The notes beneath the pieces were generated by a model that worked only from the letters and a program-made list of their open reading frames with translations, was not told where the DNA came from and searched no databases. DNA of 64,000 nt from Isoetes taiwanensis (Eukaryota; Streptophyta; Lycopodiopsida; Isoetales; Isoetaceae): NCBI GenBank assembly GCA_021234155.1, contig JAJEKV010000002.1:19395592-19459591 (forward strand), written 5' to 3'. Shown here in pieces: positions 1 to 64,000 of this stretch. The position numbers and the translations under genes were made by a program. Each line of letters begins with the position of its first letter. Position 1 is the first letter of the stretch.

Positions 1-445
1 AAATTAAGATATGATAGATTTACAAAGAAAGAAAATATTTTTAAGAAAATAAGGAACATATCTATACATGTGATCTAAAATTAAGATGTATATATAACAG
101 AAGCTCAAATTACAGTACCGATTTTGCCATATTAGATGTTATAAGCTCCTTGAATATCAATTATGGGTAGTCTGTACCTTAACCACGAGTGCAAGACATT
201 AGCCTATTAGAAGCCCTGCAGTACGTCCTATAACCCCATCTTTATGGAAGGGAATTGGGGCCTATGATTCTATTTTTATGAGCAGAAGAATGTATCATTT
301 GGATGCACTAAAATTGGTCTTTATAAGCCTGATAGCCACCTATATATAGTAGAGTGGGTCAAACATGCAAGCATGACGTTGCTGTTCATTTCCTAGTATC
401 ATGTAGTTCTATTCAAGTATACTAACTAGAAATTCAAAACGTTAC

Positions 446-739
446 CTGAATATCATCCTCTTCTGATGATAGATTGTCATCCATTTGGGTCTCAGGGACA
501 AAATGGTCATTTAAAGCATTTCCCTTGTACTGGTTTGCTGGTTTGTGATTGAAGCTAGTGCATCTTTTTGCAAAATGGCCACCACTTCCATTGAAACTAT
601 GCCTTGGATCATACCCATGGCCGCTTCCTCTTTTCTCCATAGTTAGGGCTTCTAATCTAACAGAATTTTCGCACCACAAGGGCTTCCTGTCCAATTCACT
701 CCTGAGCGCCAAATTTTCCTTATTGTGATTATAGACCAA
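446..739 (-). CDS. Possible internal exon of an unrecognised gene
   Basis: An open frame on the minus strand ends at a good 5' splice site: the codons for EEDDIQ are followed by GTAACG at 445-440. The peptide is hydrophilic, with a leucine-spaced start (NHNKENLALRSELDRK) and an acidic end (MDDNLSSEEDDIQ), which looks like real coding composition. The open frame runs further upstream on the minus strand without a clear acceptor, so the 5' limit is not fixed. The next exon would lie left of position 440, and I do not see it with confidence. No family is recognised. It could equally be a remnant. Confidence 0.35.
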
Positions 740-3360
740 CCATCGGAATTGTAGCCCATTCTACTTTAAATAGAGTCGAATTGCCTAGAAAAGTCCTGGG
801 TCTTAATTATTGGCTGCATGTCAGACTCTTCATTCCTTCATACGAGAAGAATATGAAAAGTTTTTGTGTGAAAAAAGCCATGGATCGCCAACAAAGACAT
901 GCTAGGGCCGTATAGAAATGCTAGTTGGATCACCTAAGACCTGCAAGTTTTAGACAGAGTGGGCATGGCCTTTAGGATAGTCGGTATGCTTTGCTCTAAT
1001 TCCGATTCACTTAACAAGCAAATACATGCAAAGAGAACATGGAAATAAAACACTAAGCTTAGACAAATAATGACTCAAATCCACACCTAGCCTCGCTTAA
1101 ATGATATGACATAACAATCCAAAAGATTGATAATCACTAGAGTCAATATCAATTACAACTTTCATAGCAGTTACTTTCCTATGCAGTGGGAATGGCTATT
1201 ATGATTCTAACTCACAATAGCAGGATCTATTGTCGACAATGCTGCATGCACAAAGTTAGTGGGAATAACTATGCAAAAAGGCCGACCTTAGGTCAATAAT
1301 TTCCAAATAGATTAGCAAAATCTGTTAAGATGGTAATACTATAATCATATGCATCATGCATGCAGCTACTACCTTATGCAAGGGCAATGTTGCAAAATCA
1401 AACCATAATGTTTCAACAAGCATACAACATTTATATCAGGCATGCAGCTACTGCCTCAGTCAGAGCTATCCTTGCAAAGTATTTCACTGCATCTACGGTC
1501 AAGGTGCAACATGCAAGTGAAAACTTATATGCTCAAAATCTGGTCACTGTTAAAGTTACTGCCTATGGAAAGTTTTACATTATGTAGGGTGCTTCTTGTC
1601 ATTGGCATGGTTTAAATTCTCAGATTTGCATCTCACTCAAGTATCTACATCTGGTACTTTGACATTGAACTAGTTAATATTGAGGTGGATAAATACAACA
1701 TGCATTACATAGTCCAATTAACATAATAAAGTAGATACATCCAGTAAATCAACCTCAAGACCATATGGATCTGTGATTCAATTTTATGCTTGTCAATCTC
1801 ACATGTTACTGGTCATATTAACTTGTCAATTCTATGAATGCAAAGGCCAAATGTAATTGAATATTGTAAATGGTCATGATCAAGCTCTTTGTTGATCCGG
1901 GTCTATACCATGACTAGTTGAAATCCCTAAGAACTTACGTCATATAAGTTTGTAGTCACATAATAATTATTATAGAATCTACCTTGCATCTACATAACTT
2001 AGTTTCATCTCCTAAAGTTTACAATTGCATAATTCCTTATACAAGATGTTCGACCTCTGCAATAAACTCTTGAAATTAAGCAAAGAAACCAAGCTATTCA
2101 CCAAATTTAATAAGGATATGTACATTTAAGTCGCACACTACATATCCAATGCAAAGATCTTCTAGAAACTTCAAAATTTTCCCAAGCATAAGAAAAAGTG
2201 TGATGCCAAGGGCGTTGATCTTCAAGCTTGCCCTCTAAAATCCTTCTGCAATCCTATGGAACTTGCAGCCATGCTCTGAGCTGCATCTTATTAGGAGATT
2301 CATGCTCGTATAAAACAATATGGATCTGCATCATGTTAGGGAGCTTCATGCTCAACCATGTCTAGATCAATAATTTCCTCTCCATACCTCGTGTAAACAG
2401 GGGATATGGATTACTATAAAGCAGACAAGAGCAAAGCAGCCAAAGATACCTCACATATGCATGGTGAAGGGAGATGAATTTAAAGAATCCCATGATACCT
2501 GGTACTCTCAGTGTGGAAACCATTCTTATGTGTTTATTGTTTTGAGTGCAGGTAACATGATTCTTTATTCCATGTTATGTGTTTTTGGTATATCTTTGGA
2601 GTTCAAGATAATTACAATGATTATTGGATTTCTCCAATATGGTGTAGTATTTGAACAATCTATTTACAAAAAGGCTTAACAAAAATAAATATATTAGGTC
2701 AATAATGTAAGTTTGCTTATTGCATTCATTTTAAGATGAGTTCTCATGGAAATATGATTTAACTTGAAACCTTTTGATATATTTTGAATATAAAGGGTAT
2801 GTAACCTATAGTATAGGGCATGTAATTATTGAATATTTTTGAATCTAGCTACATTATTTGTAATATGCTGAAGTTCAGATCTTGGGCCATTTGGCAATAG
2901 TTTTGGAATGGAGCTGAACATCAAATCTTCGGCCATTTGGCAATAGTTGTGAAATAAAACTAGAACCTCAAATCTGTAAGTTTAATTAAAACATTTATCA
3001 CAAAAATAGCATTAGAAATAAAAAACGTCTTACGCATAATACAAAATGAGCATTGTTCAGGGTTGCATATAAACTGATTGATCTAATTGATGTCTTAAGC
3101 TCCTGATTTAAACTCAGCACACAACATAGGTAGAGTATGGCTCTTGTAACAACAAGGTCCTACTCTCCTTGTTGTTACATCAATTTGTGGAAGTCACAAA
3201 TGCTAATGATTTCCTCTGCCCACCTATCTGCGGTAGGAAGATGGTCTTTTTTATTATATGGCATGTGGTAATACATTGTATGGGCATTCTAAAATATGCT
3301 GATGCAATGCACTGATTGAGTTAGTAACAGAAGACAAGGGTTTGTGACCTTAATTTTTTA
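740..3360. other. Region without a recognisable gene
   Basis: Short open frames at 1360-1587 and 2461-2679 have no recognisable domain, and neither has a convincing splice or promoter context. The base composition is AT-rich. At 2881-2975 a unit of about 55 bases containing GGCCATTTGGCAATAGTT occurs twice in tandem. Nothing else is supported. Confidence 0.5.
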
Positions 3361-5250
3361 TGATGTGGACAGGTGTCTCCAGATTAATGTGCTTCTCCAC
3401 AAGTTTGACCCTAAAGTATCAAATTTGTGTCTAGTATGCGAGCGTGTGTGACGTCCCCTACTTCTTCTACGATGCTTCCATCGTATCAGAAGGCGGAGTT
3501 CATCCCCCTGGCAGCTAAACTGGCAGGGGCCATCCACCTGACACCAATCCCAAGAACTGGGCCAATGAAGAAGAGTGGATGGGTCGTTTGCCCTGTCTTC
3601 CCTCGAGACTGCGGAAGCATGAATAAACATGAGCATGTGACATCAATACATCAACAAAGTCACCTCGAGGGGTGAACACATCATAATATAACATGTGTAA
3701 CAACAACATCAATGACAGCAACAAAAGGGGAATCCCACCCAGGGCTTAGACTCATGGGGGATCGACTGATGGCTTGGGTCTCCAGAAGTCAATGCAGACC
3801 GAATTCATAGCAAATGGATTGGGCTGGCATAAGAACATGGTTGTTGGGTAGTCCACTCCATCCGCCCCTCCCGTGCACACTTTGCAGAGTAGGTTGAAAA
3901 GTCTTGGGACCGGACCGTAACCTGCCGAGTGCATAGCCAAGAGGGCTACTGCTGGATTGCATCTCCCCAGTCCCGATGAGGCAGGAGGAGAGTCACCTCC
4001 CCTCCAGAGGCATGCATGCCCATCACATGCGGCCACTGCCCGTATTCGACTTGAATCTCATTGAAGGTGACATATCACCCAAGAGGTGTCGAGCTCATGC
4101 CTTGCCCACACGCAGTGGCAAACCATTAAGCCTAGCCCACTAAGATCCCCGATAGGCTTTACACACCATAGGGATGAATCAGTGATGGAACAAGCCCCCC
4201 TTATTCCACTGGTCTGGCCCCGCCACTCACAACCAGGCGGGCTCTTGTATATGGGCCGCATTAATTGGGAATTAATGAGGCTATCTAGGATCATCTGCTA
4301 CTGAAGGAAGGAGAGCATAGAATGGAACATCATCAACATCAAAGAAATGAAATACTGAATAAGATCTAATCTATCTTACCTAAACATACAGGGTTAGGTT
4401 CTTTCATTATGGATGTTGATCTTATGATCTATAAGGCTGATAGGACTGATCTAACATACTATCCTAAGTCATTGCCGGGCTAAGAGGCGGCTAGAATCGC
4501 AAGTTACCTGATCCTTGGCTAGCTCCAGCTCCCCGAATTGCATCCATGCCTTCGTTCTTGCTGAAGACTGCTGCTCTTGATCAATCTAATGTGCAAAGCC
4601 AGCTCAGGGGCGCCTAGCAATGCGAAATGGTAGCTTGCCTTAGCCGAAATGGCTCAGGGAAGCCCAAAATGCGAAAGTTCCCCTTTGGTTCCTTATATGT
4701 GAACTTTTAGGGTTAGGTTAATAGGGGCCAAATGGGGTATTGCCACTTGGCAAGGGGGTTTTAATTGCATATGTTCAATATACATGTGAAACACACGAGG
4801 TTGCCCCCTAGGTGCAATCCTTTACGGCTCTCAAGTACTTATCATGATGATATGTACGTATGATGTGGCAGTATAATATACGTATTTGGATCGTACGTTA
4901 TGCTGGAACGTCACAGCGTGGCACTGAGACCATTGAGCATTTCTTCTTCATGTGTAGCAACCTTAGACGTGTATGGGATTGGTTGCTCTCTCTTCATCAG
5001 GTCTCACTAACAAATCAATGAGTGCGTTTGGCCATTTACTCTAGTATCTAGATGAAGTTACAAAGCCAGGCAGGCTGGTTGCTTTGGACTGTCTAGAAAA
5101 GACGATGGCTAGTAGTCTTCAAAGGTCTGGATATGGCAGATGATTGTGTTCAATAACTCAAGATAGCATTGCTAAGACTTATCATTGTTCTTCACTTGCC
5201 TCTCGTAAGAGGCGTTTGATCTTTGAGGAGTATTTGGATGTGCGCTCTCA
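3361..5250 (+). mobile_element. LINE 3' end (zinc-binding RT tail), split by a solo LTR
   Basis: The host DNA on both sides of the solo LTR at 3447-4915 reads as one frame when the insertion and one target duplication are ignored. The left part (3391-3446) ends in LCLVCERG. The right part continues with TETIEHFFFMC and then LRRVWDWLLSL. The spacing C-x2-C ... H-x4-C is that of the zf-RVT domain at the C-terminus of plant non-LTR retrotransposon ORF2 proteins. Stops appear soon after 5010, so the copy is dead. The reverse transcriptase itself is not present upstream, so this is a 3' fragment. The right boundary is approximate. Confidence 0.6.
3447..4915 (-). mobile_element. Solo LTR with 5-bp target duplication GCGTG
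   Basis: The segment begins TGTGACGTCCCC and ends GGAACGTCACA, the terminal inverted TG...CA ends seen in the large LTR element at 51696-62718. GCGTG directly flanks both sides (3442-3446 and 4916-4920). Inner blocks match that LTR, for example GTCCACTCCATCCGCCCCTC near 3852, but overall similarity is partial, so this is a related rather than identical family. No internal region is present, as expected after LTR-LTR recombination. Orientation is inferred from the LTR ends. Confidence 0.8.
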
Positions 5251-5487
5251 TGCATAGGCAGGCTGCTTCACTCAGTGGGTCTTGCTTATCCTTTTAGATT
5301 TTATTTATGTCTTTGCATCTTTATTCGTATTTGACTTCTTGTTGAATAGAACGACATATTTCAAAAAAAATTACGCCAAGCACTTGATTTTTATCCAGAG
5401 TTACAAAACTTGGAAAATATATAACTCCACATCAAACATTTATAGATGCGGCCACAAGGGTGCCTGGTAGTGCTTTTGTAAACTATG
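5251..5487. other. Region without a recognisable gene
   Basis: A short open frame at 5282-5470 has no domain. Positions 5371-5388 hold TTACGCCAAGCACTTGAT, a weak copy of the motif found at 6133-6450. Confidence 0.4.
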
Positions 5488-6113
5488 CTTGATGTAGCAG
5501 ACCACAAGGAAGAGGGTAATGATGATGACGGGGAAGACAGTGTAGATTCTCTTTTTGATGAAGCACATTACATTTCAGATGCTGACCAAAGAGAAAGGCC
5601 CAGAAGAAGAAGAATGATTTTTATCGTCCACGGACACCAATCGGCCTATGGGACCCAATGAAGAAGTGCAACAAAAAGGACTGGCAGGAAATGCCAAAGT
5701 TTTGTCAATGATGACCAGACTAAGACTTTTAAGAAATGTTCTTTCAACATGTGGTTTTGAAATGTACAAATAAGCCTAGGGGCCTCTGCCACATTTGAAT
5801 CTTCCTTCTAAAGATCGAGGATCGTCTTCCACGGCTAATTAGAGTATTGTTAATGAGGCAACTGCGCAAGAAATAACCGATGCAGCATTCGCCATGCAGT
5901 CCCATTTTTTGGATAAAAGTCCAATCTCATATGGATGACCATGAGGTTAGCAAAACCCTTCTTGACATAGAGACAATTGTTAAAACTTTAAAAAATCTAA
6001 AATATGGAGTTGATACATCTGACAAAGCACAGAAAGTTCAGAAGGCAGTAGAGGATCCATTTAAGGATCAATTCGAAGATGAAGATGTCGATGTAAATGC
6101 TAAAGAAAGGTAA
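5488..6113 (+). pseudogene. Decayed coding fragment of unknown family, ending at a 5' splice site
   Basis: Three frames carry coding-like stretches in turn: an acidic run (NDDDGEDSVDSLFDEAHY) near 5518-5575, then RPRTPIGLWDPMKKCNKKDW near 5629-5687, then HEVSKTLLDIETIVKTLKN from about 5940. The last frame ends in an acidic tail and AAAG|GTAAAAG at 6112-6113. That exon end (acidic stretch, codon AG, then GT) matches the exon end at 45080 in the large unknown gene, so the two may be related. Frameshifts and stops between the segments show decay. No known family is recognised. Confidence 0.4.
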
Positions 6114-6132
6114 AAGTGAGATGTTCCTTTAC

Positions 6133-6450
6133 ACACCAAGCGTGATTTCAGTTACTTGTTACTTAACAAAGCAATTCATGCCAGTCGTGAATTCCCAAAT
6201 GCACATTCTGGCCTAGCACGATGCTTGCCAACTGTGAAGCACATTATGACCGTTGGTTCTGGTGCTCTTGAGATGCACATTTTAAAATGCATATCAAGTA
6301 CATCACTTCCAACGATCATAACGTGCTTTATAGTGGCCTTCATGGTCATTGCAGAGTTTCTTGCTTTTGGGAATTCATGCTTGGCGTGATTTGCTATGAG
6401 GAATTTATGCTCGGCATGAACAAGTAATTGAAATCACGCCAAGCATGTAT
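6133..6450. repeat. Cluster of five quasi-palindromic motif copies
   Basis: Related copies lie at 6133-6151, 6173-6195, 6371-6394, 6401-6421 and 6430-6450. The shared pattern is AATTCATGCY(W)GGCGTGATTT in either orientation; a forward example is GAATTCATGCTTGGCGTGAT and a reverse one AAATCACGCCAAGCATG. The same motif recurs at 35895-36163, 37867-37890, 42645-43034 and 45082-45148. Here the cluster follows a splice donor at 6113, so it may lie in an intron of the decayed fragment. Confidence 0.6.
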
Positions 6451-6864
6451 GATAAGTTGGAGGAATGGATGACGAAATGGGGGAATTAAGATAGAAGATT
6501 TACCAAAGAATTGGCATACAAGCATATCGTAGAGAGAGATAGATAGATTTTTTATACCCACGGGAATCCAAGCGAGTTAAGGGACGTGTACATGCGAAGG
6601 GCAATAGCCCAAATCAAACTCGAAGTCTAAGCCCATTACCGAAGACATAACAAAACAAAAATAACAAAAAATAGTGGTTAAACTTTGGAGTGATTTCAGC
6701 ACAAAAATGAATTTCTACAGCAAGAAATAGATCCCATGATATTATACATTGAACAAGAATATTCAAATGTGGGGATTGGGATAAAATAGACAAAGCTTAT
6801 ATCCCAAGCACGTTGGAGCTCTAATAGGCTAAGCTTGAAATAGAAGTGGAAATAGAGTTGAGCA

Positions 6865-7024
6865 GGAGATAAGAAGATGCATATGATGTGGGGTGTATGT
6901 GAAGATAAGAGGCATGCTTTTATAGAATGTTTGGTGTTGGCCAAGGAGATAAGAAGATGCATATGATGTGGGGTGTATGTGAAGATAAGAGGCATGCTTT
7001 TATAGAATGTTTGGTGTTGGCCAT
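6865..7024. repeat. Tandem duplication, 80-bp unit
   Basis: The unit beginning GGAGATAAGAAGATGC at 6865 is repeated without visible change from 6945. Near identity implies a recent duplication. Confidence 0.9.
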
Positions 7025-7977
7025 TTGAAGGATAAGCATCGTGTTTATGCAACTTCTTTCATTGAACTTTTCGACATGTTGCTTATTCATTTGGGCAACT
7101 ATTTCCATAGATAGTGCGATTATAGATAAAAAAAACATTGGAATGGAATAGACTTATGGATGATATAGAGGTTAGAGGCTTCAGTCGTGATATACTCATT
7201 TTTGACATATGGCATAAATGTATGGTTCATCGCATGGCATATGGATCTGAGGGTTTGATGTTGACATAACATATTAAATAAATAAATAAATCCATTTTTT
7301 CAAACTTTCCTAGAAGGCGACAAATTGATGCATGAGATCGTTGCGATACTACAACGAGAAATATGGACCTTTGAAGAGACACGCTCAAGATGACATGTTC
7401 ACGCATATGATGAAAATATCTCTAAGAACTGGACACGATTTATGATTCGTGGCAAGGTAAAATGTATAGTAGACTTTGAGGCGTAACATGATCGAGCCAA
7501 ATGAAGATGATGATTGGAGGGGAGTGCAACATGTCTAATGCCATCCATCCTTCCACGAGATGGGGTGTCTAAGGGACTAGGGAATACCATATGTTCATTA
7601 AGCTTTTCCATTTATTGCGACAGTTGATACTGCTGGGTGAGGTCTTGTGTTCAAGGCTTCTTAGGATAGTCGTATGTGGTCATACGTGCACGTGCGCACC
7701 CAGAACATCACACACACAATGTATACATATGGAGCGACTACTAGTATAGGGGTATCAGCCGCATATGATATACATATATTGCCAATTATGATATATGTAA
7801 GTAATGTTCGGGCAGAGGCTATTTCGCTGAATTACAAACCAAATTGACCTTCCTCTTTTTGAGCTCTTTGACATAGCAAGAACTTTCTTGAAATCCATGC
7901 CTTTTGTTGCCGCTTTAAGCTAGATAACCTGTGCCTCGAGGAAGGCAAAATTGCGTATAACATACTGGTGGGTGCAA

Positions 7978-8085
7978 GACCTAAGGAAACATTGACGATA
8001 AAAATCTATTCTATTCTATACTAAAAACACAGACCTAAGGAAACATGGACGATAAAAATCTATTCTATTCTATACTAAAAACACG
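7978..8085. repeat. Tandem duplication, 54-bp unit
   Basis: The unit beginning GACCTAAGGAAACAT at 7978 repeats from 8032 with a single visible difference (ATTGACG against ATGGACG). Confidence 0.9.
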
Positions 8086-8517
8086 CATGCGTGGTGGTAG
8101 AGGCAATTGACCCACGTGGGAGAAAGAAGAAGACGACTTCAAAGCAAGTGTATTACGGAAATCATACGCACATGCCTGAAAGGCACAAGCACTGTATGGA
8201 TGTAGGAGGGGATAACCTAAGAATATCCTAAGAACAAAATGGTCCAACAACCTGTCCATGGAAAATTTCTACCCAACAACCCATAAGCCAAGGCCACCTA
8301 CCATTGAAGAGCCAAAAATCCCACACCGTTGGATCAGGCCCGCTTGGCGTGGCGTACGAGGGGCCGTAGGATCCCCAGACCGCACCTACCATTCTAGCGC
8401 AAGGCGGCGCCGCTACCTCAGGCGGCGCCGCTGGCTGGAAATTTTTGACCGATTGTTTGCAGCGGATGGGGTCGGCATAGGTACGCCAAGGCCCGGCAGC
8501 GCCCTCGAGCGCACTGG

Positions 8518-8524
8518 TATAAAA
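8518..8524 (+). promoter_or_regulatory. Probable TATA box of the DAHP synthase gene
   Basis: TATAAAA lies 119 bases upstream of the ATG at 8643, a normal distance for a plant core promoter with a leader of roughly 90 bases. It follows a GC-rich stretch at 8340-8515. The transcription start cannot be placed from sequence alone. Confidence 0.6.
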
Positions 8525-8642
8525 GGTTTGCTTGGTTTACATTTCTTAAGATCACGGCTGCCTATCCGGTCCTCTGATCCTACATTGCCAGATTCAATCT
8601 TTCTTCCCTGCTCTTCGATTTTGCTATACTCTCCTCTTCCCC

Positions 8643-10720
8643 ATGGCTATGGCGGCCCTTTCCAACCATTTAATCGCCTTAAAGGCATCTCCTCACGGTT
8701 TTGGCGTTGAAAAAGCTGAGTTCTTGGGCTCCAGAGACGGGATTACGAGTGCCCAGATTGTTAAAAGAGCTCCCCGACTTGGTTTGAAGGTTGAAGCAGT
8801 CCATGCAGCAGAGCCCGTAGCTGAAACTAGCCAAAATGGTATACATTTGCCTAAGAATTGGGATCGAACAAGCTGGAGAACCAAAAAGGCTTTGCAGCTG
8901 CCTGCGTACCCAGATGAGGAAGAAGTGAAGTCTGTTCTTAAAACTATTGAGTCTTTTCCGCCTTTGGTTTTTGCTGGTGAGGCACGCCATCTTGAAGATA
9001 AGCTTGGAGAGGCAGCACTCGGAAGGGCTTTTCTTTTGCAAGGGGGTGACTGTGCCGAGAGCTTCAAGGAATTCAATGCTAACAATATTAGAGATACCTT
9101 TCGAGTTCTTTTGCAAATGGGTGCTGTTCTTATGTTTGGAGGCCAGATGCCGGTTATAAAGGTAAGTCAAAGGCTTGTGCATGTGGAATATTTGTTCTAT
9201 TTTACAGTCGAGGAATTGTGATTGAATAGAGTGAGTGTGTCTATTTGCCATAGGTTGGTCGAATGGCAGGCCAGTTTGCTAAGCCTAGATCAGACGATTT
9301 CGAAGAGATAGATGGTGTAAAACTCCCTAGCTACCGCGGAGACAATGTCAACGGGGATGTGTTTGATAGTAAGTCTAGAATTCCAGATCCTCAGCGCATG
9401 GTTCGTGCATACAGTCAAGCTGCAGCAACATTGAATCTGCTTAGGGCACTGGCAACTGGAGGTTATGCAGCCATGCAGAGGGTTACACAATGGAACCTGG
9501 ACTTCACATCACACAGTGAACAAGGGGACAGGTAGCTTAATCTTCCTCTTTGAACCAGTCATTGCTAGGATTATGTGACGACTACTTATGTCAAAGTTAA
9601 GCCATTGAACTAGTCATTACTAGGTTCTAGGACTAATTATGTCAAGCTTGAGCCATACACCAGAAATTGCCAAAATTCTAAGGGAATTATTCTGTGGTAG
9701 GTACTTGGAATTAGCTAATCGAGTGGATGAAGCACTGGGCTTTATGGCTGCATGTGGTCTCACAATTGACCATCCCATCATGACATCAACAGAGTTCTGG
9801 ACTTCACATGAATGCTTGTTGCTTCCATTTGAGGAAGCATTAACTCGAGAAGATTCAACCACTGGCCGTTGGTATGGCTGCTCTGCCCACATGCTATGGC
9901 TTGGAGAGCGAACACGGCAGCTTGATGGTGCTCATGTTGAATTTTTGCGTGGTGTTGCTAACCCGATTGGTGTGAAGGTGAGGCTTTTCTTCTATTTTTG
10001 TTGAACATGGAAATGTTCACACTTTTATTAAACTATTCAAGAAGAATGGTCAATTTGTTGCCTTTTGTTCTTAATGTAAGATTGGATCATGTTTTTAGGT
10101 GAGTGACAAAATGGACCCGAATGAACTGGTGAAACTCTGTGGAATTTTAAATCCCGAGAACAAACCTGGGAGATTGACTATAATAGTCCGAATGGGAGCT
10201 GAGAAGCTACGGGTAAAATTGCCCTATCTTATCCGGGCTGTCCGACGAGCAGGCCTTATTGTGACATGGGTCAGTGATCCCATGCATGGCAACACCATCA
10301 AAACAGAGAGTGGACTAAAGACCCGTCCTTTTGATGCAATAAGAGTAAGTATCTGCAGAAATAATCCAACTCTATGACCTTTAATTATTATGACTTTTGT
10401 ATTAACCAACAATGCTTTTTGGTTTTCAGGGTGAATTGAGAGCCTTCTTTGATGTTCATGACCAAGAAGGTAGTCACCCAGGTGGAGTCCATCTTGAGAT
10501 GACTGGCCAAAATGTTACTGAGTGTATTGGAGGATCTAAATCTGTGACCCTGGAAACTTTGGGTGATCGCTATCATACACATTGTGATCCTAGATTGAAT
10601 GCATCTCAATCTTTGGAGCTAGCATTTATAATTGCTGAGAGGCTAAGAAAGAGACGTCTGAGCACTGCTGGATTGAATGGCGCATCTGGATTGTCTGGCC
10701 TTGTTTCAAACCTGCTCTAA
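8643..10720 (+). CDS. 3-deoxy-D-arabino-heptulosonate 7-phosphate (DAHP) synthase, plant class II, plastid
   Basis: The enzyme joins phosphoenolpyruvate and erythrose 4-phosphate, the first step of the shikimate pathway to aromatic amino acids, in the plastid stroma. Five exons join in phase: 8643-9161, 9254-9531, 9701-9977, 10099-10344 and 10430-10720, giving 536 residues, the usual plant length. All introns are GT-AG and short (85 to 169 bases). Family blocks seen in order include [89 protein letters not shown] and [19 protein letters not shown], covering the metal- and substrate-binding core. The first 50 or so residues are Ser/Ala/basic-rich and unlike the core, as in a transit peptide. 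The start is set by the first ATG after the TATA box, in good context. No breaks are seen, so it is probably functional. Confidence 0.97.
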
Positions 10721-12111
10721 GTTCAATCAACATGGATTGATTAGCATGTTCGGTTGGGTTCCACTTCCAAAAGTTGGAGTCCAAATTAGAATGATTATTG
10801 AGGTGTGTGCTGGAGAACTACTGGCATGTTGATAAATAATAGTTTATTTAACTAGAGCTTTGGTTGAACTTTAGAATTTATAGCGAATGCTTATACAGGC
10901 AAGGATCATCAATCCTTGCATGCTATGCGGGAAATTGTTGATGATTATAGAGACCATACAGGAAGCTGATTGTGATGTCAAGGCATTGTAAGCCGAATTA
11001 CATTTTTAATTGACTGACCCATTATGCATCCATTAAATGATGTTGGTTTGTCCATGGACTCCCACGAGATTTTTATGTTTTTGTGATCATAAATACGAAT
11101 CAATTTAATATTCTGAAAGTGCTGACAAAGTAATTCGATTTCTTATGTCATGATTGAGATCATCATATTGTCATAAGTGTGGTTCCACAATCTACCATCG
11201 CCTTGCTAACATAGCTTAGACTAACTTAGTCAGTACTGAAACAACATTAAATTACAGAAGCAAAGAATAAGCATTGAACTACCCCTAACTTACACACATG
11301 AGCCAGGCGTTAAGAGTCAAATTACATCAACAGAAAATTACATATCAATTCTGATAGGTTTTCTTCTATAGGTATGAAATCCTTCCCAAGCCCAAAAACT
11401 TTGGGCTTTTGTCCATACATATGAAAGATGGTACTCAGTATATTCTTGTCGGGAAGAGAAGCGAGATTGTTAAGAAGTTTAACAGTTTGTTAAATTTGTT
11501 CATTCTACTAAGGAATAAGCAAACGACTGTGCTGATTAAGTTCAAATCTTTACCATAATTGGAATGAAGAAAACAAGAAGCTCCTCTGTTAATCTGTTCC
11601 TCTGTTAAGCCAAGGGGTTTGAGGAAGAAAAGAAGCCACATTGGCAGCAGCATCCCTCTACAGCCCTTCACAGAGCACAGCCTTTATAGCGCACGCTATT
11701 TAAGTGTTTAGCCCGTTCTACAGGTGTTCCTTCTGATCTTGTTGCAATCTGTTATGATACTTTGGTTCATACTGCAGCTTTACTCAAACGCGTCATTATA
11801 GGGAACATTGCGGACAAGTTTTAACAATATTAACATGCTAGTGCTAGTGCAGGGTAGGGTAGCATACGATTGTCAAATATCTCAAAGAGGCTTGTTGACA
11901 AACTTAAGCCACTGTTTTATGGAGCACTTGAGGAGTCCATATTTGGTACACATGTTGTGCCTTAAGAATTTCAGATTGAAAGCATCAATATATTGAGGGT
12001 TTGGTATATTGAGGGATTGGTATTTGGCAACTCCAATGCCATGTAGATTTGAGAAATGTGGAAGGTTTATTGCCACTTGATCATCAGTGTTTAGAAAGTT
12101 ATTGCTGATTG
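10721..12111. other. Intergenic region between two convergent genes
   Basis: This stretch should hold the 3' untranslated regions of the DAHP synthase gene and of the PPR gene on the other strand. Short open frames at 11435-11671 and 11808-11996 show no domain. I see no RNA gene or terminal repeat. Confidence 0.5.
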
Positions 12112-14490
12112 TTAATCCAGATGCATACATATCTGAAGATTTAAGATCCTTCTTATATCTGCTGCATCATCCCAATGACCTGCTGCAGCATAAATATTTG
12201 ATAACACAACGATCGATGTAGCATTTTGCTTGTCTAATTCAAGAACATGCTCTGCTGCCCTTTTCCCTCTCTTTAAGTCATTGACATTGCTGCATGAACC
12301 AAGCAAAGAAGACCATGATGCAATGTCTGCTTCAAATGGCATGCTGTTGATTAGGGCCTCTGTCTCACCAAGCCATAGTGCCCGTCCAAGCAGGTCAACC
12401 ATGCAGCAGTAGTCTTCATGTGCCAACTCCAGGCCCATGGAAACAAAAACATGCGAACCAAAATTTTGCAGCCCAGCATGATTGCAGGCAGAAAGAATGC
12501 TACTAAGGGTAACTTCATCTGGCATTATTCCATCCAACAGCATCTGCTGCAAGATCTGAAATGCCTCTTCCACATATCCATATTGGGCATATGCTGCAAC
12601 TATAGTGTTACATGAAACAACATCCCTCTTAGGCATTTTCGCAAATACTGCAATTGCATCCTTGAGACTTCCGCATTTAGCATACATATTAATTAGAGAA
12701 TTTTGTACAGTTATGTCCGATGCAAGGCCATTATTGATGAGCTGAATATGCACTTCTTTGCCTTCAGTTAGAGCAGTATTTTTAGCACATGCATCAAGAA
12801 TGGTTACAAATGTTATTCTATCTGGTTTCATACCTTTCTGCATCATTTGTTGAAAATAATTGATAGCTAGCTTAAATTGCCCACTATAGGCAAAAGACAT
12901 AATCATTATTGTCCAGGTAATTACATTTCGTTGAGGCATTTGTTTAAATAACTGTATTCCATGAGACAATATCCCGGCGAGTCATTTGCTGAAAGAGTTG
13001 AAAAGCTTCCTTGAGCTTTCCCTGTTGGGCATAGGCAGAAATCATAATATTTGATGAGACTGTGTCGTGATATGGCATTTGCTGGAAAATTTTACTGGCT
13101 TTCCTTGCTGTAAATACGCTGAGATCACTGCAGTAAAAGAAAACAAATCTCTCTGAGGCGTGTGGTTAAAAACTTGTAATGCCTCTTTAATATAGCCCTC
13201 TTGAGAGAAGCTGGTAATTATTGTATTCCAGGATGCCACATTTCTATAAGGCATCTGTTGAAATAGTTGCAATGCTGCACTCAGAATACCCTGCTGTGCA
13301 CATGCCATAATGATCAAATTCCATGAGATTACATCTCTAATAGGCATTTGCTTGAAGAGATGAAAAGCTTCCCTATAATGTCTATTTTGGATATAGGCTG
13401 CAAGCATGGCATTCCAAGAGACAATGTCGCGCATAGGCATTCTTTTAAATATTTCATGAGCCCTTACAACCTGTCCTTTGAGTGCATATCCTGTCACCAG
13501 TGCATTCCAGGATACTGAGTTCCGCTGTGACATTTGTTTAAACAAGTCTAAAGCTTCCTCCATTCGTCCTTGTTTTGAATAAAGTGTCAACATCGCATTC
13601 CAGGACACTATATTTCTCTTAGGCATCTTATGGAAAAGCTGAAGGGCTTTACTCATTTGTCCCTGTTCGCCAAAACCAGAGATCAAGGCATTCCAAGAAA
13701 CTATGTCTCGTGTAGGCATTTTCTGGAAAAGCTGCAAAGCCTCCCTCAACTGTCCTCCTTGTGCATATCCCGAGATCATGATATTCCATGATGTCACATC
13801 TCTTTGAGGCATATTTTCAAAGAGATTTAGGGCTGTCTTTAGCTGTCCACATTTGATGTATGCTGCAATCATGACATTCCAAGATAACGAATTTCGATGA
13901 GGCATCTGCTGAAAAATCGAAAATGCCTTCTCAAGCTGGCCATGCTTTGCATAGGCAGTGATAATGGCTGTAGATGACACCACATCTTGACAAGGCATTT
14001 GCTCAAAAATCTCAATAGCCTGGCTCAGATGTCCATGCTCAATATAAGCTGTAATCATGATATTATAAGAGTAGGAATTCTGCGTATCCATTTCCTGAAA
14101 CACTCTCTGTGCCTCTTCTAATTCACCACATTTGCCATACATCTGGACAAGAATGTTTTGCAGAAATAGATCTCTGTTCAGGCCCTCTTTTAAAATCTGC
14201 CGATGGATGCGTTTAACACCTAACAAGTCCTTGGTCATTCCACATTTTCTCAAAAGCATGATAAGTCTATTTGTGTGCAATTTTCTATCCTTGGAAGCCC
14301 GGGCCAATACTTGTTCTTCTACTAAGCATGTCTGAGATGATAAGTCTAACTTATCTGCCTTGATGTCTTCCTGCTCAAATTTTTGTGTGAAGCCTGAGAT
14401 TTTGGCTTGATTACGTGGCATTAACGTGTACCAGTTATTGATCAAACTAGCTTCTACAAATTTTGTGGATGCCATCAAACCGATCAACAA
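12112..14490 (-). pseudogene. PPR protein with a long S-type motif array and E domain, broken twice
   Basis: PPR proteins bind organelle RNA one base per motif. From 14490 a leader of about 110 residues precedes at least eleven consecutive 31-residue S motifs (examples: DVTSWNIMISGYAQGGQL, DIVSWNALISGFGEQGQM). After the second break come one P-L-S set, then an E-type region (MVDLLGRA, SWSSLLGSC, VVLSNIYAAAGHWDDAADIR) cut short at 12112 with no DYW domain. Two breaks interrupt the frame. Near 13100 about 10 bases are missing from one repeat unit; near 12960 about 16 codons of another are missing, joining SW of one motif to a later QLFKQMPQR. Both lie in repeats, so slippage or unequal exchange is likely. 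The residues outside the breaks are well kept, so the loss is recent, or an assembly fault should be excluded. Confidence 0.8.
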
Positions 14491-16172
14491 AATGCATACC
14501 TATTAGTATATATTATAAATTGCAACGCAAGCCCTCGGGCCTCTTGAAGCCAGAACCTCGAAAAATACCTTGTAAGCCGATCAATAGAGCCAGTAACGAA
14601 ACTGAAAGAAAATAAAATGGAGCTTCTAACATCTTATTATATGCACTGGAAAGCATTTCCCGTCAATTATCTTGTCGGAATGAATGAACTCCATGGAGAA
14701 ATTTCTTCCAGAGTATTAAGAATTTTGGCTTGCTAAGTGCTTTGGATCAAACCGGAAATTTTGAAAATTGATCAAATTATGATGCAGAGAGCAGATCATA
14801 AGACGGCTTTATGATTCAGCCAATGACTGCCTGTCACGTGCCATGGGGATTTAGAACCGAAATAGCATCCACTAATAACAAAGCTGGAAATAACAAAAAC
14901 ACATAGATCAGTAGCTGCAAGCTGCTAAATTGTGAAATACAGATTTAAAGCTCTTCCCAGCAAACTTAGAATCACATCAATCCGATTTGTAATAAGATTT
15001 CTAAAGTGTATTTAATTATTTTGCTATTTCCAAAAGACGATAAAGAATGCTAAGATACTAAATCTGGTCTCAAAAACTTGATTTGAATCCCATTGTTCCT
15101 ATCTTACTTCATTTCCCCATCATCCTACCTCTACACCTTGAGTGACAGAACTAAATTTCATTCTGCAGATTCTGTCTTTGTTTATGTCTTCAAATAATCC
15201 ATTCTCTTGTAAACTAGGATCCATAGCATCCTTGTAACTGCAAGGTAGGTGTATTTCATGTTGAACTTGCATTTCGACTCGTACGGTTCTTTTGGGCCTT
15301 TACAGGTTTGAACAGTTTCTTTTAGGCCTTGTACAGACTTGAACTTTAGCCCTCAGAATGGAGGGTTTATCCCCACAGGAATTTAGTATCGCTTCTTTTG
15401 GACCTTTTATAGACCTGAACTACCCATCCACATGCAAACGCCAAGGAATTTAGTCCAGGGCTCTCCCAATTTCATTCATGTTGACTTCCAAACTCTTATG
15501 CATGCCCTCGCATGAAGTCCTTGAGCAAATGTCAAACTAGGTTTAAGCCTAAATATCGCAAGCTTTAAGCTTGCTTCTTCACCAAATAAATAACCTGTAC
15601 AATTTAAGCAGCAAAAATACATATTTTATTTCTTAAAATACGCAGCTTGGCAAGTTCCTTCAGGTCAAACATAATGACCTGATAGTCCTCCTGATTTTGC
15701 TCTTAATGGTAATAAGATGGGAAATGTAATGCACCATGCTTTGCTTCTTGTAGTAAGCATTTCCTGAGCAAACTTTTTATTTCCTTTTTCAGCTATCCGA
15801 ATGCGTCTAATTTATAACTGTCATAACCTTGAATTCATGGGTTCTAAAACAAAAGTTTGAAACCTCAGGTCCACAATCTTTCAAACGTTGATTTGGTTTC
15901 TGATGTCTCCAGAAAGCTGTTGAAGAAAATTAGAATATTATGTAAAACATCTCAAGCAATAATAATTTGTATAATATGAGCAACAAGAGTCACGTGTTTC
16001 ATATTGTGCCATTAATGGTAAGAGGAACTATGTCGATTGTTTAACCTTCCAGGTCTTATAGACCTGCCCCCCAGAAGATATAACTATTTCCACGTGGGCA
16101 TCCATAAGTTATCACCAACGTTCAATATTAATGCTGAAAGCAAGCCAAAAGCCCCAGTATCTCCAATGCCTC
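14491..16172. other. Intergenic region between the two PPR genes
   Basis: No gene is recognised. At about 15288-15421 a loose tandem repeat of 40-70 bases built on TTCTTTTGGGCCTTTACAGG and similar (ending GACTTGAAC or GACCTGAAC) occurs three times. The rest is AT-rich. Confidence 0.5.
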
Positions 16173-17870
16173 TTAAAAGGCCTTTTGTGGCAGACTCGGC
16201 AAGCTAAATATACGATGGCTTAAACATGCATTGAGAAAGGTCTTCCAAATCACAATATCAGGTTGAATAGCCATCGTATTTATGAAGTCCTTTGCTTCAT
16301 CCAAATGCCCTAGATGGCCTAAAAGATCGATTATGCATGCATAGTGCTTACATGTTAGTCCAATTTCATAAATTTGGCCAATTGAAATAAAATAATGAAG
16401 CCCCATATCTAACAGGCCCACATAACTACATGCCACAAGAACAGAAATTAAAATTACCCTATCTGGCATGAAGCCACTCAGGCACAATTGCTGAAACAGA
16501 TAGAAAGCCTCTTTGACATGGCCATGCTCAGCATATCCTGATATCAATGTAGACCATAAGACCAAGTTCTTAACATGTATGTTATCAAACACTTCTTGAG
16601 CAGCTTTGATGTTTCCACATTTAGCATACATATCAATAAGGGCACTTCCAGCAACAACATCCAAATCCATTTTAGCATGTGTAAGGTAAATGTGCAGGCC
16701 TTTGCCACATTCTAAAGCTCCTATGTTGGCACAAGCGGCAAGAACAGTGGTACATGTTATCTTATTTGGCATCAGGCCATCTTGTTGCATTATCTCAAAC
16801 AGATTAACAAGTTGATAAGAATCGCTACCATTCAGGGCATATCCAGAAATCATAGCCGTCCATGAGACCACATCACGTGTGGGTATACAATAAAACACTT
16901 GACAGGCATACTGAGTGCTTCCACAATTCATGTACATACAAATAAGGGCACTACCTAAAAATACATCAGACTGCAAACCTCCTTCAATAATAAAGGAATG
17001 GAAGTATTTGCCCCAGTCTACGGAAGCCATACAAGCACATGCATTAAACAGACTGAGATATGTTAACTTATTTGCTTTGATGCCATAGGATTGCATCTTC
17101 TTGAAGAGCATAATTGCCGAATGCCCATTTCCATACTCGGTATATCCTGATATTATTGCAGTCCAACAAACCACATTCTTTGTCAGCAATGTGTCAAATA
17201 TCTGATAAGCACTTTCAATGCTCCCACATCTAGCATACATGTGTATGAGAGAACTACCTACAAATACTTCCTGTTGCAAACCCCTTTTAATAAGATTTGA
17301 ATGAATGTGTTTTCCCTGATAAAGGCCTGCAGCAGTTGCACAAGTACTTAAAATACTCACATATGTCACATAATTTGGTTGGATGCCATCACATTGCATT
17401 TGGCACAGCAGCTTAGTTAGTATTCTAAGAATCCCAAGTTCAGCATAACCCGATATCATGATTGTCCATGTAAAAACGTTTCGCCTAGGCATTCTGTCAA
17501 ACACTTCTTCCGCCTCTAATAACCTACCACATTTGATATACATGTCAATTAGTGTATTTGCTATAAACATGCTTATACAGAACCCAGTTTTTTCAATATG
17601 TGCATGAACAAGTCTCCCTTCTCCAATAGCTTTTCTCTTGGCGCAGGTTTGCACTAAAGAAACATGTTTATTTAACAGTGATTGAGGACCTCTTGGATCT
17701 AGACAATGTTCCTTTGTCTTCATGCTCATTTCATTTCCATCAAGACCTTGCCTAGTTGCTGTTCCAAAAATGCAATTTGATTTAAGCTGTCCTGTTTTTC
17801 GTTCATCCACGGCAGGCTGTTGGGTGTGCAAAACATTTCTCAGGGACGCTTTATTTGTTGTGGTTGCCAT
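16173..17870 (-). CDS. PLS-class PPR protein, 565 residues, without E+/DYW end
   Basis: A single open frame of 565 codons. The first 70 residues are Thr/Ser/basic-rich and could be an organelle transit peptide. From about residue 68 (HVSLVQTCAKRKAIGEGRLV) P, L and S motifs alternate, as in LIDMYIKCGRLLEAEEVFDR and NVFTWTIMISGYAELG. About five P-L-S sets follow, ending at about residue 545 in the start of an E1-type motif (IQPDIVIWKTFLNACLSHR). The normal continuation is replaced by a short unrelated tail (FSLPSLPQKAF) and a stop. In related proteins an E2 and often a DYW deaminase domain follow, so this protein is shortened and would need a partner for RNA editing, or act otherwise. The closest neighbour on the same strand is the broken PPR gene, 1.7 kb away. 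The start is the first ATG of the frame. Confidence 0.85.
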   Translation of the reverse strand: MATTTNKASLRNVLHTQQPAVDERKTGQLKSNCIFGTATRQGLDGNEMSMKTKEHCLDPRGPQSLLNKHVSLVQTCAKRKAIGEGRLVHAHIEKTGFCISMFIANTLIDMYIKCGRLLEAEEVFDRMPRRNVFTWTIMISGYAELGILRILTKLLCQMQCDGIQPNYVTYVSILSTCATAAGLYQGKHIHSNLIKRGLQQEVFVGSSLIHMYARCGSIESAYQIFDTLLTKNVVCWTAIISGYTEYGNGHSAIMLFKKMQSYGIKANKLTYLSLFNACACMASVDWGKYFHSFIIEGGLQSDVFLGSALICMYMNCGSTQYACQVFYCIPTRDVVSWTAMISGYALNGSDSYQLVNLFEIMQQDGLMPNKITCTTVLAACANIGALECGKGLHIYLTHAKMDLDVVAGSALIDMYAKCGNIKAAQEVFDNIHVKNLVLWSTLISGYAEHGHVKEAFYLFQQLCLSGFMPDRVILISVLVACSYVGLLDMGLHYFISIGQIYEIGLTCKHYACIIDLLGHLGHLDEAKDFINTMAIQPDIVIWKTFLNACLSHRIFSLPSLPQKAF

Positions 17871-20800
17871 GGTTGGTTCTGGGCTTAATCTAAATCCCTA
17901 TTTTGACAAGATGGAGAACTGACCTGTTAGTTTTGCAGCGTCGAGGATCCAGAGCAAATTTATGGTCCAATTTCTTGCATTCCAAGACGTTGGATACGAA
18001 TCTATTGCGCAGTTAAAAGAGCTATAAAATCCGGTGGCGCCTCTCCTTTCATCTGTTCTTTTAACAATCTGTATTTTCAATTCTTCATTTTGGCTCTCAA
18101 ACTTGCCTTTCGATTTTAATTCTACATTTCACCCATTGTTGAATTAGTATTATCTTTCTTCTGGTCATGTTCTAGTTGTTTTAACATACATACCACTAGA
18201 AACGTGTGCCCGGACGTAAATGAACCAGGTTCGAAACTTTGTAAGCTTTACCAAATTTTGTAAATCTAAAATGAATTTAATATAAAATAACTAGCAGAAT
18301 TGCAGGGTTGGGAAGAAGGCTAGGCAGATGGGTTTGTGTTGGTATTTTAATTGTAGTAATTTGAATTTCAGCCCATGGGAAAGCACCTAAGTGGTCGTCA
18401 CGCATTTCTATCGTTTAGAGTGCTATATTGTGCAAATGGATTGGATTTGCAAATCCAAATGTCTATCATCTAGAATGCTATATTGTGCAAATGGGTTGGA
18501 CAATAAAGGGAAATAATTAACAATAACTCAAAGGGAATACCAGATAACAATCTTCATGACCAGGTTCAAAAGTGAAACCAAGCTATTGCATGGGATCTGC
18601 TATGTAAAATGAGTGAATATGGAAGAACCAACATTGCCCTAATGCTACGCATTCTTAGATTTATTTTTCATCAATATGGTGAAAAGTAAACCTATGCTAA
18701 CAATGCATATATGTTGGTTGAGTGTACTATTTATTGGCATCGGCATTCAAAGGTTTCGTATATCTTAAGAACTAATGAATGTAGTTTTAGTGATTATTTG
18801 TTGATTAGACATCTTCCAAGGCAAGAAACCTATGTTGCAATATGCTTCAACAATTGAGATATATCACCTTTAGCCAAGCCCCACTAATTCCCTTTATCAC
18901 CTACGATATAGCTTTTTATAGAGTTCAAGGGGTAATTGCCAATCAAATCGCATCATTCTTGTTATCCACAAAGAGGTTATAAGGCAATTTATAGGCAAAT
19001 CCCTATACTCAAATGGAGTGTCATTTCCTAAAAGCAAAAAGCTTTTCAGTTGCATATAAATCTTGAATAATATACCTATGGGCATAACAAAAACATGATG
19101 CCTCCATTTTGCAATATAAATCAAATAAAGGAGATACCATGCGATGGCCATTAACTGCGCAATGGATGCAAGTCATTTTTGGCCGCAATGTGAACTCCTA
19201 GCTTGTAGGTGCCTCTATCCTGCTGCATAATCCAGCAATATATTTGTTGTTTGCAATTCGAATTTGCATCAATGTGCAACGAGGTATATGCCATCACCAT
19301 GTGTAAAAAAAAAAATATGCCAATAAGCATTGGCTACTGGCTCTTGTTCAAATAACGTAGAACACTTTGCTCTTGATTCATCTTTCTCAGATTGTTTCTA
19401 ATGACAATCGTTTTACGAGTGTTTTATAAGCCAGTCAATGACAACACCAAAGAAACCTCTCTACATACCAAATTGCTGATCCCCCTACAAAATACAAATT
19501 ATGATGGGATGTAAACTTCTACACCACCAATTTTTCTGAATAAAACACAGAGTATGCAAAGCAAAAATAGTGAAACTTATGGTTTTCTTAATAGTCATTC
19601 TTGGGATTTAACCAAATTTTCCAAGTTATTTGTATCACTGCAGACTGTTGTGGCATGTGCCATGACAAACAAATACAAATCTAACTAGTAACAACCTAGC
19701 CCTATCTTGTCAAAAATTGGCTAATGGATGAGAATGATTCGGAAACAAAAGAAACTATCAAGAAGCCTGCGTTTCCCATGTTTGAGCATGCCTTATTTAA
19801 GCTGATTTCCCTTCTTGTCTGGTCAAATCCAGATTAGGTGTTGTGATGTTCTATTGGAACACTGGGAGACAGTGCAATAGAAAACCAAGGAAATTAAATT
19901 AATGCTGAGGTCTATGAACATCAATATGCCTTCCCGTTTGTTAACAAATTTGCATCCCTTCTTAGCACAATAAAGATCGCTAGTATGAGTATAGCGTATA
20001 GCACAATGGTCCGGCTTAAATTCTGCTAGTATGAGTATAGCGTATAGATTCTGTTGCCTTTGTAGAGAAACCTTGCTTTTATGAGGTTCCTTGCTTCTGT
20101 TTGTTATAACTTCACATGCACATCTTGGTGATCTAGCATATTTGATATTGGATGAGCTATGCCAGAGGTAAAAAGAACATCAACGGGGCTCATGGTCACA
20201 TATCTGTTCTTATAATGCAATATTTTAACTGCCGTAGCTTCAAGATTTAACCTTGCTATTAAAGTTGGGACTGCAAATCCCGCTGTAAAAGTTCAAACAA
20301 GAACATCTGCAAGCCACTCACCTTTTCTTAGAGTTGGAGGACTGGATTTTATATCACAAAAAATTTCTGTTTTCAGATTCAATTTCAAAAACATTGCATG
20401 CCAAACTAAATGGAAGCTCAAGTTTCGAGGGCATGTCATAGAACCATTGACAGATAAAAGATATAGAAACTACAAAGCATGAACTAATTTTCGGCCAAAA
20501 AACCTCTTCTCGATTAAGTTTCAAGTTACCAACTTTACCTCTATTTTATATGCCTGCTCAAGCGTTATCCTTTGTTTCATTCCAACACCCAACGCATCTA
20601 CAGATTTTTTCTAGACGTATCAGTGATCTTTTGCTTTGCAGAGTAAAGAACCATGTGCTTTTTGAAGTTAATATAGAGGTTGATAAACCTTTCAAGATTT
20701 TTGACAGCTTTTAGATCCTACTTTAAAATATCCATTTCCCAGGAAACTTTTAAGATCCTCAATTTTTACATGCCCACTGAGGCACCTCGACCATTTTACA

Positions 20801-21313
20801 AACAAGGGGCACATAACACCCCAAGTAATAAATTGCAGAACAATGATAGGCATCACAAAGAACAATCCACACTACTTCAGGTAACAGAGCTGCACACGCG
20901 ATTCCACCTTGGCATACACGATAATGTCGAGAATGTACATGAGCCATCTTAATCAAGGATGCCTCAAAATCCCATCATCGAAGCCTGCAAAACATATACA
21001 TTCATAAAGAATTCAAAGTTTCAAGAATCATGCTCAAAACAAGTGGTTCAGATGCCTGGTTTACATGTTAGAAGAATCAAGTGAATTTAAACAATTGAAT
21101 CAGGGCTTGCATGTCTGGGAATGAGTAGTCGAACAGGGACTCAGATGTCTGAATGTGGACCAGCACTAACATGGTTGCTCAGATATAGAGCTAGATGTCT
21201 AAGAATGAGGACTAAACGTGAATGACGACCAGCACTAACATGGTTATAGACATGGGTTCAGACATCTGCATCAAATGAATTTAAGCAATCTAAAGCATCA
21301 TTTAAAAACTTGT
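17871..21313. other. Long intergenic region with small direct repeats
   Basis: No coding region is supported; the open frames at 18897-19151 and 20680-20956 look random. Repeats seen: a unit of about 63 bases at 18408-18505 containing TGCTATATTGTGCAAATG twice; a 23-base direct repeat beginning GCTAGTATGAGTATAGCG at 19979 and 20028; and a loose repeat at 21110-21250 containing ACCAGCACTAACATGGTT twice. Confidence 0.5.
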
Positions 21314-22110
21314 TCAAATAGGCTCAAATTTTGCAGGATTAAGCGGAAAGGCTGAATCCAAACCAGGCATCACAAAAGCTTGCACATTACATGCAGATTT
21401 GGCAACATTCTGAAGGACATCTTCAGGTGATGAATTATCTGGCAAATCAGCTTCAGAAGCCAAGAACTGCAAATGCCGAGCGCGCCTTTGGCTCGACCAT
21501 CCAGCTCTAACTTCACAACTGTAATGCTTTTTAGTTCCCTGCACATATACAAAAATCAATTCTTCCAGTTCATATACAAAACACAAACATATGGAACATA
21601 AAAGAACTAAATACCGCAAAAAATGTTCTGGTGCTCGGACCAACTCCAAATAAGGATTTAAGCTGGTGATTCAGTTCTCCAGTAGATACAATTCAAATCA
21701 AATCAGGTACATGTAACATTCAACAAAATGATTATGAAGTATATCTACCTGTCAGTATGGCTATGGCCTACATAGCTAGACTTCTTCAAGATACCTGCGA
21801 TTTCTTCATTGTTCTTGAACACTATGTCATTGATGCTGCTAAGCCCCGAGTTAACACTTTCTGCAAAACAAGTATATTGACTACGTTGAGTACAAAACTA
21901 TGGAAAGTAATATGTATAGCAAATAAGTACCTCTAACACTTGTTTGGATGATCAAGGAGGCGATTCAAAAGGACGACTGCCAAGAACCATTTCTCCACTT
22001 CTTCATCACCCTTGTCAACATCAATGTCTAGAAAGATGGATTTTGGAATTTCATTCACTACAAACACTGGTATATAGCAAAATCAATGGCATCAAAGGAA
22101 TAAAAGTTGT
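21314..22110 (-). CDS. Partial multi-exon gene of unrecognised family
   Basis: Three exons on the minus strand join in phase. One opens after TTTTGCAG near 21862 (SGLSSINDIVFKNNEEIA) and ends at GCAG|GTATCT. The next starts after TACTGGAG (ELNHQLKSLFGVGPSTRTFF) and ends GCG|GTATTT near 21617. The last runs 21538-21314, opening GTKKHYSCEVRAGWSSQRR, and ends in NPAKFEPI and a stop. A further likely exon near 21944-22060 encodes FLDIDVDKGDEEVEKWFLAV, but its join to the next exon does not keep the frame. So either an intron boundary is missed or the gene is damaged. I do not recognise the family. The start of the gene may lie near 22512, where a minus-strand ATG occurs in good context. Confidence 0.45.
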
Positions 22111-23647
22111 GCACCTTTAACTTCGGAATGCTAATCCTCTAGTTTGAAATCCTATTTGAAAGAATGGTGCCACTGCAAGGAATGTCAAATTAAAAAAAAA
22201 AAATTGAAACAAAATAGTTCCAAGATTTTTAACAATATTGAAGGAGAATGAAACAGCAACAGTCTTAAGCAACACACTCACAGCATGAGAAAAATATTCA
22301 GGCAGGAATGTGGAGTGGAACGTGATTTGGAAATGCTACTATCTGCTCCAAACGACATTTTCATTTTCAGAACGATTTTAAGAGATTCAAAAGCAGATCT
22401 TCAGAAACAGAGGAAGCAAAAGCCTGCAGCTGCTTCCATGCTTGCAGTATCCTCTTGCAAAATACAAACATGGCTTCCACGCAGAAGCCGTCGGACTTGC
22501 CGACCTGCCATAGTCCCAGTTTAATGCCTGAACCCTAGTCTTGTTCAGAAATGCAAAGGTCTCTGGATAAAAATGGCCATTCGGAAATCGCCTCTCGAAC
22601 TTAGGCTACGTTCCCATGCGTCTCCGACCGGACTCTAAGATTCAAGGCAAGTAACTGGGGAGTTCAGAAACCCCCCTCCATTTTTGAAAAATCCAAGCCA
22701 GCCTTGGAAGTTGACCTTAAATTTTGAAGTTAGATATGAACATGGGAATTGTTTCGACTTCAGCTTGACAAGCGTTTTTTGTTGGTACGTCTGGTCTAAA
22801 TGTGAGCTGTTTTTTCAGATGCTGCAAATGCTTAACATGTCACACCGAGCTGGTACTTTCTGAAGATTTTATCCTATCTTTGCAATTCCATTGTTTTGTA
22901 TAGGTACGTATTACATTGTTGAGATTTAGCTTAGCAGCTTACCAAATTGTGAAGTTAAACTTATCAACGTACCAAACATTCTTGATTGCATCTATTTTTC
23001 ATGGAAGTAAATGCTCATCAGAGAAGCTTAAGTCTCTCAGGCAACATGCATAGATTTTCTAGCTTTATGCTTCTAGCTTTTGCAACACACATGGGCAACC
23101 ATTCTGCCACACAAGAAGCATTTTGATATTAGTCTCACCAGATGAGTGTCATCTCTTGCATACATTTTTGCATTCTTTCATGCTCTGTATTGAGAAAAAC
23201 CTACTAATTTTCAATGGCCAAAAGTGGCAATTCTGTATTTTCTATGATGAACACAGTTTCATCTAGCTGTTCATCCTGCCGCACTTATTAAGATGTAGCT
23301 GCCTATTCTCGGACATTGCTTACTGTGGCACCAAATTAATTATATTGGAAAAGCTTCTATATGTGTAATTACAAGATGTCATATTCATTTGCAGGTCTAT
23401 GGTCTATTACCACGCATCGAATAATTATATCATTTGCAAAGAAGCCAATCAAGGCAAGGCCAATCTATTGCCCACTATGTATTATCTGTTTAAATATATT
23501 TAGCATGTTGACTATAATGAAATTGCAACCTAGAAGCAAACGTCATTGTTGAGAGTTAAGTTAGAGTAGTGGAAAAAAGCACACCCAGGGCGTAGTTTTT
23601 GTTTGCAGAATTAGAGTTGTGACTGGCTCATTTTCCAGGGAGATTTT

Positions 23648-23940
23648 ATTTTGCAGGTCAATATATGCATGAGAACTATACACTTTGTATGGACTGTAGG
23701 CAAGCAATTTGAAACAAAGGTATTTTGATTGCGAAATCTATTTGAGGTTTTATGCACCGCTCTCATTAAAGTCGAAGCACCACAGATAATGGACTGAGAA
23801 CAACATTTCTATTGATCTATTTTGCAGGTCAATCTATGCATGGGAATTATACACTTTGTATGGGATGTAGGCAGGCAATTTGAAACAAAGGTATTTTGAT
23901 TGCGAAATCTATTTGAGGTTTTCTGCACTGCTCTCAACGT
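23648..23940. repeat. Tandem duplication, unit about 171 bp
   Basis: TTTTGCAGGTCAATATATGC near 23649 and TTTTGCAGGTCAATCTATGC near 23819 open two copies that stay about 95% alike for some 110 bases, including ATTTTGATTGCGAAATCTAT. A few substitutions separate them. Confidence 0.8.
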
Positions 23941-24493
23941 TCTAAGTTGCTGTCGAAAAAAATGCACGTCTTACAGCATATTTGTTATTGAATACCATGT
24001 TCACATCGTCCAAGCACTATCAGTTTCAATCTAGAATTTAGAAGAAAGTAGTTGCTAAGAAATTCAAGATAATTTATCAATAGGAAACACGCCTGGATAA
24101 GAAGCAGGCATTTTGCATAGTGTTTATCCAGATGGATTCCTTTGAGTTGTCATTTGCATCACTATTTGTTTGGAATGCCGTTGAAACAAGAATGCCTTTC
24201 ACTTTCGATTCAACAAAACTAGCAATGAAGCATGAAATGCCCCTTTCGTTATCCAAGGCGCTTATACCATGTACTAAATTCAAAGCTACTTCATTTCTTT
24301 AGTGTGGGGGATTTAAAGTTCAGGTGATTTTATACAGCTGAATCATTCTTCTATGAGTTGTGGCTTCCGTTGTGGTCACATCATTTCCCTTTCAGCGTTC
24401 TTATGTTATTAGTTATGTTCTAATCACATTATGCCCATTTCAATATTCTTATGCTAGCATTCAATTAGCTAGACTGTCACATTAGCAATTTCA

Positions 24494-24670
24494 AGTAGGA
24501 TTGTCAATAACAGATTTTATGATGTATAGTAATCATTCCAAAGATCCTATTATTTTTTCATACCATAGCCCAAGCGCAAGTAGGATTGTTAGTTCAATAA
24601 CAGATTCTTATGATGTATAGTAATAATCATTCCAAAGATCCTATTATTTTTCCATACCATAGCACAAGCT
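24494..24670. repeat. Tandem duplication, unit about 85-90 bp
   Basis: CAAGTAGGATTGT...AACAGATT and CATTCCAAAGATCCTATTAT occur twice, at 24494 and 24577 onward, with small insertions in the second copy. Confidence 0.8.
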
Positions 24671-24867
24671 CTAGGATCACCAATACACAAGTGCAATCCA
24701 TCAATATCTTGCATACCATAGCACATGCACATGTAATTGCTTGTGGCAGAACATGCATCACCTATGTTCCTTCGTTCCTTTATTCTGATCTTTCCGTTTT
24801 AGCAGAGTATTGGAGCTATCAATGTTGAATGGAGTTGCGATGGTTTTTTGCATTTGTTGTTGGGTAG

Positions 24868-24925
24868 CAGAGATTGGTTTCTGCAGGGTTGTTGGGTAGC
24901 AGGGATTGGTTTCTGCAGGGTGTTG
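24868..24925. repeat. Short tandem repeat, unit about 33 bp
   Basis: GGGTAGCAGAGATTGGTTTC and then GGGTAGCAGGGATTGGTTTC, each followed by TGCAGGGT, stand in tandem. Confidence 0.8.
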
Positions 24926-25172
24926 CCGGCCTTGAACTGTAAGCTATGGTTGGAGCAGGTATAAAACCTATGTTACAACCAGCAGTAAGTTGTAGCCACG
25001 GAATTGTTTTCCCCCTTTCCATTCCGGAATGTAGGAATTAGCCACATGGCAACACGAGTTGATCTTCTGACGAATTTTGCGACCCAGTTACCATGTTTTC
25101 CAGCTAAAGGAACCCTCAGGATCCTTTGCACCAATACATGACATTGGGGCAATCCATAACAATGACCAACAT

Positions 25173-25628
25173 CTATCCATAATAGTCCACACACTCCTCC
25201 TCTTCTTCCTCTGAGCTTTCTTCTGCCATCTCTTGGAGTATGGCTTCTGCAACATCTTCATCATCGGAGGAGAGGGCGTCCATGATAATCTGCTTCTTCT
25301 CGTCCTCCAATTCTTCTCGCCACTCCTCATCTGCTTCCTCCATTTCTTCTGCTATTTCGATCTCCTTCTCCAGCTCCTCATCTGAATCTGCAGGTGTGTG
25401 TGGGAACTCCGGGCTGCTAGCACTGCTACTAAGATTCTCATTTCCCAGGCGAAGCTTGCCCTCAATGAACAACTCCTCGCATTCATCCGGACTGTGGTGC
25501 GGAAGGCAGCCATAGCGGCATCTGCGGGAGGGGGGAAGTGATTTTTTGATCAATTTCTTGATCTTCTTCTTCGCCTCCCTGAGGCGAGTCCGGCGGGATG
25601 GAGCGGGCCGGGCAGCATGGCTCACCAT
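25173..25628 (-). CDS. Small basic-then-acidic protein, 151 residues, unrecognised
   Basis: The open frame extends upstream to 25751, but the part before the second Met is phenylalanine-rich and encoded by a GGAA-type repeat, so I choose the ATG at 25628, which lies in a strong context (ACCATGG). The protein then has a basic head (RRTRLREAKKKIKKLIKKSL), a cysteine-bearing middle (RRCRYGCLPHHSPDECEELF), and a long Glu/Asp-rich tail, likely helical, ending EEEEEECVDYYG. The split between positive and negative charge is typical of nuclear or ribosome-biogenesis proteins, but that is only inference. No intron is needed. Its low-complexity tail means chance open reading is possible, though the ordered composition argues for a real gene. 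Confidence 0.5.
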   Translation of the reverse strand: MVSHAARPAPSRRTRLREAKKKIKKLIKKSLPPSRRCRYGCLPHHSPDECEELFIEGKLRLGNENLSSSASSPEFPHTPADSDEELEKEIEIAEEMEEADEEWREELEDEKKQIIMDALSSDDEDVAEAILQEMAEESSEEEEEECVDYYG

Positions 25629-25751
25629 GGTAAGGAAGGAAGGAAGGAAGGAAAGAAGAAAGGCGCTAAAAAAGCAGGGCGCTGGAAGGAAGAAAGGATG
25701 GGCGGTTGAAGGAATGAAGGGTTTCATGCACGATATAGTAGTTGCATGCAA

Positions 25752-26244
25752 GGTTTCGTATAACTTAATAGGCGCGGTTGTAATTATGATTCCATCACAT
25801 CATATACAAATTATACCCAATACGAATTAGCTATCATTACTTTTGTTGAATTAATTACGCCCTAGGTTATCATTAATTCTCTATAGAATTACCCACATGT
25901 CAGCTATACTTACAACCTATTTTATCATTAATTTTGTATAATTATCTAGACCTCAGCTATACTTACAACCTATTTTTGCCTATACTTAATAATCTAGAAT
26001 TACGACCTATACTGAACTCTTTAGTACTACTAACATACACCCATTTTGCATAATTACCTACACCTCAGCTATACTTACAACCTATTTTTGGCTGCACTTA
26101 CAACATATATTTGCCCACTTAATAGTTTTTTTTGTATTTTTTGAAGTTCCCTTTAATCTATTCTCATAATTACTTTGTCCTTTTTTCGAACTAATATTAA
26201 AACATTTAACTTTATATAGGTGAAGCTAACATTGTTCTTGTAGG
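25752..26244. other. AT-rich region with loose tandem repeats
   Basis: CTCAGCTATACTTACAACCT recurs about three times between 25900 and 26090, interleaved with TTTTGTATAATTA-like blocks. A polypyrimidine stretch and TTGTAG at 26239-26244 form a plausible 3' splice site for the following coding remnant. Confidence 0.5.
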
Positions 26245-28626
26245 TCAATGGTGTGGACCACCCAAAGAGTGTTGAGGCTGAGACTACTAAGCAAATTATC
26301 CTCTACAGTAGGTTGGCTTGGAAGAATAAGAATGTGAAAGTGAAGTACCAATGCAATAAGGAGCTAGTAGGTGAAGGAACTATCATACTAGCTGATCCTA
26401 TCCAAGCTGTCAATGATGAAAGGTTAGGAGAGGATAAAGTGGGTGTGGCCATAACAAGTTTAGAAGAAAAATGGAAGGAAAAAGGGTCAAATCACCAGGA
26501 TTGCACTGCTTGTATTAAACAATTGGAGGTTCCATGCATCATGCCATGGCCTATAGCCTGCATTGAGTTTATAGGAGAATTCTTTTTACCAGAGTTAGAG
26601 GTTGTGGATGACACTGATTTTCTTAATGCACCTTCAATAGCTGCCAGGACCACATTTTCAAAGAAGAGGGCACACTAAGTGGTGAAACATTATCCTAGCA
26701 AGAGGTCCAAGTCAAGTAGTGATTGTTCACGTGAAACTATGTCTAAGGTAAGGGGAATGGAATGTTGTTGGGCTAATTGTGTTCAGAAGTTTGAAATTGA
26801 TGAATTGGTGGAAGCAAGAGCCACCTTCCAAGAGTATACTTGTGATGAGAGGAGGACTTACATGTACTCCATTCATGAGCTTGCACTTAAAGATGAAAAA
26901 TATCCAAAGAAAAAAAAATACCCATTGCTAGGGACATGGATATGTAAAGTTGCATGGATAAATATTTATGGCATTCCAATTTCATCTTTGCAAAAATGGC
27001 AAGCAAGTCATGCAAAGCGGAGCAACTTCTAGGATCCTAGCTGTTAGGGAGGTTTTTGAAAAATATGTTGAATTCAATGCTGAGAATATGCCACATAAAG
27101 GTAGGAAAGATCAACAGGGAAAAATAGTTGTCGAGAAGAGATTGCCATCCCATTGTACCCAGAAGAGCATATTGGAGGAAGTGAATGCTTTGCTTCGAGA
27201 ACTAATGGTACCTGCAATATCTCAACCCAGCTTCAGTAGACTATGGAGCAAGCACTTCAAGCATGTCACTATAGACACTTCGAACAACTTTGCAAAGTGC
27301 AACTTGTGTGCTAAGTTGAAAGAGATTCTGGATAAGACCAAGCAAGAAGTCAAAGGGCTAAGATAAGGGAGCAAATGAAAGATCACATGATAGACCAACT
27401 ATCATGTAGATCCACTTATTGGATGTGGAATACATTATCATGTTTGGAACCCAATAACTATGTTTGTATTATGCATGACAAGATGGATCAATCAAAGACT
27501 TGTTTGCCACAATATAGTTACATACCCAAGCAAATCAATAGAACTTATCCTTTGCAAGTCTCTCTGACAGGTGCAATAGTGTATGGCTCGGTGCCAATTT
27601 ATTATGGCCATTTTAGTTTGCAATTGTGGAGTGATGGTCCTGATTTTCATATTGGAAGTGTGATGAGGTGCTTGAGGAACTATGAGAGTGGTTATTCTGG
27701 TGACCTCCACAACCCTGGAGGTGGTAGCCAACTACTGTTCAGTGCATTGTTGGATAGAAAGCCTAATAATTTAGAGAAGTTTACTAAGGCAAGGTTTAGG
27801 AAGTCAGGTGCTTCTGAACATGTTGGAGCCTCAAGTTCACGTCCTCAACCTCGAGATCTACCACCAAAGTTCCTCCTCCAACTTGACAATTGTGCTGGAC
27901 AGAATAAAAACAGGTATATGTTCTCATTCCTATCTTATTTAACAGCTGTGGGTGTCTTTGAAAGAGTGAATTTAGGGTTCTTAATGCCTGGACATACTCA
28001 TGAGGATGTGGATGCATTGTTTGGAAAGTATAGTGCGCAGTTAAAATCCCAAACTGTGACCAATCTTCCTAGACTAATGGAAGATCTTAGTGAATGCATT
28101 TCACCTTCTCCTATAGGGTTGAGAGACTTGATAACACCTGAGGAAGCTGCTGATGTGGTTAGTAGTATTCGCAAGTCAATGGCTCCTCCAGCTGCTGAAA
28201 AACATTATGTTGGTCCTAGGAAAGGAAGGCCTAAATATCTCGGGCTGGAGGATTATGATCCCAAAGATGACTTGCTTTGCCATCAATTTGCACTTATAGT
28301 ATCAGAGCGCAAAGAGATATACCCTGTGTGGATGGGTTACACCATCTCAGCTGTTTGCAAAGAAGTGGGTGACCGCAATGTGAACAAAGTTCGTGTGGAG
28401 TGGTGGTGTCCAGTTAAATGCAATGGCAGAGGAAGAAAGGTATAGAGACTGTTGGACAAATAGATGAAAGAGAAACCCTATTGAAGGGGATGATTGGGTT
28501 GAGTTAGATACTATTTTGTTTTCATGGACCCCAAAGGTCATCCCAGGCAAGACTGCTAGGGTTACAATACCTGTGGAAGTGAGGAAGAAAGCTATGATAT
28601 CTCTAGGGGTCACTTCTGAGAAGTAA
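26245..28626 (+). pseudogene. Decayed gene of the DUF7869 type, probably transposon-derived
   Basis: Four coding stretches follow one another in changing frames. An N-terminal part (26245-26675) is separated by a single TAA at 26676-26678 from an in-frame continuation with CxxxC-like cysteines (MECCWANCVQ) and LGTWICKVAW. A frameshift near 26990, in a run of A, leads to 27000-27340; another near 27340 leads to the main block. That block holds FLLQLDNCAGQNKNRYMFSF and FLMPGHTHEDVDALFGKYS, the DNC...NKNR and GHTHEDVD signatures of DUF7869 proteins. A frameshift near 28430 and a TGA near 28481 follow, and the frame closes at 28626. DUF7869 is common in repetitive gene sets of plants and animals. 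An acidic-residue nuclease (DDE-like) role is suspected, not shown. All breaks are single events, so decay is moderate. Confidence 0.7.
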
Positions 28627-29392
28627 TTGGCATTATGTCACTCGACATGCATATGTAAAATATTTTCAATTTTTAATGCAATGATGTGTGCTGTTATAAA
28701 AAAAAAAATCACATTCTCGATACAAATTTACTAACCCGGGAAAAAGTTGTAGTGCCAAAATTGTCCAAAATCCTGACATAAATCCAATTTAAATGAATGA
28801 TGGTTCAGTCCTTTCTTGAACATCTGCAAATAACAAACATGTCATAAATTTGACTGAAAGATAATGAGGAATATGAGATATATTACTTGACGGAGAAACT
28901 GAGATGAATTTCTTTACATTTGGTGAGCTCTTATAATCACGGGTGCACCAGAACAGAGTAGCAAACATAAATAATAGATATTAGAGGCAAAGATCAGCTC
29001 GCGCCACATATTTCTACCACGGATCTACATGCCATCAGTTCACATTTTTCCACTACATATCCATAGATTACATAACTGAAAGCCATCGATCCACATATTT
29101 CTACCACAGATTAGCACGCTCGGTTACATAATTCCTGCAAAAAATAAAAAGGTCAAGAAAAAAAATTGGAAAGAGCAAAAGCGCTGGAAAATCCAAGGTC
29201 CTTCGAATCAATGGATGAGGCAGAAACGATGATCTGAGGCGCCAGTGTATTTCCTAAACAGATTAGGCTAACCTAACGGAAGCCATGGAATAAGGCTCCT
29301 ACACTAACAGCAAAGAGGCAACGAAAGGCTTGCAAAAACAACAATGGCCAGCCTATTCTGTGGCCAAGCAACACATTTTAAATCTTCCATTC
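28627..29392. other. Region without a gene; carries one shared 31-base block
   Basis: Positions 28775-28805 are identical to 45972-46002. Otherwise only AT-rich DNA is seen. Confidence 0.5.
28775..28805 (+). repeat. 31-base block shared with 45972-46002
   Basis: The block starting GACATAAATCCAATTT and ending GAATGATGGTT is the same in both places, each about 150-230 bases after the end of a decayed gene. The flanks do not match. A common 3' terminal piece of related elements is possible. Confidence 0.7.
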
Positions 29393-29449
29393 CACTACAA
29401 GAGAATAAGCAATCTAAGTCACTAGTTTCATCATTTATTTGCTTAAAAT

Positions 29450-29960
29450 CACACTTTCAAATTTTTTAGATTTTGATACAATAAGTGACGGTAGCTGTTG
29501 ATGAAATTGCATCATCTATATCGTCACTTGTAGCATCGCCAATAACAACAGTTGTAGTATCATATTTTATAACATTGTAGTGGCATAATAGTATCATTTG
29601 TAGTATCATCCATAGCTGCAGTTATAATATCATGCATTTTGTCTTTGTTGTGCTATAATAGTGTCAGCTATAGAATCAAATGTATTGCTATAATTAAGTC
29701 ATACGTAATATCACCACGAGCGCTATAATAGTGTCACCTATGGCATCATCTGTATTGCTATAATTAAATTACTCATAATGTCAACACAATGCCACATATA
29801 ATATCACGTGGAGGTTATAATTGTATCATTATTAACGTCAAGTATAATATCATGTATTGTTACAAATTATACCATAATTATATCAAATATAATTCCATCT
29901 CTTCCATCATCTAGAAGCCCTGTATAAAATTGGGGTCCGAAAGATTTAATTCAATAGTTC
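29450..29960. repeat. Left sub-terminal short-repeat array of the CACTA-like element
   Basis: Degenerate units built on GTATCATTTGTAGTATCATC and TATAATAGTGTCACCTATG recur about a dozen times. The reverse-complement style occurs at the other end of the element. Confidence 0.6.
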
Positions 29961-30666
29961 AATTACCTAATATATCAGATGTTATTTTCAATGGTCTAGT
30001 TATATGAAATATATATAAAAATAGTACACATTATGTACAAAGTATATATAGAAAGGCAATATAAGAAATGCTTGTGAGCATTTGGTATACAAATTAGCAT
30101 AAGAATAGAAGGAATGCAGCATACGTTTTTCTAACCTAGAAAAAAACCAAAGGATGCAGCATACACAGAAAAATCTTTCCTAATTGCCCCATTGTTATTG
30201 CCCAGAATGTAATGGTCACTCAATGTCTTCCTCTTGCATTAATGTTTGCAAAGTATACATTTTTGCCATGCCAAGTGCAATGACAAGTGCGATGCAATTT
30301 TCAAGCTGAAGTATGTCTTTCCAAATATCCTGCCTACGCATCCTGCCTGGCAAATACTGCCTGCCAAATCTGGACTGCAGCACCACAATGATATCAGACG
30401 GGCATGTGGCATAGCCACCAAGCTTATGCCTATCTACCATGTAGAAAATCCAGATGTAATCCTTGCTGCCCAATAGAACCATGAGTGCTGTTGAGGAGGT
30501 TTGAAAATGACATCTTGTATACAATTTGGAAGCTTCTCTTTTGCTAATTGATGAACCAGTTATTTATCTACTTCAGCTCAAGTCCAGTCTCCTGCACTAG
30601 CACAACTTATATTTAGTGCTCGTTCAATGTTAAAGTAAATATTTTAAAGTTTGACCACTGCCTTTT

Positions 30667-31075
30667 TGGCGTAGGATAGTCTTACCCTGGATTGGGGGAT
30701 CCCGGAGGTGTGATCCCGGAGGACGGGATCCCGAAGGACGTGTGATCCCGGAGGGCGGGATCCCACTGTTAACTGCGCAGTTAAAAGGTGACTGCGCAGT
30801 TTAGGGCCATTTTTTGGCCGGATTTTTGCTTGCTGATAGCAGCGGCGCTGCCCTCTCTTCCTCCTTGGCATCAAACTACAGCTCTTCTCAAACCCATTCC
30901 GACCAACCTCGCACAAACCCCAGCCGATTCCGTGGAGGATCGGCCAAGAAAAAAGCATAAGAAGACTTTGCTGATTTTCGGAATAATGGGCTTTTTTTTT
31001 TCGCAGTTACTGCACAGTAAGGGGATCCTGCCCTCCGGGATCACACGCCTCTGGGGATCCCGTCCTCCCTTTTTT
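30667..31075 (+). mobile_element. hAT-type MITE, copy 1, right end incomplete
   Basis: GGCGTAGGATAGTCTTACCC at 30668 and the inner blocks ACTGCGCAGTTTAGGGCC and CACAGTAAGGGGATCC match the element at 34035-34424. GGATCCCG-type palindromes are more numerous near the left end. The right terminal inverted repeat is missing: the similarity stops in a run of T near 31073. Confidence 0.55.
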
Positions 31076-31333
31076 TATGCTTACTGTTGGATATTGCCAT
31101 TTAGCATGAGCATGCCACCAGGCTATAGGAACAGAGATTGTGTTGTGTCTCCAGGGAGCTTGTCAGTGCGCCTTACATGTACTGTCCTTGCACTTGCTCT
31201 GTATCCCTTCATTATCTCTTGCAAAATAATATTACTATCAGTATTTTATAATCACTTAGAAACATGCTTCTGAACTTCAAACAAGAATTACCTGCGTCAA
31301 TTCAAGCTTGGGCTCTTGTCTAACCCCGTCTTC

Positions 31334-31665
31334 TTTCAGTTTCAGTCATTATCCTGCCAATAATCACTTTCTGCTTGGCCTTCCTCATCATCTGACATGG
31401 TTGAACTAGAGTTGCATTCTCGTTGTGTTACCTTGTACACAGGCAGCTTAAGCCATGTGTTAAATTTTTCAAATTGTAAATCTTGTTGGCCCGATCCATA
31501 AGTCTTCTTTCAATTCCAGTCATTATCCCGCCAATAACCATTTTCTACTTGATCTTCTTCATCATCTGACATGGTTGAACCAGCGCAGCGTTCTCCTGGT
31601 GTTACCCCTGTACACAGGCAGGTTAAGCAATGTGTTAAGTTTTTCAATTCGTATATCTTGTTGGC
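31334..31665. repeat. Tandem duplication, unit about 174 bp
   Basis: TTCAGTCATTATCCTGCCAA near 31338 and TTCCAGTCATTATCCCGCCA near 31511 open two copies that share CATCATCTGACATGGTTGAA and TACACAGGCAG and differ by about one base in ten. Confidence 0.8.
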
Positions 31666-34026
31666 TAATAACTGATATCAACATAAACAGTATCCATGAT
31701 TCATGATTAACTAGAGTTTCTGTTTATTATTTTGCAGATTCATTTTACCCAAAGTCCACATGTAAAAACGAGTCTCATCTTCAAAGCAAAAAAGTATTGA
31801 CTGCCGTGTAAAATAATAACAGGGATAATCTTACCAGTCAAGCTTAGAAGATGATCTCGTAAATAACTGCTTCTTTAGAGCCATGTGTGGGCGGAGCACT
31901 GTGTGGCCACGGAGCACTGGGAGCGTACTGCAACGGAAAGGAAGGGAAGATTTCTTGGAATCTGCTATCTCGGTTACTGCTTGACAAATAGCAAAGCGAA
32001 TGGATTCGACACCTGGGGGGCAGCTGCAAAGAAGTCCGACCACAGTGAGAAGGAAAGAACTTTAAAGTACAAGCTGCTATCGTTTGCTTCTCAAGCAACA
32101 AATCTGTAAGAAACCAAACCATGTAATAGCAGTTTGAGGATTTTGGCTGCTGCTATCCAAGATCCAATGCGTTTTCTACTTCCGGTTTTTCCATATTGCA
32201 TTTTGGGCGCCGACGCCAAAAGCTCTGTGCCAAAATATCACAGCAAAATTTAGCCCTAAATGTTTGCATAACCCTCATTGTAAGCAAAATTTTTCCTTAA
32301 TTATTTCGCCATAAAATTGTTGGTACGCATATATACACATACAAGAAATTTGGGCTGGCGGAGCCACTGCCCTAATGCACACATGGGAGTTCGCTCGCTG
32401 AAGGTTCCTAGGAGGAACTTGGCGGCGGTGAGCGGCGGCGCCGCTAGGTTCTTCCCATGAACCTTTAGGTAGCGTAGTTTCCCCAACATGTTCTACCGTA
32501 CCCCATATTACCCCTATAGATTGGTATGTAGATTAAAGAGTAGAATCGCCTGCAAATCGAAAGCTCTGTAGATTGGAAGACATAGCAGAAGACACGAAGC
32601 TCCTACTTTCTTTTGTTTTGCCCCTACTCTGTTTCAAGATACAGAGCCTCTGATGATTTTTGGCATTGTTATGGTCGTGGAAGCACTAGTTTTGCTGCGA
32701 ATAATATACAGAATCATCATTTGTTGCCGATTTGCATGCATCATGTCGATTGTGACGTGCTTTTGCGTCCCACAAATATTTCCCACAAATCCACACTTGT
32801 CGTTGCGTCATAGCCAATTCCATCAAGACCTCCAAGAACCGATTTTGCTGTTTAAGGTATGCAACCGACTTTATTTTGCAAAATGCAAAATGTTTTGACT
32901 GCTTTTTCTTGATCTTTGATGATTATTCCCTTGCTCCATCTTCAGATATCTTCTCCCTTTCAAGAGATTCTGTAGATATCAGAAGGTCTTGTGATCCACA
33001 GATCCGTATTTAGAAGCAGGGCCCTGATCTGTAAAACTCTGTTGGCGGCACCACCAGAGCAGGAAGCCCAAAATTACTTGGAATACAAAACTGCGATAAT
33101 CTAGGGTGACGTATGTTACAAATCCAAATACAACCATTGGTGCAAAACCGTGTAGAGAGGAGATATCTTCAAATATCTTTAGGTCTTTACATGAGAATAT
33201 GTTCAATGCGTATGGTTGGGAGTTGAACTCAAAGATAATGTATGCTTGGATCCTCATCTAACATGCCCCATATATGCAGTTTCGTGTTACACCTATTTAT
33301 AAGAGCTCTGATCTCTTAATACAACTTGGGATCAACCTAGGTGTGTGATTAGTATTAGCCAACATGGAACTAATGCTTAAAAGAGCGTAAACGAACTAAA
33401 AATATAATCAGCCTACCCTAAAGGTTCAATTTTGCCATTAATGGTTAAAATACCATACTAGAAAAGGGTGATCACCGAATAAGCGGGTGCTCACCAGCGA
33501 TGGCCGAAAGCCATCGAGTTTAGGCACCATCTCTGCCCGATTTTGATTGATTGAACAAAGGGGGGGGGGAGGGTTCCAGGTGCAAATTGCTCTAAATTGA
33601 ACCTTGCATTTGCATGTCCAAATTACGCAAGCTTTGAATGAAACGCAGCAAAAAATCACCACACAAATTGACAAAAAAAAAAACACCTTGGAGCTACAAA
33701 TTGAAAAGAACCACCAGATTAGAGCCAGAGGATTCAAAGGGTTCTTCAATTAGCGGTATCGTGGCACAACCTTAGTTTCGTGGCACAACCTTAGTTTACC
33801 AGGTAGGCAAAGGTTACTATAAAATTTCTTTGGTAGATATTCTCCCCCATTTGCTAGTGAATTTGGTGCAATTCTTCCCCATTGGATTGTGCTGCGAGTG
33901 AGAATTGCAGCAATTCAGTTGAAACTCCAGTTTGTCTACCAACAGATTGACCAAATAATAATATTTTAGATTATGATGTTGATGAAAATGTAGAGATTGG
34001 TAACGAGGCCCCACATTTGGTGATAG
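31666..34026. other. Interior of the CACTA-like element without recognised genes
   Basis: Short open frames occur on both strands but none carries a domain. A GC-rich palindromic patch lies at 32385-32460 (GGCGGCGGTGAGCGGCGGCGCC). A 19-base unit GTGGCACAACCTTAGTTTC is repeated twice at about 33762-33799. Confidence 0.4.
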
Positions 34027-34034
34027 AGGATATT

Positions 34035-34424
34035 GGGCGTGAGATAATCTTACCCTGGATTGGATCTAATCCTCTGAGATATCCACATGGGACTTCCTCC
34101 TCTAGGATCACGTCGTCAACGGGATCTTCTCCTTCGAGATCCCACAGTTAACTGCTCAATTAAAGTGTAGCTGCGCAGTTTAGGACCGATTTTTGGCCGG
34201 ATCGTTTAGTTTCTCCTTGGATCCTACGTGCTTCTCTTCTCAGCCCATTCCAATCATCCTTGAAGTGATGCCGTTCAATTCCGTGTTGAATTGAGAGAGA
34301 AAAAACAACTATAAAAAACTTTGATTTTCCTTATAAGGGGCCATTGTTTTGCACATTAACTGTGCTGTAAGTGGGATCCCGTCCTCTGGGATCCCCCAAT
34401 CCAAGACAAAATGATCCCGCGCTG
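34035..34424 (+). mobile_element. hAT-type MITE, copy 2, complete, with 8-bp target duplication
   Basis: The 390-base element opens GGGCGTGAGATAATCTTACC and closes, on the minus strand, with CAGCGCGGGATCATTTTGTC. Both ends run into TGGATTGG. It is flanked by AGGATATT (34027-34034) and AGAATATT (34425-34432), seven of eight bases alike. An 8-base duplication and a CAGCG-like end are the marks of the hAT superfamily. It has no coding capacity. Confidence 0.65.
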
Positions 34425-34439
34425 AGAATATTGCACACG

Positions 34440-34990
34440 ATATAAGAGATGAGGTGGCACTTGGAATTTTGCCAATAGAATCTTTTGCTTTTTGTCAATA
34501 GGAATTTGAAGAAGGTAGTATCATTACAAATGATATTCCAATGGTCATAAGCATTAACACTTGTATTGTCATTATAAAAAATACAAGAAGTAATGATATT
34601 AAGAGTGACATAAGCCGTGATATTATCCATGATGCTATTATCGACACATATAGCATCATATGCTAGCACTGATATAATATTGTCAATATGTGATACTATC
34701 GGTGAAGCTATGGGTGATAATGTAACTGGCATAAGCTATAACACTTATATTGTCAATAACACCATTGGAGTAATAAATGATGTAATGTTGATGCAATATG
34801 TGATATTATTCATGACACTATTAGTAACACATATATTGTCATTAATTAGTACTGATATAATTGTTGAGCAAATTTATGACGATGTTGATGATGTTATAGA
34901 TGATAGAATCTTATCATTCATAGTGCCATTGTACCTTGAATATCATTATTTATATCACTTAGTACTTTTTTAAATTTTAGGTGATATTAA
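34440..34990. repeat. Right sub-terminal short-repeat array of the CACTA-like element
   Basis: Degenerate units built on GTGATATTATCCATGATGC and ACTGATATAATATTGTC recur across the region, in the orientation opposite to the array at 29450-29960. Confidence 0.6.
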
Positions 34991-35021
34991 AGTGATGAAA
35001 AATGACTATCCTCTTGTAGTG

Positions 35022-35894
35022 TTATAGTTTGCGTTTAAAACCGTGTGATTTGAGACCCTGTTATTGCAAGAGGGAGTAAATGGGTCATACCTGCTCCAAC
35101 AATTCCTCTGGAGATTTTGACGCGTTGTTCCTGCAATTTGTAAGAGTCTACTTGCAAGAGCAATTTGCTACTGACGATTAGCTCATGCCTCGTTATTTTG
35201 CAAAGCCCCAAAATAATGGTAGGCAGAAGAGCTTGATGTAGCTTGGATTGGAGATGGACAGACGACGATCTGCAGATGGATCGGCGTGAATTTGTTGAGA
35301 GTTTGGAGTTGAAAGCAGAAATTGAAGCTCCTCCACCGTATCCACCATAACGGCTGCCATGCTACATAATGCCATACCCACCACCATAACGCCATATACA
35401 CTGCCCACCGACCAAAGAGAAAAACCAAAAACCAGCACAAATATATTTTCCGGTTCCAAAACTCACGCTTTTGCTCCAAAGAGGAGGAGGAGGTTGAGGG
35501 CTATTTTTTTTTGTTTTTGTTTGTTATTTAGTTTTTTGTTCAGGAAAGCGAGCTGGGCATCTCCAAAAAAGGCCTCAACTGATGATTATGAATGGAGCTA
35601 GGCATCTCCTTAAACTGCCTAGAACTTTTGTTATTTTGGAACAAAGAGCTGGGCAACTCTAATAAAAGGCCCTCCTTATGTAAAATATTTTGCTGGCAAT
35701 ACAAGGAGTTACTGACTGTAATATGTTTCTTTAGTTTCTACTCTCACTTTAATACAGCAATGTAATTTCTTCAGAAGCTGTTTTGAATTCTGGCTCTTTC
35801 ATTCTTAATTTTGAGAGAGCTCAATCTTAGATTTGAAAACATGCCAAGATGCGAAATAAGTTTGTGTGCAAAATGTTTAAATTGTACAGTAGTC
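35022..35894. other. Region without a recognisable gene
   Basis: Open frames at 35183-35601 on both strands overlap and carry no known domain. Two short similar blocks (GAGCTGGGCATCTCC near 35549, GAGCTAGGCATCTCC near 35595, GAGCTGGGCAACTC near 35647) suggest local duplication. Confidence 0.4.
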
Positions 35895-36163
35895 CAATAC
35901 ACGTCTGGCGTGAATTGCATACAGTAACTAGCTTTCTTATCTTAGTATTTCCTCTTACAAAAAAAACTTCTGCTAATTATATTAATGCATTCAATGAGTT
36001 TACACTTCAAAAGACTTCTGCTAATTACAGTAGTGCATTTAAATTATAAATGAATGGAATTCGCGCGTGGCGTGAAATCACTAATTTTTTTCCTCTCTAA
36101 CTTACAGATTTATGAATTCGTGCCTGGCGCGTATTCAACTGAACACACGCCTGGCGCATATTC
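35895..36163. repeat. Four more copies of the quasi-palindromic motif
   Basis: Copies at 35895-35918 (CAATACACGTCTGGCGTGAA), 36057-36081 (GAATTCGCGCGTGGCGTGAA), 36114-36136 (GAATTCGTGCCTGGCGCGTA) and 36141-36163 (ACACACGCCTGGCGCATATT). They stand just before a coding-like segment at 36274. Confidence 0.65.
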
Positions 36164-36273
36164 AACTGAAGTTCCTCCTGTGCCAGAAGGACATTTCTTG
36201 CCAGGGCCTATGCCAATTTTATAGTTTCGTGAAGGTCTTGATATTTACTGCCATATTATTCGTTCTTGGTGAG

Positions 36274-36522
36274 ATGTGGTCGGGGATGGCTACAAGCATA
36301 GGCTTATTCAATGAGTTGTGACGTGCTCTTGAGGGGCTTGAAATGGAGAATGCTCAGCTGAGAACGAGAGTTGCAGACCTCGAAGCTATTTTGGGTAATA
36401 TCCCAATAGCTGCACCATCTAATTTGCCAGATTCTTGTGTGCCAGCTTCTCTTGTTACAACAACATTTGAGACTACTGTACCAGCATTTGAGACTACTGA
36501 GGAACAACACACAGAAGAATAA
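36274..36522 (+). pseudogene. Short coiled-coil coding segment with one stop
   Basis: From the ATG at 36274 the frame reads MWSGMATSIGLFNEL, then a TGA at 36319-36321, then a leucine-heptad stretch (GLEMENAQLRTRVADLEAIL), GNIPIAAPSNLP and a Thr/Glu-rich end, closing at 36520-36522. The segment LEAILGNIP resembles ESTLGNIP in the large unknown gene at about 44830, in a similar place after a charged helix, so it may be a piece of a second copy of that gene. Confidence 0.4.
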
Positions 36523-36668
36523 CACACAGATGTAATTAAAACAATGTAAAGAGTGTCTAGTGTTTTGTAAATTCCTGAATGGTCTGGTCTGCAGGCCTTA
36601 TAGTTTTGAAATTTTGAATGAATGGTCTGGTAGTATGCAAGCGTTTTAATTTCATACATATGACAGAA

Positions 36669-36974
36669 TCAGCTTGAGCATCTTAGTATAAGTAAATCTA
36701 TTTTTTCTGATGCATCTTCCTCTATTTCTTCCCAAAAAATGAAACTCACCTTCTTTAAGCGAATTACTGGCCATGCAACAAAGGTTCCGATGCTTTCACC
36801 GACTGTGTCTCCATCAGGATGCCTTTTGGGTAATACTTCGTCGTTGAAATGGCAACTGGTAGCTAGGATCTTCACATGATCATTTCCAAGAGGAACTCCA
36901 TGGCATACTGCTTCCAGATCGACTGATTCTATCTTGCAATTTCCCACCCTCCTCTTCAAATTCGTCATCAGCAT
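36669..36974 (-). pseudogene. DUF8039-like fragment of a CACTA/TNP2-type element
   Basis: The minus-strand frame carries HGVPLGNDHVKILATSCHFN and then DTVGESIGTFVAWPVIRL. The pattern 'xGVPLGxDxVKV...TVGEAxGxxVAWP' is what I know from DUF8039, a domain found beside TNP2-type transposases in plant CACTA elements. Only this domain is visible. It lies outside the CACTA-like element that ends at 35021, so it comes from another copy. Confidence is limited because it rests on motif memory alone. Confidence 0.45.
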
Positions 36975-37027
36975 GTAACATTCCTATCCAATGCTGTTCA
37001 ATATCGTAAGATTATGGGATTAATTTG

Positions 37028-37440
37028 GAGCTTGCGATCTAGAAGAGTTCGACATCGCTCAGGCGCAGGCTCGACATCGCTCAGGCGCAGGCTTCTTCCC
37101 AGTTCTTTCGAGTTCTTTCGAGTTCTTCCAGTTCTTCCCAGTTCTTCCGAGTTCGAATGGCAAGAAAGGCTGGCGGCAATATTAGGTGGCAGTTTCAAAT
37201 TATCCGTTAATTGTACTGCTTTTTTAGCGGCTGAGTGAAATCTAATTATGGATTTCATAATACGGTGGTCGTAGAGCCATTAAATGTCGATCCAAACCCG
37301 ACCGTCGATTGCTTATGGAAATCTATATAAGTTTTTGAATTTCATTTCTTGTTTTTGATTGCAGACTTGCTCCGAGGCACTCAAGAACTCAAGAACTCCA
37401 AGGCGCTCAAGAACTCAAGAACTCCGAGGCACTCAAGATC
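37028..37440. repeat. Facing tandem-repeat blocks forming an inverted repeat
   Basis: A 22-base unit (TCGACATCGCTCAGGCGCAGG) is duplicated at 37029-37072. It is followed at 37090-37150 by GAGTTCTTTC- and CAGTTCTTCC-type units. At 37374-37436 a 26-base unit (AGGCACTCAAGAACTCAAGA...) stands in tandem about 2.5 times and is complementary in style to the first block, so the two could pair across some 230 bases. Confidence 0.55.
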
Positions 37441-38448
37441 AACGCGAAGATGCCGCCCAAAGGTCGTGCTGCTCCAAACTCAGGCCGAGCCACGAGAGAA
37501 GCTGTTCAAGATCAGTATTGTTCAAGTGTTTAGGCGTCTGTTCATTGCTCTGATTATTGTGCAGTGTTTGCTCTGTATTTACTGTTAATAAATCTTCTGC
37601 CCGGCTGCTCATACTCCTGTCTATCATTTCTATAGCAGTGACTTAAATTTGCATTTGCATAATTAATGTCCTTCCTGTGTTAAATTGTCATGCCCGTGTC
37701 TATAATTTATCCACCTGTGAGTAAAATAGTATGACCGTATTTAATTGGCCTGCCTTCGAGTGACGGTTCGGCCTTTCTGTAATTGTCACGCCTTTTGAGT
37801 GTGTCTGTAATTGGCGACTGTATGCCATTCTGTATAGTTTAGCCTAGCCGGAACGGTTGACCACTCGAAATCGCGCTAAGCATGTATTGCACCTTCGTTT
37901 GCAGGGAAGAAGAGATAAAACCGATTGGTAATTGCTACACCTCCTACTAAGAAAGCAAGAGGCTCGGAAGTTACTCCAGCGACCTCAAGCTCACAGAAGA
38001 AGGGAAAGCCTAACGAGGACGCAGTATCCTATGCATTGTCAATAGATGATAGCAGATCCATTATCAGAGTAGACACAGATCCTTGATGGCCCGAGAAGAA
38101 GATGGATGACAGTGCGGAGTGGTATGTTGACGTAGGCAAAACAAATGGTAAGGCGGATCTTGTGTTACACTCCAGGAAGAAAGAGACCGATCTTATGAAG
38201 AAACAAGGTACTCTTATCACTTGTGAGGAGCAGGATGACATATGTTGTCAACTCCTAGTGGAGGTTGTGAAGAACCACAAGAAAGATTTCATCAGATTTA
38301 CACATGCCAGGGCAACTGCTTTCAAAGATGGTCTGATGAAGAAGGATGTGAGTGCTGAGTCATGTTTCAAGTATGGATGGCCTCAAAATACTGCTCTCAC
38401 TCCAGTGTCTATCAGGGAAAATTTTAAGGGACCTATAATTTTGTACAA

Positions 38449-39230
38449 GTATAATGAATTGGCCATTCCTTATAAAATATGCCCCCAAAAGTGTAGTCTG
38501 AATTGGCCATTTTTCCTATTTTTTCCTAATGTGGATGCAACCCAATTGGCAATTTTTGAACTAAATATCTATTAGTGTAGCTCAAATGGCGATTTTTAGC
38601 TAGATTCTTATTAAATATAGAGGTAGTTGCCCAGACATAAAGAAGTCGCTACCTTATAAAATGTGTTAAGTTACATGTTGTATGAATTTGAATTCATAAC
38701 CCATGTATTTCAATAATGCACAGATTGCTAGTAGGGAGAATCAGAAATCGGATGCCAGAGTCTTCATAAAGAGGATTGAAAAGTAACTTGACATTTGATT
38801 TTCCAAAAGAGAGGGATTATTCTTAGTTAGTAGATATATTTAAGAATAAAAATTTCTAATAATGTTGGCCCCCCATAAGTGACAAATTTATGGGGGCCTC
38901 TTAATGAGTTAAGATTTGGCGAACTTAAGGCATTACAGGATTTGGCCAAGTGCCTAAATGGCCATTCCATAAGCATATCTAGTTCTCACTTGGGACTAAA
39001 TTGGCCCCAAAGTCGATACCACTCCAATTAGCAAACATCTAATTGGCCATTCTAATGTCGTAATGGGCAATAAAGTGCCACAAAATGGCGAATCTGCAGG
39101 TACTCCGTAGGTAAGGCATCCTACTCAAGCCGGCCGTCGCATTTTGCCTGAACCTGTAATTTGTGGCCAAATGGCCCGCCCGGGCCACTAAATTTTTCGC
39201 TGGTGTCTATAAGTGAAGGGGTGTCTGCAG
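38449..39230 (+). repeat. Probable intron with a recurring AATTGGCCATT-type motif
   Basis: Between the donor TACAA|GTATAA at 38449 and the acceptor CTGCAG at 39230, variants of AATTGGCCATT occur about ten times, for example at 38457, 38501, 38543 (CAATTGGCAATTT), 38585 (AAATGGCGATTTT), and several near 38940-39100. They are self-complementary or nearly so. This is a different motif from the GGCGTG one but shows the same habit of filling an intron. Confidence 0.45.
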
Positions 39231-39478
39231 TGAGGAGAGCTTTGCGAGGACCTTCTCCAAGTTACTACCTGGAACAGTTGAAGCATCGAAATGATATCAG
39301 GAATGTATGAAGATTGCTGGACTTAGGAAAGGACATCCCAGCTGCAACAGTTGATGGCATGTTGGCAGAAAATGACTCCGAAAAAAAATCGCAGCTGGAG
39401 GCAATGAGTAGGCTAGTCAAGTATGCAGACAACTAACCACTTGACCAATCTTTTACACATCCCATCTATGTTGACCGT

Positions 39479-40005
39479 TGTGATCCAACAGATTGAATCA
39501 AACCCCAAGCTGAGCAGAATGCAAAATATATGCATCAGGCTGTGCCACACTCTACCAGCAAATAGATTAAACACAAATTGCAGATGAAGAAGGAGAGAGA
39601 TAAAATAAGTCTGGAGGTTCATCCTCCTCTTCTATTGTGAATTCTTCCATGGAATACACTCTACTATAATAGATCTCCTTCAAGGCACAAGAGTGAGAGA
39701 GAGAATGAGGAGACGTGCCCCTCCTCTTAAACTTACACAGCAAATCTTGACCATTCATCTTCAAGCAATCTCCACCGTTAGATCTTCAATAACCACATGC
39801 CCTTTGAGATCATGCCAATTCATCAAATATTCAACCATTAAAATGGCTTTAATACTCCTTCAAGCCCATATACAAGTGCCCACACTCTAAAACATCCAAA
39901 AAATATAATATCTTCTCCAACTTCAACAGATAAATCATCAAACATACATCAAATATGACAATTTGGTGCAAAACATCAAAATGTGAACAGATAAACCACA
40001 TTACA
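39479..40005 (-). repeat. LTR, left copy (3' LTR in element orientation), 527 bp
   Basis: It is nearly identical to 41660-42172. The main differences are a 12-14 base insertion near 39945 and scattered substitutions, so the insertion is not brand-new. Confidence 0.85.
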
Positions 40006-40726
40006 TTATTCCCCCCCATGAGTATTCATCGTCTCGATGAATTCTTCAAAAATCTTCCAAACATATATCAAACTCGCTCAAGCTAGCTGGTCTATAAAAA
40101 TAGCACTGCAACTTAATGAAATCCATTATCCAAATGTCTTCAAGTCTTCAAAAACATCTATAGAAGACTTCCAAGGAAAAGAAATACTAAAAACTTCTAA
40201 CATCACTTCATCTTCATCAATCATAGGGTGGCAAGTCCCATCCAGGTCAGTGGCACCCTCGCTCTACTGCCTTGGCATAGCGCTCTATCCCCTTCACAAC
40301 ACTTATAATTCTTCATCACATTTTACATAGGTCATGAGATGCTGCTGCCTTTCTAGGTCAGCACATCCATCATGCCATCCATAATCACTTAAATAAAATA
40401 TAAAACTTGTACAACTTCCTTTGATAGGTTGAATTATTGAAAAAACTTGAAAATGAAATCCAATCAAATTGCAAAAGCATAAGCACTAAACACATATTCT
40501 TGATCTTCATAATATGGTGTTGACTTGAATAAGCTCGTTGGAGAATAAATAGTCTTCTCTGAACATTGATGGTCTTCAAAAATATTAAAACTCCAAACAA
40601 ACAATGGTTGATTCTTCAAAGGAACTTCAATTCTTCTTAATATTTGGGAATATGTTTTGGGCACATACATATACTTGCATAAATTATATCGTCAAGTGCA
40701 ATATTGGGACTTTGCTAAAATATGAA

Positions 40727-40800
40727 CTTGGTCTAGATTCGAACAGTAAACCTCGCATTTGCTAGGCCACATCTCTTACCATCTCATTCCAATTACTCTT
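40727..40800 (-). ncRNA. tRNA-like Pol III module (SINE head) inside the LTR element
   Basis: On the minus strand ATGGTAAGAGATGTGGCC (A-box-like, 40765-40782) is followed after about 12 bases by GGTTTACTGTTCGAATCT (B-box-like, 40735-40752). No cloverleaf is proposed. The arrangement resembles tRNA-derived plant SINEs. Confidence 0.4.
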
Positions 40801-41659
40801 TTATAAATTTTTCCCTATCTTTTTTTTTTTCTATTAAACAACATCCTTTTCTTTCTTTTGATTTTTCTTCTTCTTTTCTCTGCTACTCTGTGCGCGCGGG
40901 CAGGGCCATTGGGGTATGATGGAGCAATGGTAAAGAACGGCGGCTTCAGATCAAGCTCTGGCTATGTCCCAGATTTCTATCTTGTTTTTTTCTTCTTTCT
41001 ATGCAAGGATTAACACTTAGAATAGGGCAAGGAATGACATGGAAAGATCACAAGCTTTTTCGTCCTTCTCAGGGTTTGTTTGGCTATGGCTGCGAAGCTT
41101 TGTACAGGATGTCCACTGGTTGAAGCGTGAAAGAGAAGGCAACAAATTTATTTTTTCAAGGCTATTGCACAGATTGAGTGGCAAAGCTTCAGATAGAATC
41201 AGAAACAAGCATTTGATGGATAATTTTAGCAGGCTTAGGACGAAGAAATGGCATTAAGCTTTGTTTTATATGCAGGTAGCAGAGTAGGTAATGGCACAAA
41301 ATATATAGCAGACGGTTTCTTTGTTCAGAATTAACAATCAGAGATATATCAACATAATTCTGTTTATGAGAATATGGATTAACTTGAAGCTTACAACTCT
41401 ATCACAAGCACTCCGTACAAGCTTTACTGGCCAGGCAAAGGAAGAACAGAAGCCATATATTTATTGAATTCTAGAAATTTCTGAAATGCTTCATTTATAG
41501 CAGAACCATACCTCTTAGTCTGCTTCATAATGATTTGGAAGAAGAAATAAGTCTGCAAATCCACTTCTTATTCCTTATGCTGCTATATATAGATGAGATT
41601 ATCATCATAAAAATCATGCTAATAGAATGCTGCTTCTTCTCGCAATGCCCCCCAAAAAA

Positions 41660-42172
41660 TGTGATCCAACAGATTGAATCAAACCCCAAGCTGAGCAGAA
41701 TGCAAAATATATGCATCAGGATGCACCACACTCTACCAGCAAATAGATTAAACACAAATTGCAGATGAAGAAGGAGAGAGATAAAATAAGTCTGGAGGTT
41801 CGTCCTCCTCTTCTATTGTGAATTCTTCCATGGAATACACTCTACTATAATAGATCTCCTTCAAGGCACAAGAGTGAGAGAGAGAATGAGGAGACGTGCC
41901 CCTCCTCTTAAACTTACACAGCAAATCTTGACCATTCATCTTCAAGCAATCTCCACCGTTAGATCTTCAATAACCACATGCCCTTTGAGATCATGCCACT
42001 CCATCAAATATTCAACCATTAAAATAGCTTTAATACTCCTTCAAGCCCAAATACAAGTGCCCACACTCTAAAACATTCAAAAAATATAATATCTTCTCCA
42101 ACTTCAACAGATAAATCATCAAACATAAATTTGGTGCAAAACATCAAAATGTGAAAAATAAACCACATTACA
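41660..42172 (-). repeat. LTR, right copy (5' LTR in element orientation), 513 bp
   Basis: It pairs with 39479-40005 and shares its ends. It is followed directly by ACCGT and the resumed host exon. Confidence 0.85.
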
Positions 42173-42644
42173 ACCGTCTGGTGAGATCACATAAGTCAAC
42201 ATTTGTTAGCAGGAGGTATGACCCGGAGCATGCTAGAGAAATCTTGAGGGCGATGGTGAAGAATCCAGGCCAAGTTCCTATGCCAGCAGACGTGCTTCCT
42301 TGGGATAGGAAAAAGGATGCTCCACTCCAGTGGACAACACTAGAGGAGCTTACAGTGGAGAACCCTAATGTATGCTTTCTCATTATTGACGGACAACATT
42401 CTATTGAAGCACAACGATCCCTATCCAATCAGGCTAAGCAAACAGGACAAACCATGTATCTGCTACATTACAACCACAGGAAATGTCGGTTTCTAAGCCC
42501 CCATACCCCTGCAGAGGATCTCGCAGAGATTAGTGCAATATTGAACGAAATGGGCGAAGTCTTTCTTTATAAAAGGTTAGTACATTAGGTGGCCTTTAGT
42601 TAGATATATCAATAGACTAGGTCCGGCGTGTGTCCAGGCGTGCC

Positions 42645-43034
42645 AATTCGCGTCGGGCGTGTATTCATGCTGACAATTCGCAGGATGAATGCACGCCTGG
42701 CGCGAATTGGCCATAAACTGCCTGACCAAAATGCTTCTGGCGTGTATTCAGCTGGCAATTCGCGATTCAGCGGCGCGAATTGCCAGCTGAATACACGCTA
42801 GAAGCATTTTGGTCACAGCTGAATACACGCCAGAAGCGTTTTGGTCAGGCAGTATATTGTCAATTCACGCCAGGCGCGAACTAGCAATCTCCTGCGTGCT
42901 CAAAACGCTTCTAGCGTGTATTCATACAGCGGCGCGAATTGTTAGCTGAATACACGCTAGAAGCGTTTTCGTTAAGCAGTTTATGGCCAATTCGCGCCAG
43001 GCGTGTATTCATCCTGCGAATTGTCAGCATGAAT
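42645..43034. repeat. Inverted-repeat array of the GGCGTG motif inside an intron
   Basis: Arms 42663-42753 and 42944-43034 (91 bases each) are inverted copies with six mismatches by eye. The 190-base centre holds further copies in both directions, such as GCGAATTGCCAGCTGAATAC and CAATTCACGCCAGGCGCGAA. A transcript could fold into one long hairpin. The array lies wholly within the intron 42576-43114. Confidence 0.8.
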
Positions 43035-45080
43035 CCTGTTGGCTTGATCTAAAAAGCGGTTCATTTTTGTATGCCCTGCTCCTATTGGCTGATATGATTT
43101 CCTTATTCGTGCAGCCCTTACGTGGAACAACTCCGTCATGCCCGCCAGCAATGGATAGAATATGAAAGACCGGTGCAAACAAAACAGGGAGGAACGAAGT
43201 CTGAGGAGTATAAGGCATTGGAAAAGACCTTGGTCTAGACTATCATCCAAGATAAGAAACTAAGGCCCAAAAAGACAGGAAAAAAAATTGGGAAGGAAGC
43301 AGGCGAGACGTCTGAAGCATCTTCCAGAGGGCCTAGAGATGCCTACAGGATCATCTTCTAAGGACGAAGCCTGGGTGAAGGGGAACGAGTTTTGGGATGC
43401 TTATGCGCAGAAACAGCTCCTAGATGCAACGAGAAGAGTGCCTCCTCAAGATAGTTCAATATTTGATTTGAAGACCACCAAGATGAGGAAAGTACAGGGC
43501 CTTCAGGATGATGAAGTCATTTGGCTGTTAAATCAATGCATAAACAAAGAAGTTCTGTACAAGAAGGCTTCTTCAGTCAAGGACAAAATGTCCTTCGTTG
43601 ATTGTTGCACTCATATAAAGGACATGCGAGTTATGAAGGTAGCAGTTAGTCAAGAACTTCAGAAGCTATTTGGTGATGTAACATTGTCTGAACTCGGCCT
43701 GCTAGACAAGTATGGTGTGTCTGCTGATGACATCAAGAAATACGTCTTCTGGTCCAAGGAATTTCTGCAAAACAGGAAATCAAATAACCAACAGCACACC
43801 ACAAAATTATCAGATAAGGTGATGGTTGAGCTGAGAAGAAAGGTTGCCATCCTGAAAGATGTTGGTGGTGACTTACCTGCACTCCAATACCTGGTCTCTA
43901 CTGGCTATAAAGGTCTCCTACCCGATACAACAATAGGCCCTCGTAATATTTCTCTGTTTGTATTGGATAGCAGGACTGCAAAAGGAGAGAAGGGGATGAC
44001 TAAAAAAGAGTACAACAGTTTTTTTACTAGCTGCATAGGTTTAACAACTGAGAAGCTCTTTACTATTATCATCATATGCCCCCCAGAAGAGCCTCATATG
44101 CATGCTTTGGTGGCTTCATACGACTTGGAATGTCTAAAGGTCGTTAGGGAAGGTTCTCTTCTCTTTGAGACAAAGGATACTGATTTGAGGATGCAGTTTA
44201 AAAGCACTTGTATAATCTTCATAATGATATCCCTTGTGCCAGATGATGACTATGAGGTAGCTAAGAGCCAAGGGGCATCAGATAAAGGTGCATGACAGTG
44301 TTTTCTTTTGGATGAACCCAGCTTGAAAAATGTTCTACAAAGCAGATGATGAGGATGAAGCAAATGAAAGCCAGGAATTTGATGTTTCTAACCTCTACCG
44401 GAAAGACATCACTCTGGAATTGCTGACAAAAGAAAAGGGGCCCTTGAATAAACATGGGTTTGCAATCAATTTGGCAAGCTATCTTGTTGAGGCATTTGCA
44501 CCACTTGATACCACTTGCTGTGAACTACATGTTGGAGGGTATATTGGTAGAGAAGCCCTGAAGACATCAAGAAGATGTTTAAGTTTCGTCAACGATGACC
44601 AGTCCAGGGATTTCCTTGAAGTGTTTTTCGAAAAGGTACTAGCCATAGCTGATTGGGGTCCTGTCAAAGATAAAAACCCCTTGGCTTTGGTCCTTACAAA
44701 GGGCAGAATCAGGCTACTAGTTCACAAAAGCCTCCAAGTGCAACTCCAGAATGTTCAAAAAGCAATGCAACCTCCGAGGAGAAGGCCGCAATGCTAGCGC
44801 GGGAACGTGAGATCATGGAGCAAAATATGGAGTCCACGCTTGGTAATATTCCAACTGGTAATATCCATCTTGGCGGTATGACTACGGTAGTTCCTGATAC
44901 CAGCCAGGATGATCATGCAAGCTCAGATTCAACCACTGAGGTTAGGAATCAAAACCCTGTGGTAGATTTCATAGAAGAGAACATGTCCGAACTAAACCAT
45001 GGAGTTAATGCTTCTGGCAGTAAGCATCCGGGGAGTGAAGTAGACGCTACGACTGCTGGGGATGACAGTGATGATGAAAG

Positions 45081-45148
45081 GTAATTCATGCCAGGCGTGA
45101 TATGTAGCTTACTTATGACGGACAAAACGCGCTTGGCGTGTATTGCAG
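45081..45148 (+). repeat. 68-bp intron made almost wholly of two motif copies
   Basis: The intron opens GTAATTCATGCCAGGCGTGA at its donor and closes ACGCGCTTGGCGTGTATTGCAG at its acceptor, so both splice sites lie within motif copies. The two exons join in phase (AG|A codon). Confidence 0.6.
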
Positions 45149-45971
45149 ACCACTTTTGTATGACTCTCTTTGTTTTCCATGGTTTAAGGCTCCACCTGCT
45201 TGTGACAAAATCATTGTCTTCGATCAAGTGGATCTATCCTCGTCCACACTTAGAAGATATGATGAATGAGGCGTTCAGATTGTTTTGAGTTGCCATCTGG
45301 TCCTCAATGGAATATAGAAATGTTGATGAAGTACTTAGGGTGTTACCAGGCATGAATCCAGACTTTGTGACGATTTGGGACCAAAGTAAGTGTATAAAGT
45401 TTCCACATTTAAGAGATCCGGATGGCAAACCAGTCTTCGTGAAACATCTTGGTACTATGATGGATCAGCTTGGCATTCAAAAGAAAGAGGACATCACAAT
45501 AGTAGATGATGATGCTCTTAAGTGCTTTTATAATCAAGGTCGGGCTCTAAATCCACCAACTTATACTCCATTAGATTACTCAACAGATGAGTTTCTAGTA
45601 CTATTCATGTCCATCATGAGTGGCTTGGTTGTTGGTAAAATAGTATCAGATGTTGTCAAAATGCATCCAGAACTAGATTGGACTAAGGAGATGGATCCCT
45701 ATCTTGAGAGTTATTTGACAAAGAAAGGACTAGTCCCTCTATGATGTAATCTTCATATCAAGTGAATATAATGTAAAAAGTGTTCTGTGTATATTGATGT
45801 GTTGTTATCTATAAATGCTAATCAAACACCACATTCTTCTCACTAAAACAAGAACATGTTAAACCACCCAGTACTATAATGCAAAAATTTACAACAATGC
45901 AAAACAACATGTCACACACCACAACACTATATTGAAAAAAGGGTATGCAAAAGTGGCGTGCTTTTGGAACA

Positions 45972-46002
45972 GACATAAATCCAATTTAAATGAATGATGG
46001 TT
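45972..46002 (+). repeat. 31-base block shared with 28775-28805
   Basis: Identical to the block downstream of the DUF7869-type remnant. It starts 227 bases after the stop at 45744. Confidence 0.7.
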
Positions 46003-46616
46003 ACTGGATATTGTTTGCTATTTGTGCAAGTTCAGGAAAAGCTAAACTATCCTTTTGTTTTGTCAATTCATTGTTATTGCAGCACTGTTCATTCCTCAAA
46101 TCTATGTTCTAATTGTGTGAATGATCTTTGTTTTACAGATAACGAAGCTTTTTTGACATGCGCAAAGGAGATGCAAACCTGGCATCGTTCTTAAATGATT
46201 CTGATGTTTAGATCTTGCAATGCCAGTGCCCAGATGCAGATAAGCAGGTGCATCTAAGCAGATTGTTTAGGCCTTCAAGCTGAGAAACAATCCCTAATAA
46301 AGTTGTCATCTCTGTGTTTATCAGCTTTCTGCAATAATGTATCCCGATTTCACCAAAGATGCATTTAAAGTTTTCAGATTTATAGGAAAGGCAGAGGCAA
46401 CAAGCAAGGGGCAGACAATCGAGGACAAAGGCAAGCGACAAAAAGGCAAGCGGGCAAACAAAGCGAGTGTGACAAGCGAGCAAAGGATTGAGGCAAAGAA
46501 GAAAGCAAAGTTTAGTTTATCTTTGGTAAATAATTCGGGGATACACTTTTGCTCTGAGGAGCATCGTTTAGTGCATTTCCACAATAACTAACATCCTTTG
46601 CTCCTTTCTCTCTCTA

Positions 46617-46733
<117 letters not shown>

Positions 46734-46754
46734 GCATCGGCCACATGATCAATA

Positions 46755-46840
46755 AAAAATTGTCTCTCGTGCTATACGGCGAGAGACAATTTTTATACCG
46801 TATAGCGTGAGAGATTATGAGAGATAATAATCTCTCATCG
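46755..46840. repeat. Two adjacent inverted repeats (hairpins)
   Basis: AAAAATTGTCTCTCG (46755-46769) pairs with CGAGAGACAATTTTT (46780-46794) around a 10-base loop. GAGAGATTATGAGAG-type sequence follows and pairs with TAATCTCTC at about 46810-46838. A MITE-like origin is possible. Confidence 0.7.
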
Positions 46841-47509
46841 CTTAACCATGCCCGTTAAAGGGAAAAGACCAAAAAGGTCGATTTTTTCTTACGAAAAACT
46901 TTTCCGGGATCCCTTTTTTAGGGAGGGATCCCCTGCTTATGCTTATGCAGGGTTCAACGGATTCAAGGATTTTTTGGCAAAGGATTCAACGGCAGCAGAT
47001 GGCACAGCTTCGGGGGCTTCGATTCCAGAAAAGGGAATAATAGACTAAAATTGAATCCAGAAGCTCTAATCCAGAAGCTTTCATAATAAAAAATCCATTG
47101 TAACAGAGCGACCGTAACCAAGGCCGTTTTAACAAAGCCTCAAAGGGAGAATCCGACAATTTCGATTGGATTGAAACCCCAAACCGGCTGTGTCTGGGTG
47201 ATCTTCTGAGCTATTCAAATAATTTTCATTCTATTCCCTTTTCAGCAACTCGAATGCAGCAGCTGCGAATGATATTCTGTAAAAGGGCTTTAAGAACACG
47301 GCTTCTTGCATAACAATTTAGGGATGATTTAGGGGTAGGTGTTCTAGAACAGAAGCCCTTTATTTGGGAACATGAGCAAAACGAATTAGTGCATAAGAAA
47401 TGGGAATACTAAGGTGATAAACTGCAGCGGCAATAGGATGTCTATGAATATCTATTGGAACAGGAGACTGAAACCAACATTTCTGGAATCTTTCTATTCA
47501 TCCTAAAGG

Positions 47510-47660
47510 CCATAACTGTAGAGCCATGGTTGCGAGCTATAATTGTTTAACAATCCGTCTATGCGACGGCCATAACTGCGAGCCATAGCGATGAAGGCCA
47601 TAGTTGTGATGGCTGCAGACGCCATAGCTGTGCCGGCCATAGTGCGTGGTAGTCTGCCAA
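47510..47660. repeat. Loose minisatellite of GCCATAACTGCGAGCCATAG type
   Basis: GCCATA(A/G)(C/T)TGYGA and GAGCCATAG blocks recur about seven times with irregular spacing. Confidence 0.6.
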
Positions 47661-47765
47661 AAAATTTTACGGGAGACCAAAAAGGAATTTCGAGACACCC
47701 CTTTTAACAGAAGAAAATCAAATGAGAATGCCCCTAACTATAGTTAAGGGGCTAATTTGCTCTCA

Positions 47766-47796
47766 ATGCGAGAGTCCACTAAGTGGACTCTCGCAT
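47766..47796. repeat. Perfect 15-bp palindrome with 1-base spacer
   Basis: ATGCGAGAGTCCACT (47766-47780), one A, then AGTGGACTCTCGCAT (47782-47796). CTCTC-rich DNA flanks it on the right. Confidence 0.8.
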
Positions 47797-48444
47797 CTCT
47801 CTCCTCATCTCTCCTCTCAAATTGTCTCTCATTTATCTCCCGATTATCATATGGCCGACGCTTCTCTCTCTCTCTCTAGCCACCTTATGGTCTCTTAGCC
47901 CTACCAACCTGCTAGCCACCTTATGGTCTCCCTAGCCTTGGACCACCCTTCACTACTTTCTCTCTCTAGCCAGGATGACTCATGGCGCGCCAATAGGATG
48001 TGCCAACTTCTAGCACATCCAAAATACGCAGGGTGAGTTGCCTTCTGCTTCTTTCTTATGTCCAAGCCCATTTCAATTGCTTCTTTCTTGTGTCCAAGCC
48101 CATTCCAAAAGCCTCTTCGAGCCAAGCCCATCCCAAAAGAATTTCGACGATAGCCGAAATCGAACCTCCCCCCCACAGGGTTGAACCCCCCCGTGCCAAC
48201 TACTGAGGGCGGGCATCGTTTATGTTTTCTAAGTATTTCTCAATTTTTAATAGCCCTTTAGCTCTCTAATCCCCTTCCATACCATACAACCCCATGGCCA
48301 CTTCTGTAGCCCACCTGCCCAGACCCCCATTTGGAGGGAGACATTCCCCAGCCCTAGCCCCAGCCCACCTGGGAGAACCAGGGGGAGGGACCGCTGCAAA
48401 AACGGCCCCGATCGGATAACAAGGACAAGGGGGAAACATCTTCC

Positions 48445-49852
48445 ATGAGGAAGGAGGCCGGGGCGAAGGCCCAATCTATGAGATCAAACCGGGAGATAGA
48501 TGAAGGCTGCTCAAGCCCGACAATGCACCAAACACAGGCGCAGACGAGGGCCATGAAACACATGGAGGAATGAATTGAGAGCAACAGAACCCGGATTGCA
48601 GGACTGATAGAAGAGATACAATATTCAGCGTCCCATCTGCTCAAAAGACAGTTGGCAGTAGAGAGGCAACGGATTGCAGAGATGGGGACCCGAATGCAGC
48701 AGTTAGAAGACGGGCACGTTGAGAGGCAACAGGATAAGCATGGCCTTGCTGACCTGCGAGCTCGCGTGGATTCCCTCCTCACCACCATAGAGACCATGGC
48801 ACGGGACAGTAGGGTGTTGAGCAGGATATAGTGGAAACTATCTCCCGCTTCAAGTTAGAAGTTGAGGGGTCTGCCACCATGATACGAAACGTCCGAGTCG
48901 CCTTCGAAGCCAGCCAGCCAGAGCTAAGAACCGTACAGAACAAGGCTGAGATACAAGACCAGGAGATACAGGAGCTCCGAGTAACCATTACCCAGCAAGG
49001 TAGGGGCCTCCAGGCCGAGGTCCATGAACAATTCCGGCAGTGCACGAATGAGTTGGTCAAGCAGCAGAGATTTCAACAGGAGCTAGGCTCCCAACTTCAG
49101 GCAGCAGAGGCCGCAACACGAGGCCAGACAAGCAATCGCCAACCAGGCAGACAGACACCGCCTGTTCAATCTCACACACCACACCACTCTTGCTGTGAAC
49201 AACCCACACGCTCCAGACAACAGGCATCACCTGCTGGGACAGCTAATGTTGCCCCACGACTCAGTGAGCAGCAAGAGCAGGGCCGACGACGTCATAATGT
49301 GGTAATACGCGGACTCTCAGAGGAGGCAGGAGAGGATCTCGCCAAGCGCATCCAGGATCAGATCCTATCTCGCATGGCATTTCAGTCCACAGTCCACATT
49401 GTTCGAGCAAGCTGCCTTGGGGCTCAACGCACAGATCGCCCACGCGTTGTCACCTTCACGGTGGCAGACATGCGAGTGCGTGAGGCAATTTTGCATCAGA
49501 GTAGGCAATTGAAGGGGATTACCCTGTATGTTGACCAGGATCTCACTCCGATGCAACAGGAGTATCGCCGGCAACAGTTGGCTCAAGTTAGGGACGTCTG
49601 CCGTCGAGGGGGCGCTGCAGGCCTGGTCCAAGGCAAGCTTCACATTTTTAGGTCGGTGCCTCCTGAGGTCACCGATGCAATGTGTCAGGTGCTGCCACTC
49701 CTGTTATCGCCACCAGTACCCCTACTGCACCTCCTACACCTCCTGCACCTGCTGCTCCAACTGCTCCTGCAACTGCTGCTCAGGCGCCGCATGCTGCTCC
49801 CCCTGCAACTGGAACAGATCATCGAGCGTCTACATCCAATGCCAACGAATAG
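48445..49852 (+). pseudogene. LINE ORF1 (coiled coil, RRM/CTD-like RNA-binding protein), broken
   Basis: From the ATG at 48445 a charged helix with leucine spacing runs on (a TGA lies near 48571; frame change near 48828), continuing through RFKLEVEG and QDQEIQELRVTITQQGRGLQ. A linker rich in Gln/Pro leads to VVIRGLSEEAGEDLAKRIQD, RPRVVTFTVADMRVREAIL and LTPMQQEYRRQQLAQVRDV, which looks like the RNA-binding core and C-terminal domain of L1-type ORF1 proteins. A last frame change near 49670 leads to a Pro/Ala/Thr tail ending in NANE and a stop at 49852. It would coat the LINE RNA. The open stretch 48831-50162 mixes frames and is not one protein. Confidence 0.6.
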
Positions 49853-49857
49853 GAATT

Positions 49858-51695
49858 GTGCCTCTGGATGGTATCTTGAACTGTCGGGGCTTCCCTTGGC
49901 AGAAAGAGGAGAGTCTCAACTCTATTGCACCAGATATGGATTTCATTTTCCTCATGGAAACATGGGAACATGCAGGGCACAAACTGCCGAACCTCCCTGG
50001 TTATCTGCATTTTTCGGTGTTCAACGAGTGCACAGGCAAGCGAGGGCATGGGGGGGTTGCCTGTTTGGCGACTTTAATCCACGCACAGGAGCTGAGCAGG
50101 TCCCAAAATTTGAGCCCCTGGCAGAGGACGTCATGCAGTTGAACCCCGCGGAGGTAGCTTGATCAAGGGTATCAGATGACAACCATATTTCGTGCTACGA
50201 CAGAGAGTTGTTGTTGCTGGGTAGTATCTTTAACCTAGTTATTTGTAATGGGTTGGCACAATGGCCATCTTCCCGCCGCTGCACTTGTAGATAGGAGAAC
50301 CAAAGGAGCGGCTTCAGTGTGGTGGATTACCTGCTGGTTGAGGAACATAATCTGCACCTGGTTACCCATTTTTTCCATTGAAACAGACACGCGGGACGAG
50401 GAAGTGGACTCAGACCACCAGCCCCTATTCGTGCATATACATTGGCAGGCTCCCCGTGCATCTACTACCTCAACACCCTAGGTGCCCCAGCTGCGCCTGG
50501 ACTACGACCGTGCAGGGACCTATGCCCAGCTGCTTGAGCATGATCTGGCGGGAATACTACAACTCCCCACACTTCAACAGCAATCTGTTCAACTGACTCA
50601 TCTACTTCTGACAGCTGCTGAGAGATGCTTTGAGAGAGACCGCTCACAGAGAACCTCAGGTGCTACCACCTTCCTTCACAACGGATGGTTCGATGATGAG
50701 TGTCGGGAGCTCAAACGCGAACTCCGGCAAGTCACTGATCCCACCTCCTGCCTACAAGCCATGAGTCAATACCGCTCTTTTCTCAAAAACAAGAAAGTCA
50801 GATACCTTGCAGAACACCAGCAACAGATGTTCGGTCTCCTGGATCGGCATCCCAAGACATTCTGGAGAAGGGTTTGAGCAGGACTGTACAGCCCACAGGG
50901 AAGATCACCTCGGAGCAATGGGTACAGTACTTGCAACAGCTCTACGACCCGCTTGGGCGCCGGGCACCAGTTCCCCCACAGGTAGGCATGGTTCTGATCA
51001 TCACAGAGGGGGATGTCATCATGGGCCTACAACGCCTAGCTAATGGGAAGGCAGCAAATTTAGATGGCATGCAGGCGAAACTTCTGAAATGGACTAGGCC
51101 TCCACTGGTTCCTGTCCTAACGGCATTATTCAATAAAGCATTGCAAGAAGGTTTCCCTTCGCAGTGGACCACTAGTAGAGTTGTGCCCATATACAAGGCA
51201 GGGGACCCTCAATGCCCAGCCAACTATCATACTATTATGGTCAGCTCTCTCTTTGCAAAACTGTTGGCCGGCATCCTTGAGCAGCGGCTGACAATATGGG
51301 CAGAGGATGCAGATGTGCGAGCTCTCACACAAGCAGGCTTTCGGCCCACGCATTCCACCATTGATCATATTTTTACTCTGCGCACACTGATTGAGGATAA
51401 CAGGAATAATCGACAAAACCTGTACTGTTGTTTCGTGGATTTCGCAAAAGCTTTTGATATAGTGCCCCGGGACAAGTTATGGGACAGATTATGCATCACG
51501 GGGACCCCCCTGACTTGCGCAATGCGAGATATAGGCTATCACGAGGCATGCTCGGGGTTGTATCACATCGTCGGGACAGCCGGTAATCAGTAGTATTGGA
51601 GTGCGTCAGGGTTGCCCCCTCTCCCCCACACTCTTTGGCCTATACATTGACCAGCTGGAAGATTGGCTCTCGAGCAGGGTGCGGTGCGGGCATCT
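49858..51695 (+). pseudogene. LINE ORF2, left part: endonuclease and first half of reverse transcriptase
   Basis: The endonuclease shows ILNCRGFPW, MDFIFLMETWEHAGHKLPNL, GHGGVA, then LFGDFNPRTG, FSVVDYLLVE and DSDHQPLF, the GDFN and SDH signatures of the APE-type nuclease. The stretch between GGVA and GDFN is about 80-100 residues shorter than usual, so a deletion is likely. The RT part gives NGKAANLDGMQAKLLKW, TSRVVPIYKAGDP, QAGFRPTHSTIDHIF, CCFVDFAKAFDIVPR and, after a frame change and stop near 51591, GVRQGCPLSPTLFGLYID. The coding then meets the inserted LTR element at 51696. Several frame changes show it is inactive. The clade (L1-like or other) is not settled. Confidence 0.75.
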
Positions 51696-54306
51696 TGTGG
51701 CGCCCACGAACATATCGACCCTCGAGACGTTATACATGCGAGGACTTTCCCTCCCATGGCGACCAACTTCGCCATGAGCGGGGCCCCTCCGTCTATTTCG
51801 GGCCATCTATAATATGATGCGAAAGAAGGACCGCGAAGGGTCATTCTACCACGCCTTCAATGGGGCTCCTACGTCCGCGGGCGTGAATACATGTTAGCAC
51901 ACATCATAAATCATATATAAATAACCACCACGAAGGGTGGCACATCCATCCAAGTACCAACGACAAAGAATATGCATCTAAACCTAAGAAAACACCACAA
52001 CCCCCCGGTTCTACCCCTTCGGACTTCAGGCGAGGATGGATCGACGGGCTCGGGCTCAAGAGATCGTGACGAGGTATAACCCGGCGCTATCGCATAGAAC
52101 ATCGGCTAGGGTTGTCCACTCCATCCGCCCCTCCCGTACACACTTTGCGGATGGGTCAATTCACGCTATGGCGCCGCTATAGCCTTCCCTGAGACGCAGT
52201 GCTCGAGGCATCACCCCTGGCTGAGCCTACTCGGGGCTCTCATGAAGTCCCGGTCCCGAGGCAGGTCGGAAGCGTCCCTTCCGAATCACAAGGCTCCATG
52301 GGCGAAGCTAGAGAATACGTGCCGCGCAGCGACTCCCGCATCCATACCCGACTTACTCGCCGCTTTCTGGAAGAACTAACAGAGATACTACCAAGGATAC
52401 ATCCATCCATCCATCACAAAGCATAATCAATAGTTGAGTACAGTTCTAACTATCAAACAAGGGTTAGTCATCATCAGAGACAAGCAAAGAGACCTGACAG
52501 AGGCGCTAGCCTACTAGAATCACAACTAAGCTAACTATGTACTAACCGGAACCATAGCTAGCTCCACTATCCCTCCGGTCGCCATCCTTCTAGCCGAAGC
52601 AGTCAACAACATCTCGGGGTTGGGCAGCATCTCCTCCTCCATCTCCAAGCGGCACAGGCGCCCATCAGCTCACTCCTCCATCTCCACCGCTCCTAAATTC
52701 AATTGGGGCACAAAGCCCTAATTTGGGTGTCCAAAATGGAAACCCCGCCTGGCCCACCTGGGAGGAGTGAGCTGATGGGCCCAGGCGCTTGGAGATGGAG
52801 GAGGAGATGCCAACCCAACCCCGAGATGTTGTTCGACTGCTCCAGCCTAGAAGGATGGCTGACCCGAGGGGATAGTGGAGCTAGCTATGGTTCCGCTAGT
52901 ACATAGTTAGCTTAGTTGTGATTCTAGTAGGCTAGCCCTGCAATGTCTCTTTGCTTGTCTCTCGATGATGACTAACCCTTGTTTGATAGTTAGAACTGTA
53001 CTCAACTATTGATTATGCTTTGTGATGGATGGATGGATGTATCCTTGGTAGTATCTCTCAAGTTCTTCTTCCAAAGCGTGGATTACGGGGGTAGAGACCT
53101 CTCGAGCCCATGTATTGTAGTATGCTCCTAGATATAGCCCTCAGATTATTCCCACTAGATGCGGCTGGTACAAGAGCCCACCGTCATAGATGCTATGGTA
53201 CCGGCTTAGCACCGCACAAGGAACACAAGGGTGAAGTGGAGGTGGGGTCTTGCACCTAACATAAAAGGCTCCCGGACTCCTATAGCGAAGCTAGACCTCG
53301 ATAGCCGGTCCACGAGGGGGCCGGTATGGGTCTGACACTCCCTGGGTGTAGAGGTGTGATCCGTATGGAGCACCTTGCACTTTGAGTAGATTTAGGGCGA
53401 GTAAGTCGGGTATGGATGCGGGAGTCGCTGATGCGGCACGTATTCTCTAGCTCGCCCATGGAGCCACTGTGATTCTGGAAGGGGACGCTTCCCTGACCTG
53501 CCTCATCGGACCGGGACTTCATGAGCCCCGGAGTAGGCTCAGCAGGGTGATGCCTCGAGCCCTGCCTCCCGAAGGCTATAGCGACGCCATAGCGTGAATT
53601 GACCCATCTGCAAAGTGTGCACAGGAGGGGCGGATGGAGTGGACAACCCTAGCCGATGTTCTATGCCAGCCAACGCCAGGTTATACCTCTGTCTGCTGAT
53701 CTCTTGAGGCCGAGCCGTCAGTCCATCCTCATCGGAGTCTGAACCGGGGTAGAACCTGGGGGTTGTGGTGTTTTCTTAGGTTTAGATGCATATTCTTTGT
53801 CGTTGGTACTTGGATGGATGTGCCACCCTTCGTGGTGGTTATTTATATATGATTTATGATGTGTGCTAACATGTATTCACGCTTCCGCGACGTAGGAGCC
53901 CCATTGAAGGCGTGGGCCGAATGACCCCTTCGTGTCCTTCTTTCGGCATCATATTATAGATGGCCCGAAATAGACGGAGGGCCCTGCTCATGGCGAGTTG
54001 GTCGCCATGGGAGGGGAAAGTCCCTGTATGTATACGTCCGAGGGTCGTATATGTTCAGGGAGCGTCACAGTGGTGATTTGGGCCAGGTGGCATGTCACTA
54101 ATTAACTAATTTGGTATTTTAGCCCTTTTTAATATTAGGATAAGCCCTAAATTCGAATTAGGGTTTTGGTTAGGTTTCCACCTTTATAATTTAATTATTA
54201 ACATAGCTAACCTTAGCTTATGAATAATTAATGTGCCATTAATTATTCATAGTGACGTGTCACATATTTATACTTAAATATGCGTATAAATATGTGGAAC
54301 GTCACA
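51696..54306 (-). repeat. Aberrant LTR (3' in element orientation) carrying an inverted duplication of itself
   Basis: Positions 51696-52678 run like the right LTR (with an internal loss of about 310 bases after 52362). Then, past a spacer (52679-52764), 52765-54066 is the reverse complement of the same LTR, and 54073-54306 resumes the normal direction. The inverted part ends GGGAGCGTCACA followed by GTGGT, the first bases after the LTR end at the primer site, then joins GATTTGGGCC of the LTR. Confidence 0.8.
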
Positions 54307-54320
54307 TTCTCCCCACCTTA
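54307..54320 (-). other. Polypurine tract of the LTR element
   Basis: Minus strand TAAGGTGGGGAGAA stands directly before TGTGACGTTCC of the 3' LTR. It primes plus-strand synthesis in LTR elements. Confidence 0.7.
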
Positions 54321-57300
54321 AAAATGATGCTGTCCTCAGCATCAAGATTACTCTTATTGCAGGGCAACACATCATACATTGGAAGGAAGTCTCCCCTCCT
54401 TAAAGAGATAGCGTGAGATTATAAGTCACCTGAGACGTTGTCATGTTCAAAGTGATCAAGTTTGAAATGACTTGTAATGTGCAATTTATAACTTTAGGAT
54501 ATAAGTGGTAGAGGCATAGATCGGACATGATCATTGGTTAGGACCTGGCAAAAGTGAAACAGTCTCCACTGTTTCATTAAATGGTGGCGAGTTCACAGTC
54601 TATCTATTTTAGAAATCGTTCCTTCTATACATACAGTAACTCGATTATATATTAAAGATAGGTATAGATATAAAGAACGCTATTTGTTGTTATATTATAA
54701 TCTGAGTTATTAACCTCGCACCGCTTAGTAGAAAGTCATTCTAAGGATATTAACTTGTGTGTGTAGGTGTATTATATTCTCGCTTCACTTTGTAATTCAT
54801 TTAGATTCTGACCATCCCTACTTTAATTTTGTAGCAAATTTTTGTTTTCCTATTTTTGTTACAGTTTTTAAGAACTCGTATGTTCCTATCCTCAGTATTT
54901 AATAGGTCCTTGACAGTTATACTTATCCTAATACAACTATATATTATAATTGTATCGCATGCAGTACCTATATACTTTAATATTAAGTACAGACAGACGT
55001 TGTTCATGACTTATTATTCATAACCTTGCTATAACCTAATCCAAGTCTCGTTATTCCCTCCGAAGTTTGTGTAAGACATACATATTTATCTACTTCTATT
55101 ATATTTGATTATGTGTTTAAATAGCTCGCTCCTTTCGATTATCTTTAATCTTTCCACACTCACACTCTCTATCTTTAGCATAGATTATAGTCAGATGAGG
55201 ACACATATTAATTCATTGGTTATGTTTATAGATTTACCAGACGTCCCGATATCCTTACATTTGAATTACTTATTTATCCTATTGCTATTTTCGTAAACTT
55301 ATCACACATACAGACACTACTATATTTAGAGGGCACAGGTACAGCTGACATATATATTCGACGTAATTGGTACCGCCCCGGTTGCTTTTCGGCAGTGCTA
55401 TGGTTATGCAATCGTCCCAGATTACGTAAGGTCGGGCCAGACGATGGTGTCCACGGCAGAAGCATCGAAACCATGCCTGGTCTGCCCTGAGCCTGTTAGA
55501 TGGTGATGACTGAGGAGGTCCCGGGCTCATACTCGAAGTAGAAGTGCTGAATGTTGGGAATAAGGAGTGTTAAGATATCCCTATTTTGGATGGATACTCG
55601 AGAAAATTGGTATGACGATGTTTGGTATCTAAGTGAACTACTGGACCTAATAATTACGAGGATTGAGTTATTATGCGGATCTAGATTGCTATTCAATGTA
55701 GAAGGAGACTGGATAGCACCATATATCTGATGGAGAAGTGGTTTATGATTATCTACTATAGACCATGTTAAGGAGGTACTATGCTAAGGTGGAAACTGGG
55801 TTACAAGTACCCAGCTCATGAAAGGAAGATCACTTTAGAAGTGTAGGTTTTGACAATGGTGGTGAAGGTATAGCATGTCCGACACTTTATAACTATTGCT
55901 ACTTGAATCGAGGTATGATTCGCGGAATGGTGGAGAATAAATAAATAAATAAATAAGTAAATAAATAAATAAATATATTAAATCACCCCCCCATGGGACC
56001 TTGAAGGTCATGGTGTATGAGGATATCGATCCATAAGCTATGGATTATAAAATTACATATACATTGTGTTCCTGAGGCATGAAAGATGCAAGAGTATAGA
56101 GGACTAAGAAGACCACGTAACCACGTGGATACGCTTAATGACATTGGTCAAATGCATGACCATTATGCATGGTATAAATTAAGGAAACGGACACATGTTA
56201 TGTCTGCTGGGAGCATCAAGATGCCGTATAACAGACTGGAGGATAGTGTGGAACGTAGTTTCTACATAAGGTCAAGAGAAGACGACAATTGGTAGGAGCA
56301 GGCACAACCATCGAAAAGGTGCAAGGTATGTTGGATCTTTAGTGAAGCTAGATTATGAAGGGAAGTTGACCTTCAACTAATGATACATTAGGAAGGCAAG
56401 TAATGTACCCACACGACAAGTGGGAGACAAGAGGTGTTTGAAAGTTGTTGGAAACAACGTTTCAAATATAAAGAGTTTGTAATGACACGTTGAATGTACC
56501 AAAGTCTGGAGTATGAACAAGGTAGGTGCCCAATGAACATCTCACCAAGGAGGATGTGTTCTGGACTTGGTATCGTGTGTGTATCCCGAGGAGTAACTCC
56601 ACGTTGATATATGTGTACTAGGACCATTTAATAGTAAAACATAACTAAAAGAAGATAGGATATATAGTAGAACTTTTAGTTCACATTCCCTATAAATAGG
56701 GAGGTAATGAAGATAAGAGTTGTTATACTAGAGATGAAACATGTCCACAAGGAACTTAGGTTGGCATTTGCCCCTGTGGAAGTTATGACTAGAGCTTGAG
56801 GACGAAGGCAAAGTAAGGTTAGTGGTGTCGAAACCACAACATGTATATGGTACTAGATAACCAAGTTGGGGAAATAAGTTGGCCGCAAGTATGAATATAG
56901 CTAGATGCCTATGTCAACAAGTTACATAGGAGTCTTAGACTTAGGGTTGGTGCACACATGTTACTATATCATATAATAACAACGTAGCGGTCCTGGATGT
57001 AGGAAGGATTTAGTAGTATCAAATACTATAGTGGTGATCCTATCGAGGATGTCGATTGTGATACTCAGATGTATATCATATTAAAAGATAGTAGAATATT
57101 CGTACAGGGCGAGGGAAATATTGCTTGACAAGGTTTAAAGAATGAGCGTAAGGATATGCTTATATACGAAGATATTGGGTTAGGTATGCTTTACCAGAGA
57201 TAAGCATTCAAGTTATCCCAATGGTTGGAGTTGACTATCTTAGATACGTCGTACTATAAATCAGTGAAAATAGCTATACGGTGATGTTACATTCAAAAAC

Positions 57301-58100
57301 ATCCCGAGGATGGTTGGAACGGTATTGGAATAACCGATAATGAGAGCTTAGCTACTCAAAGGTTCTAGATACCAATGAATTACTTCATTGTTATAAGCTG
57401 AGAGCATTTATTTGGTTTTGGAAATAAAAGATGTATAAAATATCGCATCCCCCTGATGGAAGAAAAGAAGGAGTACGATGACTTTGACGATTATACTTTT
57501 AGGGATAACCGAGAAGAGGCAATACATAGCAATCCAAGTCCCGATAAAAATCAAGACGAGGTGTGTAGATTACAAGGAGTGAGATTATATAGACTAGTAG
57601 TCCATATATCTTAAGAGTTACGCTACTCGCGAGGAACCAGTGTAGGTAGTGAAGTAGAAGGTGGAGGATCCGTTGCCTTGAGGCATAGACCCGTTAGAGA
57701 TTCTGACTTTGAAACTCTTAAGAGGGTAAGGAATTGGATAATCATATGGCGGTTACTAACGAAGATTGAAACATTGGGTTTTCCTATTAGAAGACCAGGA
57801 GGTTTGAGTGCCTCCACTTCATTATGAGGGAGCCAAAGACGACAACATTCAAAGGGATCAAAAGTTGAGGTTGACATGCTAACTTAAGTTAAATAGGTTA
57901 GGTGTGACAAAACATGGCGAAACACAAATTAACTGAAGGAACCTTTAGAAAAGGCCTTGGACTGTGGTAGAAACCTTTGGAACTATGGCATAATCCCATG
58001 GGAAAATTATAGTTTATGTACGGAGTTAAAGTACCATAAGTTTAAATTCATCCCTTTTAGGTCAACCCCTTAGGTTAAGATACTCCATGGTGGCGTACCT
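54321..58100 (-). other. Decayed interior of the LTR element
   Basis: No gag or pol frame survives. A minus-strand stretch near 55400-55470 reads like a damaged zinc knuckle. Positions 55936-55977 hold an (AATA)n microsatellite. The DNA is AT-rich and full of stops. Confidence 0.5.
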
Positions 58101-58176
58101 TTATTGGGTGACGTGTCGGCTTATTTATAATGTGATACCGTATAAATACATGGAACGTCACATTCTCCCCCTCTTA
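58100..58176 (-). repeat. Second LTR end and polypurine tract (related copy)
   Basis: GGAACGTCACA at 58152-58162 is followed by TTCTCCCCCTCTTA and AATGCTGTCCTCATCATT, matching the junction at 54306/54307 with several differences. The left end of this LTR may be TGTGACAAAACATGG at 57903. Confidence 0.6.
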
Positions 58177-60159
58177 GAAAATAATGCTGTCCTCATCATT
58201 GGGGTTAGTTAAACAAATGACAGTTAATCAAAAACTGCAATAGAAGGAAGTATACATAAAAAGGAAGGTAATTCCTTATTTCTATGAGAGACTATCTTTC
58301 CCACATGATCCATACCTGGATCAGGCAGAGGTGACGCCATGGGTTACATGGAGGTATAAGTTAGGATATATATAGGACTCGAACATGGATACGAGTCCGT
58401 GTTGTCTCAACATAGATAATTGTAGAAAGGCTTACAAAGTACAAGGCAAGCACCTTGATGACTCCAGGTAATTCACGATTTATCTGGCTCACTCACCCGC
58501 TCTTAGGCCATGATTATGGCTTAAATGCGGATGTCAAGTCATTCGAATGCCGTAACAAAGCGACATGATGATCATGACGGAGAAATGTAATGAGTAACAT
58601 TTCCAGGATGTAGGACAATGTTGGATTATAACCCCCAATGATAGGTAGGTTTACAACATAAGGGCCGTATAATAGCGGCTTGGAAGCCACAAGACGGTTA
58701 ACGGATACGTAAAGGAGTAATTGGATTGGTGACTCTACTGAATATAGATCACAACTAAAGGATGATTTGTATACGATGTGGCAGATGTAAGGGCCAGGAT
58801 ACTGAAAATTGGCCATAGACGTAGAAAACATATTGACGAAATAAAGGACCCTGATGCATGATATTTAGCAATCTGGATAGAAAGGTTACTATCTAACATG
58901 AAGGGTGGTCATTGCTAATATACAAAAGTAGACTTGCGGCTTGAAAGGTAGCGAGAGCTGAAAAATTCCTTAAAGATTTGGTGCATGGCTTAGGGAAGAA
59001 GACGTCCATGTCTTCGGACAACATGGTGAATTGAGTTCACCAAGGACCTTTTTTTTTTTTTTTTTAAATAGATAGATAGGTAGATAGCATTTATATGCCA
59101 TCGCACATTGGCAGCGTCCCTGAGGACATATGACGGAGCCCCAAAGACTTGAACACAAGATCCACGAATAGGGGAGGCCTATCTTGAGGGGTCTTTGGGT
59201 GGTACCGTCCTTTGGGATATTCACATAATTCCTTGGAATATGTAAGTTTATTTTTAATACCTAAAGACGTTTAGGTATTAAAGTAATGGTTGGAAACATT
59301 TTGCTCGAACCTTATCTAGGTACCCTAGAAGGAGGTGAGTAATCAACAATGGTTGGGTGGCATTGGAATGTGCGGGAGAACATTCCAAAAGAGGGTAGAC
59401 GGTTGTCACTTTGACAGGCGTGTGGCACAGATAATTAATCACCTCCATATAGACGGTGAAGTTTGGCACAAAGTGTTGACATTATTATGGGGGTTCTAAC
59501 ACAGGCACTCATTGCGTATCACAGAGTTGGTACCGTGGTCTGGAAAAATGGTCCACAAAAAGAATACGACCATTGAGAAGAAGTAGTGAACCGTGGTAGG
59601 ATTAAAGCTACCCATGGTCTAGAGGGATGCTGCATGGCAGTCCCTAGTTGGTTGGGCGAAAAGAAATCCTTTCTTTGGGAAATGAGACGAGTCAAGGTTT
59701 AGACACTAGAGAGAGACAACGTTAATTATAAATATGTCTATAAAACATTACTTATATAACGTCGAATAAGGTCTAATATAAAGCATATGAATGTAGTATG
59801 GATTGAATCATGGCAAGGCCCGAAGAAATTGTGTTATCAAGGCATCTACCAAAGGAAAAATAATTAAAGTTATAGGTCGAGGAACACCGATAACTGGGTA
59901 TTATTACCGTTGCATAAAGAATATCCAAGGATATAATACCCGCTGCTATTCTAGGAAGTTGCCCTGTCGTTGTTAATTAAATTTCGGAATTAGTCCCGCC
60001 AAGTGAGTTGATGTTATCATAACAAGTTGGCCGGACTTGCTAGATTACGTCGTTTCATTTGGTCGGTTTATTTCTAGGGGATACTAGCTTTATATATGGT
60101 TAACGGTTATCTGGTTGACTATGGCAGAGAGAGGTCGACTCCCATGGCTATGGCAAGAC

Positions 60160-60258
60160 TGCTTATTCCGGCGGCTATGGCGAAAGAGCTTGCTCCGGCG
60201 GCTATGGCGGAAGAGCTTGCTCCGGCGGCTATGGCAAAAGAGCTTGCTTCGGCGGAGT
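60160..60258 (+). repeat. 27-bp minisatellite, about 3.5 copies
   Basis: The unit GGCGGCTATGGCGAAAGAGC... (27 bases) repeats with few changes and would encode APAAMAKEL if translated. Positions are approximate by a few bases. Confidence 0.8.
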
Positions 60259-60363
60259 TGTTGCCTCCACAATGTGGGTTTACCAAAGGCATGCCTCTAA
60301 TTTAGATATGGAATAGATGCACTATAAATACTAGAAAAAGCATTATATTACTTCAAGAAAGAA

Positions 60364-60436
60364 GTTGGCTTATTGGTAAAGGTGCTGGCCTGGGTGCAGA
60401 AGGTCAGGGGTTCAATCCTATGATGCACCTTTTTCT
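60364..60436 (+). ncRNA. tRNA-like Pol III module 1 (SINE head)
   Basis: TTGGTAAAGGTGCTGG (A-box-like) and GGTCAGGGGTTCAATCC (B-box-like) are spaced as in a tRNA, and a T-rich terminator (TTTTTC) follows. It does not fold into a convincing intact tRNA. Confidence 0.5.
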
Positions 60437-60510
60437 TAAAAGAACTGCTAACTAGACAAAACAGAATATCAGATATGTATAACAAAGTAATAGAACATAT
60501 ATATGCTATA

Positions 60511-60618
60511 TAAAGATAGTTGGCAAGATGGAAAGAGTGTTGGGTTGGAAGTAAGAGGTCATGGGTTCAAAACGCGGGCGGAAAAGGAAAAACTTATTTA
60601 AAAAAAAAAAAAAAAAAA
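60511..60618 (+). ncRNA. tRNA-like Pol III module 2 with poly(A) tail (SINE)
   Basis: TTGGCAAGATGGAAAGAGTG and GAGGTCATGGGTTCAAAACG serve as A- and B-box-like parts. A run of 18-19 A at 60600-60618 ends the unit, as in retroposed SINEs. Confidence 0.5.
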
Positions 60619-61050
60619 GGCGATATTTTTATACGGGCGGACCGTATGGGGCGCCGGACGATGCTTATATCGGCGTTTTATTTTCAAAAAGAAACACCCT
60701 CGGGTACGTCGGCGCCCCTTTTTGTTTTTCGGCGGCCTGTTGTCAGTTTTGCCTCGGGAGACGTGCCCCCTAGGGTATTTGAGAGGTGCCCGATCCATTG
60801 GAGCCGTTTTCGCTTTCATCCGAGCTACCTATAAAAAGTTATAGCCCTTCCAAACTCGGGTCCTCCAGTCACAACTTTTTCCCTCCAAATCGCCCTAAAC
60901 TTCCTAAAACTCACAATTTATTACATCCACCTAACACAAAACTAAATCACCAAAAAGTTAAGCAGTCCAACTAGCCTAGACTCCCACTCAACTACCGAAC
61001 TAACGGGTTAAAGATTTGGTCAGTGCTATGATTCCGGTCAACCAAAATCA

Positions 61051-61064
61051 TGGCTCTGATACCA
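61051..61064 (-). other. Primer binding site, initiator tRNA-Met
   Basis: The minus strand reads TGGTATCAGAGCCA one base after the LTR end (CGTCACA G). TGGTATCAGAGC is the usual initiator-Met site of plant LTR elements. Confidence 0.85.
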
Positions 61065-61065
61065 C

Positions 61066-62718
61066 TGTGACGCTCCCTGAACATATACGACCCTCGGACG
61101 TATACATACAGGGACTTTCCCCTCCCATGGCGACCAACTCGCCATGAGCAGGGCCCTCCGTCTATTTCGGGCCATCTATAATATGATGCCGAAAGAAGGA
61201 CACGAAGGGGTCATTCGGCCCACGCCTTCAATGGGGCTCCTACGTCGCGGAAGCGTGAATACATGTTAGCACACATCATAAATCATATATAAATAACCAC
61301 CACGAAGGGTGGCACATCCATCCAAGTACCAACGACAAAGAATATGCATCTAAACCTAAGAAAACACCACAACCCCCAGGTTCTACCCCGGTTCAGATTC
61401 CGATGAGGATGGACTCGACGGCTCGCCTCAAGAGATCGTGAGACAGAGGTATAACCGGCGTTATCGGCATAGAACATCGGCTAGGGTTGTCCACTCCATC
61501 CGCCCCTCCCCGTGCACACTTTGCGGATGGGTCAATTCACGCTATGGCGCCGCTATAGCCTTCCTGAGACGCAGTTCTCGAGGCATCACCCCGGCCGAGC
61601 CTACCCCGGGTTCATGAAGTCCCGGCCCCGATGAGGCAGTCGTCGGGAAGCGTCCCCTTCCGTAATCACAAGGTGGCTCCATGGGCGAAGCTAGAGAATA
61701 CGTGCGCATCGGCGACCCGCATCCGCACCCGACTTACTGCGCCCTAAATCTACTCAAAGTGCAAGGTGCTCCATACGGATCACACCTCTACACCCGTGGG
61801 AGTGTCGGACCCATACCCGCCCTCTACGTGACCAGGCCATCGCCTAGCTTCGCTATAGGAGTCCTGTGAGCCTTTTATGTTCGTGCAAGACCCCACCTCC
61901 ACTTCACCACTTGTGTTCCTTGTCCGGTGCTAAGCCGCATTCCATAGCATCTATGACCCGGTGGGCTCTTGTGCACAGCCGCATCTAGTGGGAATAATAC
62001 TGGGGGCTATATCTAGGAGCATACTACAATACATGGGCTCGGAGGTCTCTACCCCCTAATCCCCGCTCGGAAGAACTAACAGAGATACTACCAAGGATAC
62101 ATCCATCCATCCATCACAAAGCATAATCAATAGTTGAGTACGGTTCTAACTATCAAACAAGGGTTAGTCATCATCGAATGAGACAAGCAAAGAGACCTGA
62201 CAGAGGCGCTTAGCCTACTAGAATCACAACTAAGCTAACTATGTACTAACCTAACCATAGCTAGCTCCACTATCCCTCCGGGTCGCCATCCTTCTAGCCG
62301 AACAGTGAACAACAACATCTCGGGTTGGGCAAAGATCTCCTCCTCCATCTCCAAGCAGCCTGGGTGCCCATCAGCTCACTCCTCCATCTCCAGCTGCTCC
62401 TAAATTCGAATTGGGGCACAAAAGCCCTAATTTGGGTGTCCAAAATGGAAACCCTGCCTTGCCCAATCGATTTGGGCCAGGTGGCATGTCACTAATTAAC
62501 TAATTTGGTATTTTAGCCCTTTTTAATATTAGGATAAGCCCTAAATTCGAATTAGGGTTTTGGTTAGGTTTCCACCTTTATAATTTAATTATTAACATAG
62601 CTAACCTTAGCTTATGAATAATTAATGTGCCATGAATAATTAATGTGCCATTAATTATTCATAGTGACGTGTCACATATTTATACTTAAATATGCGTATA
62701 AATATGTGGAACGTCACA
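61066..62718 (-). repeat. LTR (5' in element orientation), 1653 bp
   Basis: It begins TGTGACGCTCCCTG and ends GGAACGTCACA. The block 61736-62066, missing from the forward arm of the other LTR, is present here. Confidence 0.85.
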
Positions 62719-62783
62719 CATCTCATGCATCACACAATTCGGCAACTCATATATGCTGACGATGTCAACCTCATGAGTTGGTA
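62719..62783 (+). pseudogene. Continuation of the LINE reverse transcriptase with YADD
   Basis: After the target duplication the LINE frame continues TIRQLIYADDVNLMSW; the YADD catalytic motif is at 62752-62763. Stops follow at once, where a different duplicated sequence begins, so the LINE is cut off here. Confidence 0.75.
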
Positions 62784-62787
62784 TGTA

Positions 62788-63130
62788 TGAAAAAAACTTA
62801 GAATCATTTTTCCGACTTTAGTCTTTATTTGTCATAAGGGCTATATTGTAGATCATGACAACATTGTTAAGAAAGCCCATGACGTTACACAAGAATATGG
62901 AATAACTTGGACTTATACTGCTGCTTTTGGAAGATCAAGTTACATTGATATTTAAAAAAAAAAAAAAAAAAATGATAGCATGAGTTTGTACATATCAAAA
63001 AAATCAAAATCATTTTTTTTTCTATAGCCCTTATTTGTCATAAGGATTATTTTGCAAATGATGACAACATTGTTAAGATAAGAAAGCCCATGATGCTACA
63101 CAAGAACATGGAATTACGTGGACTTTATGA
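62788..63130. repeat. Tandem duplication, unit about 190-200 bp
   Basis: Copies at about 62790 and 62993 share TTATTTGTCATAAGG, ATGACAACATTGTTAAGA and AAGAAAGCCCATGA with about 85% identity by eye. A run of A lies between them. Confidence 0.7.
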
Positions 63131-63690
63131 TGCTTCTCAAGTTGTGTAGTGTAATGGCCTTTCCGGACAATGTTGTCACCCATAATGACACATTTTTCAA
63201 AACTTATATGTGGGCAAGAATTTCTATTACAATGCCAACGACTTCATCTATCCATGGCACAATTTAAGTGCCATTTCTTTGATTGTGGATGAGACTCCCC
63301 TCCCCTCACAATTACAATGTTAGTTTATAGTACTCACTATGACCAACATTTTTAGTCAACAAACCATGGAGAAGGTAGTTTTTACATGGCAAGATATTAT
63401 TGGTGGATTCTTAAACGACAACGTCTATTGATATATAGAAATTGGGTCCTATTCAAGAGGGCAAAATGTCCTAATGTAAAATGCCTTAGGAAGAAAAAAA
63501 GAGGAAATGCCTTGGTAAGAAACCCAACAATGTTATTGACAATATAATCGTCTATTTACAATTCAGAAAAATAGATGCACTAGGGTGGAGTTATTGCGAC
63601 TCACTCCAACTGACTGTGGCTAAATCCTACAAATACAATAGAAGTCACTATTATCATCTTGGTTTCATAAAAATAATGCTCCGCAGCAAC
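63131..63690. other. Region without a recognisable gene
   Basis: No domain or structured feature is seen; the composition is AT-rich. Confidence 0.4.
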
Positions 63691-63691
63691 C

Positions 63692-64000
63692 TATCCTGCC
63701 AACATCTTAGCATCCTCGCCTTGCTAATTGATGCCTCGAAAATCTCACACTATCAATATTCACAAACAACTCCAACCATTTTAAAGACTCTCCTGCCAAC
63801 ACCTTAGGAACCTCGCCTTGCCAATTCGCATCTCGGAACCTCATACTACCAATATTTATAAACACTACCAATATTCATAAAAAACTCCAACCATTTTGAA
63901 CGCTCTCTTACCAACATTTTAGCAACCTTGACTTGCCAATTGGATTCTCAATAACCTCACATTACCAATATTCACACACAACTCCAACTATTTTGAACAC
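63692..64000. repeat. Tandem repeat, unit about 100-110 bp, three copies, running off the window
   Basis: Each copy contains CTGCCAACA-, CCTTGCCAATT-, CTACCAATATT- and ACAACTCCAACCATTTT-type blocks. The copies start near 63692, 63791 and 63906. The array continues past the window end. Confidence 0.75.

Follow-up and report, generated by a model that had tools for sequence, protein, structure and literature searches.

The window analysed here, a stretch of 64,000 nucleotides from Isoetes taiwanensis (contig JAJEKV010000002.1), carries a copy of a DNA transposon with terminal inverted repeats (TIRs), and the gene that the original prediction had left as unknown is an accessory gene of this element. 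Exon and intron borders were inferred from open reading frames (ORFs), splice signals and the comparison of copies. The features are as follows, with motif sites given by their first base and having at most 4 mismatches to a 21-bp quasi-palindrome, AATNCRCGCCNGGCGYGNATT.

5561–6451, plus strand: remnant of a diverged relative, with a coding remnant at 5561–5745, then sites 6173, 6372 and 6431
25194–28805, minus strand: left portion of the transposon, in opposite orientation to the remainder (from copy comparison)
27336–28445, plus strand: ORF with a DUF7869 domain, likely transposase (PF25273, E = 2e-32, 112.8 bits, cut-off 26)
28775–28805, minus strand: left TIR, exact 31-bp match to AACCATCATTCATTTAAATTGGATTTATGTC, in the inverted half
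28806–28809, minus strand: left copy of the target-site duplication, reading ACTG in the orientation of the element and equal to 46003–46006
35479–46002, plus strand: right portion of the transposon, which later received two insertions, colinear with other copies
35896–36162, no strand: cluster A, four sites (35896, 36058, 36115 and 36142), the last three inside a 56-aa open frame
37450–37510, plus strand: exon 1 (inferred), MPPKGRAAPNSGRATREAVQ, colinear with copies; donor AT in the window copy
37868–37888, no strand: single, weak site (4 mismatches) near the intron 1 acceptor, followed by the last 16 nt of the intron
37905–42575, plus strand: exon 2, with insertions at 38420–39202 and 39479–42172 in the window copy
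42576–43114, plus strand: intron B, 539 bp, with a palindrome array at 42645–43009 (sites 42645, 42688, 42728, 42822, 42862, 42902, 42949 and 42989)
43115–45080, plus strand: exon 3, colinear across copies; frameshifts or stops occur
45081–45187, plus strand: intron C, 107 bp, with sites 45083–45103 and 45124–45144; acceptor AA in the window copy
45188–45744, plus strand: last exon, with a weak NIF-phosphatase-like match (PF03031, E = 0.001, 19.2 bits, cut-off 21.8)
45972–46002, minus strand: right TIR, exact match
46003–46006, plus strand: target-site duplication, right copy, ACTG

The exact 31-bp TIR stands at both ends of the window copy and of two others (c60 and c236), and all three are flanked by 4-bp target-site duplications (ACTG, ATAG and ACCT), the combination of TIRs and a duplication of fixed length that characterizes TIR (class II) DNA transposons. 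In a fourth copy, c1037, both TIRs are present with 1 and 5 mismatches, its left end has decayed and no target-site duplication is visible. The element belongs to a family with hundreds of TIR end matches in the genome (516 + 554 at up to 2 mismatches, against 0 + 0 for the reversed control), the right end is the same in eight of the nine copies shown, the ninth being truncated, and two complete copies measure 9.1 and 10.5 kb. An inversion has divided the window copy, whose other half lies at 25194–28805; in eight other copies, sequence like that of 25194–28805 joins sequence like that at 35479 directly.

DUF7869 is the sole Pfam match of the 369-aa ORF in the left part, and the place of this ORF within a TIR element suggests that its product is likely the transposase. 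The structure model of the ORF was too poor for use (pLDDT 34), and a literature search found no publication on DUF7869; searches on Isoetes repeats, transposon superfamilies and lycophyte palindromic introns returned nothing resembling the element, as judged by titles and the start of abstracts. Membership of CACTA (En/Spm) was rejected on the ends, as the TIR starts with AACCATC rather than CACTA and the duplication is of 4 bp rather than 3, and on the lack of a Tnp2 match among the ORFs scanned with Pfam. VANDALs are Mutator-like elements, and membership of that group was likewise rejected, with no Mutator-type transposase match among the ORFs scanned.

Exon 2 of the accessory gene encodes IIDGQHSIEAQ, a DGQHR-like motif that is kept as IIDGQHS(I/V)EAQ both across the main family and in L035, a member of the diverged type. 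Matches of the protein to TIGR03187 (DGQHR; E = 0.08, 12.7 bits against a cut-off of 58.85) and to PF14072 (DndB; best E = 0.027, in one of six members) are weak; no profile scores above its curated cut-off, the DGQHR/DndB assignment was rejected, and the protein has no confident family. A structure model of the DGQHR-like exon was too poor for use (pLDDT 48), and among solved structures there was no significant relative for exon 3 (best E 0.33) or for the DGQHR-like stretch (best E 0.66).

Allowing 3 mismatches, the window has 13 occurrences of the 21-bp quasi-palindrome, where 100 dinucleotide shuffles average 0.03 and never exceed 1; allowing 4, it has 18, a cut-off reached nowhere else in the 64 kb. 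The predicted repetition of at least fifteen copies is thereby borne out, although the copy claimed at 5371 is a half-site only. The motif is directional, with outer halves AATTCGCGCC and AATACACGCC flanking a CGCC-N-GGCG core; neighbouring sites mostly alternate in orientation (74 of 98 classified neighbours), and spacings of 42–43, 40 and 30 bp are favoured, a regularity that may come along with duplicated units. The arrays vary between copies in order and number, with direct and inverted duplications. In seven close copy pairs (exon identity 95–97%) the match covers 25–81% of the longer intron; only this coverage is used, because the pairwise comparison of array and exon divergence allowed free end gaps, which makes its low values unreliable. 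Intron B has an observed/expected CpG ratio of 1.14–1.18, compared with 0.45–0.55 for exons and 0.34 for the part with the transposase; two further non-coding stretches reach 0.63 and 0.86. The high value in intron B may stem from the motif alone. A scan of the window against Rfam at gathering scores gave no family.

Across copies of the gene, intron B holds 77 sites in 7,360 bp and has them in all 14 copies, whereas none falls in the 51,866 bp that match accessory exons or the ORF at 36322, a count that leaves the possibly coding frame of cluster A outside the exons. Intron C follows with 15 sites in 1,273 bp (9 of 12 copies, none in the other three), and intron 1 with 6 sites in 7,250 bp (6 of 13 copies at up to 4 mismatches, none in the other 7), where related sequence lies at the same place in the copies compared. 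This amounts to a clear enrichment in introns of the gene family. The prediction that most sites fall within introns holds for the putative introns B, C and 1, with the qualification that cluster A may, from its sequence, be partly coding, two or three of its sites lying in the open frame; the end of this frame (..STEVPPVPEG..) is still readable in c412. The cluster A sites recur at the same place in other copies and in a diverged relative. Relative to splice sites, the first site of intron C begins at the third base of the intron, the sites at 6173–6451 come after the same donor context as in the gene, GAAAG^GT, and the intron 1 site sits by the acceptor. Conservation within the family is not higher in the intron C sites (0.82) than in the sequence beside them (0.84–0.87), perhaps as a result of CpG decay.

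The stretch at 5561–5745 matches the accessory gene by tblastn (E = 1.6e-5) and comes from an old, degenerate relative. In a relative that is about 30% diverged, the motif core is kept at the same places, while spacers and outer halves differ. Over the 323 bp of its intron B there are 7 half-sites, where shuffles give 0.38 (none of 1,000 reaching this number), and over its entire 9.2 kb there are 16, against 2.71 expected (0 of 200). Cluster A has 4 in 421 bp (0 of 1,000 shuffles) and the stretch before the intron 1 acceptor 2 in 113 bp (2 of 1,000), both stretches having been bounded after the half-sites were seen; no half-site is found in 1,141 bp of exon 2.

A genome-wide search finds 1,421 near matches to the motif, and 10 to the reversed control. 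The 100 matches listed form 67 loci, of which 53 could be assigned to a single family of DNA transposons, either from their sequence or from an exact TIR close by; no motif locus outside the family appears among the matches listed, the other 14 loci being left out. Contigs C1–C942 hold 39 motif loci: 26 have an exact TIR no more than 15 kb away (9 of these also being assigned by sequence), and the remaining 13 all belong to the family by sequence. Furthermore, when copies were chosen blind to the motif, sites were present in 18 of 20, including all 16 in which exon 2 was found, with 1 site within the 7,588 bp taken as exon 2. For the loci examined, the motif is an internal part of one TIR DNA transposon family; the suspected tie to the unknown gene's family and to introns is strong.

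What the arrays do was originally framed as three alternatives: binding by the protein that the gene itself encodes, a structured intron signal or a mobile micro-repeat. The protein-binding reading fits best. The two halves of the site show no covariation, and this points to a site in DNA rather than a signal in RNA; we put at roughly 55% the probability that the palindromes are binding sites for a protein of the transposon itself. That the arrays instead work as RNA, with intron hairpins steering splicing or feeding small-RNA silencing, is unlikely. The window's intron B, with its first base left off, folds at -307 kcal/mol (z = -22.7), 8 of 11 intron B copies reach z of -8.9 or below against 12 shuffles each, and there is a site at the intron C donor and another near the intron 1 acceptor. 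However, any array with sites in both orientations will fold strongly, and the other three copies reach only -3.3, -2.9 and -0.7. None of ten dyad pairs shows a Watson–Crick excess over independent halves (largest z = +1.4), and pair 6/16 shows a deficit (z = -4.8), which is weaker for RNA since G–U was not counted and G stands with T in 30 of 103 sites. For intron C, the fold is not stronger than in column-shuffled alignments (z = +0.57); 17 pairs are predicted, and the one that has changed on both sides, in a single copy, lies outside the sites.

A reading as transposase binding sites or enhancers of transposition, akin to CACTA subterminal repeats, is in keeping with the alternating orientation, which resembles that of the soybean Tgmt* repeats, and yet it is quite unlikely: the window site closest to the right end is still 858 bp away, neither of the two complete copies scanned has a site in its transposase part, and facing exact TIR neighbours, read by hand among the matches listed, are at least 9.1 kb apart, with no short derivative. 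A subterminal role was rejected on the internal position of the sites in the two complete copies. Finally, the differences in order and number between arrays, with their direct and inverted duplications, are what a selfish micro-repeat multiplying within introns without function for the element might leave behind. This is very improbable and the predicted mobility finds no support, given that 53 of the 67 sampled loci lie within the family and none was found outside (14 left out), and that the places are kept in the relative amid other spacers.

If the palindromes are binding sites, an element-encoded protein would bind 21-bp sites arrayed mostly in an intron of the accessory gene and, once bound, may counter silencing of the transposon, a role suggested by analogy. 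Sequence-specific anti-silencing has been described, in the accounts available to us, for the transposons VANDAL, Spm and MuDR. We regard as possible, though on balance doubtful, the further proposal of an independent second anti-silencing system, in a lycophyte and outside VANDALs, in which a DGQHR-like protein would read co-evolving, alternating intronic arrays. A lycophyte family with a marked candidate target array and an accessory gene would allow the repeated origin of anti-silencing to be tested and the joint change of target arrays and proteins to be followed, and a DUF7869-bearing transposon now has concrete ends and a duplication length.

Among known systems, the nearest analogues are the VANDAL/VANC targets and the CACTA subterminal arrays. 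The accessory protein resembles DGQHR/DndB proteins in its IIDGQHS(I/V)EAQ motif and differs from them in that the TIGR03187 score is far below cut-off and the DndB match is weak. VANDALs are Mutator-like, whereas the element here has DUF7869 as its likely transposase and 4-bp duplications. In Arabidopsis, VANDAL/VANC is reported to combine a short motif enriched in one transposon family with a density in non-coding parts, including accessory gene introns, and repeats that vary by copy, as here (PMC5735166, PMC10398659); VANC targets are also described within VANC and VANB gene introns, in fast-changing repeats (PMC5735166), and the motif as differing between related families (PMC5735166, PMC10398659). 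A family-specific motif dense in the non-coding parts of the element is likewise found here, though some of cluster A may be coding sequence. The VANC21 motifs are given as 9 bp in the same orientation, in contrast to the mostly alternating 21-bp dyads of this family (PMC5735166, PMC10398659). CACTA (En/Spm) elements differ from this transposon in TIR and duplication length. Their subterminal repeats, bound by TnpA-like proteins, are reported as arrays in both orientations, capable of forming stem-loops, with a motif that varies by subfamily (PMC2613891). In soybean Tgmt*, the same source has the repeats able to form 2 palindromes at the left border and 12 at the right, and proposes that an element-encoded DNA-binding protein attaches to these border motifs; the Tgmt* arrays adjoin the TIRs (within 159 and 732 bp), whereas those described here are internal and mostly intronic (PMC2613891).

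The window contains 18 copies of the 21-bp quasi-palindrome with core CGCC-N-GGCG when four mismatches are allowed and 13 when three are allowed, the latter against 0.03 expected, which confirms the repeated motif of the original prediction. The genome-wide count that it had also called for, carried out over 1,658,258,908 bases in 1,110 contigs, gave 1,421 near matches (723+698) to a 17-mer of the motif at up to two mismatches, versus 10 (2+8) for the reversed control.

Comparison of copies at exact-match motif loci revealed sequence colinear with the window gene, a right end common to eight of the nine copies shown, and the left part of a terminal inverted repeat (TIR) DNA transposon. The window features are as follows.

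5561-6451: old remnant, in which the motif follows a donor context shared with the accessory gene, the element's own gene
25194-35478: segment of about 10.3 kb that seems to have been inverted once the transposon had inserted, leaving the left 3.6 kb reversed, with both TIRs and the ACTG duplication intact and the breakpoint within an acidic E-rich ORF
28805-25194, opposite strand: left part of the element
27336-28445: ORF matching DUF7869 (E=2e-32), in the left part
36054-36221: open frame of 56 aa, within which the last three cluster A sites translate as EFVPGAYSTEHTPGAYSTE
36322-36522: small ORF adjoining cluster A (four sites, 35896-36162), with a leucine-zipper-like stretch, LEMENAQLRTRVADLEAIL
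38420-39202: insertion of about 783 bp in exon 2, not found in other copies aligned across it, with flanks sharing GTGTCTAT
39479-42172: insertion of an LTR-type element into exon 2, its ends formed by long direct repeats, with ACCGT on either side
46002: common right end

The same 31-bp TIR bounds the window copy at both ends, and the three copies in which both ends are exact carry 4-bp target duplications (ACTG in the window, ATAG in c60, ACCT in c236); none is visible in c1037, the left end of which has decayed. The complete copies c60 and c236 measure 9,115 and 10,529 bp. Genome-wide, the TIR has 516+554 matches at up to two mismatches, with none for the control, and the 48-bp right end 173+147 at up to three. 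The DUF7869 ORF is, judging by its place in a TIR element, the likely transposase, and the accessory gene in the right part shows weak matches to DGQHR (an internal stretch) and NIF (the last exon). On the features tested, it falls outside both CACTA and VANDAL. Elsewhere, two partial copies lie in the same orientation about 6.7 kb apart (C1018, 17.72 Mb), and five copies on small contigs (L017, L018, L020, L024 and L026) have odd GC-rich substitutions and indels in their coding parts, perhaps consensus errors of long-read assembly.

The sampled motif loci belong to this family. From 100 listed hits among the 1,421 matches, each with zero or one mismatch, we obtained 67 loci; all 53 of those examined fall in the family and none outside it, the other 14 being on later contigs. 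Up to contig C942, for which the exact-TIR list is complete except within C942 itself (a contig without a motif locus), 26 of 39 loci lie within 15 kb of an exact TIR; the 0.2% expectation assumes a genome-wide TIR spread and underestimates the value for this subset of contigs. Sequence comparison also placed nine of the 26, the other 17 being placed by TIR alone, and all 13 remaining loci belong to the family by sequence. Among the 28 loci on later contigs, ten are near a listed exact right end and four more were placed by sequence.

Within the element, the original prediction was partly right, in that concentration in introns of the gene family holds. In 17 sequences picked through motif hits, including the window but not the unmatched C198 and with cluster A not entered as exon, the accessory exons and the 36322 ORF contain no site in 51,866 bp of matching sequence, whereas intron B has 77 (7,360 bp, 14/14 copies), intron C 15 (1,273 bp, 9/12) and intron 1 six (7,250 bp, 6/13). 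To offset the motif bias of these sequences, we took 20 further copies by exon 3 alone, in list order from 40 scored of 285 candidates, omitting copies fetched earlier and, inadvertently, C1070:7989106; these are the copies most similar to the window. Sites are present in 18 of the 20, and in all 16 where exon 2 was found, with 90 sites in 12,411 bp versus a single site across the 7,588 bp assigned to exon 2 (one boundary, in L053, is irregular, and four loci without a located donor were counted across 1 kb). The transposase part has no site in either complete copy. Counting against a purely non-coding picture, sites 36058, 36115 and 36142 fall in the 56-aa frame, and in c412 the last cluster A site lies within a frame that starts at an ATG and shares this end; the motif may form part of the coding sequence of a small protein. 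The adjoining 36322-36522 product is a possible DNA-binding partner. In one copy (L023, c164), an AT-rich insertion of several hundred bp lies within the intron B array, adjoining CCAGGC motif sequence.

A diverged relative, the C198 type (about 70% identity across the transposase region; L035 and L040 are further copies, 87-88% to C198), keeps the motif. The core, as CACGCC or GGCGTG, is present in its intron B, in cluster A and at the intron 1 acceptor, together with outer halves and spacers unlike those of the main family. Half-site numbers in these stretches, two of which were bounded only once sites had been seen, are reached by 0, 0 and 2 of 1000 shuffles; the whole 9.2 kb has 16 versus 2.71 (0/200 reach 16), and exon 2 has none.

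Whether such sites act as DNA or as RNA can be weighed from their variation. Across 175 distinct sites, Watson-Crick pairs (G-U uncounted) exceed the independent-halves expectation at no symmetric pair (largest z +1.4) and fall below it at pair 6/16 (z -4.8), and the halves tend to differ in the outer bases that they keep. For intron C, folding does not exceed that of column-shuffled alignments, and both-sided change is seen at one of 17 predicted pairs, in one copy and outside the sites. Strong folding does occur in eight of the 11 intron B copies (z of -8.9 or below; not in the other three), as expected because the arrays run in both orientations. Among 184 sites in 33 sequences, with 32 lacking clear direction left out, 74 of 98 neighbouring pairs up to 100 bp apart are inverted and 24 alike, and preferred spacings are 42-43 bp (28/44), 40 bp (22/30) and 30 bp (9/24). 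The missing pair excess, the intron C result and this arrangement are taken to favour a double-stranded DNA site over an RNA signal, although intron C sites are no better conserved than their flanks within the main family, which counts against the DNA-site reading.

By analogy with VANC, the Arabidopsis transposon anti-silencing system, and with CACTA subterminal arrays, an element-encoded protein would bind the element's own motif arrays, and binding could then lead to anti-silencing or regulation of the element. The CpG observed/expected ratio of 1.14-1.18 in intron B (0.34-0.55 in coding parts, 0.63-0.86 in two other non-coding parts) is compatible with this proposal but does not prove it. 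The VANC motif is enriched in its transposon family in non-coding sequence and in introns of VANC and VANB, with repeats that vary from copy to copy (PMC5735166); CACTA subterminal arrays, to which an element-encoded DNA-binding protein is proposed to attach (PMC2613891), offer a second analogue.
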